Part shown: in pieces, positions 1-64,000 of the stretch
Layout: each line of letters starts with the position of its first letter
How positions within the stretch are numbered: the stretch's first letter is position 1
NCBI RefSeq assembly: GCF_022179465.1
Contig: NZ_BPQV01000007.1
Location: 186,001-250,000, forward strand
DNA length: 64,000 nucleotides
Source: Methylobacterium organophilum
GTDB lineage: Bacteria > Pseudomonadota > Alphaproteobacteria > Rhizobiales > Beijerinckiaceae
Reading direction: 5' to 3'
Program-made: the position numbers and the translations under genes
The notes under the pieces: model-generated
Told to the model about the DNA's origin: nothing
Seen by the model: only the letters and a program-made list of their open reading frames with translations
The model's database searches: none

Positions 1-1
1 G

Positions 2-361
2 GAAAAGCTCGAATGGCCCCGCCGCCGCCGGGCCGAGGGAACGGCGCCGGAATCCGGCACCCTCGTCGTCTGCGTCGAGAGTGCCTTCGCCCTCGACTTG
101 CAGCACCTCGCTCCCGTGGTGATCCAGCGCGTCAACGCCCATTACGGCTGGGCCTGCATCCACCGGATCTCCCTGCGCCAGGGCCGGGTGAGCCCCCCGA
201 TACGCCGCGCGCTCGCCAGAAACCTCGATCCGGCGAAGCGCGGCGAGGTGGCGCTCGCCGTCTCGCGCATCGAGGAGGAGGGCCTGCGGGATGCCCTCGA
301 CCGGCTCGGCCTCGCCGTGGTCGCCGAGCAGCCTGGCGGCAGAACGCCCAAGATTCGGTGA
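2..361 (+). CDS. DUF721 (DciA-like) family protein, 5' end missing
   Basis: The frame is open from the window edge and ends at TGA 359-361, so only the C-terminal 119 residues are present. The visible part contains the DUF721 core around VVIQRVNAHYGWACIHRISL, with the characteristic Asn-x-x-x-Gly and Ile-Arg-like strand pattern. Members of this family relate to DciA, which helps load the replicative helicase in bacteria lacking DnaC. In related alphaproteobacteria a DUF721 gene commonly sits directly before a dsbA-like gene, as here (96 bases apart). The family call is by recognition; helicase loading is inferred from the family. Confidence 0.75.
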   Translation, partial: EKLEWPRRRRAEGTAPESGTLVVCVESAFALDLQHLAPVVIQRVNAHYGWACIHRISLRQGRVSPPIRRALARNLDPAKRGEVALAVSRIEEEGLRDALDRLGLAVVAEQPGGRTPKIR

Positions 362-457
362 GGAGCGGGGGCGCGGCATGGGCTGCGCTTGCCTTCTCGC
401 GAACCCGGGCCTACCGCCTTCACCTTGAGAACGAGCTTTCGCGAGCGAAGGGAGCGC

Positions 458-1120
458 ATGCGCACGATGATCACCCGGCGCGATACCATCAAGACCGTCG
501 GCCTCGCCGCCGGCGCGGCCCTCCTCATGCCGCGCCTGACCCTCTCGGCCCTGGCCCAGTCCGTCGACGAGGCCGCCCTCGCCCAGCCCGGCCCCCTCGG
601 CGACGTCTGGCTCGGCAACAAGGACGCCAAGGTCACGATCATCGAATACGCCTCGATGACCTGCTCCCATTGCGCGCATTTTCACGCGACGACCTGGCCG
701 GTCCTGAGGGAACGCTACATCGACACGGGCAAGGTGCGCTTCACCCTGCGGGAGTTTCCCCTCGACCCGCTCGCCACCGCCGCCTTCATGCTCGCCCGCT
801 GCGACGGCGACGCCAAGTACTACCCCATCACCGACCTGCTCTTCGACCAGCAGCCGAACTGGGCCTTCGTGCGCAAGCCGCAATCCCCCGTCGATGCTAT
901 GGAACAGCTGCTGCGCCAGGCCGGCTTCTCCAAGGAGAAGTTCGAAGCCTGCCTGAAGGACCAGAAGATCTACGGCGCCATCAATGCGGTGAAGGCACGG
1001 GGCCTCGACACCCTCAAGGTCGAGTCGACGCCGACCTTCTTCATCAACGGAACCAAGTATTCCGGCGCCATGTCCATCGAAGAGATGGAGAAGATCATCA
1101 AGCCGATCCTCGGCGCCTGA
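458..1120 (+). CDS. DsbA-family thiol:disulfide oxidoreductase (thioredoxin-like, Tat-type signal)
   Basis: The 220-residue protein has a signal-like N-terminus with twin arginines (TRRDTIKTVG) followed by a hydrophobic stretch ending near ALA-QS, so it is probably exported, perhaps by Tat. A thioredoxin fold follows. The redox motif is C69-S-H-C72, and the cis-Pro loop is STPTFFING at about residues 190-198. This matches the DsbA/BdbD/Com1 group, which uses Cys-X-X-Cys to oxidise or reshuffle disulfides in periplasmic proteins. The start at 458 is preferred over an upstream in-frame ATG at 389 because AGGGAG lies just before it and the signal then begins at residue 1. No DsbB partner is visible in the window. 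Confidence 0.88.
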   Translation: MRTMITRRDTIKTVGLAAGAALLMPRLTLSALAQSVDEAALAQPGPLGDVWLGNKDAKVTIIEYASMTCSHCAHFHATTWPVLRERYIDTGKVRFTLREFPLDPLATAAFMLARCDGDAKYYPITDLLFDQQPNWAFVRKPQSPVDAMEQLLRQAGFSKEKFEACLKDQKIYGAINAVKARGLDTLKVESTPTFFINGTKYSGAMSIEEMEKIIKPILGA

Positions 1121-1184
1121 GGAGCCCCGACCCGATCCGAAAAGCCGAATATTATCAATTGTTTAACATCACGGCGGCGCGCCT

Positions 1185-1213
1185 TGACACCCAAGATGGG
1201 CGAAACTATGGTG
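1185..1213 (+). promoter_or_regulatory. Promoter of the atp (F0) operon
   Basis: A perfect -35 box TTGACA (1185-1190) is separated by 17 bases from TATGGT (1208-1213), an acceptable -10. It lies in the AT-richer gap after the dsbA-like gene, about 60 bases before atpI. This is the best sigma-70-like promoter I found in the window. Confidence 0.65.
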
Positions 1214-1271
1214 CGCCGCGCCTGAGGGGCGTTTCGGTTCCCTTCGCTCTCGACATCGTGAGTTTTCGCCG

Positions 1272-1637
1272 TTGAACGGCAACGAAACAGGTGACGGGCG
1301 CGAGGACGGGGCGGACGCCGGAGGCGACCTTTCCGCGAGGCTCAGACGTCTCGAGACGCAGCTTGAACGGAAGCGGCCTTCCGCTGCTCCCGGTCATTCC
1401 ACGCGTGCCGATGCATCGGGGGGCCCGTCACCGCTCGGCCAGGCCATGCGGCTTTCGACCGAGTTCGTGGCAGGCGTGATCGCGGGAGGAATCCTCGGCT
1501 GGATCTTCGACCATCTCCTGGGCACGAGGCCCTGGGGGTTGATGATCTTCCTGGTGCTCGGCTTCCTCACCGGCATCTACAACGTCATGCGTCTGTCCGG
1601 CTTCGGCGGGATGGGGGGCGTAAACAAGAAACCTTGA
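1272..1637 (+). CDS. atpI: ATP synthase protein I (AtpI)
   Basis: A 121-residue protein with a charged N-terminal half (LSARLRRLETQLERKR) and two closely spaced membrane helices (about residues 64-82 and 90-106), ending in a short Gly-rich tail. This matches the AtpI/AtpZ family, which assists assembly of the c-ring and precedes the F0 genes. I place the start at TTG 1272 because no ATG or GTG in frame gives a family-like N-terminus; the ribosome-binding site is weak. It is the first gene of the F0 operon and lies 102 bases before atpB. Confidence 0.85.
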   Translation: MNGNETGDGREDGADAGGDLSARLRRLETQLERKRPSAAPGHSTRADASGGPSPLGQAMRLSTEFVAGVIAGGILGWIFDHLLGTRPWGLMIFLVLGFLTGIYNVMRLSGFGGMGGVNKKP

Positions 1638-1739
1638 GCGGAAGGGCTTGAGGACGCGCTCGCTTCGTGTATGGCGTCACGCGAGCACGGGCGCAGCGGG
1701 TTCTTCCGCGGCGCGAGAACAAAGGGCGGAAGCGGTCTT

Positions 1740-2495
1740 ATGGCGGTCTCGATCGACCCGATCCACCAGTTCGAGCTTCATCCGCTCGTGTCGCTGGGCC
1801 ATATCGGCAACCAGCAGCTCGCGTTCACGCAGTCGGCGCTCTACATGTTCGCCGCCGTGGGCGTCATCGCCCTCATCACCATCGTCGCCACCGCCTCGCG
1901 CTCGGTCGTCCCGGGCCGCATGCAGGCCCTGGCCGAGGTCTTCTACGAATTCATCGCGGACACGCTGCACCAGGCCACCGGCGACGGCGGTAAGCGCTTC
2001 CTGCCCCTGGTGTTCTCGCTGTTCATGTTCGTGCTCATCCTGAACCTGTTCGGGATGATCCCCTACGCCTTCGCGGTGACGAGCCACCTGATCATCACCT
2101 TCGGCCTCGCCGCCCTGGTGATCACCGTCGTCGTCGCCTACGGCCTGATGAAGCACGGCACCCACTTCCTCGGGCTGTTCGTGCCGTCGGGCGTGCCGAA
2201 GCCGCTGCTCGCCATCCTGGTGCCGATCGAGATCATCTCCTTCATCTCGCGCCCGATCAGCCTCTCGGTCCGTCTCTTCGCCAACGTGCTCGCTGGCCAC
2301 ATCGCGATGAAGATCTTCGCCTTCTTCGTGGTGCAGCTGCTGCTCGCCGGCGCCTGGAGCGTGCTCTCGCCGCTGCCGCTCTTCCTCACGATCGCCCTCA
2401 CCGCCCTGGAATTCCTGGTGGCGGCCCTCCAGGCCTACGTCTTCGCGACGCTGACGGCGATCTACCTCAACGACGCGCTTCACCCCGGCCACTGA
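1740..2495 (+). CDS. atpB: F0F1 ATP synthase subunit a
   Basis: This 251-residue integral membrane protein forms the half-channels that carry protons past the c-ring. Five or more hydrophobic helices are visible. The essential arginine is R178 in [14 protein letters not shown], the family signature. The ATG at 1740 is chosen over the more upstream frame because the family starts a few residues before an HQFELHP-like segment and GGGCGGAAG lies just upstream. The order atpI-atpB-atpE-atpF'-atpF is the typical alphaproteobacterial F0 operon, separate from the F1 genes, which are not in this window. Confidence 0.96.
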
Positions 2496-2550
2496 TCCGG
2501 TCGATCCACCCGCCGCAACGAAAATCGTTCAAGACACTCAGGAGTTCATG

Positions 2551-2778
2551 ATGGATCCCGTCGCTGCCAAGTACATCGGTGCCGGTCTCGCCTGCCTCGG
2601 CATGGCGGGCGCGGGCATCGGCCTCGGCAACCTGTTCGGTCAGTTCCTCGCCGGCGCCCTGCGCAACCCCTCCGCGGCCGACGGCCAGCGCGCCACCCTG
2701 CTCCTCGGCTTCGCGCTGACGGAAGCGCTCGGCATCTTCTCGCTGCTGATCGCCCTGCTGCTCCTGTTCGCGGTCTGA
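2551..2778 (+). CDS. atpE: F0F1 ATP synthase subunit c
   Basis: A 75-residue hairpin protein of two Gly/Ala-rich membrane helices joined by a polar loop ([11 protein letters not shown]). It forms the rotating proteolipid ring. The proton-binding carboxylate is the Glu in LTEALGIF of helix 2. Two adjacent ATG codons (2548 and 2551) are possible starts; AGGAG at 2540-2544 is better spaced for 2551. The gene is followed at once by a strong hairpin plus T-run, which may set its high expression relative to the b subunits. Confidence 0.96.
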
Positions 2779-2789
2779 TCCGTCACGGG

Positions 2790-2827
2790 GCCGGCCGCCC
2801 GGGCGCATCGCCCGGGGGCCGGCTCTT
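2790..2827 (+). terminator. Terminator/attenuator after atpE
   Basis: A 15-bp GC-only stem with a single bulged G (arms 2790-2805 and 2809-2823, loop CAT) is followed by TCTTTT. It is a textbook intrinsic terminator shape, but it lies inside the F0 operon, 67 bases before atpF'. Confidence 0.75.
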
Positions 2828-2893
2828 TTCCGCCAAGGCGCACCGGTTGCCCCGCCTCCTGCGGGGCGCCCAGTTTCCGTCCCGGACGAGGCA

Positions 2894-3490
2894 ATGGCCG
2901 AGCATCATCCCCTCACGACCCCCTCGCCGAACGCGGACACCAAGATCGATCCGCATGCGGGCGCGCATACCGAGCATCCCTCGGGCGGCCACGGGGGCGC
3001 CTTCCCGCCCTTCGAGAGCCACACCTTTCTCTCGCAGCTCATCTGGCTCGCGCTGGCCTTCGGCCTGCTCTACTACCTGATGGCCAAGGTGGCGCTGCCG
3101 CGGATCGAATCGATCCTGCACGACCGTTCGAACCGGCTCGCGGCCGATCTCGACGAGGCCCAGCGCATGAAGTCCGAGGCCGATGCCGCGGGCGAGGCCT
3201 ACGAGAAGTCCCTGCGGGAGGCTCAGGCCAAGGCCCAGGCGATCGCCCAGGAGACGCGCAACGCCCTCTCCGCCGAGTCCGATGCCAAGCGCAAGGCGCT
3301 CGAGGCCGAGCTGAACCAGAAGCTCGCCGCCTCCGAGGCGACCATCCGCAGCCGCACCGCCGAGGCCATGGGCAATGTCCGCACCATCGCGGGCGAGACG
3401 GCTTCCGCGATCGTCGAGCGCCTGACCGGCACCGCGCCGGACACGGCGAGCCTCGACCGCGCCCTCGACCGGGCCTCCCTGGCCCACTGA
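2894..3490 (+). CDS. atpF': F0F1 ATP synthase subunit b' (second b-type stator)
   Basis: The 198-residue protein has a His/Pro-rich N-terminal tail (about residues 1-40), one membrane helix (LIWLALAFGLLYYLMAKVAL, about 50-69) and a long Ala/Glu/Lys-rich coiled-coil. That is the shape of the peripheral stator arm. Alphaproteobacteria and cyanobacteria carry two different b subunits, and the first of the pair with an extended N-terminus is b'. It follows the atpE hairpin and precedes atpF by 24 bases. Confidence 0.92.
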   Translation: MAEHHPLTTPSPNADTKIDPHAGAHTEHPSGGHGGAFPPFESHTFLSQLIWLALAFGLLYYLMAKVALPRIESILHDRSNRLAADLDEAQRMKSEADAAGEAYEKSLREAQAKAQAIAQETRNALSAESDAKRKALEAELNQKLAASEATIRSRTAEAMGNVRTIAGETASAIVERLTGTAPDTASLDRALDRASLAH

Positions 3491-3514
3491 TCCCGACGAG
3501 ACCTCGAGACGAGC

Positions 3515-4003
3515 ATGTTGCTGACAGCGGAATTCTGGGTCGCCGTCGCCTTCGTGGTGTTCATGGCGATCGCCTGGAAGGCGGGCGCCTTCGGCATGAT
3601 GACGAAGGGCCTCGACGGCCGCGCCAAGCGCGTCCGCAACGAGCTCGACGAGGCCCGGCGCCTGCGTGAGGAGGCCGCCGCCGTGCTGGCCGACTACAAG
3701 CGCCGCCGCACCGAGGCCGAGCGCGAGGCCGAGCGCATCGTGGCGAATGCCCGCGAGGAAGCCCAGCGCGCCGCCGAGGAGGGCCATGCCCGCCTGAACG
3801 ACTTCGTCGCCCGCCGCACCAAGTCGGCCGAGGCGAAGATCGCCCAGGCCGAGGCCCAGGCCGCCGCCCAGGTCCGGGCCGCCGCCGCCGACGCCGCGGT
3901 GAAGGTCTCGGAGACGATCCTGCGCGAGCGTCTCAGCGGCGATGCCGCCCAGGCCCTGGTGAAGTCCAGCCTCGGAGAGGTGAAGGCCCGCCTGCAGGCC
4001 TGA
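3515..4003 (+). CDS. atpF: F0F1 ATP synthase subunit b
   Basis: A 162-residue stator subunit with an N-terminal membrane helix (about residues 4-22, [16 protein letters not shown]) and a coiled-coil rich in Arg, Glu and Ala. It pairs with b' to hold F1 against rotation. It is the last gene of the F0 operon: an intrinsic terminator follows within 50 bases. The ATG at 3515 gives the usual short periplasmic N-terminus of the family. Confidence 0.95.
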
Positions 4004-4032
4004 GCCGAACCGCTCCGACGTGACGAAGACGA

Positions 4033-4060
4033 GCCGCCCCCTCCGGGCGGCTTTTCTTTT
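4033..4060 (+). terminator. Intrinsic terminator of the atp operon
   Basis: Stem GCCGCCC / GGGCGGC with a short CCTCC loop is followed by TTTTCTTTT. It ends the F0 operon. Confidence 0.85.
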
Positions 4061-4237
4061 GGCCGCCGCCATGCTGGTCGTTGCGCGCCCCGGCCCCTAA
4101 CTCCGGCAGCGCGGACGCGGTCGTATCTGCCCGCTCCGCTTCCGGAGACGGTCGGCCGGCCCATCCTTTCCCGGGGCCTGAAAGGGTGCAGGGTCCCGGG
4201 CTCGAAGAAAAAATCCCACCCGAGAGGAAGACGACCC

Positions 4238-4564
4238 ATGACCCTGGTTTCGGTGATGTATCCGGGCGGTGCCGATGCCCGTTTCGACATGGACTACTAC
4301 CTGACCAAGCACATGCCGCTGGTGGCCGAGCGCTGGTCGGCCCTGGGCCTGAAGGAGGCCAAGGTGGTCAAGGGCGTCGCGACGCCGGACGGTGCCCCCG
4401 CCCCCTATCCGGTGATCGCCCTGCTGACCTGGGATTCGGCCGACGCCTTCTCGGCCGCCGTCGCCCGGCACGGCGCCGAGATCTTCGGGGACATCCCGAA
4501 CTTCACGAACACCCAGCCCTCCGTCCAGATCAACGACGTGGCCTGGACGCATCCGGCGCAATAG
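4238..4564 (+). CDS. EthD-family protein
   Basis: A 108-residue cytoplasmic protein of the EthD ferredoxin-like (dimeric alpha-beta barrel) fold. The hallmark is an early DMDYYLTKHMPLV segment, where the tyrosine/histidine pair and Met-Pro are conserved. EthD was named from an ether-degradation cluster, but most members have no assigned reaction. The next gene begins 20 bases later and is probably co-transcribed. No ether-degrading cytochrome P450 is nearby, so the original EthD role is not implied. Confidence 0.85.
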   Translation: MTLVSVMYPGGADARFDMDYYLTKHMPLVAERWSALGLKEAKVVKGVATPDGAPAPYPVIALLTWDSADAFSAAVARHGAEIFGDIPNFTNTQPSVQINDVAWTHPAQ

Positions 4565-4584
4565 GACGAGGCAGGACGCGGGCG

Positions 4585-4893
4585 ATGATCGACATCATCA
4601 AGCAGGTTCAGGAGAAGAATCCGGGGCTCGGCACGACCATCATCGTGCTGCGCGCCGATTCGCGGGCGCTCGCGGGACCGGACCGGCTGACCCCGGAGGC
4701 GCAGGCCTGGCTCGACGCCAAGGCGCCGGATGCGCGCCTCGTGCAGGAGACGATCCTGCTCGCGCCCTATCCCGGCGCCGCGCCGGTCGAGCGCACGGTG
4801 ACCGTCCTGTCCTTCAAGGATGCGATGCAGCTCGCCGCCTTCGCGACGGCCTGGACGGCCGATCCGATCCCGGACGAGGAGGAGAGCGCCTGA
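4585..4893 (+). CDS. Hypothetical protein, about 102 residues
   Basis: I do not recognise the family. The protein is soluble, with an N-terminal segment MIDIIKQVQEKNPGLGTTII and a C-terminal acidic tail ending DEEESA. Codon third positions are strongly G/C as in neighbouring genes, which supports coding. The start at 4585 follows the EthD gene by 20 bases, so the two are probably one transcript. The stop lies 28 bases before the convergent end of pyruvate kinase, with a CCCCTC/GAGGGG hairpin between. Confidence 0.55.
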   Translation: MIDIIKQVQEKNPGLGTTIIVLRADSRALAGPDRLTPEAQAWLDAKAPDARLVQETILLAPYPGAAPVERTVTVLSFKDAMQLAAFATAWTADPIPDEEESA

Positions 4894-4921
4894 GGCGCCC
4901 TCCCCTCTCTCTTCGAGGGGG

Positions 4922-6370
4922 TCAGGCCCGCTCGGCGTGCTCGCGGGTCACGAAGGCGATCCGGATCATGTTGGTGGCGCCGGGAATGCCGAAGGGCACG
5001 CCGGCCACCACCGCGACCCGGTCGCCGATCTCGGCGAAGCGCTCGCGCACCGCGAACTTCGCCGCGCGGAAGGCCATGTCGTCCACGTCGCTCGCATCCT
5101 TCGTCACGATCGGATGCGTGCCCCAGACGATGGCGAGGCGGCGGGCGGTCTCCCGCTTCGGGGTGAGCGCGATCACGCTGGCATTGGGCCGCGAGCGGGC
5201 GAGGCGCTGCACGGTCGAGCCGGAATGGGTCCAGGCCATGATCGCCCGCAGGCCGAGGGCATCGACGATCGAATGCGCCGCGGCGGCGATGGCGTCGGAG
5301 GCCGTCGCCTCCGGGCTGGAGCGCTGGGCGGTCAGGATCGACCAGTAGAGCGCGTCCTTCTCCACCTGCTCGGCGATGCGGCTCATGGTCGTGATCGCCT
5401 CGACCGGGTACTGGCCCGCCGCGCTCTCGGCCGAGAGCATCACCGCATCCGCGCCCTCGTAGACGGCGGTGGCGACGTCCGACACCTCGGCGCGGGTCGG
5501 CACCGGGGCCGTGATCATCGATTCGAGCATCTGCGTCGCGACGACCACGGGCTTGCCGAGGCGGCGCGCGCCGCGGGTGATGCGCTTCTGGACGCCGGGC
5601 ACCTGCTCCAGGGGCATCTCCACGCCGAGATCGCCGCGGGCGACCATGATGCCGTCGGAGACCTCGATGATCTCGTCGAGGCGGGCCAGAGCCTGCGGCT
5701 TCTCGATCTTGGCCATCACCAGGGCGCGGCCGGCGGCGACCTTCTTCACCTCGGCCACGTCCTCGGGCCGCTGCACGAAGGAGACGGCGATCCAGTCGGC
5801 GCCCGCGTTCAGCCCCGCCTCCAGATCGGCGCGGTCCTTCTCGGTCATGGCCGGCAGGGGCAGCACCGTGTGGGGCAGCGAGACGCCCTTGCGGTTCGAG
5901 ATGCGGCCCGCGACATCGACGCGGGTGACGGCGCGTCCCTCGCTCACCTCGGTGACATGCATCCGCAGCTTGCCGTCGTCGACGAGCACCTCGTGCCCGA
6001 CCTCGAGGGCCGTCAGGATCTCGGGATGGGGAAGGTAGACGCGATTCGAATCGCCCGGCGTCGGGTCGGAATCGAACACGAAGCTCTGCCCCTGGACGAG
6101 CTCGACCCCGGTCTCGGCGAAGGCGCCGACGCGGAGCTTGGGCCCCTGCAGGTCGACGAGGATGCCGATCGGGCGCTTGGCCTCGCGCTCGATCGTGCGG
6201 ATCACCTCGATCTTCTCCGGCAGCTTCTCGCGCTGGAGATGGCTCATGTTGATGCGGAACACGTCGGCGCCCGCCTGGAACAGCTTGGCGATCATCTCCG
6301 GCGTGTCGGAGGCCGGCCCCAGGGTCGCGACGATCTTCGTACGGCGTGCGCGCTTCAATCCCGCCTCCAT
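4922..6370 (-). CDS. pyk: Pyruvate kinase
   Basis: The 482-residue enzyme converts phosphoenolpyruvate and ADP to pyruvate and ATP. It has the standard barrel/B domain/C-terminal layout: the start RTKIVATLGPASD, the Mg2+ and substrate motif AKIEKPQ (K221, E223), and the MVARGDLGVE segment (R245, D247, E251). The C-terminal third has the allosteric-type domain. It is transcribed alone, convergent with the EthD pair and divergent from the outer-membrane protein gene. Length and motifs are complete, so it should be functional. Confidence 0.96.
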   Translation of the reverse strand: MEAGLKRARRTKIVATLGPASDTPEMIAKLFQAGADVFRINMSHLQREKLPEKIEVIRTIEREAKRPIGILVDLQGPKLRVGAFAETGVELVQGQSFVFDSDPTPGDSNRVYLPHPEILTALEVGHEVLVDDGKLRMHVTEVSEGRAVTRVDVAGRISNRKGVSLPHTVLPLPAMTEKDRADLEAGLNAGADWIAVSFVQRPEDVAEVKKVAAGRALVMAKIEKPQALARLDEIIEVSDGIMVARGDLGVEMPLEQVPGVQKRITRGARRLGKPVVVATQMLESMITAPVPTRAEVSDVATAVYEGADAVMLSAESAAGQYPVEAITTMSRIAEQVEKDALYWSILTAQRSSPEATASDAIAAAAHSIVDALGLRAIMAWTHSGSTVQRLARSRPNASVIALTPKRETARRLAIVWGTHPIVTKDASDVDDMAFRAAKFAVRERFAEIGDRVAVVAGVPFGIPGATNMIRIAFVTREHAERA

Positions 6371-6707
6371 GTCCGTAGGACCCGCCGGTGCAGGGATACC
6401 GGAAGCGGGAACGGCTCGGCGAAGGGGAGGCCCGTGAGAAGGCGGGCGGATCGCCGTGCGAGTGCTGCGGTCAAAAGCCTCGCCGGCCCCGCGCCGTCAA
6501 GGGCCGCGTGCGGGGCTGCAACCACGGATGCGTGAACCGCGAGGGCGGACGGCCTTGCCGGCAAAGGAAATGCGAAAGGCCGCAAAATGCGACTCGGACC
6601 GGCTTTCGGGAAGGGTTCTCGGCGACCTGTGGCGCACAAGTCATAGGCGAAGAGTCAAGCTCTGCCGTAACCTAGGGTCAGATATGCCCTTCGAGAAAGC
6701 GCACCCC
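6371..6707. other. Intergenic region between pyk and the barrel protein gene
   Basis: About 340 bases hold the divergent promoters of pyk and the outer-membrane protein. I see no gene here. The last 60 bases before 6708 are AT-richer and probably carry the barrel gene's promoter, but I cannot name clear boxes. Confidence 0.5.
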
Positions 6708-7556
6708 ATGAAGAAGCTGGTTCTGACGGCCGCGGCCGTCGCGCTCCTGACGAGCGCCGCCTCGGCCGCCGATCTGCCCCGCCGCGTCGAGCCGCCGGTC
6801 GTCTTCACGCCCGTCCCCGTCTTCACCTGGACCGGCTTCTTCGCCGGCGTCGAGACGAGCTACAGCTTCCTCGACCGTCAGCGCTACACCACCACCGGCA
6901 TCGACACCGCCAACATCACGGCGATCAATCTCGGCCAGCGCGTCGGCGCGGTCCGCTCCCGCGACATCGACGGGCTCGGCAGCCTCGGCGGCGGCTTCGG
7001 CTACAATTATCAGTTCACCCCCGGCTCCGGCATCGTGGTCGGCGCGGCGCTGAACGTCGACTGGACCGACATTCACAAGAACACCGTCGCCATCGGCAAT
7101 CTGGGCGACCCGAGCGTCTATCGCTCCAGCCTCGAGTGGCTCGGCACCCTCAACGGCCGCGTCGGCTACGCCTTCGACCGGTTCATGATCTACGGCACCG
7201 GCGGCCTCGCCTTCGGCTATGCCGAGAACAGCGCCGCCTTCTACGGCAACGACCTCACCCTCCGTTATGCCGGCGGCGACATCAGCTTCCGCACCGGCTT
7301 CGCCTATGGCGGCGGCGTGGAATACGCCATCCCCGAGGACAGCTTCCTGAACTACCTGAGCGTCGGCAAGTATCTCGGCATCAAGTCGAGCGCCGTGACC
7401 CTCAAGGCCGAGTACCTGCACTACGACCTCGGCTCCCGGAACGTGCTCGTCGCCAATACCGGCCTGCCCGGCGTGTTCGGCACCGGCTACAATGTCCGCT
7501 TCAACAACGAAGGCAACATTATCCGCGCCGGCTTCAACTACAAGTTCGGCGAGTAA
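6708..7556 (+). CDS. Omp25/Omp31-like outer-membrane beta-barrel protein
   Basis: The 282-residue precursor begins MKKLVLTAAAVALLTSAASA, a clear signal peptide. The mature part starts ADLPRR and soon has FTWTGFFAGV, the signature of the Rhizobiales Omp25/Omp31/porin-like barrels. The rest is alternating strands rich in Gly, Tyr and Asn, ending FNYKFGE. These abundant surface proteins help keep envelope integrity; no transport activity can be assigned. An ATG at 6684 is in frame, but 6708 places the signal peptide correctly. A GGGCGGG/CCCGCCC hairpin at 7587-7616 follows. Confidence 0.85.
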   Translation: MKKLVLTAAAVALLTSAASAADLPRRVEPPVVFTPVPVFTWTGFFAGVETSYSFLDRQRYTTTGIDTANITAINLGQRVGAVRSRDIDGLGSLGGGFGYNYQFTPGSGIVVGAALNVDWTDIHKNTVAIGNLGDPSVYRSSLEWLGTLNGRVGYAFDRFMIYGTGGLAFGYAENSAAFYGNDLTLRYAGGDISFRTGFAYGGGVEYAIPEDSFLNYLSVGKYLGIKSSAVTLKAEYLHYDLGSRNVLVANTGLPGVFGTGYNVRFNNEGNIIRAGFNYKFGE

Positions 7557-7586
7557 GACGTCGATCCTCGACGCGTTCGACGGCGG

Positions 7587-7625
7587 GGGCGGGTGTTCCG
7601 AAAGGGGCGCCCGCCCTCTTCGTTT
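7587..7625 (+). terminator. Probable terminator after the barrel protein gene
   Basis: Arms GGGCGGG (7587-7593) and CCCGCCC (7610-7616) close a 16-base loop and are followed by TCTTCGTTT. The T-run is imperfect. Confidence 0.55.
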
Positions 7626-7663
7626 GGGCGCCTTGCGGCGAGGTCAGGAAGACCGGCCCGCGG

Positions 7664-8128
7664 TTACGGCTCGCCGCTCAGCGGCTGGCCGGGATCGCCG
7701 AGCTGGATCGTCCAGCTCTTCTGTTCGCCGGTATCGACCTCGATGAAGCCGTTGCGGTCGTAGCCGCGGGCGAGGCAATCCTCGACGCCGCGGATCGTGA
7801 AGGCGGTGTCCTTGGTGCACATCATGGCGCGCCCGCTCCACTCGCCGCCGCGCGTGTAATCGACCGCGAAGACGTAATAGAAGCGCGCGGCCAGCGCCCC
7901 GCGCAGCAGCGTGGCGCAATCCTTCGGCTTCAGATCCCACCAGCCTTCCGTGACCCAGCCCTGGGGGTCGCGGTAGCCGAGGGTGACGCCGACCTTGCTG
8001 GCGGTCTGGTTGCACAGCCGCAGATCCGCCTGGGCCGGTCCTGCCAGGATGCACAGGCCGGCCGCCCAAACGGCGAGGGGGGCGCGACGCCGGCGGCCGC
8101 CCCCCTGCTTCACGACATGTTCGAACAA
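7664..8128 (-). CDS. DUF1036 domain protein, secreted
   Basis: The protein carries an Arg-rich n-region (GGGRRRRAPLAVWAAG), a hydrophobic core and a likely cleavage after AGPAQA. The mature part then begins DLRLCNQTASKVGVTLGYRD, the DUF1036 signature, with paired cysteines. The function of DUF1036 is unknown. The start is uncertain: TTG 8128 lies right after the glycerate-kinase stop and suits a signal peptide, while an ATG at 8164 would overlap that gene by 35 bases. It is probably co-transcribed with the upstream kinase gene. Confidence 0.75.
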   Translation of the reverse strand: MFEHVVKQGGGRRRRAPLAVWAAGLCILAGPAQADLRLCNQTASKVGVTLGYRDPQGWVTEGWWDLKPKDCATLLRGALAARFYYVFAVDYTRGGEWSGRAMMCTKDTAFTIRGVEDCLARGYDRNGFIEVDTGEQKSWTIQLGDPGQPLSGEP

Positions 8129-8129
8129 G

Positions 8130-9443
8130 TCAGCCGACGAGGATGATGCGGCAGTCGTTGACATTGGTGCGGGTCGGTCCCGGCTGAACGAGGTCGCCGA
8201 TCGTCGCGAAGAAACGCGTCGAATCGTTGTCGGCGAGCATCGCGGCCGGGTCGAGACCGGCGGCGCGGGCGCGCTCCAGCGTCGTCGCATCGATCAGGCC
8301 GCCAGCGGGGTCCGTGGCCGCACCGCGGCCGCCATCGGTGCCGTCGGTGTCGGCAGCGATCGCGGCGATGCCCGGGGCGCCTTCGAGCGCGATCGCCAGC
8401 GCCAGGGCGTATTCCTGGTTCGGGCCGCCATCGCCCTCGCCGACGATCGTCACGGTCAGCTCGCCGCCGGAAATCAGCGCGACCTTGCGGCCGGCCGCCT
8501 TCGCCTGCCGGGCGAGGCGGGCATGCTCGGCGGCGACCGCGCGGGCCTCGCCTTCGAGGTCGGAGCCCAGCATCTCGACCTCGTAGCCGGCCGCCTTCGC
8601 CGCCGCGGCGGCAGCCTTGAGGGCGTCGATCGGGCGGGCGATGATGCGGTACTCGGCCCGGGCGAAGGCGGCGTCGCCCTCCTTCGGGGTCTCGTTGGCC
8701 GGGTCCGTCAGCAGGGCGCGGGCGGCCTCCGGCAGGGGGATCCTGCGGCGCTCGCAGATCGCCAGCGCGTCGGCGAGGGTCGAGGGATCGGGCACGGTCG
8801 GGCCGGAGGCGATCACCGAGGGATCGTCATGGGGCACATCGGAGATCGCAAGCGTCAGGATCCGGCGGGCGTTCCTGGCCGCGACCGCGAGCCGGCCGCC
8901 CTTGATCCGCGAGAGGTGCTTGCGCACCGCATTGATCTCGTTGATCGGCGCGCCCGAGCGCAGCAGTGCCTTGGTGATCGCCTGCTTCTCGGCGAGCGTC
9001 AGATCGCCCGCCGGGGCGATCCAGTTGGCCGAGCCGCCCCCGGAGAGCAGCACCAGCACCTCGTCGTCCGGACCGGCCGCGGACGCGATCTCGAGCGCCC
9101 GCTTCGTCGCCTCGATGCCGGCGGCGTCGGGCACGGGATGGCCGGCCTCGACCATGGTGATGCCCGGCGCGTCCTCGCCGTAGCCGTGGCGCGCCACCGC
9201 GAGGCCGACGATGCGGTCCTCGGGGACGCCGTGCTCCTCGCGGTAGAAGCGGCTCGCGACGGCGGCCATGCTGCCGCCGGCCTTGCCGGCCCCGAGGATG
9301 ATCAGGCGGCCCGGCGTCGGCGCCGGGAGATGGCCGACCAGGCATTTGCGCGGATGGGCGGCGGCGATCGCGTCGTCGAGAAATCGGTTCAGGAGGCTTC
9401 GCTGGTTCGCGGTTCCCGGATCCTGGTGTGCGGGCGCGGTCAT
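8130..9443 (-). CDS. gckA: Glycerate 2-kinase (MOFRL family)
   Basis: The 437-residue protein has the two-part DUF4147/MOFRL layout: a glycine-rich LIILGAGKAGGSMA near the N-terminus, LLSGGGSANW in the middle, and a C-terminal AADTDGTDGG segment. The family phosphorylates D-glycerate to 2-phosphoglycerate. In serine-cycle methylotrophs this is an assimilatory step, though the same family serves tartrate and glyoxylate catabolism elsewhere. The symbol assumes the methylotroph role. The ATG at 9443 is chosen for the GAGGAGGAGG just upstream. A DUF1036 gene follows directly. Confidence 0.85.
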   Translation of the reverse strand: MTAPAHQDPGTANQRSLLNRFLDDAIAAAHPRKCLVGHLPAPTPGRLIILGAGKAGGSMAAVASRFYREEHGVPEDRIVGLAVARHGYGEDAPGITMVEAGHPVPDAAGIEATKRALEIASAAGPDDEVLVLLSGGGSANWIAPAGDLTLAEKQAITKALLRSGAPINEINAVRKHLSRIKGGRLAVAARNARRILTLAISDVPHDDPSVIASGPTVPDPSTLADALAICERRRIPLPEAARALLTDPANETPKEGDAAFARAEYRIIARPIDALKAAAAAAKAAGYEVEMLGSDLEGEARAVAAEHARLARQAKAAGRKVALISGGELTVTIVGEGDGGPNQEYALALAIALEGAPGIAAIAADTDGTDGGRGAATDPAGGLIDATTLERARAAGLDPAAMLADNDSTRFFATIGDLVQPGPTRTNVNDCRIILVG

Positions 9444-9641
9444 GCGGGGCCTCCTCCTCTCAGGTGCGTCGTTATAAATGATGCTTACCCTGCAAACCGC
9501 TGTGCCCGAGGCTCGGCGCCGCGGCAAGCCGGAAACGGCACCGTTCCCGCATGACCTGCCCGCATGGAGAGCGGGCCGGCCCTCCCCCTCCGCCTCGCCC
9601 TTCCGCCTTGGCTCGGCGCCGTTCGGGCCCAGATAGCTGCC

Positions 9642-10424
9642 ATGACGTCCTCAGCCGCCCTGCCCCGCACCGACCCCCTCCCCCCCGAGCAGCCCGTCGA
9701 GACGATCCCCGGTCATCCCGGTCGCGGGCTCCTCGTGCTCTGCGACCATGCCTCGAACTTCATTCCGGACGATCTCGGCCGCCTCGGCGTGCCGGAGCCG
9801 GAATTCGCCCGGCACATCGCCTACGACATCGGCGCCGCTGCGGTGACCCGGCGCCTCGCCGCGCTCCTCGACGTGCCGGCGGTGCTCACGACCTTCTCGC
9901 GTCTCGTCATCGACCCGAACCGGGGCCGCGAGGATCCGACCCTGGTGATGCGCCTGTCGGACGGGGCGATCATCCCCGGCAATGCCCGCATCGACGCGGC
10001 CGGCATCGCCGAGCGCATCCGCCGGTTCTACGCGCCCTACGACCGGGCCGTGGACGCGGCGATCGCCGCGGCGCAGGAAACGGGCCCGCCCCCGATGATC
10101 CTGACGATGCACAGCTTCACGCCGTTCTGGCGCGGGGTCGCCCGCCCCTGGCAGGTCGGCATCCTCTACGACGGCGACGAGCGCCTGAGCCGGCCGCTGA
10201 TCGAGGCGCTGCAGGCCGATCCCGCCGGGCTGACGGTCGGGGACAACCAGCCCTATGGCGGCGGCCTGCCCGGCGACACCGTCGACCGCCACGCCACCGC
10301 CCGCGGCTTGCCCAACGCCCTCGTCGAGATCCGCCAGGACCTCATCGCCGGCGCGGAGGGCCAGGAGGAATGGGCGCAGCGCTTCGCGGCCCTGCTGCGG
10401 CCGATGCTGGCCCGGCCCGCTTGA
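9642..10424 (+). CDS. N-formylglutamate amidohydrolase family protein
   Basis: A 260-residue protein with the family's early LCDHASNFIP motif (metal-binding Asp-His) and later MHSFTPFW, as in HutG/N-formylglutamate deformylase-like enzymes. These are zinc hydrolases that release formate from N-formyl amino acids. No hut genes are nearby, so histidine degradation is not supported and the true substrate is open. The ATG at 9642 fits the family length; a frame open further upstream has no family-like sequence. It is followed 60 bases on by DUF1244. Confidence 0.82.
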   Translation: MTSSAALPRTDPLPPEQPVETIPGHPGRGLLVLCDHASNFIPDDLGRLGVPEPEFARHIAYDIGAAAVTRRLAALLDVPAVLTTFSRLVIDPNRGREDPTLVMRLSDGAIIPGNARIDAAGIAERIRRFYAPYDRAVDAAIAAAQETGPPPMILTMHSFTPFWRGVARPWQVGILYDGDERLSRPLIEALQADPAGLTVGDNQPYGGGLPGDTVDRHATARGLPNALVEIRQDLIAGAEGQEEWAQRFAALLRPMLARPA

Positions 10425-10484
10425 CGCGCGGCGCCGCCGCGCCGACCTGAGGCGCGAGACATCGCAGAGGCGCGAGGAACCAGA

Positions 10485-10799
10485 ATGTCCGACATCGACC
10501 CCGCCACCCGGACCGAGCTCGAAGCCGCGGTGTTCCGCCGGCTCGTCGCGCATCTGCGCAACCGGACCGACGTGCAGAACATCGACCTGATGAACCTCGC
10601 CGGCTTCTGCCGGAACTGCCTGTCCAACTGGCTGAAGGACGCCGCCGACGAGCGGGGCCTCCCCTTGAGCAAGGACGAGAGCCGGGAGCAGGTCTACGGC
10701 ATGCCCTACGAGGCGTGGAAGCGGCTGCACCAGTCCGAGGCCAGCCCGGCGCAGCAGGCCGCCTTCGCCGCGCAGGCCAAAGGGCCGGACGGCCATTGA
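10485..10799 (+). CDS. DUF1244 family protein
   Basis: A 104-residue protein with the compact DUF1244 core: FRRLVAHLRNRTDVQNIDLM followed by GFCRNCLSNWL, where two cysteines are conserved, and YGMPYEAWK. The family is widespread in proteobacteria and has no firmly assigned function. The gene sits 60 bases after the amidohydrolase and 110 bases before gapR. Codon use matches the neighbours. Confidence 0.88.
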   Translation: MSDIDPATRTELEAAVFRRLVAHLRNRTDVQNIDLMNLAGFCRNCLSNWLKDAADERGLPLSKDESREQVYGMPYEAWKRLHQSEASPAQQAAFAAQAKGPDGH

Positions 10800-10909
10800 G
10801 TTCGCCGGCCCGGCGGGACCAGCGCAATGACTCGGTAAGCCTGACGGGCTAGGTAGGCCGTTCCGGCGTGCCCTCGGGGCGCGCCCCCATATTTCAGGGA
10901 ATTCCCGTC

Positions 10910-11176
10910 ATGGCCGCCTCCCCCGCCCCCGCCGTCGATCCGTCCTCGGTCGCCGCCGACCAGCTGAAGAGCATCATCGAGCGCATCGAGCGCCTCGAAG
11001 AGGAGAAGGCCGGCCTCGCGGGCGACATCAAGGACGTCTACGCCGAGGCCAAGGCGAACGGCTTCGACGTGAAGGTGCTGCGCAAGATCATCTCCATGCG
11101 CAAGCGCGACCACGCCGAGCGCCAGGAGGAGGAGGCGATCCTCGAACTCTACATGCAGGCCCTCGGCATGGTCTGA
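10910..11176 (+). CDS. gapR: GapR-type nucleoid-associated protein (DUF2312)
   Basis: An 88-residue protein with the near-invariant DUF2312 sequence: [16 protein letters not shown], then [17 protein letters not shown] and [16 protein letters not shown]. GapR binds overtwisted, AT-rich DNA ahead of replication and transcription forks in Caulobacter and is conserved across alphaproteobacteria. An in-frame ATG at 10868 would add 14 residues unlike the family, so 10910 is preferred. Confidence 0.92.
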
Positions 11177-11245
11177 TCCCTTTTCCGCTCGACGAGAGCG
11201 GAGACGGGATCGGCAAGCCTGCGCGGCGTCTCTGGCCGGAGCCGG

Positions 11246-12511
11246 TCAGGAGGCCAGCCGGTACCGGGCGACGGCGAGATCCGCGCCGTCGATCTCGGGG
11301 CTGCGGCCCGAGACGAGATCGGCGAGCAGGCGGCCCGAGCCGCAGGCCATGGTCCAGCCGAGCGTGCCGTGCCCGGTATTGGTGTAGAGATTCGCGAAGG
11401 GCGTCGGGCCGATGATCGGCGTCCCGTCCGGCGTCATCGGCCTCAGGCCCGTCCAGAAGGTGGCGCGGCCGAGATCTCCGCCCCGCGGGAACAGGTCGCT
11501 GACCGAATGGGCGAGCGTCTCGCGGCGCGGCCCCCGCAGGGTCCGGCTGAAGCCGGCGAGCTCCGCGGTGCCCCCGACCCGGATCCGGTCGCCGAGCCGG
11601 GTGATCGCGACCTTGTAGGTCTCGTCCATCACCGTCGAGACGGGGGCGGCCTCCGCATCGATGACCGGCAGGGTCAGGGAATAGCCCTTCACCGGATAGA
11701 CCGGGAGCGCAATCCCGAGCGGGCGCAGGAGCGCCGGGGTGTAGCTGCCCATGGCCGCCACGTAGACATCGGCGGTGAGCAGGCTGCCCGAGGCGGTCTC
11801 GACGCCCGCGATCCGATCACCCTCCCGGACCAAGCGTTTGATCGCGGTGCCGTAGCGGAAATCGACACCGAGCTCCGCGCAGAGCCTTGCCAGGGCCTGC
11901 GTGAAGAGATGGGCATCGCCCGTCTCGTCCCCGGGCAGGCGCAGGCCACCGACGAACCGGTCGGCAACGCGCCCGAGGGCCGGCTCCGCCGCGATGCAGC
12001 CGGCGGGATCGAGCAGCTCGTAGGGCACGCCGTAGGCGTCGAGCACCCGGGTGTCGTCGCCGACATGGTCGAGCTGGGCCTGCCTGCGGAAGAGCTGCAG
12101 CGTGCCGCGCTCGCGGTGGTCGTAGGCGATGCGGGTCTCGGCCCGCAATTCCCGCAGCACGTCCCGGCTGTATTCGGCGAGGCGCACCATGCGCCCCTTG
12201 TTGCGGATGTAGGCCTCCTCCGTGCAGTTCGCGAGCATGCGGGCGAGCCAGCCGTAGAGGCGGGGTTCGAGGCGCGGCCAGAGCACCAGCGGGCGATGGC
12301 GCATCATCAGCCATTTCAACGCCTTGACCGGGATGCCGGGCGCCGCCCAGGGCGCGGAATAGCCGGGCGAGACCTGGCCCGCATTGGCGAAGCTCGTCTC
12401 GAGGCCGGCCCCCGGCTGGCGGTCGATCACCGTCACCGCATGGCCGGCCTTGGCGAGGTAATAGGCGGAGGTGACGCCGACCACGCCGCCACCGAGGATC
12501 ATCACATGCAT
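11246..12511 (-). CDS. dadA: D-amino-acid dehydrogenase, small subunit
   Basis: The 421-residue FAD enzyme begins [20 protein letters not shown], the dinucleotide-binding motif. The C-terminal [17 protein letters not shown] is the DadA signature. It oxidises D-alanine and other D-amino acids to 2-oxo acids, passing electrons to the respiratory chain at the inner membrane. It lies 11 bases after the alanine racemase gene, forming the catabolic pair dadX-dadA. The pair turns L-alanine into D-alanine and then pyruvate plus ammonia. Confidence 0.94.
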
Positions 12512-12522
12512 GGACAGGCTCC

Positions 12523-13674
12523 TCAGGCGTCGGTGTAGAGGCGGTGGAAACGGTGGCCGAGGCGCGTCAGGACCTCGTAGCCGATGGTGCCGGCGGCCCG
12601 CGCGACCGCATCGACGTCGCGCCGGGGGCCGATGACGTCGACGAGGCTGCCGACGGCGATGGCGTCCCGGGGCACCTCGCTCACGTCGAGGACGACGCTG
12701 TCCATGGAGACGCGCCCCACGACCGGCAGGCGGATCGCGCCGTGCCAGGCTTCCCCGCGGCCCGAGGCGCTGCGCAGGAAGCCGTCGGCATAGCCGATCG
12801 CCACCGTGGCGAGCCGGGTCTCGCGGCGGGTCGCCTGCGTGTGCCCGTAGCCGACCGCGACGCCGGCCGGCACGTCGCGCAGCTGCATCACCCGCGCCTG
12901 CAGCCGCACCACCGGCCGCATCGGGTTCGGCCGCCCCGGCTGCGGGGCGAGGCCGTAGAGCGCCGCCCCCGGCCGGACGAGATCGGCATGGAAGCCGGCC
13001 CCGAGACAGATTCCCGACGAGGCCGCGAGGCTCCCCGGCACGCCGGGGAAGAGCCGGCGGGCTTGCGCGAAGGCGGCGCGCTGCGCCTCGTTGGCGCCGT
13101 TGCCGGGATCGTCGGCGCAGGCGAGATGGCTCATCAGCGCCTGCAGGTCGATGCCCTCCCGGGCGGCGGGATCGGCGGCGAGCGCTGCGAGCTCCGGCGC
13201 GGAAAAGCCGAACCGGGTCATGCCGGTATCGACCTGCAGGATCGCGGGAAGGCGCCGCCCGAGCCGCCGGGCCAGCGCCTGCCAGCCGGCCCGCTGCGCC
13301 GGGTCGTTGAGCACGGGCACGAGGTCGCCGGCCACGCAGTCCGCCTCGGATCCCGGCGCGGCGCCGTGGAGCACGACGATGCGCGGGCCGAGGCCGAGCA
13401 GGGCGCGCAGTTCGAGCCCCTCGTCGAGATGAGCCACGAAGAAGTCCCGGCAGCCCGCCGCCGCGAGGGCCGGGGCGATGCGGGCGATGCCGAGGCCGTA
13501 GGCGTCCGCCTTCACCACCGCGCCGCAGGTCGCGGGCGCGGCAAGCGCCGCCAGGCTCCGGTAATTCGCGGCCAGCGCCGCGAGGTCGATCGTCAGGATG
13601 CCGCCGGAGCGCGCCGCACGACCCTGCGCCAACCTCAAGGCATCGAAACGAACGGGCACCAAGGCGGGACTCAA
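12523..13674 (-). CDS. dadX: Alanine racemase (catabolic type)
   Basis: The 383-residue PLP enzyme has the Schiff-base lysine K55 in VVKADAYG and the second catalytic base Y276 in VGYGHTQ, with the MDS motif near the C-terminus. It interconverts L- and D-alanine. Its position directly before dadA and divergent from an Lrp-type activator argues for the catabolic DadX role, although with no second racemase in view it could also supply D-alanine for the cell wall. I keep the start at 13674, which leaves 126 bases to the regulator. Confidence 0.93.
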
Positions 13675-13733
13675 TCGCAGCCGTCGGAGGCCGCAGAGAT
13701 AGCATGGCCGTGGGCGGCATTTCCCGCCGATCT

Positions 13734-13762
13734 GCGACAGCCTATGCTGTTCGACCTATAAT
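13734..13762 (+). promoter_or_regulatory. Promoter of the lrp-type gene in the dad divergent region
   Basis: A perfect -10 TATAAT (13757-13762) lies 17 bases after GCGACA (13734-13739), a four-of-six -35. Transcription would start about 30 bases before the regulator's ATG at 13801. The same 126-base gap must hold the dadX promoter and the regulator's sites. Confidence 0.55.
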
Positions 13763-13800
13763 CCGCGGCATCTTCTTCGATATCACGGCAGATCGTTCGA

Positions 13801-14256
13801 ATGGTCCATCTCGACGCCATCGATCAGGAGATCGTCCGCCTCCTTCGCGACGACGGCCGGATCAGCAATGCGGACCTCGCGGCGAAGATCGGCCTCTCGC
13901 CCTCCTCCTGCCTGCGCCGCGTCCGCGCCCTCGAACGGGGCGGCGTGATCCGCGGCTATGCGGCCCTGATCGATATGGGCTCGGACCGCCCGGAACTGGT
14001 GGTGCTGACGCAGATCTCGCTGGAACGGCAGACGGAGGATTTCCTGAACCGCTTCGAGGCGGCGATCCGGCGCTGCCCGGAGGTGCAGGATTGCTACCTG
14101 ATGACCGGCAGCGCGGACTATCTCGTGAAGCTGCACGTCAAGGGCGCGCCGGATTACGAGCGGGTGCACAAGGAGGTGCTGTCCCGCATCCCCGGCGTCG
14201 CCCGCCTGCAATCGAGCTTCGCCATCCGGACCGTGGTGACGCCGCAGGGCCGTTGA
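13801..14256 (+). CDS. Lrp/AsnC-family regulator of the dad operon
   Basis: The 151-residue protein has the AsnC-type helix-turn-helix at residues 5-55 (LDAIDQEIVRLLRDDGRISN, then LSPSSCLRRVRALE) and a C-terminal RAM ligand domain with VQDCYLMTGSADYLVK. It is divergent from dadX-dadA, the usual place for a D/L-alanine-responsive activator (DadR/BkdR-like). Ligand identity is inferred from context only. Confidence 0.9.
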   Translation: MVHLDAIDQEIVRLLRDDGRISNADLAAKIGLSPSSCLRRVRALERGGVIRGYAALIDMGSDRPELVVLTQISLERQTEDFLNRFEAAIRRCPEVQDCYLMTGSADYLVKLHVKGAPDYERVHKEVLSRIPGVARLQSSFAIRTVVTPQGR

Positions 14257-14448
14257 CCGCCCGGATCCCGCATGTCGTCCTGCCGCGGGACGCTGCCGGC
14301 GTTCACCGCATTGACCGGGCGCTAACCGGTCCGTGCGAAGGTCCGTCCCAGGGCCACGTTGCGTATCGGCCTGCGTCGCGGTCGCCCGCGACACGCCCCG
14401 CTGCCTCTCCCGGCAGCGGGGCCGCGTCGTTTCGGGGGCTGAAACGCC

Positions 14449-15690
14449 TCAGATCGTCTGGCCGAAGATGCGCGCGACCTGGGGGATGTCCTTGTCGCCG
14501 CGGCCGGAGAGGTTGAGCACCATCAGGTGATCGGCGGGCTTGGTCGGGGCGAGGTCGATGACCCGGGCCAGGGCATGGGCCGGCTCCAGCGCCGGGATGA
14601 TCCCCTCCAGCGACGAGCAGAGCTTGAACGCCTCCAGGGTCTCCGAATCCGTGGCCGAGAGATAGGTCACGCGGCCCATCTCGTGCAGCCAGGCATGCTC
14701 CGGCCCGATGCCGGGATAGTCGAGGCCCGCCGAGATCGAGTGGGCGTCGGCGATCTGGCCGTCCTGGTCCATCAGCAGATAGGTGCGGTTGCCGTGCAGC
14801 ACGCCCGGCCGGCCGCCGGTGAGGGAGGCCGCATGCAGGCCGCTCTCGACGCCGTGGCCCGCCGCCTCGACCCCGTAGATCTCGACCTCGCGGTCGTCGA
14901 GGAAGGGGTGGAACAGGCCCATGGCGTTGGAACCGCCGCCGATGCAGGCGATCAGCGAGTTCGGCAGGCGGCCTTCCAGGGCCAGCATCTGCTGCTTGGT
15001 CTCCTGGCCGATCACCGACTGGAAGTCGCGCACCATGGCCGGATACGGATGCGGGCCGGCCACCGTGCCGATGCAGTAGAAGGTGTCGGCGACGTTGGTG
15101 ACCCAGTCGCGCAGGGCCTCGTTCATCGCGTCCTTGAGGGTGCGCGTGCCCGACTGGACCGGCACCACCTCGGCGCCCAGCATCTTCATGCGGAAGACGT
15201 TCGGCGCCTGCCGCTCCACGTCGACGGCGCCCATATAGACCACGCACTTCAGGCCGAAGCGGGCGCAGAGGGTGGCGGTGGCCACGCCGTGCTGGCCGGC
15301 GCCGGTCTCCGCGATGATCCGCGGCTTGCCCATGCGGCGCGCGAGCAGGATCTGCCCGAGCACGTTGTTCACCTTGTGGGAGCCGGTGTGGTTCAGCTCC
15401 TCGCGCTTGAAGTAGATCTTGGCGCCGTGGCCCGCGGGCGCCTGCGCCCGGAGGTGCTCGGTCAGACGCTCGGCGTAATAGAGCGGGCTCGGCCGGCCGA
15501 TATAGTGGGTGCCGTAGCTCTCCATGTCCGCCGTGAAGGACGGGTCGGCCTTGGCCTCGGCATAGGCCTTCTCCAGGTCGAGGATCAGCGGCATCAGCGT
15601 CTCGGCCACGAAGCGGCCGCCGAAGATGCCGAAGCGGCCGCGCTCGTCCGGCCCGGTGCGGAAGGAGTTCGGTTCGGGGGCGAGGGTCAC
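14449..15690 (-). CDS. trpB: Tryptophan synthase beta chain
   Basis: The 413-residue PLP enzyme joins indole and serine to tryptophan. The PLP lysine is K106 in [10 protein letters not shown], and the phosphate loop is [10 protein letters not shown]. The GTG at 15690 is chosen because AAGGA lies just upstream and the family start follows. The usual partners trpF and trpA are not adjacent: downstream is a convergent lrp-type gene and upstream a divergent small gene. The sequence is intact, so it should still form the alpha2-beta2 complex with TrpA encoded elsewhere. Confidence 0.95.
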
Positions 15691-15852
15691 GGGTACGGAT
15701 CCTTGGAACGGGACAGGTCGGCTTTCCCGGCTGCCTAGACCTGTCGGCGCATCATCGCAATGCGACCGGCGCACCCTCGGGTGACGAACGGCGGGCACCG
15801 GATGGTGTTAGGGTCGCACCGATCCGGCGCACCTTGCCGCACGAGGCGATCC

Positions 15853-16041
15853 ATGACCGTGGACATCAACGATTACGTCGCCCGCGACTCCGACGAGAAC
15901 ACCATGACGGTTCTGAAGGTCGAGGGAGACCGGGCCCTGTGCAGCTGGTACCCGGACGGCGAAGTCGAGGGCGATCCGGTCGAGGAGTGGATCCCGGTGG
16001 CGGAGCTCACCGTCCTGCAGAAGGCCCTGCGCCCGCGCTGA
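15853..16041 (+). CDS. Small YodC/DUF2158-like protein
   Basis: A 62-residue acidic protein: a short start, then NTMTVLKVEGDRALCSWYPD and EEWIPVAELTVL. The pattern Met-Thr-Val ... Cys-x-Trp resembles DUF2158 (YodC), a small beta-rich family without known function; the match is tentative. The gene is divergent from trpB. Its last codons form one arm of a long perfect hairpin (16021-16058). Confidence 0.65.
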   Translation: MTVDINDYVARDSDENTMTVLKVEGDRALCSWYPDGEVEGDPVEEWIPVAELTVLQKALRPR

Positions 16042-16058
16042 CGCGGGCGCAGGGCCTT
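16021..16058. terminator. Perfect 17-bp hairpin between convergent genes
   Basis: Arms AAGGCCCTGCGCCCGCG (16021-16037) and its exact complement (16042-16058) flank the four-base loop CTGA, which holds the stop codon of the small gene. There is no T-run on either strand. It sits between convergent genes and probably ends transcription or protects the mRNA from both sides. Confidence 0.6.
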
Positions 16059-16084
16059 CCGGGGCTTGGCGAGGCTTCGCCCGG

Positions 16085-16978
16085 TCAGGGGTCCTGGTTC
16101 AGGCGGTTGGCGAGCTGGTCGGCGAATTTCGCCGCGGCCACCGAGAGCAGGCGGCCCCGAAGCTGGGCCAGCACCATGGTCATGGGCTCGAGATCGGCCG
16201 GATCGATCGGGCGGCTGCGCAGCCGCTCGTCCTGCGGGATGCCGATCTCGACCTGCAGGCCGACCAGATCCTGCCGCAGCGCCAGGTTGCGCAGGAACTC
16301 GTAGGAACTCGATTCCACGGCCGTCATCAGGTCGAATCCCCGGCGGCCGAAGGCATGGGCGATGTGGTGGCGGATGGCGAGGGAGGCATCCGGAAGCGCC
16401 AGCGCATAGGAGAGGCAGTCCCGCAGGCGGATCGGGCCGGTCCCCGCCGCGAGCGGGTGCTCGGCCCGCATATAGGCATGGATCGGCTGGCGCCCCGCAT
16501 ACAGGATGTGCAGCTCCGCCGAGGGCGGCGGTTGCAGCACCAAAGCGAGGTCGGCCTCGAAGGTGGAGAGCGCCGCGATCGCCTGCCCGTAATCCCGCAC
16601 CTGCACGCTGAACCCGACCTGCGGGAACTTCGTCCGGTAGATCTCCGCCTCTTCCGGGATCAGCCGCGTCACGAAAGCCTGGCTGCAGGCGAGCCCGATA
16701 TGGCCGCGGCGCACGCCGGACAGATCGGCGATCTGCGAGCGGACCCGCTCCAGATCGGCGTTCCGGTCACGGATGTGCCGCACCAGGAGCTCGCCGGCCG
16801 CGTTCAGGCGCATCCCGGTCGCCAGTCGTTCGAAGAGCGGCGTTCCGAGTTCGAACTCCATGTCCTGGATCTGGCGCGTCAGGGCCGAGGGCGTGAGGTT
16901 GAGACGCTCCGCGGCACGGCGGATCGAGCCGCTGCGGGCGACTTCGAGGACGTAGTTCAGGGGGCGCAGATGCTTCAT
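16085..16978 (-). CDS. LysR-family regulator, divergent from atzF
   Basis: The 297-residue protein has an N-terminal winged helix-turn-helix (LNYVLEVARSGSIRRAAERL, SALTRQIQDME; residues 5-60) and a LysR substrate domain. It is divergent from allophanate hydrolase with 153 bases between. In the cyanuric acid/biuret pathway a LysR protein (AtzR) activates the divergent operon in response to substrate and nitrogen status. This protein is a candidate for that role here. Two copies of a shared motif, one in this gap and one before the ABC transporter operon, are its probable sites. Confidence 0.88.
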   Translation of the reverse strand: MKHLRPLNYVLEVARSGSIRRAAERLNLTPSALTRQIQDMEFELGTPLFERLATGMRLNAAGELLVRHIRDRNADLERVRSQIADLSGVRRGHIGLACSQAFVTRLIPEEAEIYRTKFPQVGFSVQVRDYGQAIAALSTFEADLALVLQPPPSAELHILYAGRQPIHAYMRAEHPLAAGTGPIRLRDCLSYALALPDASLAIRHHIAHAFGRRGFDLMTAVESSSYEFLRNLALRQDLVGLQVEIGIPQDERLRSRPIDPADLEPMTMVLAQLRGRLLSVAAAKFADQLANRLNQDP

Positions 16979-17013
16979 GACCGCTTCGCTCCGAGACGGT
17001 GACCTGCCAGAGT

Positions 17014-17062
17014 GTTGACCTATACGCAACAGGTCGGTCGCTAGATGGCACTCGTTTGCAAC
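17014..17062. promoter_or_regulatory. Bipartite regulator site, copy 1 (lysR-atzF gap)
   Basis: GTTGA-N7-GCAAC (17014-17030) is followed after 17 bases by GCACTCGTTTGCAAC (17048-17062). The same two blocks with the same spacing occur at 18967-19015. This is the layout expected for recognition and activation sites of a LysR-type regulator. Confidence 0.55.
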
Positions 17063-17131
17063 TCTGCTTGCCCCTAGGGTTGGCGCCATCAGCCGAGTGG
17101 CTCGCGGGCCCCCGGCTTCGAGGAGCCCTCC

Positions 17132-18931
17132 GTGCCGCCCTTCCCGACCATCCCCGCCCTGCACGCCGCCTATGCCGAGGGCCTGACGCCACGGGCCGTG
17201 GTGGCGGCGTTCTACGAGCGGCTGCGGGGCATCGACGATCCCGGCATCTTCCTGGCGCTGGTGCCGGAAGCGGAGGCGCTGGCGGCCGCCGAGGCCCTCG
17301 GGGCCTTCGCGCCGGAGACGAAGCCGCTCTGGGGCGTGCCCTTCGCGGTCAAGGACAATATCGACGTGGCCGGGTTGCCGACCACGGCAGCCTGCCCGGA
17401 CTTCGCCTATGTGCCGGAGGAGACGGCGCCGGCCGTGCAGCGCCTTCTGGCGGCGGGCGCGATCCTCGTCGGCAAGACCAATCTCGACCAGTTCGCGACC
17501 GGGCTCGTCGGGGTGCGCACGCCCTATCCCGCACCGCGCAATGCCTGCGATCCGGCCTATGTGCCCGGCGGCTCCAGCAGCGGCTCCGCGGTCGTGGTCG
17601 GGCACGGTCTCGTCGCCTTCGCGCTGGGCACCGACACGGCGGGATCGGGCCGCGTGCCGGCCGGGCTCAACAACGTCGTCGGCCTCAAGCCGTCCCTCGG
17701 CTCGGTCTCGAACCGCGGCATGGTGCCGGCCTGCCGGACCCTGGACACGATCTCCGTCTTCGCGGGCACCGTGGCGGATGCGGATGCCGCCTTCCGGGTG
17801 ATAGCCGGCTACGATCCCGAAGATCCCTGGTCGCGGCGGCTGCCGCTTCCGCCCCGGTCCACCGGCCTGCCCCCGGGCCTGCGCCTCGGCGTGCCGGATG
17901 CGCAGGGCCGCCGCTTCCACGGCGACGGGCAGGCGGAGCAGGCCTTCGATGCGGGGCTGGAATGTCTGGCCGGCCTCGTCGGCGAAACCGCGCGGCCGAT
18001 CGACTTCGCCCCGCTCTTCGCGGTGGCGGAGCTGCTCTATACCGGCCCCTGGGTGGCGGAGCGCTACGAGGCGATCCGCCCCGTCATCGAGGAGCGGCCC
18101 GAGATCCTGCACCCGACGACGCGGGCCGTCATCGCCCATGCGAAAAGCTACGCGGCCGCCGATGCCTTCGCCGGCCTCTACCGGCTCGCGGAGCTGCGCC
18201 GGGCGGCGGAGCGCATCTTCGAGGACGTGGACGTGCTCGTGGTGCCCACCTACCCGCGTCCCCGCACGGTCGCGGATCTCGCCATCGACCCGATCGGGCC
18301 GAACAGCGAACTTGGCACCTACACCAATTTCGTGAATCTGCTCGATTGGTGCGCCCTCGCCGTGCCCGGCCCGCGTCGCGAGGACGGCCTGCCCGCCAGC
18401 CTCACCCTGCTCGCCCCGCGGGGACAGGACGGGCTTCTCGCCGCCCTCGGCGCCCGCCTTCACGCGGCGGCGGGCGTCACGCTCGGCGCAGGAGACGTCC
18501 CGGCCCCGGCGCCGGAGGACGGCCCCGCGCAGGCGGCCCCCGGAGAGATCGAGATCGTCGTGGTCGGGGCGCATCTGTCGGGCCTGCCCCTCAATCGCGA
18601 ATTGACCGATCTCGGCGCCCGTTTCCTGCGCAGCGGCCCGACCCGGCCGGATTACCGCCTCTACGCCCTGGCCGGCGGTCCGCCGCAGAGGCCCGGCCTC
18701 CTGCGCGTCGGGGACGGAGCGGGCGCGGCGATCGAGACCGAGGTCTGGGCCCTGCCGCCCGCCGGCTTCGGCCGCTTCGTCGCGGGCATTCCCGCGCCCC
18801 TCGGCATCGGCACCGTTCGGCTCGCCGACGGCACCGCGCCGAAAGGTTTCCTCGTCGAGACCGAGGGCGTGACGGGCGCCGCCGACATCACGGAATCCGG
18901 CGGCTGGCGCGCCTTTCTGGCAAAGGCCTGA
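17132..18931 (+). CDS. atzF: Allophanate hydrolase
   Basis: The 599-residue protein has an amidase-signature domain (about 1-440) and the C-terminal domain typical of AtzF/DUR1,2-type allophanate hydrolases (about 470-599). The Ser-cisSer-Lys triad is visible: K74 in VKDNID, S148 in GGSSSGS, S172 in TAGSGRVPAG. It splits allophanate to ammonia and carbon dioxide, the last step of biuret and cyanuric acid use. The GTG start at 17132 has AGGAG seven bases upstream. No urea carboxylase is adjacent, which favours the biuret route over the urea amidolyase route. Confidence 0.93.
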   Translation: MPPFPTIPALHAAYAEGLTPRAVVAAFYERLRGIDDPGIFLALVPEAEALAAAEALGAFAPETKPLWGVPFAVKDNIDVAGLPTTAACPDFAYVPEETAPAVQRLLAAGAILVGKTNLDQFATGLVGVRTPYPAPRNACDPAYVPGGSSSGSAVVVGHGLVAFALGTDTAGSGRVPAGLNNVVGLKPSLGSVSNRGMVPACRTLDTISVFAGTVADADAAFRVIAGYDPEDPWSRRLPLPPRSTGLPPGLRLGVPDAQGRRFHGDGQAEQAFDAGLECLAGLVGETARPIDFAPLFAVAELLYTGPWVAERYEAIRPVIEERPEILHPTTRAVIAHAKSYAAADAFAGLYRLAELRRAAERIFEDVDVLVVPTYPRPRTVADLAIDPIGPNSELGTYTNFVNLLDWCALAVPGPRREDGLPASLTLLAPRGQDGLLAALGARLHAAAGVTLGAGDVPAPAPEDGPAQAAPGEIEIVVVGAHLSGLPLNRELTDLGARFLRSGPTRPDYRLYALAGGPPQRPGLLRVGDGAGAAIETEVWALPPAGFGRFVAGIPAPLGIGTVRLADGTAPKGFLVETEGVTGAADITESGGWRAFLAKA

Positions 18932-18966
18932 CAGCGCGGTCGAGTCGCCGGCGCGCCGGCACGGCC

Positions 18967-19015
18967 GTTGCATTCTCGGCAACAGGCCACTCGGAAAGTA
19001 GCACTCGTTTGCAAC
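18967..19015 (+). promoter_or_regulatory. Bipartite regulator site, copy 2 (before the ABC transporter operon)
   Basis: GTTGC-N7-GCAAC (18967-18983) and GCACTCGTTTGCAAC (19001-19015) repeat the layout found before atzF, again 17 bases apart. It lies 68 bases before the substrate-binding protein gene. Confidence 0.55.
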
Positions 19016-19082
19016 GATCCCGCCGACTAGGCTTCTCTTCGTCCCAAGTTTCCCGTCAGATCCCACCCTCAGGAGCGCGTCG

Positions 19083-20177
19083 ATGATTGCCCGCCGTACA
19101 GTTCTTGCCGGTCTCGGCGCCGCCGGCCTCGGCCTCGCCACGCGCGGGCGCGCGTTCGCCGCCGGGAACGTCACCGTCGGCTTCATCTATGTCGGGCCGA
19201 AAGACGATTACGGCTACAACCAGGCCCATGCGCTGGCCGCCAAGGCGCTGAAGGGCCTGGACGGCGTCGAGGTGACCGAGGAGGAGCGCGTCCCCGAGAC
19301 CAACGCGGTCGAGAAGACCATGGAGAGCATGATCAATCTCGACGGGGCGAGCCTGCTCTTCCCGACCTCCTTCGGCTACTTCAACCCCTACCTGCTGGCC
19401 GAGGCCAAGAAGCACCCGAAGATCCAGTTCCGCCATTGCGGCGGCCTCTGGACCGACAAGGACCCGAAGAATGCGGGCTCGTATTTCGGCTACATCGCCC
19501 AGGGCCAGTACCTGAATGGCATCGTGGCCGGGCACATGTCGAAGTCGAAGAAGATCGGCTTCGTGGCGGCCAAGCCGATTCCGCAGGTGCTCAACAACGT
19601 CAACGCCTTCCTGCTCGGCGCCCAGAGCGTCGATCCCTCCATCACCTGCCAGGTGATCTTCACCGGCGAGTGGTCGCTGGCGGTGAAGGAGGCGGAGGCC
19701 ACCAACGCCCTGATCGACGGCGGCGCCGACGTGATCACCTGCCATGTCGACAGCCCGAAGGTGACGGTCGAGACCGCCGCCCGCCGCGGCGCCTTCGTCT
19801 GCGGCTACCATGTCGACCAGTCGGCCCTGGCCCCGGAGAAGTACCTGACCGGCGCCGAATGGAACTGGCTGCCGATCTACAAGGGCTTCGTCGAGGACGT
19901 GAAGGCCGGCCGCACGCCGCCGAACTTCGTGCGCGGCGGCCTCGCCGACGGCTTCGTGAAGATGAGCCCCTATGGACCCGCCGTGAGCGAGGCGGCCCGC
20001 AAGAACGCGGACGCGGTCAAGGCCGAGATGCTCAAGGGCGGCTTCGAGATCATCAAGGGCCCGCTCAAGGACAATACCGGCAAGGAGATCCTCGCCGCCG
20101 GCAAGGGCCTGCCCGAGAAGGCGGTGGAGCTCGAGAGCACGAGCTACCTCGTGGCCGGGGTGAAGGGCTCGGTGTAA
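19083..20177 (+). CDS. BMP-family ABC transporter substrate-binding protein
   Basis: A 364-residue exported protein whose N-terminus (MIARRTVLAGLGAAGLGLAT) has adjacent arginines and a hydrophobic core, suggesting Tat export. The mature domain has the PnrA/Med (Bmp) pattern, including NVTVGFIYVGPKDDYGYNQA. Bmp proteins usually bind nucleosides, but in an operon with biuret and formamide hydrolases the ligand is more likely biuret, a urea derivative or a related amide. It is followed by a GC-only hairpin that probably raises its level over the permeases. Confidence 0.88.
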   Translation: MIARRTVLAGLGAAGLGLATRGRAFAAGNVTVGFIYVGPKDDYGYNQAHALAAKALKGLDGVEVTEEERVPETNAVEKTMESMINLDGASLLFPTSFGYFNPYLLAEAKKHPKIQFRHCGGLWTDKDPKNAGSYFGYIAQGQYLNGIVAGHMSKSKKIGFVAAKPIPQVLNNVNAFLLGAQSVDPSITCQVIFTGEWSLAVKEAEATNALIDGGADVITCHVDSPKVTVETAARRGAFVCGYHVDQSALAPEKYLTGAEWNWLPIYKGFVEDVKAGRTPPNFVRGGLADGFVKMSPYGPAVSEAARKNADAVKAEMLKGGFEIIKGPLKDNTGKEILAAGKGLPEKAVELESTSYLVAGVKGSV

Positions 20178-20188
20178 GGCGGCGAAGA

Positions 20189-20211
20189 CCCTCCCCCCGC
20201 CGGGGGGAGGG
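20189..20211. repeat. GC-only hairpin after the binding-protein gene
   Basis: CCCTCCCCCC (20189-20198) and its complement (20202-20211) form a 10-bp stem with a three-base loop. No T-run follows. Similar CCTCCCC/GGGGAGG hairpins occur at 4902-4920, 24129-24147 and 59996-60013. Confidence 0.65.
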
Positions 20212-20278
20212 ATCGACCGGCGCGGCTGGCACGGTTCCTGCCCCGCCCGTTGCAACCCCGGGTTAAGGAACGCCGAAC

Positions 20279-21418
20279 GTGGTCGCGGACGCTGCCCCCT
20301 CGCCGATGAGCGTCGCCCCGCCCCGGGCTCCGGCCGGCCTCCAGGCCCGCGCCTGGCTCGCGCGCCGCTCCGAAGCCCTGGCGATTCCCCTCGGAGCGGC
20401 GGTCGGCGGCTTCCTGCTCTTCAGCTTGTTTTTGCTGGCCTTGGGCAAGTCCCCCCTGGCCCTGGCCGACCTCGTCTGGCGCGGCGGCTTCGGCTCCGCC
20501 TTCGCCCTCCAGAACAGCCTGCAGCGGGCCGCGCCCCTGCTCTTCGCCGCCCTCTGCGTAGCGCTGCCCGCCCGTCTCGGGCTGGTGGTGATCGGCGGCG
20601 AGGGCGCGATCGTGCTCGGTGGCCTCGCCGCAGCGGTCATCGCGCAGCCTTTGAGCGGGGCATCGCCCCTCGTCGCCCTCCCGGCCATGGCGCTCTTCGC
20701 CATGGTGGTCGGCGGGATCTGGATCGGCGCGGTCGGCTTCCTCCAGGCCTATCGGGGCGTGAATGCCACCATCGCCAGCCTTCTGATGTCCTACATCGCC
20801 ATCGCCGTTTCGAACCACCTGATCGAGAACGTCTTCCGCGATCCGGCGAGCCTCAACAAGCCCTCTACCTACGGCATCGGCGACGCCAACATGATCGGCC
20901 AGATCCCGGGCGTCGGCGTGCATTGGGGCCTCGGCTTCGGCATCCTCGCCTGCCTCGTCGCCTACCTGCTGATGGACCGCACCACTTTGGGCTTCGCCGC
21001 CCGCATCGCCGGCGGCAACGTGCGCGCGGCGCAGATCCAGGGCCTGCCGGTCGGCCGCCTCATCGTCGGCCTCACGGCGCTGGGCGGCGCCTTCGCAGCC
21101 CTCGCCGGCTTCTTCGAGGTCGCCGCCGTGCAGGGCAACGCCAACGCGACGCTCGCCGCGGGCTACGGCTACACCGGTATCCTCATCGCCTTCCTGGCGC
21201 GGCAAAATCCTCTGGCAATCCCGCCGGTTGCCCTGCTGCTCGGCGGCATCGAGGCCTCGAGCGGCCTGATCCAGCGGCGGCTGCAACTGCCCGATGCCAC
21301 CGTGCTGGTACTGGAAGGCCTGCTCTTCCTCGTCGTTCTGGTGAGCGAAACCTTCTACGGCCGCTTCAAGATCTTCAATCCGCATCTCTGGGCGCAGAAG
21401 CAGGCGGTGGGAGCGTGA
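20279..21418 (+). CDS. ABC transporter permease (nucleoside/BMP type), first
   Basis: A 379-residue membrane protein with about nine to ten hydrophobic helices. It contains the cytoplasmic loop AARIAGGNVRAAQIQGLPVG, the coupling region of the branched-chain/nucleoside permease family (BPD_transp_2). With the second permease it would form the heterodimeric channel. The GTG at 20279 has AAGGA upstream; ATG 20306 is an alternative nine codons in. Confidence 0.88.
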   Translation: MVADAAPSPMSVAPPRAPAGLQARAWLARRSEALAIPLGAAVGGFLLFSLFLLALGKSPLALADLVWRGGFGSAFALQNSLQRAAPLLFAALCVALPARLGLVVIGGEGAIVLGGLAAAVIAQPLSGASPLVALPAMALFAMVVGGIWIGAVGFLQAYRGVNATIASLLMSYIAIAVSNHLIENVFRDPASLNKPSTYGIGDANMIGQIPGVGVHWGLGFGILACLVAYLLMDRTTLGFAARIAGGNVRAAQIQGLPVGRLIVGLTALGGAFAALAGFFEVAAVQGNANATLAAGYGYTGILIAFLARQNPLAIPPVALLLGGIEASSGLIQRRLQLPDATVLVLEGLLFLVVLVSETFYGRFKIFNPHLWAQKQAVGA

Positions 21419-21425
21419 GGCGGCG

Positions 21426-22349
21426 ATGAGCAACGATCTCGGCCTCTGGAACGTGCTGCTCGCGGTGATCGGCGGGGCGATCCGCGTCTCGACACCATTC
21501 CTGTTCGTGAGCCTCGGCGAGACCATCACCGAGCGCTCCGGGCGCATCAATCTCGGGCTCGAAGGCACCCTCGTCTTCGGGGCGATGTCGGCCTATGCCA
21601 CCGCGGTGATGACCGGCTCGCCCTGGGCGGGCGTGGCGGTGGCGGGCCTCTGCGGGGCCGGCTTCGGACTGCTGCACGGCTATGTCTGCAGCTTCCCTCG
21701 GGTAAACGACATCGCCATCGGCATCGCTCTGATGCTGTTCGGCTCCGGTCTCGCCTTCTTCCTCGGCAAGCCGTTCATCCAGCCCTCCGCCCCGCCCCTG
21801 CCGGCGATCTCCTTCGGCTTCTGGTCGGATCTTCCGCAGGTCCAGGCGGCGCTGCGCGTCAATGTGCTGTTCCTGATCGGCGCGGCGATGGCGGTCTTTC
21901 TGTGGTGGGCCTTCCGCAACACCAAGGCCGGGCTCATCATCCGCGTGACCGGCGACAGCGCCGATGCCGCCCGGGCCATGGGCTACGACGTCGACCGTGT
22001 CCGCCTCTACGCCACGGCGGCAGGCGGCGTCCTCGCCGGGATCGGAGGGGCCTATCTCTCCCTCTACTATCCCGGCTCCTGGAACGAGGGCATCTCCTCC
22101 GGCCAGGGCCTGATGGCGGTGGCCCTCGTCATCTTCGCCCGCTGGAATCCCCTCGCCTGCTTCGGGGCCGCGCTCCTCTTCGGCGGCGCCGGGGCGCTCG
22201 GCCCCGCCCTGCAATCGGTCGGCATCAGCCAGGGCTACTATCTGTTCTACGCCGCCCCCTACGTCCTCACCCTCGCCCTGCTCATCGCCACCTCCTCGCC
22301 CGACCGGGCGCTGGCCGGGGCGCCGGGCGAATTGTCCCTGTCCAAGTAA
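21426..22349 (+). CDS. ABC transporter permease (nucleoside/BMP type), second
   Basis: A 307-residue membrane protein of the same family, with the typical second-permease motifs ERSGRINLGLEGTL near the N-terminus and VTGDSADAARAMGYDVDRVR as coupling loop. It begins seven bases after the first permease, so both are made from one message. The formamidase gene follows 25 bases later. Confidence 0.9.
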   Translation: MSNDLGLWNVLLAVIGGAIRVSTPFLFVSLGETITERSGRINLGLEGTLVFGAMSAYATAVMTGSPWAGVAVAGLCGAGFGLLHGYVCSFPRVNDIAIGIALMLFGSGLAFFLGKPFIQPSAPPLPAISFGFWSDLPQVQAALRVNVLFLIGAAMAVFLWWAFRNTKAGLIIRVTGDSADAARAMGYDVDRVRLYATAAGGVLAGIGGAYLSLYYPGSWNEGISSGQGLMAVALVIFARWNPLACFGAALLFGGAGALGPALQSVGISQGYYLFYAAPYVLTLALLIATSSPDRALAGAPGELSLSK

Positions 22350-22374
22350 AGCGTCCAGGTTCAAGGAGTTCTCG

Positions 22375-23403
22375 ATGAATGGCCTCGGCGGACTGAACAA
22401 ATCCCCGAACGGCGTCGTCATAGGCCTCGTGCAGCTTCAGTTGCCGACGGTCGTCACGAAAGCGGACCTGAAGGCACAGACCGACCGCATCGTCGCCATG
22501 GTCGCGAAGGCACGCGCCAACATGGCGGGCATGGATCTCGTCGTGTTCCCCGAATACGCCCTGCACGGGCTGTCGATGGACACCAACCCCGAGATCATGT
22601 GCTCCCTCGACGGGCCCGAGGTCGCGGCCTTCAAGAAGGCCTGCATCGACAACAAGATCTGGGGTTGTTTCTCCATCATGGAGTTCAATCCCAGCGGCTA
22701 CCCGTACAATTCCGGCCTGATCATCGACGATACGGGCGAGCTCAAGCTCTACTACCGCAAGATGCACCCCTGGGTGCCGGTCGAGCCGTGGGAGCCGGGG
22801 GACCGCGGCATCCCAGTGATCGAGGGACCGAAGGGCGCCAAGATCGGCCTTATCATCTGCCACGACGGCATGTTCCCGGAAATGGCCCGGGAATGCGCCT
22901 ACAAGGGCGCCGAGATCATGATCCGCACCGCCGGCTATACCGCCCCGATCCGCGAATCCTGGCGCTTCACCAACCAGTCCAACGCGTTCTGCAATCTCAT
23001 GGTCACCGCCAACGTCTGCATGTGCGGCTCGGATGGCGTCTTCGACTCCATGGGCGAAGGTATGATCGTCAATTTCGACGGCTCGATCATCGCCCATGGC
23101 ACCACCGGCCGGGCGGACGAGATCATCACCGCGGAGGTGCGGCCGGACCTCGTCCGCGAGGCGCGCCTGCACTGGGGCGTGGAGAACAACATCTACCAGT
23201 TCGGCCACCGCGGCTACACGGCGGTGAAGGGCGGGGCCGGCGATTGCCCCTACACATACATGCACGACCTCGCCGCCGGCCGTTACCGGCTGCCCTGGGA
23301 GGACCAGGTGAAGGTCGTCGACGGGACGAGTTGCGGCTTTCCCGCCCCGACCCGTTCCTATGGTGAGCGTCAGTCCCCCCAGGCCCAGGAGGCGGCGGAA
23401 TGA
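22375..23403 (+). CDS. amiF: Formamidase
   Basis: The 342-residue nitrilase-superfamily enzyme has the catalytic triad E60 ([10 protein letters not shown]), K129 (YYRKMHPW) and C162 ([10 protein letters not shown]). The CHDGM and EPWEPGD segments match formamidase AmiF rather than aliphatic amidase AmiE. It hydrolyses formamide to formate and ammonia in the cytoplasm. The formate could be oxidised for energy in a methylotroph. Its stop overlaps the next gene's ATG (ATGA), so the two are translationally coupled. Confidence 0.9.
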
Positions 23404-24119
23404 GCATCCTTCCCTTCCCGTCCTCGGAAGTCTCGGTCTCCGGCAGCTATGTCGCGTCCGAACCCTATCCCTGGCCCTATGACGGCTCACTCAGGCCAGA
23501 CAACACGGCCCTCGTCATCATCGACATGCAGACCGATTTCTGCGGCAAGGGCGGCTATGTCGACGCCATGGGCTACGACCTGGCGCTGACCCGGGCGCCG
23601 ATCGGGCCGATCGGTCGCCTGCTCGAAGCGGCACGGGCGAAGGGCTACCACGTCATCCACACCCGCGAGGGGCATCGGCCGGATCTTGCGGACCTGCCGG
23701 CCAACAAGCGTTGGCGCTCCCGCCGCATCGGCGCCGGCATCGGCGATCCCGGCCCCTGCGGCCGAGTGCTGGTGCGCGGCGAGCCCGGCTGGGAGATCAT
23801 CCCGGAACTCGCGCCCCTGGCCGACGAGCCGGTCATCGACAAGCCCGGCAAGGGTTCCTTCTGCGCGACCGACCTGGAGCTGATCCTGACGACACGGGGC
23901 ATCCGCAACCTGATCCTTACCGGCATCACCACGGATGTTTGCGTGCACACGACCATGCGCGAGGCCAACGATCGCGGATTCGAATGCGTGATCGTCTCCG
24001 ACGGCACCGCTGCGACCGATCGCGGCAACCACGAGGCCGCGCTCAAGATGGTGACCATGCAGGGCGGGGTCTTCGGCGCCGTCGCCTCCTCGGAAGCCAT
24101 CCTCGCCGCGATGGGCTGA
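23400..24119 (+). CDS. biuH: Biuret amidohydrolase (cysteine hydrolase, isochorismatase family)
   Basis: The 239-residue enzyme has the cysteine-hydrolase triad D42 (VIIDMQTDF), K148 ([10 protein letters not shown]) and C181 (TTDVCVHTT). The long segment [15 protein letters not shown] and [12 protein letters not shown] are as I remember rhizobial biuret hydrolase BiuH. It would convert biuret to allophanate, the substrate of AtzF encoded 4 kb upstream. A triuret hydrolase is the closest alternative. It overlaps the formamidase gene by four bases. Confidence 0.87.
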
Positions 24120-24128
24120 CGCCCCTTC

Positions 24129-24147
24129 CCTCCCCTGCATGGGGAGG
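24129..24147. repeat. CCTCCCC/GGGGAGG hairpin
   Basis: A 7-bp stem around TGCAT between biuH and the ABC ATPase gene. It resembles the other GC-only intergenic hairpins listed at 20189. Confidence 0.55.
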
Positions 24148-24175
24148 AGCCATCTTGGCACGTTCGGAGAGACCG

Positions 24176-25717
24176 ATGAGCGAGACACCGGAAGAAGCCG
24201 CCATCGGCGTCGAGACCATCGGCATGACGAAGCGCTTCGGCGGCTTCACGGCACTGGACGATGTCTCGATGAAGATCGAGGCGGGTGGCTTCCATGCCCT
24301 GCTCGGCGAGAACGGCGCCGGCAAGTCCACCCTCGTCAAATGCGTGATGGGCTTCTACGCGCCGACCTCCGGCTCCGTTCTGGTCGATGGGCGCGAGGCC
24401 GAGATCACCAACCCGAAGGGTGCGCAGGAGCGCGGCCTCGGCATGGTCTACCAGCACTTCACCCTGGTGCCCTCGCTTACGGGCGCTGAGAACCTCGTCA
24501 TCTCCCGGGCCGACGCACCGAAGGTGATCCATTGGGCGACCGAGCGCGAGCGCCTGTCTGCCTTCATGACCGGCATGCCGTTCAAGCTGAACCTCGACCG
24601 GCCGGTAGCGGAGCTGGCGGCGGGCGAGAAGCAGAAGCTCGAGATCGTCAAGCAGCTCTACCTCAAGGCCCGCTTCCTCATCCTCGACGAGCCAACCTCC
24701 GTGCTTACCCCCGGCGAGGCCGAGGAGGTGCTGGGGCTGCTGCGCGCCATGACCGACAAGGGCGACCTCACCGTCCTGATGATCAGCCACAAGTTTCGCG
24801 AGGTGGAGGCTTTCGCCCGCTCTCTGAGCGTCCTGCGCCGGGGCCGGCTCGTCGGCGGGGGCGCGGTCGGCACGCTCTCGCGCGCGGACATGGCGGCGAT
24901 GATGGTGGGCGAGCGCGTGACCCGCGCGCCCGCCGCCCGCATCGGCACCCCGGACGAGGACCGAGAGGTGCTGCGGGTGGAGAGACTGACGGCGACCGAC
25001 GTGTCGGGCCTGCGCCACATCGTCATCGACGACCTGCGGGTGCGGGCGCGGGAGGTCGTCGGCATCGCCGGCGTCTCCGGCAACGGCCAGAAGGAACTCG
25101 CCGATGTGCTCGGCGCGCAGCTGCGCGCCACCGGCGGGCGCGTCGTGGTGGCAGGTGCGCCCTATTCCGGCAGCCGGGCCGAGAGCCGGGCGCGCAAGGT
25201 CCGCTTCATCCCGGAGGAGCCCCTGCGCAATGCCTGCGCTCCCCTGATGTCGGTGGCCGAGAACATCGGCTTCCGCGCTTTCGACCGCCGGCAGGACGAT
25301 CCCGCCCGGGCGCCGACCTTCTGGCTGGACCGGGGGGCCCTCACCAAGCGCGCCCACGAGCTGATCGGCCGCTTCGGCGTGAAGACCGCCTCCGCGGCCG
25401 CGCCCATCGCCACCCTGTCGGGTGGCAACGTTCAGCGCGCGGTGCTCGCCCGGGAGCTGACCGACCCGGTCGACCTGCTGATCGTGGTCAATCCCTGCTT
25501 CGGCCTCGACTTCGCCGCCGTGTCGGAGATCCGCAGCCGCATCATCGCCGCGCGCAACGAGGGCGCGGCCGTCCTGCTCATCAGCGAAGATCTCGACGAG
25601 ATCCTCGAGCTCTCGGACAGGGTGCTGGTGATGTCGGAAGGCCGGATCGTGCACGAGACGCCGGCCGCACAGGCCAACATCGCCGAGATCGGCCGCTTCA
25701 TGGCCGGCCATCACTGA
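24176..25717 (+). CDS. ABC transporter ATP-binding protein, two nucleotide-binding domains
   Basis: The 513-residue protein carries two fused ATPase domains, as in RbsA/NupA-type importers. Domain 1 has Walker A GENGAGKST and Walker B FLILDEPTS. In domain 2 Walker A is degenerate (GVSGNGQKE), the signature is LSGGNVQRA, and the usual PTxGLD is NPCFGLD; one weak site is common in this family. It energises the two permeases encoded 2-4 kb upstream. Its place after the enzymes suggests a single operon from 19083 to here. Confidence 0.92.
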   Translation: MSETPEEAAIGVETIGMTKRFGGFTALDDVSMKIEAGGFHALLGENGAGKSTLVKCVMGFYAPTSGSVLVDGREAEITNPKGAQERGLGMVYQHFTLVPSLTGAENLVISRADAPKVIHWATERERLSAFMTGMPFKLNLDRPVAELAAGEKQKLEIVKQLYLKARFLILDEPTSVLTPGEAEEVLGLLRAMTDKGDLTVLMISHKFREVEAFARSLSVLRRGRLVGGGAVGTLSRADMAAMMVGERVTRAPAARIGTPDEDREVLRVERLTATDVSGLRHIVIDDLRVRAREVVGIAGVSGNGQKELADVLGAQLRATGGRVVVAGAPYSGSRAESRARKVRFIPEEPLRNACAPLMSVAENIGFRAFDRRQDDPARAPTFWLDRGALTKRAHELIGRFGVKTASAAAPIATLSGGNVQRAVLARELTDPVDLLIVVNPCFGLDFAAVSEIRSRIIAARNEGAAVLLISEDLDEILELSDRVLVMSEGRIVHETPAAQANIAEIGRFMAGHH

Positions 25718-25732
25718 GTTTGCGGAGAGGCC

Positions 25733-25942
25733 TCAGTAGATCAGGCCGGCCCGCTTCAGTTCGCGCTCGACCTCGTCGCAGGCCGCATCCAGCGGGTCGT
25801 CGTTGCTGGCCAGCGGCGGCATGAGCGGCGTCATGGGGGCGAAATCGAAAAGTTCGGGGGGCGCATCGACGATGCGGGCGCCGCCAGTCTCCGGCTCCGT
25901 ATCCTGCCGCCGGGTGAGGCCGGGGAACAGCTTCGACAGCAT
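25733..25942 (-). CDS. Small hypothetical protein, 69 residues
   Basis: The protein starts MLSKLFPGLTRRQDTEPE, has a central Pro/Phe-rich part (LFDFAPMTPLMPPL) and ends VERELKRAGLIY. I do not recognise a family. A strong AGGAGG lies just upstream of the ATG, which supports real translation. It is convergent with the ABC ATPase gene, only 15 bases away. Confidence 0.6.
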   Translation of the reverse strand: MLSKLFPGLTRRQDTEPETGGARIVDAPPELFDFAPMTPLMPPLASNDDPLDAACDEVERELKRAGLIY

Positions 25943-26198
25943 GCGCGCCTCCTGAGAGACAAACCGGGCATTGGTTCTGCCGGTTCCGGCCCGGCATGGC
26001 CTGTCGAGCCGAGAGTCTGCCGCGCCCATCCTGTCCGCAGCGGCGCAGCGATTCAACCTCTGCGGGCATTTTCGCACCAGCGCTCCGCGGGACGGGCAGC
26101 CGTGCCGGGCGGAGTGATCGCTTCATCGCAGCTTCGTGAAATACGGCCGCGGCAAGCTGTGCTATCGATCGATCATAGCGTTTCACACCTGACCTCCG

Positions 26199-26235
26199 CC
26201 CCGCGGCCTCATTTCGGCTCGCGGGGTTTTTCTTT
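26199..26235 (+). terminator. Orphan intrinsic terminator
   Basis: CCCCGCG (26199-26205) pairs with CGCGGGG (26220-26226), followed by TTTTTCTTTT. There is no plus-strand gene upstream since 25717, so it may end a small RNA. Confidence 0.7.
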
Positions 26236-26342
26236 TGGCCGACCGGCTGCTCTACGGTCTCGCCCCAGAGACTGTCTGCCCCGCGAGGGCCGCCCCGGGC
26301 GCAAGTTTGGCCCTCACAGGCGTTTTCATCCAAGAAGATCGT

Positions 26343-26366
26343 TCCAAATCTTCGGAGCAATTTGGA
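26343..26366. promoter_or_regulatory. Dyad before the SsuB/TauB-type ABC operon
   Basis: TCCAAAT (26343-26349) and ATTTGGA (26360-26366) are perfect 7-bp inverted arms around a 10-base spacer, 120 bases before the ATPase start. A regulator site is plausible. Confidence 0.35.
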
Positions 26367-26487
26367 TTCATCGTTTATTGACCTGATCAAGCTCCCCGAA
26401 CATCCTTGTATGCATGCGGCTCCATCGCGTGCGTTATCGGAACTCCGAGCCGGTGACGTGCAGGAGTGCGACCAGTGTTCAGGATCG

Positions 26488-27234
26488 ATGGTCTCTTCCG
26501 AACCTCGCATCGCTCTCCAGGCCGTCGGCTTCCGCCACGGGGCGAGCCCCGTGCTCGGCCATGTCGACCTGTCCATCGCGGAAGGGGAGCGCGTCGGCAT
26601 CCTCGGGCGCTCGGGGGTGGGCAAATCGACCCTGCTGCAGATCTTGGCGGGCCTTGAGGCCCCTTCTGCCGGCACCCTGCGGGTCGATGGCGCGACCGTA
26701 CGCGGGCCGGTTCCAGGCTGCACGGTCATGTTCCAGCGGCCCGCGCTGCTACCCTGGGCCAGCGTCCTCGACAACGTGCTGCTGCCCGCCCGCCTCTCCG
26801 GCCGGCTGGCCCGTGATGGGGCCAGTTGCGCGGCGGAAGCGCAGCGCCTGCTGGACGATCTCGGCCTCGCCGAGCGGGCGCAGGCCAAGCCTCACCAGCT
26901 CTCCGGGGGCCAACAGCAGCGGGCGGCGCTCGCCCGGGCGCTCGCGAGCGCGCCGCGTATGCTGCTCCTCGACGAGCCCTTCTCCGCCCTCGATCCCGAG
27001 ATGCGCGCGAGCCTGCGGGCGGATGTGCTGCGTCTGTCCCGCGCCCGCGGCCTCACCCTCGTGATCGTCACCCACGACCTCGCCGACGTGGCGGCGCTCG
27101 CCGAACGCGCGGTGGTGCTCGGCGGCCGCCCGGCTCGGGTCACGGCGGACTTCTCCCTCGGTGCCGATGCGGAGGCCGAGTTGCGCCGACGCTTTGGCTC
27201 CCCTCCCGACGCGACCGGCCGCCACGCTGCCTGA
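26488..27234 (+). CDS. ABC transporter ATP-binding protein (SsuB/TauB/NrtD type)
   Basis: The 248-residue ATPase has Walker A GRSGVGKST, signature LSGGQQQRAALARAL and Walker B MLLLDEPFSALD. The PWASVLDNV segment is typical of nitrate/sulfonate/taurine importers. It energises the permease encoded 1.2 kb downstream. I choose the ATG at 26488; the longer open frame upstream lacks family sequence. The operon reads ATPase, binding protein, permease, OsmC, flavoprotein. Confidence 0.88.
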   Translation: MVSSEPRIALQAVGFRHGASPVLGHVDLSIAEGERVGILGRSGVGKSTLLQILAGLEAPSAGTLRVDGATVRGPVPGCTVMFQRPALLPWASVLDNVLLPARLSGRLARDGASCAAEAQRLLDDLGLAERAQAKPHQLSGGQQQRAALARALASAPRMLLLDEPFSALDPEMRASLRADVLRLSRARGLTLVIVTHDLADVAALAERAVVLGGRPARVTADFSLGADAEAELRRRFGSPPDATGRHAA

Positions 27235-27248
27235 CCCCGAGCCTCTCG

Positions 27249-28475
27249 ATGACCGCCCCCGACGACCTCTCCGCCCTGTGGACGCATGAATGGGCCCGCG
27301 CCGACTGGAGCCGGCGCGACACCCTCGATGCCCTCGCCCGCGGTGGTCTCGCTGCCCTCCTGGGCGGCGGTGGCCTCGCCCTCTCCGGCAAGGCAGCCCA
27401 TGCGGCCGACGACGAGACCGTGCGCATCGGCTACCTGCCGATCACCGACGCCACCGCCCTGCTGGTGGCCCACGCCAAGGGTTACTTCGAGGAGGCGGGC
27501 CTCAAGGTCGCCGAGCCGACGCCGGTGCGCTCCTGGTCGGCCCTGGTCGAGGGCTTCGCGGCGGGCAAGTTCAACCTCGCCCACCTGCTCAAGCCCATCC
27601 CGGTCTGGATGCGCTACAATAACAAGTTCCCGGTCAAGATCCTGGCCTGGGCCCATACCAACGGGTCGGGCATCGTCGTCGGCGGCAAAAGCGGCATCGC
27701 CGACTTCAAGGGCCTCGCGGGAAAAAGCGTCGCGGTGCCCTACTGGTACTCGATGCACAATGTCGTGCTGCAATACGCCCTGCGGGAATCCGGCGTGATC
27801 CCGGTGATCCGCGGCGAGGCCGGCCCGAACGAATGCGCCCTTCAGATCCTGGCACCGCCGGAGATGCCGGCGGCGCTGGCGGCGGGTAAGATCGACGGCT
27901 ACATCGTCGCCGAGCCCTTCAACGCGCTGGGCGAGATCAAGGCTGGGGCGCGGATGCTGCGCTTCACAGGGGACATATGGAAGAACCATCCCTGTTGCGT
28001 GGTCGTCGCCCATGAGCGGCAGGTGGCGGCGAACCCCGAATGGACGGGCAAGGCGGTCGACGCCATCGTGCGGGCCCAGGCCTATTGCGTGAAGAACCGC
28101 GAGGAAGTCGCCCGCCTGATCTCCAAGGAGGGCCGCGGCTACCTGCCGATGCCCGCCGAGGTGGTGGTGAAGGCGGTGACCGATTACGGGCCGGCCTACG
28201 AGCAGAACGGGGCGATCCGCCACCGTGACTGGGCCGCGCAGCGGATCGATTTCCAGCCCTGGCCGTATCCTTCCGCCACCAAGCTCATCGTCGAGGCCAT
28301 GGGCAAGACTGTGGTCGAGGGCGACGCCACCTTCCTGAACGGGCTCGACCCGGATTTCGTGGCCAAGGACCTCGTCGACGACCGCTTCGTCACCGCCTCC
28401 CTCAAGCGCTATCCCGAATGGCCGGGCGCGGCGGATGCGGCCGCGCTCACCCGCCAGGAAGTCCTGAGCCTGTGA
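27249..28475 (+). CDS. ABC transporter substrate-binding protein (CmpA/NrtA/SsuA type)
   Basis: The 408-residue protein starts with a Tat-like signal (WSRRDTLDALARGG, then a hydrophobic Gly/Leu stretch ending KAAHA-ADD). The mature domain has VRIGYLPITDATALLVAHAK and other features of the NMT1/THI5-like fold that binds nitrate, bicarbonate, sulfonates or thiamine precursors. Tat export would mean it folds in the cytoplasm first. With OsmC and a flavoprotein downstream, a sulfur compound is the best guess. The next gene's GTG overlaps its stop. Confidence 0.87.
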   Translation: MTAPDDLSALWTHEWARADWSRRDTLDALARGGLAALLGGGGLALSGKAAHAADDETVRIGYLPITDATALLVAHAKGYFEEAGLKVAEPTPVRSWSALVEGFAAGKFNLAHLLKPIPVWMRYNNKFPVKILAWAHTNGSGIVVGGKSGIADFKGLAGKSVAVPYWYSMHNVVLQYALRESGVIPVIRGEAGPNECALQILAPPEMPAALAAGKIDGYIVAEPFNALGEIKAGARMLRFTGDIWKNHPCCVVVAHERQVAANPEWTGKAVDAIVRAQAYCVKNREEVARLISKEGRGYLPMPAEVVVKAVTDYGPAYEQNGAIRHRDWAAQRIDFQPWPYPSATKLIVEAMGKTVVEGDATFLNGLDPDFVAKDLVDDRFVTASLKRYPEWPGAADAAALTRQEVLSL

Positions 28476-29311
28476 GCGGCGGCGCGACCGATGCGGCGCT
28501 CGCCGTCGAGCCGGGGACCGCACCGGCCCGGCCGCGCCTCGCCCTCGACGGTCTCGTCGCCCGTCTGGCGCCGCTGGTGGGCTTGTTCGGCCTGCTCGGC
28601 CTCTGGTTCGCGGGCGGACTGATCCTGGAGAGCGTGCCGGCCTACTCCGCCTTCGCCGGCTTCGCACCGGGGCCGGCCCTCACATCCTTCGCGGAGCTGA
28701 TCGCCTCCGGCGAGGCGTGGCGGGCGGCGGGGCCGAGTTTGGCGCGGATCGGGCAGGGGCTCGCCGTCGCCTTCCTGCTCGGCGCGCCGCTGGGGCTGCT
28801 CGTCGGCTCCTCGCCGCTGGCGGAGCGGATCCTGCAGCCGCCGTTCCAGCTCCTGCGCATGATCTCGCCGCTCGCCTGGATGCCGATCGCGGTGCTGACC
28901 TTCCCGAGTTGGGATGGGGCCATCGTCTTCCTGATCGCGGCGGCCGCGATCTGGCCGATCCTGTTCGCCACCGCGGCCGGGGTGAAGCGGGTCGACCCGG
29001 TCTGGCTCGCCATGGCGCGCAATCTCGGCGCGGGCCCGCTCGCAAGCCTGCGCCGGGTCGTGGTGCCGGCGGTGCTGCAGGACATCCTCACCGGCCTGCG
29101 CCTCGCTCTGGGCGTCGCCTGGATCGTGCTGGTGCCGGCCGAGTATCTCGGGGTCACCAGCGGGCTCGGCTACGCCATCAACGATGCCCGCGACACCCTC
29201 TCCTATGACCGCCTCGCCGCCCTCGTCCTTCTGATCGGACTGATCGGCTACGCCCTCGACAGCGCGCTGGGGCGGCTCGCCGCCCGCGCCCGCTGGATTC
29301 CCGCAACGTGA
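28472..29311 (+). CDS. ABC transporter permease (SsuC/TauC type)
   Basis: A 279-residue membrane protein with six predicted helices and the binding-protein-dependent permease loop NLGAGPLASLRRVVVPAVLQ. The GTG at 28472 overlaps the previous stop (GTGA), a sign of coupled translation. It completes the importer with the two preceding genes. Confidence 0.9.
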   Translation: MSGGATDAALAVEPGTAPARPRLALDGLVARLAPLVGLFGLLGLWFAGGLILESVPAYSAFAGFAPGPALTSFAELIASGEAWRAAGPSLARIGQGLAVAFLLGAPLGLLVGSSPLAERILQPPFQLLRMISPLAWMPIAVLTFPSWDGAIVFLIAAAAIWPILFATAAGVKRVDPVWLAMARNLGAGPLASLRRVVVPAVLQDILTGLRLALGVAWIVLVPAEYLGVTSGLGYAINDARDTLSYDRLAALVLLIGLIGYALDSALGRLAARARWIPAT

Positions 29312-29322
29312 GGAAACGCTTC

Positions 29323-29880
29323 ATGACCGCCACGGCCGCCAACGAGATCGTCCAGACCTTCGAGAAGACTTTTGAGCCGATCGACCGTGACAGACTGCAC
29401 GCCCTTTCCGAGAAAGGCCGCTCCGACCCCAGCGTCGTGAAGACCGTGCGGGCCAAGACCATCGCGGAAGGCCGTCGCTTCCGCCACCTCAACTACATCC
29501 GCAATCTCGAGCCCCATGTCGTGGACGAGCCTCCGGCGTTGCTCGGGGATGACACAGCTCCGAACCCGACCGAGGCCCTTCTCGCGGCCCTCGGCACCTG
29601 CGTGGCCGTCGGCATCCAGGCCAATGCAGTAGCCCGCGGCTGGACCGTGAAGGGCATCACGATCGAATCCGAGGGCGACATCAACATCACCTCGGTCTGG
29701 GGCACGGGCGATCTCTCCGAGAAGCCGGTCGGCCTGACCACCGTGCGGCTGAAGGCGCATCTCGACATCGAGGGCGCGAGCGCGGCGGAGCTCGACGAAC
29801 TCGTCACCCATGCGGCGCAATGGTCGCCGGTGCTCAATACCGTGAAGAACCCCGTCGACGTCACCCTGACCCGGGCCTGA
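29323..29880 (+). CDS. OsmC-family protein
   Basis: The 185-residue protein has the OsmC/Ohr fold: PNPTEALLAALGTCVAVGIQ carries the first conserved cysteine, but the second Cys of peroxidase members is replaced (AQWSPVLNTV). It is therefore unlikely to be a classical organic hydroperoxide reductase. Similar OsmC genes sit in sulfur-assimilation clusters. The ATG at 29323 is preferred for GAGGA upstream; a GTG at 29308 overlapping the permease is possible. Confidence 0.85.
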   Translation: MTATAANEIVQTFEKTFEPIDRDRLHALSEKGRSDPSVVKTVRAKTIAEGRRFRHLNYIRNLEPHVVDEPPALLGDDTAPNPTEALLAALGTCVAVGIQANAVARGWTVKGITIESEGDINITSVWGTGDLSEKPVGLTTVRLKAHLDIEGASAAELDELVTHAAQWSPVLNTVKNPVDVTLTRA

Positions 29881-29887
29881 CGCCGCC

Positions 29888-30964
29888 ATGGCCGCCAGCG
29901 CCCGCATCGAGACGGAAACCGCGCGCGCGATCGCGGACATCGTCCGCGACGACCTGCGCCCCCGCCTCGCCGCCATCGATGCCGGGACATACCCGGCGGA
30001 GGTGCTGCAGGCACTTGGCGCAGCCGGCGCCTTCGCCCACCACCTCGATGGCCGCACGGAGGGACTCGTCGGCGCCGTCGACGCGATGGCGGAGATCGGC
30101 ACGGCCTGCCTCTCCACCGCCTTCTGCACCTGGTGCCAGGACGCCCTGGTCTGGTATCTCGCCAGCTCCGAGGAAGCCGGTCCCCGCCGCCACCTCGCCG
30201 CCCTCGCCGCAGGAGAAAGCCTCGGCGGCACCGGCCTCTCCAATCCGATGAAGGCGTTCGCCGGCATCGAGCCCCTGGCGCTGCAGGGCCAGCGCGAGGG
30301 CGGCGGCTACCGTGTGCATGGACGCCTGCCCTGGGTCTCGAATCTCGCCCCCGGGCACCGCTTCGCCGGCATCTTCGCCCTGCCGGACGGGCGGCGGGTG
30401 ATGGGGCTGTTCGAGTCCGGAACCGAGACGGTCGCGCTGTCGGCCAATGCCCGCTTCGTGGCCCTGGAGGGGACCGGCACCTATACGGTGCTGGTGCGGG
30501 ACACCTTCCTCGCCGACGAGGATGTGATCTCCCACGATGTCGCGACCTTCGTGCCGCGCATCCGCAACGGCTTCGTACTGCTCCAGACCGGGATGGGCCT
30601 CGGCCTCGCCCGGGGCGTGGCCGCGCTGATGCGCGCGGATGCCCGCGGTCGCCGGGACGCGGCCTTCCTGCCGCTCGGCCCCGAGGCGATCGAGGCGCGG
30701 GCGGAGGCCCTGCGGGAACGCGTCGTCGCGGCCGCCCGCAACCACGGGGAGACGGACCGGGCGACCTTTCTGGACACCCTGCGCCTGCGCCTGGACGTGT
30801 CGTTCTTGGCGCTGGAGGCGGCGCAATCCGCCATGCTGCAATTCGGGGCCCGCGGCTACCTGGAGGGCGCGGAAACCTTCCGCCGCCTGCGCGAGGCGCA
30901 GTTCGTGGCGATCGTCACCCCGTCGGTGAAGCACATCACCACCGAACTGGCGCGGGAGGCCTGA
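29888..30964 (+). CDS. Acyl-CoA dehydrogenase-like flavoprotein
   Basis: The 358-residue protein has the acyl-CoA dehydrogenase layout: helical N-domain, a middle beta-domain (GGTGLSNPMKAF, then VHGRLPWVSNLAPGH) and a C-terminal helical bundle. It lacks the canonical catalytic Glu context that I can recognise, and its position after an ABC importer and OsmC is like SfnB/DszC-type flavin monooxygenases that release sulfur from organosulfur compounds. Assignment to sulfur use is inference. It begins seven bases after osmC. Confidence 0.8.
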   Translation: MAASARIETETARAIADIVRDDLRPRLAAIDAGTYPAEVLQALGAAGAFAHHLDGRTEGLVGAVDAMAEIGTACLSTAFCTWCQDALVWYLASSEEAGPRRHLAALAAGESLGGTGLSNPMKAFAGIEPLALQGQREGGGYRVHGRLPWVSNLAPGHRFAGIFALPDGRRVMGLFESGTETVALSANARFVALEGTGTYTVLVRDTFLADEDVISHDVATFVPRIRNGFVLLQTGMGLGLARGVAALMRADARGRRDAAFLPLGPEAIEARAEALRERVVAAARNHGETDRATFLDTLRLRLDVSFLALEAAQSAMLQFGARGYLEGAETFRRLREAQFVAIVTPSVKHITTELAREA

Positions 30965-31004
30965 CGCCGCCGCGCCGCAGCGTGGCGCGACGGCACAAGC
31001 CCGC

Positions 31005-31277
31005 TCAATGCAGGCGGAATTCCGCGCCCACGGCCCGGAGCTCCGCCGGCTTGATCAGGCGGCTGTGGCAGACCTTCACCGAATGCAGGGGCCCGTCGAG
31101 CGTCTTCTGCCAGAAGCTCAGGAAGCGTTTCAGTTCGGGGAAGTTCGGGAAGAGATCGAGCTCCTGCCAGACGAAGACCTGAAGCAGGTGCGGGTGGTCC
31201 GGCAGGTGGTAGAGGATCTCGGCCGTGGTGAGTCCGTATCCTTCGAGTCGGCGGCGGAAGCTGGTCGCAGTGGTCAC
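31005..31277 (-). CDS. usg: Usg family protein
   Basis: A 90-residue protein matching the Usg family almost throughout: LTTAEILYHLPDHPHLLQVF, then LFPNFPELKRFLSFWQ and HSVKVCHSRLIKPAELR. Usg was named as a gene upstream of trpF in Caulobacter; its function is unknown. Here it sits next to groEL, far from trpB (17 kb away). Convergent with the flavoprotein gene. Confidence 0.9.
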   Translation of the reverse strand: MTTATSFRRRLEGYGLTTAEILYHLPDHPHLLQVFVWQELDLFPNFPELKRFLSFWQKTLDGPLHSVKVCHSRLIKPAELRAVGAEFRLH

Positions 31278-31385
31278 GGTGCACTCCGTTCACGCATCGC
31301 CGCGGCACCTCCGGTCGCCGCGACGTCGGTGATGCGCGGCAGGCCAGTGGCGGAGCGACGATCCAGGATTCCTCTTGCAAAGCTG

Positions 31386-31419
31386 GGGCCGCGGCCATCG
31401 CTCGGATGGCCCGCGGCCC
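31386..31419 (-). terminator. GC hairpin downstream of groEL
   Basis: A 14-bp near-perfect stem (31386-31399 with 31405-31419, one extra C) lies just after the groEL stop. The T-run on the minus strand is poor (CAGCTTTG), so termination is likely but not certain. Confidence 0.5.
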
Positions 31420-31431
31420 GGCCCTCGTGGC

Positions 31432-33379
<1,948 letters not shown>

Positions 33380-33460
33380 CGCCGTGGCTCTCCCAAGTCC
33401 GTTGGTGTCGATCCGGTGGCCCCGAGGGGCCGATCCGAGGGCCTCAGCGTGGCCGCGACC

Positions 33461-33497
33461 GTTCTTTTAGTCAACTGGATTGTTCTTTTTAAAGAAC
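33461..33497. promoter_or_regulatory. GTTCTTT operator-like repeats upstream of groES
   Basis: The palindrome GTTCTTTTTAAAGAAC (33482-33497) has 7-bp arms. Another GTTCTTTT lies at 33461-33468, exactly 21 bases away. On the groES strand a TTGACT (33474-33469) sits between them and could be the -35 box; a matching -10 is not clear. A repressor or activator acting on groESL (or on the divergent MFS gene) is likely. Confidence 0.45.
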
Positions 33498-33765
33498 GAA
33501 GCTCGAGAGGACGATTGCGCCATCCGGGCGGCGGTCCGGGAAGAAATCCTTCGCTCGATCGTCCGGGAGCGGTGCCGGCGATTCCCGCGCCTCGACGCAC
33601 CGCCGCGCCGTTTGCGAGACCCGCCGCGGCGGCCGGCGAAGAGGTGGGCCGGATTAAAGCCGTGCGCCGAACGTGCCGGGGCGTGATTGTCTTGGCCCGG
33701 GCCGCCGAACGTTGATAGCGTCGTGCAGGAGTGGCCCGCTTCGAGGCCACAGGGAGGAAAACCGC

Positions 33766-35430
33766 ATGAGTCTAGGCGTTGCCGACGGGGTCGGGCATCA
33801 GGCGTTCGCCCCGACATGGCTGTCACGGGAGCGCATCGTCGCCAAACCCGGCTTCAACCGATGGCTGGTGCCCCCCGCCGCCCTCGCGATCCATCTCTGC
33901 ATCGGCATGGCCTATGGCCTGTCCGTGTTCTGGCTGCCCCTGTCCCGAGCGCTCAGCGTCGGGCAGCCGGCGCCGGCGAGTTGCCCGGACATGAGCGTGC
34001 TCACGGCGCTGTTCACCACCCGCTGCGACTGGCGCGTCAGCGACCTCGTCATCGTCTTCTCCATCGGCATCGTCGTGCTCGGCATCTCGGCGGCCCTGTT
34101 CGGCGGCTGGCTCGAACGGGCGGGCCCGCGCAAGGCGGGCGTGGTGGCCGCGCTCTGCTGGGGCGGCGGCTTCCTGATCGGCGCCCTCGGCGTCCACCTG
34201 CACCAGCTCTGGCTGATCTGGCTCGGCATGGGCCTGATCGGCGGCATCGGGCTGGGGCTCGGCTACATCTCCCCCGTCTCGACGCTGATCAAATGGTTCC
34301 CCGACCGGCGCGGCATGGCGACCGGCATGGCGATCATGGGCTTCGGCGGCGGCGCGATGATCGGCTCGCCGCTGGCCGACACCCTGATCAAGACCTTCCG
34401 CAGCCCGGAATCCGCCGGCGTCTGGCAGACCCTCGTCGTGATGAGCATCGGCTACCTGCTGTTCATGCTGGGCGGTGCCTTCGGCTACCGCGTGCCGCCG
34501 GCCGGCTGGGCCCCGGAGGGCTGGACGCCGCCGGCCGCCAAGAACGCGATGATCGCCTCCGGCCACGTGCATCTGCGCGACGCGCACAAGACGCCGCAAT
34601 TCTGGCTGCTCTGGCTGGTGCTCTGCCTCAACGTGTCGGCCGGCATCGGCGTGCTGGCCCTCGCCTCGCCCATGTTGCAGGAGATCTTCGGCGGCAAGCT
34701 GATCAACCTTCCCGAGGTCGGGTTCGGGCAGCTCGACGCCGGGCAGAAGACCCAGGTCGCGGCCATCGCCGCGGGCTTCGTCGGCCTCCTGTCCCTGTTC
34801 AACATCCTCGGCCGCTTCTTCTGGGCCTCGATGTCGGACAAGCTCGGCCGCAAGCTCACCTACGCGATCTTCTTCGGCCTCGGCGTCGCGCTCTACGCCG
34901 CCGCGCCCTGGGCCGCGGGGATCGGCTCGACGGCCCTGTTCGTGGGCTTCTTCTGCGTGATCCTGTCGATGTATGGCGGCGGCTTCGCCACCATCCCCGC
35001 CTATCTCGCCGATGTGTTCGGCACGCAGTTCGTCGGCGCCATCCACGGCCGCCTGCTCACCGCCTGGTCGACGGCGGGCGTGATCGGACCGGTCGTCGTC
35101 ACCGCGATCCGCCAGCATCAGGTCGATGCCGGCGTGACCGGCGTCGATCTCTACGCACGTACGATGTACGTGCTCGCGGTCTTCCTCGCCGTCGGCTTCG
35201 TCTGCAACCTCGCGGTGCGTCCCCTCGCCCGGCGCTGGTTCATGCCGGAGACCGAGGTCGCGGCGCTCGAGGCCAAGGGCAGGACGGGCGCTGCGACGCG
35301 AGGGGGCGCCCAGGGCATCGGCCGCGGCGGCGTCTCGGCCGGCGCGGCCCTGGCCTGGGCCATCGTCGGCATCCCGATCCTCTGGGGCATCTGGATCACC
35401 CTATCCAAGGCGCTGATCCTGTTCCGCTGA
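33766..35430 (+). CDS. OFA-family MFS transporter (oxalate/formate antiporter type)
   Basis: The 554-residue carrier has about 12-14 membrane helices. The N-terminal PPAALAIHLCIGMAYGLSVF and GIGLGLGYISPVSTLIKWF, DRRGMATGMAIMGFGGGA are OFA-family signatures. Family members exchange oxalate for formate or move related monocarboxylates; the substrate is not fixed by sequence. AGGGAGGAAA precedes the ATG. The extra hydrophobic segment at the C-terminus (ALAWAIVGIPILWGIWI) makes it longer than OxlT. Divergent from groESL. Confidence 0.88.
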   Translation: MSLGVADGVGHQAFAPTWLSRERIVAKPGFNRWLVPPAALAIHLCIGMAYGLSVFWLPLSRALSVGQPAPASCPDMSVLTALFTTRCDWRVSDLVIVFSIGIVVLGISAALFGGWLERAGPRKAGVVAALCWGGGFLIGALGVHLHQLWLIWLGMGLIGGIGLGLGYISPVSTLIKWFPDRRGMATGMAIMGFGGGAMIGSPLADTLIKTFRSPESAGVWQTLVVMSIGYLLFMLGGAFGYRVPPAGWAPEGWTPPAAKNAMIASGHVHLRDAHKTPQFWLLWLVLCLNVSAGIGVLALASPMLQEIFGGKLINLPEVGFGQLDAGQKTQVAAIAAGFVGLLSLFNILGRFFWASMSDKLGRKLTYAIFFGLGVALYAAAPWAAGIGSTALFVGFFCVILSMYGGGFATIPAYLADVFGTQFVGAIHGRLLTAWSTAGVIGPVVVTAIRQHQVDAGVTGVDLYARTMYVLAVFLAVGFVCNLAVRPLARRWFMPETEVAALEAKGRTGAATRGGAQGIGRGGVSAGAALAWAIVGIPILWGIWITLSKALILFR

Positions 35431-35518
35431 GCGCGGGACTTAGCCCCTCCAAAGCTCGCGCCGCGCCGATGGCGGCGTAGCGCGGGCCCTGACCTCGCGG
35501 GATGTCCCGAAAGCGGCC

Positions 35519-35719
35519 TCAGAGAACGAGGGCCGTCAGGACCGTCGTGACCACGGCGGCCGCGATCGCCAGCGCCAAAGCCTGGAAGCTGCCAATGCTG
35601 CGCTCGCGGGCGGTGTCGGCGACGAGCGCGGGGGATGCTGCGTCGCGCGGCCGCAAGGCCGTCGTCACGCGCTCCTCGCGCACCGTCTCCACGAAGATCG
35701 ATTGTATCACCACGGTCAT
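35519..35719 (-). CDS. Small hypothetical membrane protein
   Basis: A 66-residue protein with one C-terminal hydrophobic helix (FQALALAIAAAVVTTVLTAL), so probably tail-anchored. GAGAGAG precedes the ATG. I do not recognise a family. It is convergent with the MFS gene. Confidence 0.5.
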   Translation of the reverse strand: MTVVIQSIFVETVREERVTTALRPRDAASPALVADTARERSIGSFQALALAIAAAVVTTVLTALVL

Positions 35720-35905
35720 CGTTCTCTCTCCCGTCCATCCTGACGGGGGCATCCTGCCGGGTCGTCCGGGTGGCACCTTGATCCAGCGCAAGGGTCGGCG
35801 CCGCGAGTAAGCAGGGCCGCGCGCGGGGCCGGCCTTGCGCTGAATCAAGGCCGGCCGCCCCGATCGCCCACACGCTCCACCGTCTGTCCGGAACGGAGCC
35901 CTGTG

Positions 35906-36121
35906 ATGCGCAGCTACCTCGTCACCTTTCACAAGGTCGTGCCCGATGGGAGCGGCCACGACCGTGCCGTCCTGCAGGGGCGCATGGTCGTGCGCGCCCG
36001 TTCGGACGTCTCGGCCCTCTACGAAGCCAAGGCGCGCTTCTGCCAGGCGATGCGGATCGCGGACTGGCGCCTGCGGGCCGATACCTGCCGGGCGGTCGAG
36101 GTGGCGCGGCTCGTGGCCTGA
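35906..36121 (+). CDS. Small hypothetical protein, 71 residues
   Basis: The soluble protein begins MRSYLVTFHKVVPDGSGHDR and contains ARSDVSALYEAKARFCQAM. No family is recognised. GGAG upstream supports the start at 35906; a GTG at 35903 is adjacent. Codon third positions are strongly G/C. It is the last gene before the Pls/PosA operon, separated by 198 bases. Confidence 0.5.
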   Translation: MRSYLVTFHKVVPDGSGHDRAVLQGRMVVRARSDVSALYEAKARFCQAMRIADWRLRADTCRAVEVARLVA

Positions 36122-36319
36122 CGTGCCCCGCGGTAGGGCTCGGGTTGGCAAAGATCAGAAACAGATAAGCATGCCGCCCGTCTTGGCGACTCGTTTACCA
36201 ATCCAAAGAAGGTCTCGGATCGACGCTGCTCCGCCGGAGCCTTGAGCGTATTCGCTCGCATTTCCTAAAGGATCTCCGGCGAAATTCCAACGAACTGCAC
36301 GCGTCGAGAACCGCCTTCC

Positions 36320-39300
36320 ATGAACATGCGTCCCGATCTCGCCTGCCGGAGCATTCTCCGGGGCCGGAAGGATCCGTCGCTCCTGCGTGACGAGTTGCTG
36401 CCGGAGATCGTCTCGGATTCGGCGCGGGCACGCCCGGAGCACATCGCCATCGTGTTCGGCGGGACCCGGATCACCTACGCGGAGCTGGAGGCCCGGGCGG
36501 ACCGGGTCGCGCGGGCCCTGCGGGCAAGGGGCGCCGGGCCGGGCCGGTTCGTGGGCCTGTGGATGACCCGCTCCCTCGACCTGCATGTCGCCCTGCTCGG
36601 CATCCTCAAGAGCGGCGCCGCCTACATCCCCTTCGACGCCGACGCGCCGCCGGATAGGATCGGCGAGTGCCTCACGGATTGCGCGGCCGATCTCCTGATC
36701 GTCGACTCCGTGACCGCGGCGAAGCTCGAACGGGCGCCGGCGGCGACGCCCCTCCCCTTCGCGGCCCTGATAGACGAGGGCGGCGCGGGCGCACCGATCG
36801 ACCTGCGGGCGCTCGGCCTCACCAACGCTCACCCGGCCTATGCGATCTACACCTCGGGCTCGACGGGCAAGCCCAAAGGCATCGTCATCAGCCACGCCAA
36901 TATCTGTCACTACCTGCGCGCGGCGAACCAAGTCTACGGCATGACCGGGGACGACGTATGCTTCCAAGGCGCGTCGGTCGCCTTCGATCTCTCCCTCGAA
37001 GAGATCTTCGTCCCCTATCTCGTCGGCGCCACCCTGTGGGTGGCCTCGCCCGCGATCCTCGGCGAGGTCGACGCGCTGCCCGGCGTGATGCGGGCGGCCG
37101 GGATCACCGTCCTCGACACGGTCCCGACGCTGCTGGCGATGATGCCGGAGGACGTGCCCTCGCTGCGCATCATCATCCTGGGCGGCGAGGCCTGCCCGCC
37201 CGCCGTGCGGCAGCGCTGGTGCCGGCCCGGCCGCACCGTGTTCAACAGCTACGGCCCGACCGAGGCGACCGTGGTCGCCACCGTCGATATCGTCACCCCG
37301 GACGCCCCGGTGACGATCGGCGGGCCGATCCCGAACTACACCTGCTACATCGTCACCGAGCAAGGAATTCTGGCCGGCCCGGGCGAGGAAGGCGAGCTCC
37401 TGATCGGCGGCCCGGGCCTGGCCGGCGGCTATCTCGGGCGGCCGGATCTGACGGCCGAGAAATTCATCGCCAACCCCTTCGACCCGGAGGGGGCTGACCC
37501 GGTGCTGTATCGCTCCGGCGACGCCGTGAGCGTCGATCCGGGCGGAAAGATCCTGTTCCACGGCCGCATCGACGATCAAGTCAAGCTGCGCGGCTTCCGC
37601 ATCGAGCTCGGCGAGATCGAGGCCCGGCTCTCCACCACCCCGGGCATCGCCCAGGCGGCGGTGGTGGTGCGCCCGGACAACGGCATCGACCGGCTCGTCG
37701 CCTTCGTGGTGCCGGAGGCGGGCCGGTCCCTCGACCGCGCTGCCCTGCGGGCGGCGCTCAAGGCGCAGCTGCCGCCCTATATGGTGCCGGCCCATTTCGA
37801 GGAGATGGCCGTCCTGCCGCGGCTGACCTCGGGCAAGGCCGACCGCAAGGCCCTGAAGGCGATGGTCCTCCAGGCCGCGGACGAGGCCGAGGTTCAGGAG
37901 GCGCCGCAGACCGCCACCGAGGCCGCCCTGCTCGCGGCGGCCCAGCCACTCTTCCCGGGGCAGGTCCTGGCCTTCGAGGCGGATTTCTTCAACGATCTCG
38001 GCGGCCATTCGCTGCTGGCCGCGCGCTTCCTCGCCGCCGTGCGCGAGACCTCGCGCCTCGCGAGCCTGACCCTGGAGGATGTCTACGGCCAGCGCAGCCT
38101 GCGGGCCATGGCCGCCGCCCTCGACACGCGGATCTCCGACGCGCCGGACGCCGGCCCGGTCGACCTCTCTTTCGAGCCGCCGCCGCGCATGCGGCGCCTC
38201 CTGTGCGGCCTCGCCCAAGCCGCCTGCCTGCCGCTGCTGCTGCTCGGACGCACAGGGCCGTGGCTGACGATCTTCGTGGTCTACGAGCTGATCACGACCG
38301 ACGAGGTCATCCGCTTCCACGAAGTGCTGATGCTTCTGGGCACCTATGCCCTCGTGACCTTCGCCGTCACCGTAGCCGGCATCCTCGGCAAGCGCGCCGT
38401 GCTCTGGCGGGCCAAGCCCGGCCGCTACCCGCTCTGGGGCGTCTATTTCTTTCGCTGGTGGCTCGCCAAGCAGTTCGTCGGCCTGACCCATCTCTCGCTG
38501 ATGCAGGGCACGCCGCTCGCCGCCGCGACCATGCGGGCGCTCGGCGCCCGCGTCGGTCGCCGCAGCATCGTCAGCGGCCTCAATGCCGGGGCGATCGACC
38601 TCCTCACCATCGGCGACGACGTGACCCTCGGCGCCAAGCTCAGCGTCGCCAATGCCGAGGTCGTCGGCAACGAGCTGGTCATCGGCCCGGTGGAGATCCA
38701 GTCCGCCGCCTATATCGGCACCTCCTGCGCCATCGGCCACGGGGTGATCATCGAGGAAGGCGCGGAGCTCGGCGACCTCACCGCCATCCTGCCGGGCACC
38801 CGCGTCGGCGCCTTCGAGCATTGGGATGGCTCCCCCGGCCGCCGGGTCGGCGCGGTGGACCCCGCCACATGGCCCGCGCCGGCGCCTGAGCCCACACGGG
38901 CGATGCAGGCCGCCCGGACCGCGTTCTTCGCGCTGATGGTCCTGTTCATGCCGGCCATGGCGCTGCTCCCGGTCTTCCCGGCCTTCTACCTGTTCGACCG
39001 CTACGACACCGTGCTCCAGGCGCTCGTGGGTCTCGACTACCACTGGTACCTGCCGGTCCTAACCTGGCCGACCGCGATGCTCCTCGTCTTCGGAACGGCG
39101 ATGCTCGTCACCGCCATCCGCTGGATCGTCCTGCCCCGCGCGGGAGAGGGTACCCACTCGATCCATTCAGGCTTCTACCTGCGCAAGTGGACGGTGGGCC
39201 TGGCCAGCGACGTGATGCTCGACACGCTGAGCTCGCTCTTCTCCACGGTCTACATGCGCCATTGGTACCGGCTGATGGGCGCCCGGATCGGGCGGGACAC

Positions 39301-40327
39301 CGAGGTCGCCACCAACTTCGCCGGCCGCTACGACACGATCGAGATCGGCGACCATTGCTTCGTGGCCGACGAGGTCGTGGTGGGCGACGAGGACATCCGA
39401 CGCGGCTGGATGACGATCCGCAAGGTGCGCACCGGCTCCCGGGTCTTCATCGGCAACGACGCGGTGCTGCCGCCGGGCACGGACATTCCCGACGGCTGCC
39501 TGATCGGCATCAAGTCGAAGCCTCCGGCCGGAAGCGCCATCGAACCGGGCGACACCTGGTTCGGCAGCCCGCCCCTCCGCCTGCCTGTGCGCCAGCGCTT
39601 CGACGATGCGCAGACCGCGATGACCTTCCGGCCCTCCGCCGGGCGCCGGCTGCTGCGGGCCGTGTTCGAGCTGTTCAGCGCCTCGATGCCGACGATGATG
39701 TTCATCACCCTCGGCACCTACGCCGCGGAATACGTGCTGTTCCCGGCCCTGGAGCACCAGAGCTGGGGCATGTTCCTGGCAATCTTCGTGGCAACCTGCA
39801 CGGCCTGCGCGCTGATCCTGGCCGGCGTGGTGCTCGTGCTGAAATGGATCATGATGGGCGTGTACCGGCCCGGCAATCACGGCCTGTGGTCGTGGTGGGC
39901 CCTGCGTACCGAGGCCATGACCACGCTCTACTGGGGCACGGCCGGCGCCATCCTGCTCGACAGCCTCCGCGGCACGGTCCTGCTGCCCCCGGCCCTGCGC
40001 CTGTTCGGCGTAAAGATCGGCCACGGCGTGTTCCTCGACAGCACCGACATCACCGAGTTCGACTGCGTGCGGATCGGCGACCATGCCGCCATCAACGCCA
40101 CGGCCAACCTGCAGACCCACCTGTTCGAAGACCGGGTGATGAAGATCGGCCCGATCGAGATCGGGCGAGGCGTCAGCGTCGGCGCCCTAACCACGGTGCT
40201 CTACGACACCCGCGTCGGCGGCCACGCCCGGCTCGGACCGCTCACCATCATAATGAAGGGCGAGGCGATTCCGGCCAACACCCAATGGGCCGGCGCCCCG
40301 GCGCGGCCGATGCAGGCGGCGGCGTGA
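36320..40327 (+). CDS. Pls/PosA-type single-module peptide synthetase with three membrane/beta-helix modules
   Basis: The 1335-residue protein reads as follows. An adenylation domain (about 30-525) has YTSGSTGKPKG at 177-187, FDLSLEEIF, NSYGPTEA, YRSGD and catalytic Lys K506. A carrier domain has phosphopantetheine Ser S564 in DLGGHSLLAARF. Then come three repeats of membrane helices (about 628-690, 867-937, 1123-1180) each followed by a left-handed beta-helix hexapeptide segment (about 743-835, 986-1075, 1229-1330). This is the layout of epsilon-poly-L-lysine synthetase (Pls) and PosA-type poly-ornithine synthetases, where the tandem C-terminal domains join monomers through side-chain amide bonds. 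No condensation or thioesterase domain of ordinary NRPS is present. The pocket residues read DLEDIGSVVK, suggesting a basic amino acid. The downstream permease overlaps it by four bases. Confidence 0.87.
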   Translation: MNMRPDLACRSILRGRKDPSLLRDELLPEIVSDSARARPEHIAIVFGGTRITYAELEARADRVARALRARGAGPGRFVGLWMTRSLDLHVALLGILKSGAAYIPFDADAPPDRIGECLTDCAADLLIVDSVTAAKLERAPAATPLPFAALIDEGGAGAPIDLRALGLTNAHPAYAIYTSGSTGKPKGIVISHANICHYLRAANQVYGMTGDDVCFQGASVAFDLSLEEIFVPYLVGATLWVASPAILGEVDALPGVMRAAGITVLDTVPTLLAMMPEDVPSLRIIILGGEACPPAVRQRWCRPGRTVFNSYGPTEATVVATVDIVTPDAPVTIGGPIPNYTCYIVTEQGILAGPGEEGELLIGGPGLAGGYLGRPDLTAEKFIANPFDPEGADPVLYRSGDAVSVDPGGKILFHGRIDDQVKLRGFRIELGEIEARLSTTPGIAQAAVVVRPDNGIDRLVAFVVPEAGRSLDRAALRAALKAQLPPYMVPAHFEEMAVLPRLTSGKADRKALKAMVLQAADEAEVQEAPQTATEAALLAAAQPLFPGQVLAFEADFFNDLGGHSLLAARFLAAVRETSRLASLTLEDVYGQRSLRAMAAALDTRISDAPDAGPVDLSFEPPPRMRRLLCGLAQAACLPLLLLGRTGPWLTIFVVYELITTDEVIRFHEVLMLLGTYALVTFAVTVAGILGKRAVLWRAKPGRYPLWGVYFFRWWLAKQFVGLTHLSLMQGTPLAAATMRALGARVGRRSIVSGLNAGAIDLLTIGDDVTLGAKLSVANAEVVGNELVIGPVEIQSAAYIGTSCAIGHGVIIEEGAELGDLTAILPGTRVGAFEHWDGSPGRRVGAVDPATWPAPAPEPTRAMQAARTAFFALMVLFMPAMALLPVFPAFYLFDRYDTVLQALVGLDYHWYLPVLTWPTAMLLVFGTAMLVTAIRWIVLPRAGEGTHSIHSGFYLRKWTVGLASDVMLDTLSSLFSTVYMRHWYRLMGARIGRDTEVATNFAGRYDTIEIGDHCFVADEVVVGDEDIRRGWMTIRKVRTGSRVFIGNDAVLPPGTDIPDGCLIGIKSKPPAGSAIEPGDTWFGSPPLRLPVRQRFDDAQTAMTFRPSAGRRLLRAVFELFSASMPTMMFITLGTYAAEYVLFPALEHQSWGMFLAIFVATCTACALILAGVVLVLKWIMMGVYRPGNHGLWSWWALRTEAMTTLYWGTAGAILLDSLRGTVLLPPALRLFGVKIGHGVFLDSTDITEFDCVRIGDHAAINATANLQTHLFEDRVMKIGPIEIGRGVSVGALTTVLYDTRVGGHARLGPLTIIMKGEAIPANTQWAGAPARPMQAAA

Positions 40328-41826
40328 CCGCCCTCGCCCCGGCGGCGATCCTGCCCGGCGGAGACGAGGCGCAGGCCGCCACCTCCAAGGGCAACCCCGC
40401 CGCGGGGCCGCGGACGCTGTCGCGCCTCTCCCTCACCACCCTCGTCGTCGGCTCGATGGTCGGCGGCGGGATCTTCTCCCTGCCCCAGGCCTTCGGCCGT
40501 TCCACGGGCGTAATCGGCGCGCTCATCGCCTGGGGCATCGCCGGCCTCGGCATGCTGATGCTGGCCCGGGCGTTCCAGACCCTGGCCGAGCGCAAGCCGG
40601 ACCTGGATGCGGGCATCGTCGCCTATGCGCGGGCCGGGTTCGGCCCCTATCTCGGCTTCCTCTCGGCGCTCGGCTACTGGGCGAGCGCCTTCCTCGGCCT
40701 CGTCACCTTCCTGGTGCTGTCGCAATCGACCCTCGGCGCCTTCGTCCCGGCTTTGGGCGAGGGCGACACCCCCGCCGCGGTCGCCGTGGCCGGCCTGATC
40801 CTCTGGGGCGTGCATGCCCTGCTGCTGCGGGGCGTGAAGGAGGCGACCGCCCTCAACACGATCGTCACGGTGGCCAAGATCGTCCCGATCGTGGTGTTCC
40901 TCGCCGTGGTGGCGGTCGCGTTCCGGCCCGAGGTCTTCGCCGCGAATCTGATCGGCGCACCTGCACTCTCCGGCGGCGACCTGTTCGGGCAGGTTCGCGG
41001 CACACTGCTGATCGTGGTCTTCGTCTTCCTCGGCATCGAGGGGGCGAGCGTGTATTCGCGCTACGCGCGGCGCCGGGAGGACGTGGGACAGGCCACGCTC
41101 CTCGGCTTCGGGAGCGTGCTCGCCCTGTTCATGCTCGTCACCATCCTGTCCTACGGGATCCTGCCGCGGGCGGAGCTCGCCGCCCTGCGCAATCCGTCCA
41201 TGGCCGGTGTGCTGGAGGCCGTGATCGGGCGGCAGGGCGCCATCTTCGTCAGCCTGGGCGTGCTGATCTCGGTGCTCGGCGCCTACCTGTCCTGGTCGCT
41301 GCTGGCCGCGGAGGTTCTCTCGGCCTCGGCCGCGGGCGGGATCATGCCGGCCTTCCTCGGCCGCCAGAACGCCGCCGGCGCGCCCGCCGCCGCCCTCTGG
41401 CTCACCAACGGCGCGGTCTTCGCGGTCCTCCTGGCGACGCTCGCGGCGGAATCCGCCCTGCGCCTGGCGATCGAGCTCACCAGCGCCATGAGCCTGCTGC
41501 CCTACCTGCTGGTCGGGGCCTACGCCGTGAAGCTCGCCCGCACGGGTGAGGGCTATGCGGGCACAGGCGCGGCAGCCCGACGGGCCGATCTGATTGCGGC
41601 GGCGCTCGCCACCGGCTACGCCGCCGGTATGCTCTGCGCCGCCGGCCCGAAATACTGGCTCCTCTCGACCCTCATCTACGCGCCGGGGACGCTCCTCTTC
41701 CTGCAAGCCCGGCGCGAGCAGAGCGCGACGCCCTTCACGGCCGCGGAACGGTGTCTGGCTCTCCTCCTCGGCGCGGCGCTTCTCACGGCCGTCATAGGCC
41801 TGTGCAACGGCGCCATCCGTCTCTGA
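40324..41826 (+). CDS. APC-family basic amino-acid permease/antiporter
   Basis: The 500-residue carrier has 12 hydrophobic helices. The first helix holds LTTLVVGSMVGGGIFSLPQ, the motif of the ArcD-like arginine/ornithine and lysine antiporters, and IVVFVFLGIEGASVYSRYA is typical of this group. The GTG at 40324 overlaps the synthetase stop (GTGA), so translation is coupled. The permease probably imports the monomer for the synthetase or exchanges it; polymer export is less likely for an APC carrier. Basic amino acid specificity is inferred from family likeness. Confidence 0.85.
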   Translation: MTALAPAAILPGGDEAQAATSKGNPAAGPRTLSRLSLTTLVVGSMVGGGIFSLPQAFGRSTGVIGALIAWGIAGLGMLMLARAFQTLAERKPDLDAGIVAYARAGFGPYLGFLSALGYWASAFLGLVTFLVLSQSTLGAFVPALGEGDTPAAVAVAGLILWGVHALLLRGVKEATALNTIVTVAKIVPIVVFLAVVAVAFRPEVFAANLIGAPALSGGDLFGQVRGTLLIVVFVFLGIEGASVYSRYARRREDVGQATLLGFGSVLALFMLVTILSYGILPRAELAALRNPSMAGVLEAVIGRQGAIFVSLGVLISVLGAYLSWSLLAAEVLSASAAGGIMPAFLGRQNAAGAPAAALWLTNGAVFAVLLATLAAESALRLAIELTSAMSLLPYLLVGAYAVKLARTGEGYAGTGAAARRADLIAAALATGYAAGMLCAAGPKYWLLSTLIYAPGTLLFLQARREQSATPFTAAERCLALLLGAALLTAVIGLCNGAIRL

Positions 41827-41840
41827 CGCCGGCGGCCCCG

Positions 41841-43280
41841 ATGATCCCGCACATACCCCGCCTCGCTCCAGCCTGGTCTCCCCTCGCCCTGCTCGCCTGC
41901 CTCCTCGGCGGCACGCCGGTCCAGGCGCAGATCGCCGCCCCGATCGCCGACCTCCTCGACACCACCCAGCCGGAGACGAATCCCCGGATCGCCCAGCGCG
42001 GGGAGGATCCTGTCCGCACCGGCCCGCTCGCGGCTTGGGCCACGGACCTCGCCGCCCACGGCCTGAGCTTCGACGTCAACGCCTACGACTTCTATTCCGC
42101 CAACCCCACCCTCGGCCTGCGCCCAGGCCAGCAGGCGAATGCCGCCTATCTCGTGCTGAGCATGAGCGCGGACCTGCAGCGGCTCGCCGGAATCGAGGGG
42201 GGCACGCTCAACTTCACACAAAGCTTCTTCGGGTTCGTGCGCAACCTCAACATAGCCAACGCCATCGGCGACAGCACGTCGGGCTTCCTGGCGCCCTACA
42301 ATCCGAATGCGAGCCGCCTCTCCCTGCTGACCTACCAGCAGCGCCTCCTCGACGACCGGCTGGTCCTGGAGATCGGACGGACACATCCCGACCGCTACTA
42401 TGTGCTGCCCCCCTGCGGGACGGTCAATTCCTGCTACCAGGATCTGCTCGTGCTCAATGCGGGCTGGACCTCGAGCCTCTACGGGGTCTGGGGCGGCAAC
42501 GCCGCCTATCAGCTCTCGCCGAGCACCTATGTCCAGGCCGGCGCCTTCAGCGTGAACCCCAACACCAACTGGCTCAACGGATACGAATGGGGCTCCGAGT
42601 GGATCGCGGGCGCCGTCGTCATGACCGAGATGGGGCTGAAGACGGATTACGCCGTCGATCCCTATCCCCGGCGGTTCTCCCTGACCGGCTTCGTGAACAC
42701 CGCCGACCACGACGACAGTGTCCGGACGGTCGCGGGCTTCATGAAGAATTTCTGGCCCGGCACGCCGACGCCGCAGAAATCCGGCACCTCCGGCCTCGTC
42801 CTGACGGCGAGCCGGACGATCTGGCGTGCCGACGGGGGCCGGGAGGCGGGAGACCTCCATCCCACGGCTCTCACCCTCTACGCGAGCGCCGGCTACGCCT
42901 TCGACGCGACGATCCCGGTGCGCTTCAACGGCTTCGTCGGCCTGCTGCTCGCGGGCCCCGACCGCAGCCGGCCCGAGGACACCTACGGCATCAAGTTCAA
43001 CTGGCAGCGCCTGAACGACAGCTACGCGATCTTCCTGGGGGACACCAACTTCTTCGCGGACGGCACGGGGCAACCCTACCCCCGCAACAAGTTCGTGATC
43101 GAGGCCAACGCCCATTTCGAGCTGGGCCAGGGCGTCGCCGTCGAACCCGTGCTTCAATACGTCGTCAACGCGAACTCGTTCTACGAGCCCTACACGGCCC
43201 GCCGGGCACGGGACGGCGTCTATCTCGGCGCTTCCCTCGTCGTTCCCATCGGGACGATGCTCGGCCTCGCCGCCGAATAG
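41841..43280 (+). CDS. OprB-type carbohydrate-selective porin family protein
   Basis: The 479-residue precursor has a signal peptide (LALLACLLGGTPVQA-QIA) and a beta-barrel with the OprB features LNFTQSFFGFVRN, EWGSEWIAG and LEIGRTHPDRYYVLPPC. Two Cys (PPC ... SC) may form a surface disulfide. OprB porins usually pass sugars, but in this operon it may pass the polymer or its precursor across the outer membrane. It starts 14 bases after the permease stop and appears to be the last gene of the operon. Confidence 0.85.
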   Translation: MIPHIPRLAPAWSPLALLACLLGGTPVQAQIAAPIADLLDTTQPETNPRIAQRGEDPVRTGPLAAWATDLAAHGLSFDVNAYDFYSANPTLGLRPGQQANAAYLVLSMSADLQRLAGIEGGTLNFTQSFFGFVRNLNIANAIGDSTSGFLAPYNPNASRLSLLTYQQRLLDDRLVLEIGRTHPDRYYVLPPCGTVNSCYQDLLVLNAGWTSSLYGVWGGNAAYQLSPSTYVQAGAFSVNPNTNWLNGYEWGSEWIAGAVVMTEMGLKTDYAVDPYPRRFSLTGFVNTADHDDSVRTVAGFMKNFWPGTPTPQKSGTSGLVLTASRTIWRADGGREAGDLHPTALTLYASAGYAFDATIPVRFNGFVGLLLAGPDRSRPEDTYGIKFNWQRLNDSYAIFLGDTNFFADGTGQPYPRNKFVIEANAHFELGQGVAVEPVLQYVVNANSFYEPYTARRARDGVYLGASLVVPIGTMLGLAAE

Positions 43281-43447
43281 GGACGACGCGCGGTCGGCCG
43301 CGCCGTTCTCCTGTCCGGCAACAAGAAAGTCCGCAGGCGCCGCATCGCCGAGGCGCGTTATCGACCCGGCGGGACGCTTTCACGCCTGACCATGCGCAAC
43401 TGCGGTGCGGTTCAGATCCTGAAAGGGGAGAAAGACTGAGAGATGAT

Positions 43448-43493
43448 TGGCTGGGGGACGTGGATTCGAACCACGACTAACGGAGTCAGAGTC
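43448..43493 (-). tRNA. tRNA-Gln(CUG) 3' fragment, probable attachment site
   Basis: On the minus strand, the sequence runs from the anticodon loop (CTCTGAC, anticodon CTG) through the TCCGT stem strand, variable loop, T arm (GTGGTTCGAATCCAC) and acceptor strand to an encoded CCA at 43448. The 5' half (acceptor 5' strand, D arm and the first anticodon stem strand) is missing. This is what remains at one junction when an element integrates in the 3' end of a tRNA gene. It cannot make a tRNA. Confidence 0.8.
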
Positions 43494-44227
43494 ACATTTT
43501 AATTCAATTTTATCAATAACTTAGCCATGAAGCGCCCGTCTAAACACGCGGCAATTCATTGAGAAATTCGAGAAAATGTCTAACGAAAGCGCTTGATTTT
43601 CGCGCCCTCACACCGGCGAGGACCACGGTGGCGGACGAGTCGCCCAACGAGTTCTTCAAGCGCTACCTTGAGGCGGCGGAGCCCGGGCTGCCGGAGCGCT
43701 ATCGCAATCCGAGGCGCCCACGACCTCAACCCGCACCGTTTCTCTTCCGGGCCGTTCTGCGGATGATGAAGCTCATCAATGCTCAGTCGGTCGGGATTTT
43801 AAAATTTCTCCGAAGATATATCCAATTTCGATAAGTATTTTTTCAGACGCTTGGCCGAGGCCATGCAGGCAGCCACTGGCGAGAGCGTCGAGATCGCCCG
43901 CTCAACTCGCAGACAGTTCATAACAGCCTCTAGTCATTCAGCGTGCCGAACGGGTGCTCCATCCAATTGCCCCGTGCGCTTCCGGGAAGGAGTGAATCAT
44001 GCCAAGTTCGGCCACGCCGCGGACTTTTTCAATAGCCTGTTAGGTGTCTGCTAAGCACAGAGACGCGGACGCAATCAGGGCGATCAACCGTGACGGTTCT
44101 CAGAATGATGTCAATCTAGAAGGAAAAGTCATCGACACATCACGACCTGAGATCCTCGCGACAGTATCGTCGTTGACCGATCCGCGGCCTCATCATCGAA
44201 GGGCCGCTCTGCCGTCTGTGCTCGAGG
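43494..44227. other. Degenerate AT-richer stretch at the island edge
   Basis: About 730 bases following the tRNA fragment are clearly AT-richer than the backbone. Small open frames exist (for example 43559-43834 on the plus strand, with DESPNEFFKRYLEAAEPGLP), but I recognise none and codon use is not convincing. It looks like eroded gene remains. Confidence 0.5.
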
Positions 44228-44839
44228 CTATCTGGAAGGCATGCAGAATTCGGATGTGAGACCGGCGAAGGCCGACTGGAGGAAGGCGTCCAAGGGGTGG
44301 TCGCCTCCTGCCTGAATCCACGCCTCTATCGCCAGACGCATCGCACCGAGTGACGCCATCGCAACGAGGCGCAGGGAGGCGCTGCGGGCAGGATCCGGCC
44401 ATCGTTCAACGAGCACGGCATGCAAGGCTTGTTCATGCAGGTTGTAAGTCGCCTGCTTTCGGGCCCTGAGAGCCTCGTTCGACCGCAAGACACGGTCGAT
44501 GCTGATGAACTCCTGAGTGCGGAAGCCTGCTGAGAGCTTCAACAGGGCATCGCGAACCACCTCGAATGGCACCTTGCCTGCCGGCTGGGCCAGCACCGCC
44601 TTGTGCAGTGACGCATTGAAACCCCGCATCTGCCAATCCAGCAGGATCTCTTCCTTCGATTTGAAGTAGTAGAAGAACATTCGTCGCGAGATGCCGGCTG
44701 CCTCAGCGATGGCGTCCAAGGTCGTCGCCTCGTAGCCGTTCTGACTGAAGAGTCTCAGACCGGCCTCGGCGATCCGCTCCAGCGTCTCCTGACGCTTTCG
44801 TGCCCGAAGGCCATCAGACTTCGATGTGGGGCTTGTCAT
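44228..44839 (-). CDS. TetR-family repressor
   Basis: A 203-residue protein with the TetR DNA-binding domain at about residues 10-65 (ERIAEAGLRLFSQNGYEAT, then TLDAIAEAAGISRRMFFYYF). The ligand domain is not recognisable in detail. It is divergent from a short-chain dehydrogenase; the 102-base gap holds a perfect 50-base palindrome, its likely operator. The ATG at 44839 leaves that palindrome outside the gene. Expected role: to repress itself and the reductase until a toxic ligand appears. Confidence 0.88.
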   Translation of the reverse strand: MTSPTSKSDGLRARKRQETLERIAEAGLRLFSQNGYEATTLDAIAEAAGISRRMFFYYFKSKEEILLDWQMRGFNASLHKAVLAQPAGKVPFEVVRDALLKLSAGFRTQEFISIDRVLRSNEALRARKQATYNLHEQALHAVLVERWPDPARSASLRLVAMASLGAMRLAIEAWIQAGGDHPLDAFLQSAFAGLTSEFCMPSR

Positions 44840-44867
44840 GCGCTCGTTCTCGCATGTGATTCCGCAC

Positions 44868-44897
44868 TTGCAAAGTTGCACTCGGTGCGAATATATC
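44868..44897 (+). promoter_or_regulatory. Promoter of the reductase gene inside the palindrome
   Basis: TTGCAA (44868-44873) and TATATC (44892-44897) are 18 bases apart. The -10 box is the loop of the palindrome, so a bound repressor would block it. Confidence 0.45.
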
Positions 44898-44919
44898 TTC
44901 GCACCGAGTGCAACTTTGC
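44870..44919. promoter_or_regulatory. Perfect 50-base palindrome, probable double TetR operator
   Basis: Arms of 22 bases (44870-44891 and 44898-44919) are exact complements around TATATC. Each arm contains TTGCACTCGGTGCGAA, itself a near-dyad (GCAC-TCG-GTGC), so two repressor dimers could bind. It lies in the centre of the TetR/reductase divergent gap. Confidence 0.75.
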
Positions 44920-44941
44920 GCGGTCAATGGAGTATCCTCGA

Positions 44942-45856
44942 ATGTCTGGCTGGACCCTTGCCGATCTGCCATCACAGGCAGGGTCGGTCGCCATCGTGAC
45001 GGGGACTGGCGGCCTGGGCTTCGAGGTTGCACTCGCGCTGACGCGCGCCGGCAGTGAGGTGATCCTTGCCGGTCGCAACTCTGACAAGGGCGCGCACGCC
45101 GTCATGATCATTCGGCAGCAGGTGCCGGGCGCACGGGTCGGCTTCGAGATCCTGAACCTTGCCAGCCTTACTTCCGTGGCCGCCTTCGCGAAGCGGATGA
45201 AGGCACGTCACAGCCGGATCGATCTCCTGATCAACAACGCCGCCGTGATGAGCCTACCGACGCGCCAGCTTTCAAGCGACGGCTACGAGTTGCAGTTCGC
45301 CACGAACTATCTCGGACACTTCGCTCTCACCGCTCACCTGTTGCCGCTTCTGCGTGAGGCTCGGATGCCGCGCGTCGTTACGCTGTCCAGCGTTGCTGCT
45401 CGTGGTGGCAGGATCGCCTTCGACGATTTGCAGGCAGAGCGTGCCTATCGACCGATGGCGGTCTACAGTCAGTCCAAGCTTGCCTGCCTGATCTTCGCAC
45501 GCGAACTGCAGCGCCGCAGCAACGCGAATGGCTGGGGGCTGACGAGTCTGGCGGCACATCCCGGTATCTCGCGGACCGACCTGTTGCCGAACGGGTCGGG
45601 TCGCTGGAGCGCAGCGGGTATGATGCGGACCTACCTGTGGTTCCTGTTCCAGCCGGCCGCGCGAGGTGCGTTGCCAACCCTGTATGCCGCGACCGCGCCG
45701 CTCGCTACGGCAGGTGGATATTATGGTCCGACGCGGCTGGGTGAGACTCGCGGTGCGCCAGGACCCGCCGAAGTTCCTGTCCAGGCTCAAGATGAAGCCG
45801 TCGCGACACGGCTGTGGGCCGTGTCCGAGCAGCTATCCGGCGTGACGTTTCAATAG
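44942..45856 (+). CDS. Short-chain dehydrogenase/reductase
   Basis: The 304-residue protein has the classical Rossmann motif TGTGGLG, the NNAAV motif, and catalytic SS ... YSQSK (Tyr-x-x-x-Lys). It resembles retinol-dehydrogenase-like SDRs, which reduce or oxidise lipophilic carbonyls with NADP(H). The ATG at 44942 has GGAG upstream; an ATG at 44927 is an alternative. TetR control and a following hydrolase and epimerase gene point to detoxification or conversion of an unknown compound. Confidence 0.85.
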   Translation: MSGWTLADLPSQAGSVAIVTGTGGLGFEVALALTRAGSEVILAGRNSDKGAHAVMIIRQQVPGARVGFEILNLASLTSVAAFAKRMKARHSRIDLLINNAAVMSLPTRQLSSDGYELQFATNYLGHFALTAHLLPLLREARMPRVVTLSSVAARGGRIAFDDLQAERAYRPMAVYSQSKLACLIFARELQRRSNANGWGLTSLAAHPGISRTDLLPNGSGRWSAAGMMRTYLWFLFQPAARGALPTLYAATAPLATAGGYYGPTRLGETRGAPGPAEVPVQAQDEAVATRLWAVSEQLSGVTFQ

Positions 45857-46004
45857 GTTTCGCCTCTCAAGCTCGCTGCTTTGATCACTCGGACACTGAA
45901 GCGAGCCGTTGCCGGATACTCGATACGATGGATTTGGGGCTGGCGAGGGAACTGCGAAGCTCTGCCGTTCCCTGCCTCTCCCACTCACGCGAAAGCCTCA
46001 CGCG

Positions 46005-47057
46005 ATGATCGATTTCCCCGGTATGAAAGCACCTCGGCAGCCGCTGAACCGCCGCCAGGTCGGTTCCCTGCTGCTGGGTGCCGCGGCGGCAGGAGTGACG
46101 CACACGGCGCTCGCACGGCCTCGCGTGGAGGACGTACGCGTCGTTGACTTCGATTGGATTGACGGCGACCGCGCGCGTCCGGTGCCGGTGCGCCTCTACT
46201 GGCCCAACACGTCGTCACGACGGGGCCCAGTTCCGCTGGTCGTGTTTTCTCACGGCCTTGGGCAATCCCGCACGGGCTATAGCTACCTTGGCCGGCACTG
46301 GTCTTCCCGCGGCGTCGCCAGCCTGCACCTGCAGCATGTCGGCAGCGACACCTCTATCTGGACCGGCAATCCGTTGGCCTTATTCGACCGGATCGATACG
46401 GCGGCGCAGGAGCAAGAGGCCCTTGCACGGGCACGCGACCTACGCTTCGCTCTCGACCGCTTGCTGATCCAGGATGGCGGCGCCTTCGGAGATCGCATCG
46501 ACTCGCGTCGGATCGTTGCGGCGGGACACTCCTACGGTGCCAACACGACGCTGATCGCGGCGGGCGCCCGAGTGTTTCGTGAAGGACGGGTCCTTCAATG
46601 TCGGGACCCGCGCATCAAAGCCGGCATCGTGATCTCGGCACCACCATTCTATGGCGAGCGCGACCTGCGGTCCGTCTTGGGCGCGGTGGAGATCCCGACC
46701 CTGCACGTGACGGCAACGGAGGATATCATCCAATTGCCAGGCCGCATCTCGCCGGTCAGCGACCGCCTCGATGTGTACGAGGCCATCGCGACCACTCGGA
46801 AGGTGCTGGCAGTCTTTCAAGGCGGATCGCACAGCATCTTCACCGACCGGCCCATGACCGGCGGCGTGATCCTGAACCCGCAGGTCAAGGAGGCGACTGC
46901 GTCCGCTGCACTGGCCTTCTTGGACCTCGCGCTTCGGGATGAGCCGGAACCGCTGCGCGCATGGTCGGCAACGTGGAGGCCGATCCTCGCCGTCGCACCC
47001 GTAGGCTTTGAAACTGCGTCGAGGTCGCGACCATCAGTGTCGTCTCGCGGAACCTAG
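46005..47057 (+). CDS. Alpha/beta hydrolase, probably exported
   Basis: The 350-residue protein has an N-terminal NRRQVGSLLLGAAAAG signal with twin arginines. The hydrolase part has VVFSHGLGQSRT (oxyanion region), the nucleophile elbow AGHSYGA and a late GGSHSIF supplying His. It looks like a platelet-activating-factor-acetylhydrolase/dienelactone-hydrolase-like esterase. The substrate is unknown. The start at 46005 is uncertain; 46023 is possible. The 148-base gap before it has no clear terminator, so it may be read with the reductase. Confidence 0.8.
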   Translation: MIDFPGMKAPRQPLNRRQVGSLLLGAAAAGVTHTALARPRVEDVRVVDFDWIDGDRARPVPVRLYWPNTSSRRGPVPLVVFSHGLGQSRTGYSYLGRHWSSRGVASLHLQHVGSDTSIWTGNPLALFDRIDTAAQEQEALARARDLRFALDRLLIQDGGAFGDRIDSRRIVAAGHSYGANTTLIAAGARVFREGRVLQCRDPRIKAGIVISAPPFYGERDLRSVLGAVEIPTLHVTATEDIIQLPGRISPVSDRLDVYEAIATTRKVLAVFQGGSHSIFTDRPMTGGVILNPQVKEATASAALAFLDLALRDEPEPLRAWSATWRPILAVAPVGFETASRSRPSVSSRGT

Positions 47058-47088
47058 AACCGGATGCGACACGACCCTGCTCAACCCC

Positions 47089-47259
47089 AGAAAGGATCGT
47101 GAGCGTTCCGAGCTGTGGCGTGCGCTGCGCGACCTGACCTTCCTCCACGAGGTCGGGTTCGACGGCCTCGACAGGCCCGAAATCGCCGTCGCCGTGGAGG
47201 TTCTGCGCACCGCCACAGGGCGACTCACCAAACGCGCGGGCACGGGGGTGGACCCATGA
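47089..47259 (+). CDS. Possible small hypothetical ORF
   Basis: The frame from about 47089 encodes a short charged peptide with ERSELWRALRDLTFLHEVGF and EIAVAVEVLRTAT. It overlaps the next gene's ATG by four bases, which suggests coupling, but no ATG is available and no family is recognised. It could be a relic. Confidence 0.25.
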   Translation, partial: RKDRERSELWRALRDLTFLHEVGFDGLDRPEIAVAVEVLRTATGRLTKRAGTGVDP

Positions 47260-48071
47260 CGATTTTGTTGACCGGAGCGACCGGCTTGGTTGGCGCGCGG
47301 CTCTTGCCGCGCTTGCTGGACGCCGGGCTGGATTGTCGCGCACTGATACGGGGCAGCGGTTACACGCAAGCCGGGGCGACAACGGTTCTGGGCGATCTCT
47401 TCGCTGATGCCTCTCTTGTAGACGCAGTGCAGGGCATCACGGCCGTCGTCCATCTCGCGGCGAGCTTCCGCACGCTCGATACGGATCTGGTCTGGCGCAG
47501 CAACCTCGACGGGACACGCAACCTCGTCGCCGCCGTGCGGATCAACGCGCCTGAGGCACGGTTCATCATGGCCAGCACGACCAACGTCTACGGCGCAAAT
47601 AGCGTGCATCCCGGGCGAGAGGAGGACACCGTCGCTCCCGAGGCTGCGTACCCGGCCAGCAAGCTCGCGGCCGAGCAGACCTTGCGCGATAGCGGGCTGA
47701 ATTGGTCGATATTGCGACTGGGCTTCGTCTACGGGGATGGCGACGGTCATCTGGAGGACCTGCCCAAGCACGTCCCGAGGTTCGGATGGCATCCCGCTCA
47801 GAGGATGAGCACAGTCCATCACCGCGATGTCGCCACCGCCGTACTGATCGCATTACGAGGCGGGATGGATCGGCGCACCGTCAACATCGTCGACGATGCC
47901 CCGCTGTCGATCTACGAACTGGTGACATTGGCCGGCGGGAATATGGAGCCGTCGGCGGCGCTGCTCGAGAACCCTTGGAACATGCAGGCCGATGGGACCT
48001 TGGCCCGCAGTCTGGGCTTCCAGCCGGTGGTCCGAACGATCTACCAAGCGGTCGCGCAGGGTTTGCTCTAG
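47256..48071 (+). CDS. NAD-dependent epimerase/dehydratase family protein
   Basis: A 271-residue extended-SDR protein with GATGLVGARLL near the N-terminus, the STTNVYG strand and catalytic YPASK. Members act on nucleotide sugars or small ketones; the substrate is not evident here. The stop TAG (48069-48071) lies within the CTAG target of an IS element; the reading frame would also have stopped there before insertion, so the protein is complete. Confidence 0.85.
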   Translation: MTILLTGATGLVGARLLPRLLDAGLDCRALIRGSGYTQAGATTVLGDLFADASLVDAVQGITAVVHLAASFRTLDTDLVWRSNLDGTRNLVAAVRINAPEARFIMASTTNVYGANSVHPGREEDTVAPEAAYPASKLAAEQTLRDSGLNWSILRLGFVYGDGDGHLEDLPKHVPRFGWHPAQRMSTVHHRDVATAVLIALRGGMDRRTVNIVDDAPLSIYELVTLAGGNMEPSAALLENPWNMQADGTLARSLGFQPVVRTIYQAVAQGLL

Positions 48072-48923
48072 AGGCTGTTACGGACCTGGGGAGGCGCCAG
48101 TTTTGCAGGGATGCAGTCCCGCCGCGCCTACCCCTCCGATGTCAGCGATGAAGAATGGGCTCTGGTCGCCCCTTACCTGACGCTGCTGCCTGAGACCGCT
48201 GCCCAGCGCGAGCATAGCCTGCGGGAGGTGTTCAACGGGCTGCGCTACGTCGTGCGCTATGGTGTGGCTTGGCGTGCGATGCCCCACGATCTGCCGCCCT
48301 GACACGCCGTGTATGACCAGGCGCAACGCTGGCTGCGGGCCGGCTGCTTCGAGACTCTGGTCCACGACCTGCGCGCCGTGTTGCGCTTGGCTTCGGGGCG
48401 TGCCGAGGAACCCTCCGCCGTGGTGCTCGACAGCCGGACGCTCCGCTCGACGCCCGAGAGCGGCGCTCGTGCCGCCTGGGACGGGCACAAGCGCACCCGT
48501 GGCTCGAAGCCGCACGCGGCGGTCGATACGCTCGGCCAAGTCCTGGCACTCCATGTCACGCCCGCCGATGCCGATGACCGCGCCGCCGTGGCCGCGCTGG
48601 CCGACGCCGTGCAGGAGGCAACCGGCGACAGCGTGGATCTCGCCTATGTCGATCAGGGCTATACGGGCGAGCGTGCCGCGAAGGCGGCGGCCGGTCACGG
48701 GATTGCCTTGGAGGTGGTGAAGCTGCCCGAGGCCAAGCGCGGCTTCGTCCTTTTACCACGCCGATGGGTGGTCGAGCGCACCTTCGCCTGGATGGCCCGC
48801 TTCCGCCGCTTGGCCCGCGACTACGAACGCTTGCCCGCCACACTGGCCGGACTGCATCTCGTCGCCTTCAGCGTCCTACTCCTACGCTAGAGCCGCTGAC
48901 TTCGCAGCGGTCCGTAACAGCCT
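48072..48923 (+). mobile_element. IS5-family insertion sequence, about 852 bp
   Basis: Perfect terminal inverted repeats start AGGCTGTTACGGACC (48072-48086) and end with its complement (48909-48923). CTAG flanks both ends (48068-48071 and 48924-48927), a typical IS5-type target duplication, though a TA duplication with longer repeats is also possible. It holds one DDE transposase gene that carries an in-frame stop. Confidence 0.87.
48111..48890 (+). pseudogene. IS5-family transposase with an in-frame TGA
   Basis: The frame begins MQSRRAYPSDVSDEEWALV, the usual IS5-family start, and continues to codon 63. There TGA (48300-48302) replaces a probable tryptophan (LPP-stop-HAVYDQ). After it the same frame resumes and stays open to 48890, with all DDE parts: [19 protein letters not shown] and [15 protein letters not shown]. 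One base change inactivated it, so the inactivation is recent. A second, trans-acting copy elsewhere could still move it. Confidence 0.87.
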
Positions 48924-48927
48924 CTAG

Positions 48928-49535
48928 ATCGCCCGAGGGCGGTCTGCCTTCCGGACGCGCCCGACGGTTTGTGGAGATCCATCCGGGAGCAGACATTGCA
49001 GAGCGGCTGCCTATGCTCAAGGTGCTCACCCGGGGCGTCGCGCTCGTCATCGGTGGTCAGGAGTACAGGTATTGCCTTCTTAGGGACTTGCCCACCTCTC
49101 TCTTTGACTCCGTCGTCCGGAAGATGTGGAGCTAGTCCGTTGTCTCGCAATCCTTGATCTTGCCGACCAAGGTCAAACCCTTGGGGGATCCCAGCTTTCA
49201 GCCGCCTCCGACCCCTTCCGGACCTTCGATCCTGCCGGCCCAGATGTCCGTTCTGTAGGAAGAGGCGGACCTGTAGGCGGCCGCCATGGCACCACCATGT
49301 CGTGGCTCATAATCATGCGGAGGTCTATGCTTTAGGATGCGAGCGGCGCGCTACCCTGAGCCCGGCTGCCAAGAAGGGTTGTCCGGCCGATTTTACCATT
49401 TCGGATCCCAGCAGCCGCGACGGCAACGACGACGGCGGCGCCGACGATGACATGGACGCAGGTCAACCGCAGCTGATGGTCCCAGTGCTGAAGCCAAGGC
49501 GCGGCTAAAAGTCAGGCTCCGACCACAGTCTGAGC
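48928..49535. other. Gene-poor region after the IS
   Basis: About 600 bases with only weak open frames. One on the plus strand (about 48971-49135) encodes VEIHPGADIAERLPMLKVLT and a short tail and may be a small hypothetical gene; the rest looks non-coding or eroded. Confidence 0.4.
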
Positions 49536-49778
49536 TCACACCTTCCGCTCGCAGAAAATGAGGGCGGCCAAGAGCCCGAGACGTATCACCAGGGCGCCTG
49601 CAAACACGGCGCTCCAAGTTGCCAGTGGACCACCGGCGTCATCGAACAGCCATGGCATCGCGGCAAGCGCAAGCCCATGGCGCCGGTGACGAGGTGAAAC
49701 GGAGTTCCCGGTTCCTTCCGGTCTCCTCCCATCCTGACCCTCCTTCATAGAAGCAAAGGTCGTCAACGAACGATCCAA
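49536..49778 (-). CDS. Possible SPW-repeat-like membrane protein or fragment
   Basis: The last half has ALAAMPWLFDDAGGPLATWS and a hydrophobic helix (VFAGALVIRLGLLAALIF), resembling the second unit of SPW-repeat proteins. The first 40 residues are polar and unlike the family, so this may be a decayed gene. Start unknown. Confidence 0.35.
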   Translation of the reverse strand: MDRSLTTFASMKEGQDGRRPEGTGNSVSPRHRRHGLALAAMPWLFDDAGGPLATWSAVFAGALVIRLGLLAALIFCERKV

Positions 49779-49843
49779 CCCGCGGCGCAGGCCCGGACAG
49801 CGCCTGCCGCTCTACTTACTCACGGAGTTCCCTGCGCCTCGAT

Positions 49844-50596
49844 TCAGGCGGCGGCGAGTTCCGCCTCCTCGGGCAGACGCGGTGCGGATGCGGCCGGCGC
49901 GAAAGGTTTGGGCCGCCACGTTTCTCCGAGGCCCAAGAGCGCCGCCTTGACCGCGTCGAGGCGGGATGGCTCGCCCTCCGACATCCCCTCGTCTGCCGCC
50001 ACCTCCTTGAGGTACTCGTCCCAGGCCCAGCGGTGCAGGATCTCTCGCTTGCAGCCGGTCATCAGTCGCGGGTGATTCAGCACATCCCACGGCTCGGCGA
50101 AGACGGCGGCCGGGTTCACGAGAGCCCGCTCCATGTCAGGCAGCTGCGGCCGGCCATACTCCCGAGGCGTATGACACGCCGCAGCCTTCTGGCGCCGTGC
50201 AACGCCGAGCGGCTTGCCCAGGGGCGGGGCAGGACGTCTGTTCCACAGCCAAGGCGTAACCAGAGTCACCGAGGCCGGCCGTGCGGGTTCCGGCTCGATG
50301 CTGTAGTCGAGCCCCTGGCGCTCCGCATATGCGACAGCCTCCGCCCTGGTCCCGAAGGTGAGTCGAACCTCGGTCGCCAGCGTATCGCCGCCGCCCGTCC
50401 AACCCATCAATTCGTCGATCTCGGGTGGCGTGTTGCGCTCGAAGGTGAGAACCCACTTGTCCGCGTGCGCCCGGCCCGCCATCCCGACGGGCCGCCCGTG
50501 ACGCCGGATGACAGCTCGCCGACCGGCAAGCCAGGGCGGCGCGACCGCCGATACGGGCGGGTTGTTATGTCCGATGCCAATCACATGCTCCTGCAT
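49844..50596 (-). CDS. NDUFS4-like domain protein with extra C-terminal domain
   Basis: The 250-residue protein has at about residues 45-105 the ETC complex I NDUFS4/NDUFA4-type domain: DKWVLTFERNTPPEIDELMG, WTGGGDTLATEVRLTF and AYAERQGLDYSIEPEP. In the complex I accessory subunit this is nearly the whole protein; here it is followed by about 130 further residues with AEPWDVLNHPRLMTGCKREI. That segment resembles part of the protein encoded at 50989-51387. It is probably not the housekeeping subunit. GGAGG precedes the ATG. It is the last gene of a minus-strand run behind two hsp20 genes. Confidence 0.72.
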   Translation of the reverse strand: MQEHVIGIGHNNPPVSAVAPPWLAGRRAVIRRHGRPVGMAGRAHADKWVLTFERNTPPEIDELMGWTGGGDTLATEVRLTFGTRAEAVAYAERQGLDYSIEPEPARPASVTLVTPWLWNRRPAPPLGKPLGVARRQKAAACHTPREYGRPQLPDMERALVNPAAVFAEPWDVLNHPRLMTGCKREILHRWAWDEYLKEVAADEGMSEGEPSRLDAVKAALLGLGETWRPKPFAPAASAPRLPEEAELAAA

Positions 50597-50627
50597 GGTT
50601 GCCTCCAGCTTCGATGCGTCGATGAAG

Positions 50628-50972
50628 TCAGGTGCCCAAGACCCCGAGGCGCGCGGCGGCCTGCACGCAGAAGCTCGCGGCAAACGAGAGCAGCGCGCCG
50701 TCCCAGGCGGTCAAATGCCCGCGTCCGAAGGGCGGTCCAGCCGTCGTGAGTGCGACGCCGAGCCAGACGAAGCCGGCGAGGTTGAGCAGCGTGGCCAGGG
50801 CCCAAGGGGCGATTGCGGCCGGCAGGAATGCTGCCGCGCCAACGCACAGGGCGGTGGACATGAGGCAGTCCGTGATCACCATCCGGTTTGCACCGAGCCG
50901 CGGCTCGGCTTGTGGCGGCCACCGCAACCTGGGCAAGCGCCAAGATCCGCCCTTCAGGTGGAGAGTCGCCAT
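50628..50972 (-). CDS. Small hypothetical membrane protein, 114 residues
   Basis: Three hydrophobic helices are visible (around MSTALCVGAAAFLPAAIAPW, LNLAGFVWLGVAL and LLSFAASFCVQAAARL). An excellent AGGAGG precedes the ATG. No family is recognised. It starts 16 bases after the preceding gene and ends 31 before the next, so it belongs to the same transcript. Confidence 0.6.
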   Translation of the reverse strand: MATLHLKGGSWRLPRLRWPPQAEPRLGANRMVITDCLMSTALCVGAAAFLPAAIAPWALATLLNLAGFVWLGVALTTAGPPFGRGHLTAWDGALLSFAASFCVQAAARLGVLGT

Positions 50973-50988
50973 CCCGCACCTCCTGCCG

Positions 50989-51387
50989 TCAGTTCGGACG
51001 GGGTTGCGAGGCTGCCCCCGCGGGGGGCGAGCGGCGCGCGAGCGGGAGACGCCGCCGGGTCGTCTCGTCCGTCGATCGTGTCAATACCTCCCCGTCGAGC
51101 GCCTGCAGCGCAGCTAGGACTTCGTGGAGCGGCACCGGCTCCGCCCGGCAACCCGGCAGGCAGCGCAAAGTCGGGCAAGACTCGACCGCTCGGGCGTCAG
51201 ACGCCCATGAGGCCAGGATCGCCCGCTTCTCGGCAGTCGAGAGCCTGGGATAGGCCAGAACCTCGCGCGGGTGCCGGAACACGTCTCCGGGCGCAACGAA
51301 GGCCTCGAACGGATCTACGGCCGACGCTCTGAGCGTGGCGGAGGCCACGGGGCCGAGGCGCTCGATGGTTGTTTCAAGCGGCTGCAT
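50989..51387 (-). CDS. Hypothetical protein with FRHPREVLAYPRLS motif
   Basis: The 132-residue soluble protein has DVFRHPREVLAYPRLSTAEK and RAILASWASDARAVES, then a C-rich LRCLPGC and ALQALDGEV, and a basic tail. The first block recurs, diverged, in the C-terminal half of the NDUFS4-like protein 0.4 kb downstream. Similar small proteins are common in rhizobial and methylobacterial genomes; I know of no function. GAGGAGGG precedes the ATG. Confidence 0.65.
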   Translation of the reverse strand: MQPLETTIERLGPVASATLRASAVDPFEAFVAPGDVFRHPREVLAYPRLSTAEKRAILASWASDARAVESCPTLRCLPGCRAEPVPLHEVLAALQALDGEVLTRSTDETTRRRLPLARRSPPAGAASQPRPN

Positions 51388-51504
51388 GGGACCCTCCTCG
51401 GTTGAGCAAAGGTTGAGCCGCCGGCGCGACCTGCAGGTCCGCGCCGGCCGCCATGTCATGCGTTCAGTCGTTCCTCTCACTCCCTGTTCGAGGGAGGCTC
51501 CCGA

Positions 51505-52029
51505 TCAGTGCGTCGTCGTCTGCGGCGTGTCGCCATTGATCGGGATGCGGCGTCCGCGCTCCGGCGCCTTGGTCGAGCGGGGCAGGGTCACGTTGAGCAC
51601 GCCGTTCTTGAACGAGGCCTCGGCCTTGTCCTCCTCGACCGCGAACGGGAGGACAAGGCTGCGCTCGAAGCGGCCGTAGGAGCGCTCCGTGTAGCCGCGC
51701 TCCTTGTCAGTCGTCTCCGCCCGCTTCTCGCCCCGCAGCGTCAGGACGCCATCGTCAATCGTGAGCTCGACATCCTTCTCCTCCAAGCCCGGCAGCTCGG
51801 CCGAGACGCGCAAGCCCTGATCGGTCTCGACCATCTCGACACTCGGCCAGCCAAGGCCGCGCATCGCCGGCGAGAGGGCTCCGCCACCAAAGCCGCTGAA
51901 CACGTCGTCGAACAGGCGGTTCATCTCGCGGTGAAGCGTCAAGAAGGGGCTCACGGGCTCGTCCCGCATCCGGTTCGGCACGGGGGCGTTCGTGCTGCGG
52001 CCCCAGGGGATCAGATCTCTCACACTCAT
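51505..52029 (-). CDS. Small heat-shock protein, Hsp20 family (first type)
   Basis: The 174-residue protein begins MSVRDLIPWGRS, the usual start of the alphaproteobacterial class with a long N-arm. The alpha-crystallin domain (about 65-155) has VSAELPGLEEKDVELTIDDG and GVLNVTLPRS; a C-terminal Ile-Pro-Ile (RRIPING) supplies the oligomer-contact IxI-like motif. It holds unfolding proteins until refolded. An in-frame start at 52062 is possible, but the ATG at 52029 fits family and GGAG. Confidence 0.9.
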   Translation of the reverse strand: MSVRDLIPWGRSTNAPVPNRMRDEPVSPFLTLHREMNRLFDDVFSGFGGGALSPAMRGLGWPSVEMVETDQGLRVSAELPGLEEKDVELTIDDGVLTLRGEKRAETTDKERGYTERSYGRFERSLVLPFAVEEDKAEASFKNGVLNVTLPRSTKAPERGRRIPINGDTPQTTTH

Positions 52030-52122
52030 GGCTCTCGTCTCCATCAGCATGGTTGAATGCATGAGGCCTCCCCTGCGGGTCGGTGGACCCGCGCGAGAGG
52101 GGTGTCGTTCATAAGCCGGGGT

Positions 52123-52605
52123 TCAGGCGGCCTTGGCCTCGCCCTCGATCTGAGCCGGCGCGTTGTCCTGCCCGACGGCGGCCTGCGTGCCGCCGATGGC
52201 GATGCGGCGGGGCTTCAGGGCCTCCGGCACCTCACGCTTGAGATCGATAGTCAGCAGACCGTTCTCTAGCGAAGCACCCGTGACCTTCACGTGCTCGGCC
52301 AGATTGAAGGTCTGGCGGAACGTGCGGGCGGCGATGCCGCGATGCAGGTACTGGCGCTCGCCCTCCTGGCCCTTTCTCTGGCCGGAGACGAGGAGTGCGG
52401 TGTCATGCTGGGTGAGTTCGATCTCGTCAGGCGTGAAGCCGGCCACCGCCATCGTGATGCGATAGGCGTCCTCGGCCACCTTCTCGATGTTGTAAGGCGG
52501 CCAGGCCGCCGAGGCTTCAGCGCGTTCGGCCTGCGTGAGAAGATCGAAGAGCCGGTCGAATCCGACCGAGGAACGGAATAGGGGCGCAACGTCGTAGGTC
52601 CTCAT
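52123..52605 (-). CDS. Small heat-shock protein, IbpA type
   Basis: The 160-residue protein begins MRTYDVAPLFRSSVGFDRLF, the IbpA/HspA start, followed by PPYNIEKVAEDAYRITMAVA and a conserved GLLTIDL. A C-terminal PRRIAIG motif is present. It belongs to the second Hsp20 class of rhizobia and methylobacteria. The ATG at 52605 is eight bases after GGAGG. The pair of unlike sHsps in tandem could form mixed oligomers. It is the first gene of the minus-strand run that includes the three small genes. Confidence 0.92.
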   Translation of the reverse strand: MRTYDVAPLFRSSVGFDRLFDLLTQAERAEASAAWPPYNIEKVAEDAYRITMAVAGFTPDEIELTQHDTALLVSGQRKGQEGERQYLHRGIAARTFRQTFNLAEHVKVTGASLENGLLTIDLKREVPEALKPRRIAIGGTQAAVGQDNAPAQIEGEAKAA

Positions 52606-52988
52606 AACCACATCCTCCGATGAGCAACGTGACTACAAGGGACACCGGACACCGCGTGGCCGGCGCCCATGGTGCGAGCCATATCGGGCCTCGCACGCGC
52701 GTAACGGGCCAGGTGCATGCTGGTTCCAAAGGCTGCGATAATTTTTTCGTCTGCTTCGGACGAATGGTCGGAAGCGGTGGGTGCTGGAATATTGAGGACA
52801 GAGCACCCACGATCATGCCGGCGGCGCGATAAGCTCCGCGACGTTCGGCGACCACCGCCTTGGCCTGCTGCCGCCCGACCTCAATCCGCGCCCCGCGACC
52901 ATCGCGGACTCATCCAAACGCTGCCCATCGACGTTTCCAGGGCAGCCGCTCCGTGCGGCCATGTTCGTGTAAGAGGGTGAACAAGAGC
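52606..52988. other. Intergenic region upstream of the hsp20 genes
   Basis: About 380 bases between the divergent hsp20 operon and the repeat-protein gene. It has an AT-rich patch (ATAATTTTTTCGTC near 52738) but I see no ROSE element or heat-shock promoter that I can support. Confidence 0.4.
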
Positions 52989-53366
52989 ATGAGGATGATT
53001 GCAGTGGCGGCCCTGGTGGCCGCATTCGGAACCGGCGGGCTGCTCGGCAGCAGCGCCGCCCAGGCAGGCGGGTACGGCTACGATGCCTACGATGCGCCCG
53101 AGACCGTGGTGACCCGCCGCACCATCGTGGAGCGCCGGGTCGTGGCACCGCCACGCGAGGTGGTGCGCGAGGTCGTGGTGGAGCGCCCGGTGGTTCGTCC
53201 CCGCCGGATCGTACGAGAGATCGTCGAGGAGCGGCCGGTCGTATACCAGCCTCGTCCCGTGGTCCGCGAGGTCGTCGTGGAGCGCGACGGCTTCTACGGT
53301 CCGCGCCGCTTCGGACTTCGGCCGGTCGGCTATGGCTACGGGCCGGCCTTCGACCCTTACGATTAG
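52989..53366 (+). CDS. Secreted valine/arginine/glutamate repeat protein
   Basis: The 125-residue precursor has a signal peptide (MRMIAVAALVAAFGTGGLLG, cleavage near AQA-GGYG). The mature part has repeats of the form Arg-Glu-Val-Val-x-Glu-Arg-Pro-Val-Val separated by Pro/Arg linkers, then a Gly/Tyr/Phe-rich end. It looks like a small periplasmic or surface protein of low complexity; no function is known to me. Confidence 0.65.
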   Translation: MRMIAVAALVAAFGTGGLLGSSAAQAGGYGYDAYDAPETVVTRRTIVERRVVAPPREVVREVVVERPVVRPRRIVREIVEERPVVYQPRPVVREVVVERDGFYGPRRFGLRPVGYGYGPAFDPYD

Positions 53367-53403
53367 GATCCTATGCGCCGGCCTCCAATCCGAGGCCGGC
53401 GCC

Positions 53404-53973
53404 TCAACCTCGCGGTGGCGCCGCGCCAGGGCCAGCTTGCGTGTCCTTGCGATCTTGGTCACGCACGAGCCAGTGCACGGCCCCGAGGGCAAGGATGGCG
53501 GCCGCTAGACCGATAATGGTGAGGGGCTCGGTCTTGCTCGCATCCAGGATGATGAACTTGCGGGCAAGTGCCAGCAGGGCGATCAGGATGACGGTGCGCA
53601 GCTGGATGATGCTCTCCTGACGGTGCAACACGCTCAGGATGGAGTGGTTGAACTCCAAGGCGATCAGCACCGTGAAGATCATACCGAACACGGCCTGGAA
53701 CACGCTGTGCTCGGCTGGATCGAGCAGGCCGAAGATGATCAGCCGCACGACGCGGAAGCAGAGGTTGATCACGGCCGCAACGATGACCAACCCGATGAGG
53801 CCGGTCAGGATCACGACGACGACCTCCTCGAAGCGCTCGTAGAGGCTCAGGCCTGGCCACGCCTTGCGCGTGTCCCGCAATGTGTCGGCCGCCGCAGAAA
53901 AGTGTTTCCCGAACGGGAATTTGCCAGGGCTCGGCCGCGGTTCACCGGCATCATCAGGCGTCGGACGTTCCAC
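53404..53973 (-). CDS. PsiE-family (phosphate-starvation-inducible) membrane protein
   Basis: The 189-residue protein has four hydrophobic helices starting at VVVVILTGLIGLVIVAAVIN, and the family stretch LEFNHSILSVLHRQESIIQL followed by VILIALLALARKFIILD. PsiE members are widespread inner-membrane proteins induced by phosphate shortage in E. coli; the function is unknown. The GTG at 53973 is a guess; the longer upstream frame overlaps a transposase relic. Confidence 0.8.
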   Translation of the reverse strand: MERPTPDDAGEPRPSPGKFPFGKHFSAAADTLRDTRKAWPGLSLYERFEEVVVVILTGLIGLVIVAAVINLCFRVVRLIIFGLLDPAEHSVFQAVFGMIFTVLIALEFNHSILSVLHRQESIIQLRTVILIALLALARKFIILDASKTEPLTIIGLAAAILALGAVHWLVRDQDRKDTQAGPGAAPPRG

Positions 53974-53989
53974 TTTCCAAGCCTCTTCC

Positions 53990-54175
53990 TCTCCTGGCTG
54001 CTTGCGTTCGCCCTGACCCCGGGCAACGTGGCCGATATTAGCATGGCGCGACCTCTGCGGCAGGCCGTCGTTCCGGCCAAGCGCCGGATCACCTACCGGT
54101 AGCGCAATCGGATCGAGCGCCTGTTCGGCCACCTCAAGAACTGGCGCCGTGTCGCACGCGCTACGACCGCCTTTG
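53990..54175 (+). pseudogene. Relic of an IS5-type transposase
   Basis: On the plus strand LLAFALTPGNVADISMARPL matches the middle of IS5-family transposases. After a TAG at 54101 it continues as RNRIERLFGHLKNWRRVA, the conserved C-terminal helix with the catalytic Glu, and then loses frame near 54150 (expected TRYDR). No N-terminus or inverted repeats are left. Confidence 0.65.
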
Positions 54176-54267
54176 GAGCATTGAATCCGCACCTCACGCC
54201 CAGGCGGTCGGCAACGCCGCGACCGGCGTGACCCGCGAGCGTTCGCGGGCGGTGGTTCACGGAGACC

Positions 54268-57200
54268 TCACCAGGCGGCCTGGAGGCCTGCGGAGAAGAC
54301 CTGCGCGGTGGCGCCGGAGCGCAGATCGCCCGTATAACCCAGCCTCAGCTGCACGCCCTCCGCGACTGCACCCGTCAGGCTCACCCCCAGGACCGCGCCG
54401 TCCCGGCCAAGCGCGCTCGTCCGGCTCGCGAAGGCCGCCCCGAACAGTCCCGAGCGCACGACCGCGTAGGTGTCGGCGAGCTCGTGCGCCCAGTACGCCC
54501 GGCCCTCCAGGCGCAGGTCCGCAACGCCCGCGAAAGCCACGCTCGTCACGCGTCCGCCCACGAGGCTGCGCGCCGCATCGAGATCCGCCAGCGCGAAGCC
54601 CTGGCTGGCCAGGCCACCCCGCTCGGCCACCCGGCCTCGCGTCAGGCGATCGTAGCTGAAGCCCACCTCCGGCACGACCTCGACCGGCAGACCCGCCGCC
54701 AGCACGTATCCGGCAAAGCCCGCGACCCCGCCGCTCCAGCCCGAGGCCAAGCCGCTCGTCGGCGATACCGCCGAGCCCAGCGCCACCGTCCGGTCGATCC
54801 GCCCGTCCGCGTACGACACCCCCGCCGTGCCGCGCAGCACCACTGCGCCCAGGCGGGTGCTCGCGTAGAGGGTGCCGCCGTAGCTGTCGCTGGCGAACCG
54901 GCCCAGCCCCGCGCCCCGCGAGGTGCCGTCCTCGCGCAGGTAGCTGAACGCCCCGCCCACCTGCGTATCCGCCCCGACCTGCCGGTCGAGGCCGAGCAGC
55001 AGGCCGCCCGCATCGAACCCGGCGCCCGAGGCGGCCCGGTCGCCGGCCCGCGTGCCGAACCCGTACAGCGCGTCCGCCCAGACCCGGCCCTCGCCCACTG
55101 CCAGCGGCTGATCGGCAGCCCCGGCGCCGCCGCGCACCTGCAGCGTCGCGCGGTTCGGGCCCAGGCCCAGATCGCCCGCGCTGAACGCCGTCGCACCCCC
55201 GCCCAGCCCGCGCTGGTGCCGGTCGATCGTGTCGGCGATCAGCCGGCGCGCGGCGAGGTCGGTCATCACCGCATCGCCGTAGCTCTGGCCCGACAGGCTC
55301 GCCAGGCCGCCCGCCAGGGTCGCCGGGTCCGCCGCGTAGAGCGGGTCGAACACCCGCGCCCGCATCGCGTCCGGCCGCGTCCCGGCGGCCGGGCGGGCGT
55401 TATCGAGGGCGGCGCCCACCGCCTGGGCATTGCCCGACTGGGAGAGGCCTAGGCCGGCGAGGTTGCCGTAGGCGGCCGGTGTCACCACGAGGTCGAGGCT
55501 GGTGGCCGCGTAGAGCGCGTCGAAGCGCGTGCCGGCGGGCAAGCCCGCCGTCGGCTGGGCCAGCCCGGTGAACGAGCCCGACAGTCCCGCCTGGGCGGCG
55601 AGCACGCCGAAGCGCTGGCCGAGCGCCGGGGTGAAGCTGTTGGTGGCGTTGCCGGTGATGCCGCGCAGGACCGGCACCAGGGTGCCGTTGGCCGCGACCG
55701 TGCCGGTGGTGCCGAGCGCCAGGAGGCGGGCGTAGCTACCCGCGCCGGTGCCGGTGCCCGGGCCGTCGATGTCGAGGCCGAAGCTGCTGCCGGGGGCGAA
55801 GGCGACCGGGCCGAGCACGGTGAGGGTGCCGGGGGAGTTGCCCGGCCGCAGGGCGCCGGCGACCGTGACGGGCGCCGCGATGGTGCCGATGCCGCGCAGC
55901 GTGCCGGGGGCCGCGACGGTGACCGGCGAGGTCCAGACGCCGTTGAGCGAGAGCGTGCCGGCCTGGATCGTGGTCGGGCCGGAGAAGCGACCGGTGCCGT
56001 TGAGCGAGAGCGTTCCGGTGCCGGCCTTGATCAGGCTGGTGGGGCTGGTGCTCTCCAGGATGGCGCCGGCGTAAGCCGAGGAGGCCGCGCCCGTGACCGT
56101 GAGGGCGCCGTTGCCCAGGACGGCGGAGGCGGAGCCTTCGAGGCTTGCCACGGTGAGGGCGCCGCCGCCGAGGTCCAGGGCGCCGGTATTGGTCAGCGTG
56201 GTGAGACCGGCGAGCGGGCCGGTGATCTGGAGCAGGCCGGCATTGGTCAGCGTACCGTTGAATTGGCCGGAGAGGCGGGCGATGCCGGTATTGGTCAGGT
56301 CGGTGGTGAGGGTGCCCTCGCTGGCGACGAGCCCGGCATTGCTGAGGCCGGCGGCTGCGGTGAGGCTGGCGGTCCGGGCGACCGTGACGAGGCCGGCATT
56401 GGTGAGTGGGCCGGCGAGGCTGTAGCTGCCGGTGACGGCGAGTGTCGCGCCGGCGGCGTTGGCCAGGGTGCCGTTGCTGGCGACTGGGCCGGAAACGGCG
56501 AGCAGGCCGGCATTGTTGGCGATCGCCCCGTCGATGCGGCCGGCGCTGGCAAGCACGGTGCCGGCATTGGTCAGGCCACCGTTGATCGTGCCGCTGGTGG
56601 AAAGCGTGCCGGCATTGGTTGCACCGCCTGCGATGGCGCCCGCGTTGACGAAGCTCGCCCCTTGATGGACCGTCACCGGTGATACGAGGCTCCCCTCCGC
56701 CGTCAGTTCCAGCGTCCCGGCCTCGATGGAGGCGCCGCCCGTGACGGTGTTGGCCGCCGATAGGACAACGGAGCCAGGCCCGGTCTTGACGAGGACGCCC
56801 GGCCGGCTGCCGTCGGCGATCGGACCTGCGAAGGTGGCGGTGCCGAGATCGATCTGGAGGGTGCCGGGGCCGCTCAGCGTGAGCGGGCGAGCGGTGGTGA
56901 AGCCGTCGGCCAGGACCTCGAGGGTGCCGCCGCCGATGGCCAAGCCGGTGCCGGCGGCGCCGAGATTGACATCGCTTGAGATGGCCAGGGTGCCGCCGTA
57001 GACAGCGGTGCCGCCGGCATAGGTGTTGTGACCGGTGAGTTCGAGGGTGCCGAGGCCGGTCTTGATCAGGCCGCCGACGCCCGAGATGTCGTTGGAAAAG
57101 GTGCCCGACCAGCCTTTGGTATCGGTTTCGAAGTCGGCGACGAACTGCGCTGGGCCGCGCACCGCCTTGCCGAGATTGAGCAGGCCCCATCCATAGATGT

Positions 57201-58212
57201 CATCGACGCCGGGCGCTCCGAGGTCGGTCGCGGTGGTCAACAGCGTCTGCTGCAGTTCGTACGCCGAGAACCAGGGAAAGGCCTGCTTCAGCACCGCCGC
57301 GGCTCCCGTCACCACCGGCGCCGCCATGGAGGTGCCTTCATCGAGGCCGTAGCGCATCTGGGTGGGAGAGCTACGCAGGCTCGGCAGTGTCGAGTAGATG
57401 CCGACGCCCGGCGCCACCAGGCACCAGTCCCGGGCGACGCCGCAGCGATTGCTGAAGTCGGCGATGACGTTGTTGGCGTCGACCGCTCCGACCGCGAGCC
57501 AGTTGTCCTTCAATTCCGGAAAGAGATGCGGCAGGGCCGGTAAAGGGTCGGGATTCGGCAGAGCGGCGTTGCCGTTCGCCACTACCATCAGGATGCCGGC
57601 CTCGGCGAGGCCACGCGCGCCCTCTAGGACCTTGGGAAACTGCGTCACCACCTCGTTGCGCGTCACGTTCGTGACGTCTGGAGCGAGCGGCGATGGCTCG
57701 CCGCCGATTCTGTAACTCGCATTGATGACGGAGACGCCCTGCGAAGCGAGAAAAGGCCACGGCGTCGAGGCATAGAGATCGAGCCCGCCGAATGCCCCGA
57801 GCTTCGCAGGCACGATCTGCGCCTCGAAGGCGACGCCGTGCATGCCCTTGCCGTCGCGCGCGGCAGCCGCGATGCCGGTGACGTGGGTGCCATGCGGCGT
57901 GACGTCGGAGTTGGTCCCCGGCTCCAGCGTTCGGTTGGTGAGGAAATTATAGCCCGGCAGCACCCGCCCGAGGAATTCGCTGTGGCGTGAATCGAGGCCG
58001 GTGTCGGCGATGCCGATCAATACGCCCTTGCCGGTGAAGCCCAGCGCGTAGGCTTCGGCGGCATTGACCTGCGCCAGTGCATGGGAGGCGAAATATTCCG
58101 GCGTCTCGAAACTCGCCGCGGTCTGCGCCATGGCGGTGCCGGCCGACAAAAGCAAAGCCGCCAGCGAGGTCGTCGACGCCACGGCGAGGCGGAGGGAAAT
58201 GGGGCTGTGCAC
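54268..58212 (-). CDS. Autotransporter with S8 subtilisin-like protease passenger
   Basis: A 1314-residue surface protein. A signal peptide (about 1-29) is followed by a subtilase domain (about 40-355) with Asp in GIADTGLDSRHSEF, His in PHGTHVTGIAAA and Ser in DEGTSMAAPVVTGAAAV. Next come autotransporter-associated repeats (LIKTGLGTLELTGHNTYAGG and two further copies) interrupted by a long Ala/Gly/Asn-rich section with recurring TNAG units (about 520-700). The C-terminal about 270 residues form the beta-barrel, ending GLQAAW. It would cleave proteins at the cell surface or release its passenger. GTG is the apparent start. It lies in the accessory island. Confidence 0.92.
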   Translation of the reverse strand: MHSPISLRLAVASTTSLAALLLSAGTAMAQTAASFETPEYFASHALAQVNAAEAYALGFTGKGVLIGIADTGLDSRHSEFLGRVLPGYNFLTNRTLEPGTNSDVTPHGTHVTGIAAAARDGKGMHGVAFEAQIVPAKLGAFGGLDLYASTPWPFLASQGVSVINASYRIGGEPSPLAPDVTNVTRNEVVTQFPKVLEGARGLAEAGILMVVANGNAALPNPDPLPALPHLFPELKDNWLAVGAVDANNVIADFSNRCGVARDWCLVAPGVGIYSTLPSLRSSPTQMRYGLDEGTSMAAPVVTGAAAVLKQAFPWFSAYELQQTLLTTATDLGAPGVDDIYGWGLLNLGKAVRGPAQFVADFETDTKGWSGTFSNDISGVGGLIKTGLGTLELTGHNTYAGGTAVYGGTLAISSDVNLGAAGTGLAIGGGTLEVLADGFTTARPLTLSGPGTLQIDLGTATFAGPIADGSRPGVLVKTGPGSVVLSAANTVTGGASIEAGTLELTAEGSLVSPVTVHQGASFVNAGAIAGGATNAGTLSTSGTINGGLTNAGTVLASAGRIDGAIANNAGLLAVSGPVASNGTLANAAGATLAVTGSYSLAGPLTNAGLVTVARTASLTAAAGLSNAGLVASEGTLTTDLTNTGIARLSGQFNGTLTNAGLLQITGPLAGLTTLTNTGALDLGGGALTVASLEGSASAVLGNGALTVTGAASSAYAGAILESTSPTSLIKAGTGTLSLNGTGRFSGPTTIQAGTLSLNGVWTSPVTVAAPGTLRGIGTIAAPVTVAGALRPGNSPGTLTVLGPVAFAPGSSFGLDIDGPGTGTGAGSYARLLALGTTGTVAANGTLVPVLRGITGNATNSFTPALGQRFGVLAAQAGLSGSFTGLAQPTAGLPAGTRFDALYAATSLDLVVTPAAYGNLAGLGLSQSGNAQAVGAALDNARPAAGTRPDAMRARVFDPLYAADPATLAGGLASLSGQSYGDAVMTDLAARRLIADTIDRHQRGLGGGATAFSAGDLGLGPNRATLQVRGGAGAADQPLAVGEGRVWADALYGFGTRAGDRAASGAGFDAGGLLLGLDRQVGADTQVGGAFSYLREDGTSRGAGLGRFASDSYGGTLYASTRLGAVVLRGTAGVSYADGRIDRTVALGSAVSPTSGLASGWSGGVAGFAGYVLAAGLPVEVVPEVGFSYDRLTRGRVAERGGLASQGFALADLDAARSLVGGRVTSVAFAGVADLRLEGRAYWAHELADTYAVVRSGLFGAAFASRTSALGRDGAVLGVSLTGAVAEGVQLRLGYTGDLRSGATAQVFSAGLQAAW

Positions 58213-58733
58213 GGTCGATCCAGTGGGAGGGTGGCGCCGGTCCGACCGGGCGGAGCCCGATCACGACGCGATTCGCCTGCGGATCATCGAGCCCGCCCCC
58301 CTCGGCGTCCAGCGGAACTTCCTCCTTGAGACCTTTGCGGAGCTTCGGCAGAGGGCCCCCCGGCGATGCCGGTTTAGCACTCCCTGGTGGGCACTTTGAG
58401 GTCAGACGGTAGGATGGCCGGCGACTTCGACGCGCCCCGAGCGCCGAAGCACGGCTTCGCTCCAACCAAGCGGGGGCCTGCGCGGCCCTGAAGGGGACTT
58501 GGCGGCTTGAGGCTGAGTGGCTCGCCCGCGTCCGCGCCGTGATGGAGACGACGCACGGATACTGGAGCGGATCTCTCGCCCAGCACGTTTTCGATGGCAG
58601 GCCGTTGCCGGTGCGCCGGGTTGGCCCGTGAGATGAAAAAGCCCGCCGCGGCTGAGCCGGGCGGGCGAGGAAACGTCTGGGAGGAAAGTGACAGGGCGTC
58701 GCAAGGGGCAAGCCAGCCTCAGTTAATGATGCC
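58213..58733. other. Intergenic region between the autotransporter and hicB
   Basis: About 520 bases without a convincing gene. It must hold the autotransporter promoter. A terminator for hicAB lies at 58636-58666. Confidence 0.45.
58636..58666 (-). terminator. Intrinsic terminator of hicAB
   Basis: On the minus strand a GCCCGCC/GGCGGGC stem (58660-58666 with 58641-58647) is followed by TTTTT (58640-58636), 70 bases after the hicB stop. Confidence 0.75.
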
Positions 58734-59138
58734 CTATGCGGGCTCGGTCGCCGCCTCCAGCGCTTTCTCGATGAAGCCGGACCGGGTCAGGCCGGCCGCT
58801 TCTGCCGCCTCGTCGGCCACGCGCAACAGCCCCTTGTCGATGGTGATGTTGATGCGGAGCCGCTCGCCCGGAACGCGCCGTGGGGCGATCAGCTGAGCGA
58901 GTGCACCGGTCGACATTACCTCCGGATCCTCCGAGATCTCCGACCATGTGCGAGGCGCAGGAATCGGGTCGCCATCAGCGCGCAGGGCAGCCAAGTGACC
59001 GGACAGAGCTTCGCGGGCGGCATGTACCGCTTCCTCGAAGGTTTCGCCCTCGGAGACGCAACCGGGCAGATCGGGGAAGGTCACGCCCCAGGAACTGTTA
59101 TCCTCCGGGGGATGAAGGAATGCGAAATAAGAGTTCAT
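58734..59138 (-). CDS. hicB: HicB-family antitoxin
   Basis: The 134-residue protein has the HicB partial RNase H-like fold at the N-terminus (WGVTFPDLPGCVSEGETFEE) and a C-terminal ribbon-helix-helix DNA-binding part (RLRINITIDKGLLRVADEAA). It neutralises HicA and represses the operon. It follows hicA by 61 bases, a wider gap than usual. Confidence 0.93.
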   Translation of the reverse strand: MNSYFAFLHPPEDNSSWGVTFPDLPGCVSEGETFEEAVHAAREALSGHLAALRADGDPIPAPRTWSEISEDPEVMSTGALAQLIAPRRVPGERLRINITIDKGLLRVADEAAEAAGLTRSGFIEKALEAATEPA

Positions 59139-59199
59139 GAGCGACACCAATAGAATACCGAAAAAGTGAAGCGGAACGAGAGACACGGACAGGCGGGGC

Positions 59200-59379
59200 C
59201 TAGAGCCCCGCCGCTTTCTTGATGGACGCGACCGTTTTCGGGTGCATGTCCTTTTTGGGATGAGGGACTGTGATCTTCCCCGGCTTTGCTGGATGCTTGA
59301 AGTGGTGGTGGCTTCCCGTGACTGAGTGCTGGGTCCAGCCTGCCGCTTTCAGCATCCGAATGAGATCTCTCGAATCCAT
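59200..59379 (-). CDS. hicA: HicA-family mRNA interferase toxin
   Basis: The 59-residue toxin begins MDSRDLIRMLKAAGW and has the catalytic His region TGSHHHFKHP and basic PHPKKDMHPKT. HicA cleaves mRNA and tmRNA when free of HicB. It is upstream of hicB in the usual order. The long open frame before the ATG has no family sequence; the ATG at 59379 is right for family length. Confidence 0.93.
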   Translation of the reverse strand: MDSRDLIRMLKAAGWTQHSVTGSHHHFKHPAKPGKITVPHPKKDMHPKTVASIKKAAGL

Positions 59380-59404
59380 GTCTCCGTTCCGCTTCGGTAA
59401 GTAT

Positions 59405-59461
59405 AAAATACACACGCCGTACGGGGAGCGCAAGGCAAATGTGTATTTCGTGTGTACGAAA
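59405..59461 (-). promoter_or_regulatory. hicAB promoter and operator
   Basis: On the minus strand TTGCGC and TATTTT are 17 bases apart, with the -10 box near 59405-59410. The dyad TTTCGTGTGTACGAAA (59446-59461) has 6-bp arms, and AAATACAC/GTGTATTT form a second, wider inverted pair. They are probable HicB operators. Confidence 0.5.
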
Positions 59462-59532
59462 TGAGGTGGGGTAAAAGCCGCCAAGCGCGAGGCCGGGCGG
59501 CCAAGGTTCTAGGCCGATCTTCCGGGTGCTCA

Positions 59533-59946
59533 TCACGGCTGGCGGAGCTTAGTGATCCTGGCCCGAAGATCCTCGTCGCTCCGCTCCAGCTCCGCCATCT
59601 CGTCCTGGATCTCGGCCGAGCGCCGCTCCAACGTCACGCGCCGCACGCTGTCGGCCTTCGGATAGACCGCCGCATTCGCCGCCGTCTCGAAGCGCAGGCG
59701 CGCCCTCTGCTGCACGATCGCCTGGCGCTGCAGCTCGAGGGTGGTCACGGCGAGCCCGTCGATCTTCTTCGACGTCGCGCTGTTCGACGCGTCGATCGAC
59801 GTCACCACGGTCGCAATCTTGGCCTCGACGAAGGCCTGACTCGCCGGCAACGGCAGCCCGAGCGACGTGTAGGCGGCCAGGAAGGTGCCGCCGACGCCGA
59901 GGATGGCCGCGCCGGTCTTGCCGTACTCGAGAAGGGTCGAGAACAT
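59533..59946 (-). CDS. Phage-associated small membrane protein with coiled coil
   Basis: The 137-residue protein has one N-terminal hydrophobic helix (TGAAILGVGGTFLAAYTSLG) and a long charged coiled-coil C-terminus (LERRSAEIQDEMAELERSDE). The layout resembles spanin- or holin-associated phage lysis proteins, but no family is certain. It is the last gene of the lysis module, after the holin-like gene. Confidence 0.6.
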   Translation of the reverse strand: MFSTLLEYGKTGAAILGVGGTFLAAYTSLGLPLPASQAFVEAKIATVVTSIDASNSATSKKIDGLAVTTLELQRQAIVQQRARLRFETAANAAVYPKADSVRRVTLERRSAEIQDEMAELERSDEDLRARITKLRQP

Positions 59947-59995
59947 AGTGGCCCCCAAGGCCGGAGGCGCGACGGTGCTCCGGTCGCGCGAAAAA

Positions 59996-60013
59996 CCCCT
60001 CCCGGTGGAGGGG
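59996..60013. repeat. CCCCTCC/GGAGGGG hairpin between phage genes
   Basis: A 7-bp GC-rich stem around CGGT, akin to the hairpins at 4902, 20189 and 24129. Confidence 0.5.
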
Positions 60014-60023
60014 AAGGGTCGAG

Positions 60024-60614
60024 CTACTGGCGGGCGGCCGAGAGCATGGCGCCGATCTGGGCGTCTTTCCGCTGCGAGGAGCGCGAGGAGCCGAGCCAGA
60101 AATCGTAGATCTGCTTGAAGATCACGATCACCGCACCGAGCACGGTATCCATGAGGTGAGCGAGGGCGGTCGGAGGATCGGTGCGCATCAGCATCAGCAC
60201 CGCCACGATCGCGAAGAAGCCTACCACGCCGACGATCGACAGGATGGCCGGCGCTTTGCCGGACGCGGCATGCTCCTGCTCCAGGCTTACGAGCATGGAA
60301 CGCGCGCTGGCCACGTCCTGCAGCTCAGCGAGACGCATGCGGGCATCCGCGTCGATCCGGGCGAGCGCGATCCTGGCACCGTCCGGATCGGCGGCGACCT
60401 TCTCGGCGATTGCCTCCGGCGTCGGTGGTACGCCGAGAGCGGCGCCCACGGCAGCGGCTGCGGCCTTGCCCACCGCGCCCCCGAGCGATCCGCCAAGGGC
60501 AGAGCCGACACCCGGCATGAGCGCTGTGCCGGCGAGACCGCCGAGGAGCGTGCCGAGCGACGGCAACCCGGCTACGGCCATCTGGCCGGCGACCTTCTCC
60601 CAATCGGACGACAT
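60024..60614 (-). CDS. Phage holin-like protein
   Basis: The 196-residue protein has an Ala/Gly-rich hydrophobic N-terminal part (about 20-60), a middle polar helix rich in Asp, Ala and Arg, and two membrane helices near the C-terminus (LSIVGVVGFFAIVAVLMLM and a second). This is the shape of the '3TM' phage holin family, which opens the inner membrane for the endolysin. The ATG overlaps the lysozyme stop by one base. Confidence 0.75.
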   Translation of the reverse strand: MSSDWEKVAGQMAVAGLPSLGTLLGGLAGTALMPGVGSALGGSLGGAVGKAAAAAVGAALGVPPTPEAIAEKVAADPDGARIALARIDADARMRLAELQDVASARSMLVSLEQEHAASGKAPAILSIVGVVGFFAIVAVLMLMRTDPPTALAHLMDTVLGAVIVIFKQIYDFWLGSSRSSQRKDAQIGAMLSAARQ

Positions 60615-61243
60615 CAGGCGGTTTCCTTCTTCCTGAAGAGGGCTGCGAGGGCGTCGAGCAGGCTCGGCTTCGCCGGGGTCGAGGGTGCAGAAGAAAGCCC
60701 GCCTGTGGGGGCGGGCTGGGAGGGGAGCTTCGGCACCAGAACCGCCGCACCGGCCGGCACCTTCACGGGGCTCTTGTCCCCGCGCCGGGCCCTCGGGAGG
60801 GCCTCGCTGTAGGGCGTCGCGGCTTGGTCGCGCTCGCCCTGCCGGCGCGGGATGATCGAGGCCGGCTTGTTCCACATCAGGAACGCCTCGATCGCGCCCG
60901 CCATGTCCCCGGCATTGGCGCGCCGGACCACACTGGACTGCGCGAAGGCGACCGGCCCGATGTTGAAGCAGAGCGAGACGCAGGCGTCGAAAAACTCCTG
61001 CGGCCAGGCCCGATCGCTGCGCAGGGCCTTCCGGACCGGGTCGACGTATTTCTCGACGCCCTGAGCGAAGAGCGCGTCGCTTTGCGCCTGGGTGATGGTG
61101 AGCCCGGGCTTCACGACGATCAGGCCCGAGGCGGTGGTGATCCCGACCCCGATGGTCCAGATGCCGACCGCGTCCTTGTAGGCGGTCAGCCGCTCGCCTT
61201 CGCGCGCCTTGAGGGCTGCGCGGCCGATGGGAGAGAGGTCCAT
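60614..61243 (-). CDS. Phage lysozyme (glycoside hydrolase family 24)
   Basis: The 209-residue endolysin begins with the GH24 core: LKAREGERLTAYKDAVGIWT, where E16 is the likely catalytic Glu, then GVGITTASG and a FNIGPVAFAQS motif. It cleaves peptidoglycan. After residue 150 comes a Pro/Ala-rich tail with LLDALAALFRKKE, longer than T4 lysozyme. It leads into the holin gene with one base overlap. Confidence 0.9.
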   Translation of the reverse strand: MDLSPIGRAALKAREGERLTAYKDAVGIWTIGVGITTASGLIVVKPGLTITQAQSDALFAQGVEKYVDPVRKALRSDRAWPQEFFDACVSLCFNIGPVAFAQSSVVRRANAGDMAGAIEAFLMWNKPASIIPRRQGERDQAATPYSEALPRARRGDKSPVKVPAGAAVLVPKLPSQPAPTGGLSSAPSTPAKPSLLDALAALFRKKETA

Positions 61244-61441
61244 CGCGATCTCCGATGCGTGGTATAGTGGGGCGCTGGCGCGGCCCGGAAGTTGGTCCGC
61301 CCTCGCGTGCGAGGCGGCTCCTGCCCGGAAGGATGGAGGCTCCGGGGCCGCGTCAGCGCTGCGGGCGATAGGTCCCGAGCAGGCGATCCCGACGGTGGTG
61401 ACGAGCCCGAAATTCGCCTCGTCGCTGCGTTTCGGCCGTGA

Positions 61442-61975
61442 TCAGCGGCCGTATGCGAGGATCTGGCCGGCGTCGAAGTTGCCCGAGGTGGTCGGGGTGA
61501 ACCGGATCGCCACGATCGGCGCCGCCACCGTGAGCAGACGCGGATTTTCCAGGGCCGAGACGAGCCCGGGTTCGGAGATGTTCCCGGTGACCATGCCGCA
61601 GCGCAGGACCGGGCGACGCTGACCGTTTCCGGAGAGCAGGGCCTGGCCGTTGAGCTGGCCCGCCGCCGAGATCGAGGGGGTGAAGGCGACCGCCGCGCTG
61701 AAATTCGTGCCGTCCGTCGAGATCGCCGCGCTGAAGGTCTGGCCCGACGTGGAGTAGTCGTGGGAGATGTTGATCCACGAGAAAGACAGGTCGGTGTATG
61801 CGCCGAGCCCCGTGAAGGTGACCGAGGCCGCAGGCGTCGTGCCGAGATCGCCGGAATTCCCGATCTGGGTGTAGGCGATCGGCCCGAAGCCGGCCTGCTT
61901 GAGCGCGTAGGCGGTGACGATCTTGCGCGGATCGAGGCCGGCCAGGAGCTCGGCTGCGGAGGCGAACTTGCTCAC
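61442..61975 (-). CDS. Phage structural protein, function unknown
   Basis: A 177-residue protein rich in Ser, Thr, Gly and Ala with beta-sandwich-like strands (TFTGLGAYTDLSFSWINISH and FTPTTSGNFDAGQILAYGR). It is probably a tail or tail-fibre accessory protein from its place between the tail fibre and the lysis genes. No family is recognised. Confidence 0.6.
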   Translation of the reverse strand: MSKFASAAELLAGLDPRKIVTAYALKQAGFGPIAYTQIGNSGDLGTTPAASVTFTGLGAYTDLSFSWINISHDYSTSGQTFSAAISTDGTNFSAAVAFTPSISAAGQLNGQALLSGNGQRRPVLRCGMVTGNISEPGLVSALENPRLLTVAAPIVAIRFTPTTSGNFDAGQILAYGR

Positions 61976-61982
61976 GACTCAC

Positions 61983-62774
61983 TCAGCCCTGGATCGCGTA
62001 GCGATAGGCGCCCGACGCCGGCGCGGAGGCGAAGCTGAAGGTGACGGTGTTCGTGTCGGTGGCGACCCAGTCGGCCATGACCTCTTCGTCGGTCGCGTTG
62101 AGGCGCAGTGACACCAGCACGTCCTTGCTGCCGAGGTTATGCGCCACGGCAATGTTGGTGGCCGACCCGTTTCCGAGGTTGCCGGCGACCTTGCGCGAGA
62201 CGACGGCGGTGTCGATCGAGAAGCCCGCCGAGCCGACGGCGAGACCGCCGCCTGGGGCCGCCACCCCGGTGAAATTCGAGCCGGACAGCTGGACGCCGTT
62301 GCTCGCCGTGTAGCTGGCGCCCCCACCAAGGGTCCCCCAGGTGGTCGCCGTGGTCCCGATGGTCACCGCGGCGTCCGAGATGACGAGATAGACCTTGTCG
62401 GCGTTGACGCTGCCTTCGGTGACGGTGACCGCGGTGCCCGGGTTGAGCTCGGTGCCGGTGTCGGCGTCGAGCGCGCGGGTCAGTGCCGCGGCCGCGCCCG
62501 TCCAGACGTAGAGGCCGTTCTCGGCGCCGCTCGACTGGTTTTTCAGGAGCACGCGGTCGTTGGCGGCCAGCGTGACACCATCGAGCGTCGCGCCGGGCGA
62601 CGAGAGGGTGACGTTGCCCGTCGAGGCCGCGCGCACCGGCTGCTTCCAGGACAGGCCGCGCGCGACGTTGTCGACATACTGCTTGTTGGCCGCATCCGTG
62701 TTCGCGGCTGGGTCGCCGAGGTTCTGGATGCGCTGGTTCTGGAGGTCGAGGCCGTTCGAGACCTTTTTCGGCAT
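61983..62774 (-). CDS. Phage tail-fibre-like protein
   Basis: The 263-residue protein starts with NGLDLQNQRIQNLGDPAANT and AANKQYVDNVARG, the pattern common at the base of tail fibres. It then shows short Gly/Ser/Thr-rich repeats. A host-recognition or baseplate role is likely. It starts nine bases after the upstream gene. Confidence 0.8.
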   Translation of the reverse strand: MPKKVSNGLDLQNQRIQNLGDPAANTDAANKQYVDNVARGLSWKQPVRAASTGNVTLSSPGATLDGVTLAANDRVLLKNQSSGAENGLYVWTGAAAALTRALDADTGTELNPGTAVTVTEGSVNADKVYLVISDAAVTIGTTATTWGTLGGGASYTASNGVQLSGSNFTGVAAPGGGLAVGSAGFSIDTAVVSRKVAGNLGNGSATNIAVAHNLGSKDVLVSLRLNATDEEVMADWVATDTNTVTFSFASAPASGAYRYAIQG

Positions 62775-62783
62775 GGCGGATCC

Positions 62784-63398
62784 TCAGGCGAGCACGACGG
62801 AGCCGGCGGTGGGCACGGCGAAGACGATGGTGACGGTGGTGGCGGTCGCGACGACGTCGGCGAGCATCTCGGCGCCGGACGTGTCGTAGACGGTGACGAT
62901 CGGGCGCCGGCCGAGCCCATGGGGGATGATCCAGGTGCCGGCCGGCGTGACCTGGGCCCGCTCGGTCGCCCCGGACCCGCCTGGCGAAGGGGCGCCCCCA
63001 CCGGACCCGCCATTCTGGGGTGGTTGCACCGCTGCTGGGGCATCCTCGACCCAGATGCGGCCCTGTGCCCAGGTCTGCCGGTGTCCGCCGTGAAGGCAGC
63101 GCAGGGCATAGCGCCCCAGGCCGCCTGCCGGCAGGCTTAGGCTCTGGCCGGTGCTGTAGCTCCACGTCACCGTCCCGCCCGCCACATCGACGGCGAGCGC
63201 GGCGGGCGAGGCGGCAACGATCTGGCCCGCCTCGACCTGAGAGAGGTCGGCACGCAGGAGCGCCGGCCACCAGATCGTCAGCTCGAACTCCGCGCTGGCC
63301 GGGATCTCGGAGGCGCCAGCGGTGCCGAAGCGCCAGACGAGCGGAGGCGTGTCGTCGCCGCGCACGAGGCGCTGCTCGACATAGGCAGAACCGGACAT
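62784..63398 (-). CDS. Phage protein with Ig-like or tail domain
   Basis: The 204-residue protein has an N-terminal beta-rich domain (EFELTIWWPALLRADLSQVE), a Gly/Pro/Ser-rich hinge and a C-terminal domain with WIIPHGLGRRPIVTVYDTSG. The C-terminal motif IPHxLGxxP recurs, altered, in the tail-fibre-like gene downstream (VAHNLGSKDV). Likely a tail component. Confidence 0.6.
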   Translation of the reverse strand: MSGSAYVEQRLVRGDDTPPLVWRFGTAGASEIPASAEFELTIWWPALLRADLSQVEAGQIVAASPAALAVDVAGGTVTWSYSTGQSLSLPAGGLGRYALRCLHGGHRQTWAQGRIWVEDAPAAVQPPQNGGSGGGAPSPGGSGATERAQVTPAGTWIIPHGLGRRPIVTVYDTSGAEMLADVVATATTVTIVFAVPTAGSVVLA

Positions 63399-63528
63399 GG
63401 CAACCCGTCGGAATGATGAAGCGAGACGGCCGTTCCGCTCGGGCCGCGCGTCAGCGCTGCGGGATGAAGCTCATCACGGCGACTTCTGACGAGCTACGGG
63501 GAGGCCACCCCGGTAAAGCGAACGAGGA

Positions 63529-64000
63529 TCACGGGACGAACTTGAGCGCGTTCGACGACGTGTCCCGGTAGACCGCTCCACTGGGCAGCCCGCTCGGCGA
63601 GGTCGGGAAATTCTGGACACTCATGCCGTAGGTGACCAGCCGTCCATCGGTGTCGAGGACGAGGCTGTTGCGGCCCTGGCGGCTGTCGTACAGGGCGAAC
63701 TGCCCCCCGGTGAGCGAGAATTTCCCGAACTGCGTGTTGTCCTGGACATCGTCCAGGCGAACGCCCGGGTCGGCTCCTGTCGTCCGCACGCCGCCGTCGA
63801 ACAGCAGGGGACCGCCCTTGCCCAGCGTCCGGGCGGGCACGTTGGACCAGCCGTTCGCCGTCGTCGGGTTGCCGCCGCCGAAAAGCGTGTCGTCGACCCG
63901 CACCGTGGCGGAGGAGTTCGGGTCGAACTCGATGGCGAATTTCGAGGTTTGGCCCGAACCCGATGCGGTCTTGTAGCCCGCATTGAACCGGAAATTGCCG
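63529..64000 (-). CDS. Phage tail-fibre/collar protein, N-terminus beyond the window
   Basis: The frame is open at the right edge (minus strand) and ends at 63529, giving 156 residues of the C-terminal end. It contains NFRFNAGYKTASGSGQTSKF at the edge, repeated Gly/Asp motifs and a closing SPSGLPSGAVYRDTSSNALK typical of tail-fibre ends. Similar endings are common to phage structural proteins. Confidence 0.75.
   Translation of the reverse strand, partial: GNFRFNAGYKTASGSGQTSKFAIEFDPNSSATVRVDDTLFGGGNPTTANGWSNVPARTLGKGGPLLFDGGVRTTGADPGVRLDDVQDNTQFGKFSLTGGQFALYDSRQGRNSLVLDTDGRLVTYGMSVQNFPTSPSGLPSGAVYRDTSSNALKFVP

Follow-up and report, generated by a model that had tools for sequence, protein, structure and literature searches.

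The locus described here raises the question of how a cationic poly(amino acid) might leave a Gram-negative cell, and whether an outer-membrane porin could be a partner of the enzyme that makes it. Three consecutive genes of Methylobacterium organophilum encode a synthetase of the Pls/PosA family, an antiporter of the basic amino acid class and an OprB-type porin. Streptomyces, the host of the epsilon-poly-L-lysine synthetase Pls, is Gram-positive, so that its product has no outer membrane to cross. Our literature search of open-licence PubMed Central papers found neither an exit route for cationic polymers from Gram-negative cells nor an outer-membrane partner, in line with a preliminary description of this DNA, according to which a porin partner is not known to be described for such systems.

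The stretch of DNA analysed, from now on referred to as the window, comprises 64,000 nucleotides (GCF_022179465.1, NZ_BPQV01000007.1, forward strand, 186,001 to 250,000) of a 5.06 Mb genome in 113 contigs (G000). All coordinates below are window positions, and the features are as follows:

36320..40327, + strand: Pls/PosA-family synthetase, accessory clade; ATG start, 1335 aa; assigned by TIGR02353, Pfam domains, repeats and motifs
Synthetase sub-domains (residues): A domain, ~33-506; carrier motif GGHS, 561-564 (serine 564); membrane-bound terminal domain with three repeats, 633-1328
36986..37837, + strand: codon span of the ten pocket-code residues, placed by alignment to PosA (8g95/8g97) and a family alignment
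40324..41826, + strand: basic amino acid/polyamine antiporter, APC superfamily; TIGR00905, TIGR03810 (best E-value), PF13520
41841..43280, + strand: OprB-type (carbohydrate-selective) porin; PF04966, Porin B (4gey/4gf4), apparent signal peptide (by eye)

The GTG start of the antiporter gene (40324-40326) overlaps the TGA stop of the synthetase gene (40325-40327), and the porin ATG at 41841 lies 14 bases past the antiporter stop, which ends at 41826; coordinates, overlap and gap had all been claimed beforehand and were confirmed in the sequence. The three genes are presumably co-transcribed. No promoter- or terminator-like signals above those in shuffled sequence were found at the operon. In Methylorubrum populi (locus L035) the same three genes are collinear, with 81.5% DNA identity over window positions 36317-43246; blastn returned only one further match, of 99 bases, between L035 and the window. 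Between the two loci, dS is 0.45, 0.51 and 0.61 for the three genes and dN/dS 0.23-0.32. Because the genes are collinear in L035 and all three are under purifying selection at similar dS, the arrangement is beyond chance.

Architecture and pocket code of the synthetase

The synthetase scores 533.5 bits against TIGR02353 (Pls/PosA family non-ribosomal peptide synthetase; cut-off 423.1) over residues 633-1328, which bears out its earlier assignment as a Pls/PosA-type enzyme. The only Pfam families matched were AMP-binding, AMP-binding_C, the PP-binding carrier and left-handed beta-helix families of the hexapeptide type; condensation and thioesterase families were absent from the matches. When the terminal domain of a 32-sequence alignment was cut in three and the resulting profiles were compared by hhalign, the C-terminal 723 aa proved to consist of three homologous repeats (probabilities 99.95, 100.0 and 99.7). 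Family-averaged hydropathy places six hydrophobic stretches in three pairs, at residues 625-697, 862-942 and 1114-1182. Pfam, hhalign and hydropathy thus agree with the domain order first proposed for this enzyme, namely an A domain, a carrier and three membrane repeats with no condensation or thioesterase domain; the beta-helix segments are predicted from the hexapeptide matches. Two ACPS-family phosphopantetheinyl transferases are encoded in the genome.

According to excerpts of a study of PosA, the delta-poly-L-ornithine synthetase of Acinetobacter baumannii, PosA and Pls have the same architecture of A domain, carrier and membrane repeats (PMC10522769). PosA is like the window synthetase in domain order, in its TIGR02353 assignment and in an Asp/Glu pair in the pocket, and its A domain (8g95/8g96) outscores that of epsilon-PL synthase (7wew) against the window synthetase, with 359.7 vs 259.1 bits. 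Pls differs not only in this lower A-domain score but also at code position 2, where the same excerpts give Ala for lysine enzymes (PMC10522769).

The pocket code of the window synthetase, obtained by alignment to the PosA A domain (8g95/8g97) and the family alignment, is DLEDIGSVVK (D223, L224, E227, D266, I286, G288, S310, V318, V319 and K506). As controls of the mapping, the DMEHNGTVSK of PosA was returned exactly in four genomes of the phylum (L157, L158, L159 and L162) and the published Bdellovibrionales code DSECYGGVTK in one genome. The window code departs from that of PosA at five positions (PosA/window residues: Met/Leu at 2, His/Asp at 4, Asn/Ile at 5, Thr/Ser at 7 and Ser/Val at 9). 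Codes of PosA proper were defined by Met at position 2 and Thr or Ser at positions 7 and 9, and DLEDIGSVVK falls outside this definition; the enzymes that carry the exact PosA code share about 42% identity with the window synthetase. D223 and E227 align with D217 and E221 of PosA, so that code positions 1 and 3 are acidic, and it is via this Asp and Glu that PosA is described as binding the alpha- and side-chain amines (PMC10522769, excerpts). The acidic residue that reads the cationic side chain is therefore kept, and the code, of a type to which PMC10522769 assigns no substrate, is consistent with activation of a basic amino acid.

The window's code is found in 35 of the 113 rows of the family alignment (duplicates included; most of the region is missing from two rows). 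DLE(D/S)-code enzymes form one 54-row clade within a synthetase tree of 77 extracted rows, which was built by a quick method, contains several long branches and excludes duplicates, fragments and most rows of the genus-wide paralogue described below. The next relatives outside this clade, L079 and L075, carry the PosA-like code DMEHNGTVTK. Patel and Gulick, in the available excerpts of their work, list the near-identical DLEDIGTV[T/V/I]K from Methylobacterium, Rhizobia, Archaea and others as a unique signature (PMC10522769). One such enzyme, in Rhizobium sp. CCGE531 (L069), has the code DLEDIGTVVK and is 48% identical to the window synthetase; its gene is directly followed by a phosphopantetheinyl transferase gene in place of the antiporter and the porin.

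Diaminobutyrate was considered as the monomer on account of the Leu at code position 2 and is less favoured because the genome has no match above cut-off for diaminobutyrate aminotransferase (dat; best score 141.6 vs 401.6), leaving import as a possible source. Since the amine-binding Asp/Glu pair is kept, the nearest neighbours of the clade are PosA-like in code and no dat gene exceeds the cut-off, ornithine is the favoured monomer, with perhaps even odds against all others together.

An accessory clade beside a genus-wide synthetase

A search with the C-terminal DNA of the window synthetase found relatives in 111 of 112 genus genomes, and the one genome without a relative is 70% complete. 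Matches of at least 81% DNA identity in that stretch are found in only seven of the 112, and the window synthetase belongs to a rare accessory clade. In one of these seven genomes (G251) the middle of the synthetase gene has been lost. A further copy, in M. zatmanii (L017), is truncated at its 3' end and would probably be missed by a C-terminal query. Five genomes of the same genus hold the operon.

The source genome also carries a second synthetase of the same family (G000:C5:16967-20947, locus L118), which represents the genus-wide Methylobacterium enzyme. It is 58% identical to the window copy, has the code DLEDLGTVVK and falls into a separate clade; no close relative of the porin or the antiporter lies beside it. 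In excerpts of two antiSMASH-based studies, non-alpha poly-amino acid clusters are recorded for nearly all the Methylobacterium/Methylorubrum genomes examined (PMC8561711) and, once each, for two M. extorquens strains (PMC10353431). We infer that the clusters recorded for nearly all genomes correspond to the second, core copy. Synthetase clusters of this kind have thus already been described as widespread.

In the 77-row tree, the sister group of the accessory clade is not the core paralogue but a group of Bosea, Pseudoroseomonas and related loci. Among these is L031, a metagenome-assembled genome labelled Methylobacterium sp., whose synthetase is 73% identical to that of the window and groups with Bosea; no porin was found in the 10 kb downstream. 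Between most members of the accessory clade, DNA similarity detected by blastn ends at or near the ends of these genes and the flanks differ, a pattern expected of a cassette that has changed sites. Similarity does run past the gene ends in the pairs L010/L011 and L011/L027 on the downstream side and in L035/L017 on the upstream side; the window and L017 also have an MFS-transporter stretch in common, and there are a few further pieces shorter than 300 bases.

Inheritance of the porin and the antiporter

The porin scores 133.6 bits against PF04966 (OprB; cut-off 22.9) over residues 100-463, in accordance with its first identification, and Porin B (4gey/4gf4) is its only solved relative by sequence. 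Its gene lies directly downstream in all six intact clade members found (window, L035, L009, L010, L011 and L027). With the start codons as inferred, four porin genes overlap, at an in-frame start, the stop codon of the preceding gene, which is the synthetase gene in L009, L011 and L027 and the permease gene in L035; in L010 the porin begins 43 bases past the synthetase stop, with no overlap. The draft sequence of the M. tarhaniae porin (L027) is spread over two frames, through either draft error or decay. The degraded synthetases of L017 and G251 showed no porin in 3.7 kb and more than 10 kb of downstream sequence, respectively.

The antiporter is of the basic amino acid class and belongs to the APC superfamily, in agreement with the APC permease of the preliminary description. 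It reaches 444.5 bits against TIGR00905 (cut-off 409.05) and 502.4 bits against the arginine-ornithine antiporter model TIGR03810, which is under the cut-off of 591 and yet gives the best E-value; it also matches PF13520, and among solved structures AdiC is closest to it in sequence. An antiporter gene stands between synthetase and porin only in the window and L035 (two of the six intact members), and matches at E <= 1e-60 occur in 2 of the 112 genus genomes, on which count a three-gene unit conserved as a whole was rejected. Within the clade, the synthetase tree places the window as the earliest branch and L035 in a nested position, which implies either an ancestral antiporter with at least two losses or two separate gains. 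The former is favoured because the two antiporters share their position and 80% identity.

With the porin present in six of six intact members and the antiporter in two, synthetase and porin make up the conserved unit, to which the antiporter is an optional addition. The three-gene unit that had been proposed for this locus therefore stands as far as the porin is concerned and falls for the permease. The same holds for the co-occurrence of both genes across genomes: the porin is kept in every intact member found of the accessory clade, and none was found at 111 synthetase loci outside it, where at least 3 kb of downstream sequence was available at 74, 1.4-3 kb at 29 and less than 1.4 kb at 8. 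These 111 loci were defined by a synthetase match over 300 bits (L081 and L082 being among those dropped), and some genomes are counted twice. Antiporter-like genes were found at one of them, L079, with two genes nearby on the opposite strand. Two Azospirillum and one Rhizobium Pls/PosA records have other neighbours. In A. baumannii, posA is described in the excerpted source as a single-gene operon with no obvious co-transcribed partner. Since posA stands alone and the 111 other loci showed no porin, a porin is not generally needed by enzymes of this family.

Phylogenetic analysis indicates that the porin has been inherited together with the synthetase. One tree was built from 31 of the 53 listed matches, namely those of 30 fetched loci and L119, and excludes the frame-split M. 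tarhaniae porin. In it the five linked porins group together in a single clade (100/100), apart from the 26 unlinked ones and on a long stem of 0.49 changes per site. In a second tree of 13 rows, again excluding the frame-split porin, the linked porins branch in the order of their synthetases in the 77-row tree.

Net charge was considered as a sign of polycation passage and rejected, as linked and unlinked porins show no clear difference. The five linked porins range from -4 to -8, the unlinked ones from -3 to -7, and the pieces of the split L027 porin are at 0 and -2; this estimate is crude, with the first 40 residues removed only from longer rows.

Proposed function and alternatives

We hypothesize, with somewhat better than even confidence in the explanation as a whole, that the operon makes a short cationic isopeptide homopoly(amino acid) and that the porin passes the polymer over the outer membrane. 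The A domain would activate a diamino acid, most likely ornithine and less so 2,4-diaminobutyrate or lysine, which would then be loaded on the carrier at Ser564 and polymerised via isopeptide bonds by the membrane-bound three-repeat domain. The antiporter, where present, may supply or balance the basic amino acid over the inner membrane, and the OprB-type porin may let the polymer, or less likely the monomer, through the outer membrane.

Several points were counted against this explanation. OprB is named for sugar uptake, a paralogous porin in the same genome adjoins an ABC uptake system, and L031 is porin-less. Also counted were the missing overlap in L010, the split porin of L027, the similar porin charges, the permease missing from four of six members and the lack of a promoter or terminator signal.

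A cationic polymer could also be made and exit elsewhere, with porin and antiporter forming an uptake path for basic amino acids. The class of the antiporter fits such a path, as do the OprB family name and the paralogous porin by the ABC uptake system, but four of the six intact operons have no antiporter while the porin stays, so that the porin goes with the synthetase rather than with the antiporter, and we regard an uptake path as unlikely. Less probable again is that the synthetase transfers diamino acids to an envelope acceptor, either lipid or polysaccharide, which would make the surface more cationic, with the porin as an envelope partner. The near-universal presence of relatives in the genus would suit a housekeeping trait better than an antibiotic, and our search of open-licence PubMed Central papers found no product for any DLE(D/S)-code enzyme; against this, the excerpts on Pls and PosA describe free polymers made by the same architecture (PMC10522769), and the window synthetase has kept its recognisable functional parts. 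It is improbable that an unrelated nutrient porin has by chance travelled on the same mobile cassette, for despite the different flanks of the cassette in most members compared and the faster evolution of the porin (dN 0.19-0.22, against 0.10-0.12 for the synthetase), the porin gene overlaps the preceding gene in four genomes, is under purifying selection (dN/dS 0.30-0.36), is kept in every intact member found while the gene between was lost or gained, and is absent where the synthetase is broken.

Passage of the polymer through the porin thus is the best reading, and the placement of the porin gene behind the synthetase suggests it. More tentatively, and with considerable doubt on our part, the porin might be the first candidate channel dedicated to the exit of a cationic isopeptide polymer through the outer membrane, a lineage split from nutrient porins and specialised for one accessory synthetase with a new DLED-code monomer specificity. 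The pocket code is common to a large alphaproteobacterial clade, which may therefore make a new polymer. As a cassette of two or three genes with natural variants, including operons with and without the antiporter and broken copies without the porin, in methylotrophs of which several are named and cultured strains, the system makes the question of polymer export directly testable.

Surroundings of the operon and decayed copies

Just downstream of the porin gene lies a short exact copy of part of a tRNA gene, and the GC content of the window falls from about 0.72 at 40-42 kb to 0.61-0.65 at 42-48 kb, a pattern like that where an integrated element meets its flanking DNA.

43448-43491, 44 bases identical to the 3' terminus of a gene for tRNA-Gln(CTG) (G000:C3:25306-25349, same genome)

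The accessory synthetase also occurs as two decayed copies, both (2/2) without a porin beside them.

L155 (G251:C55, same genus) 11718-12875, internal deletion, residues 1-62 adjoining 1001-1330
L017 (M. zatmanii) 10001-13585, 3' truncation

Elsewhere in the window, two further minus-strand regions were observed. ORF 61983-62774, within the second, gave no matches in a Pfam search (E 0.001).

54268-58212, minus, subtilase autotransporter of 1314 aa with PATR repeats
61442-63903, minus, run of consecutive ORFs of coding-like composition

Paralogous porin

The genome encodes a paralogue (57%) of the window porin. This paralogue looks like an uptake porin because it is followed by genes for a luciferase-like monooxygenase and a branched-chain-type ABC transporter.

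L119 (G000:C3) 5864-11717, OprB-like porin and downstream genes

Related synthetases

A second Pls/PosA synthetase, 58% identical to the window enzyme, carries the code DLEDLGTVVK.

G000:C5:16967-20947 (L002, L118), second synthetase
L069 (Rhizobium sp. CCGE531) 7768-12437, DLED-code synthetase and phosphopantetheinyl transferase gene

The Rhizobium synthetase differs from the window operon in its partner, the phosphopantetheinyl transferase gene, which starts 8 bases after the synthetase ends. Relatives of the synthetase family are near-universal in the genus (111/112 genomes, counted by matches to the C-terminal DNA of the window synthetase), which suggests a housekeeping role more than an antibiotic one.
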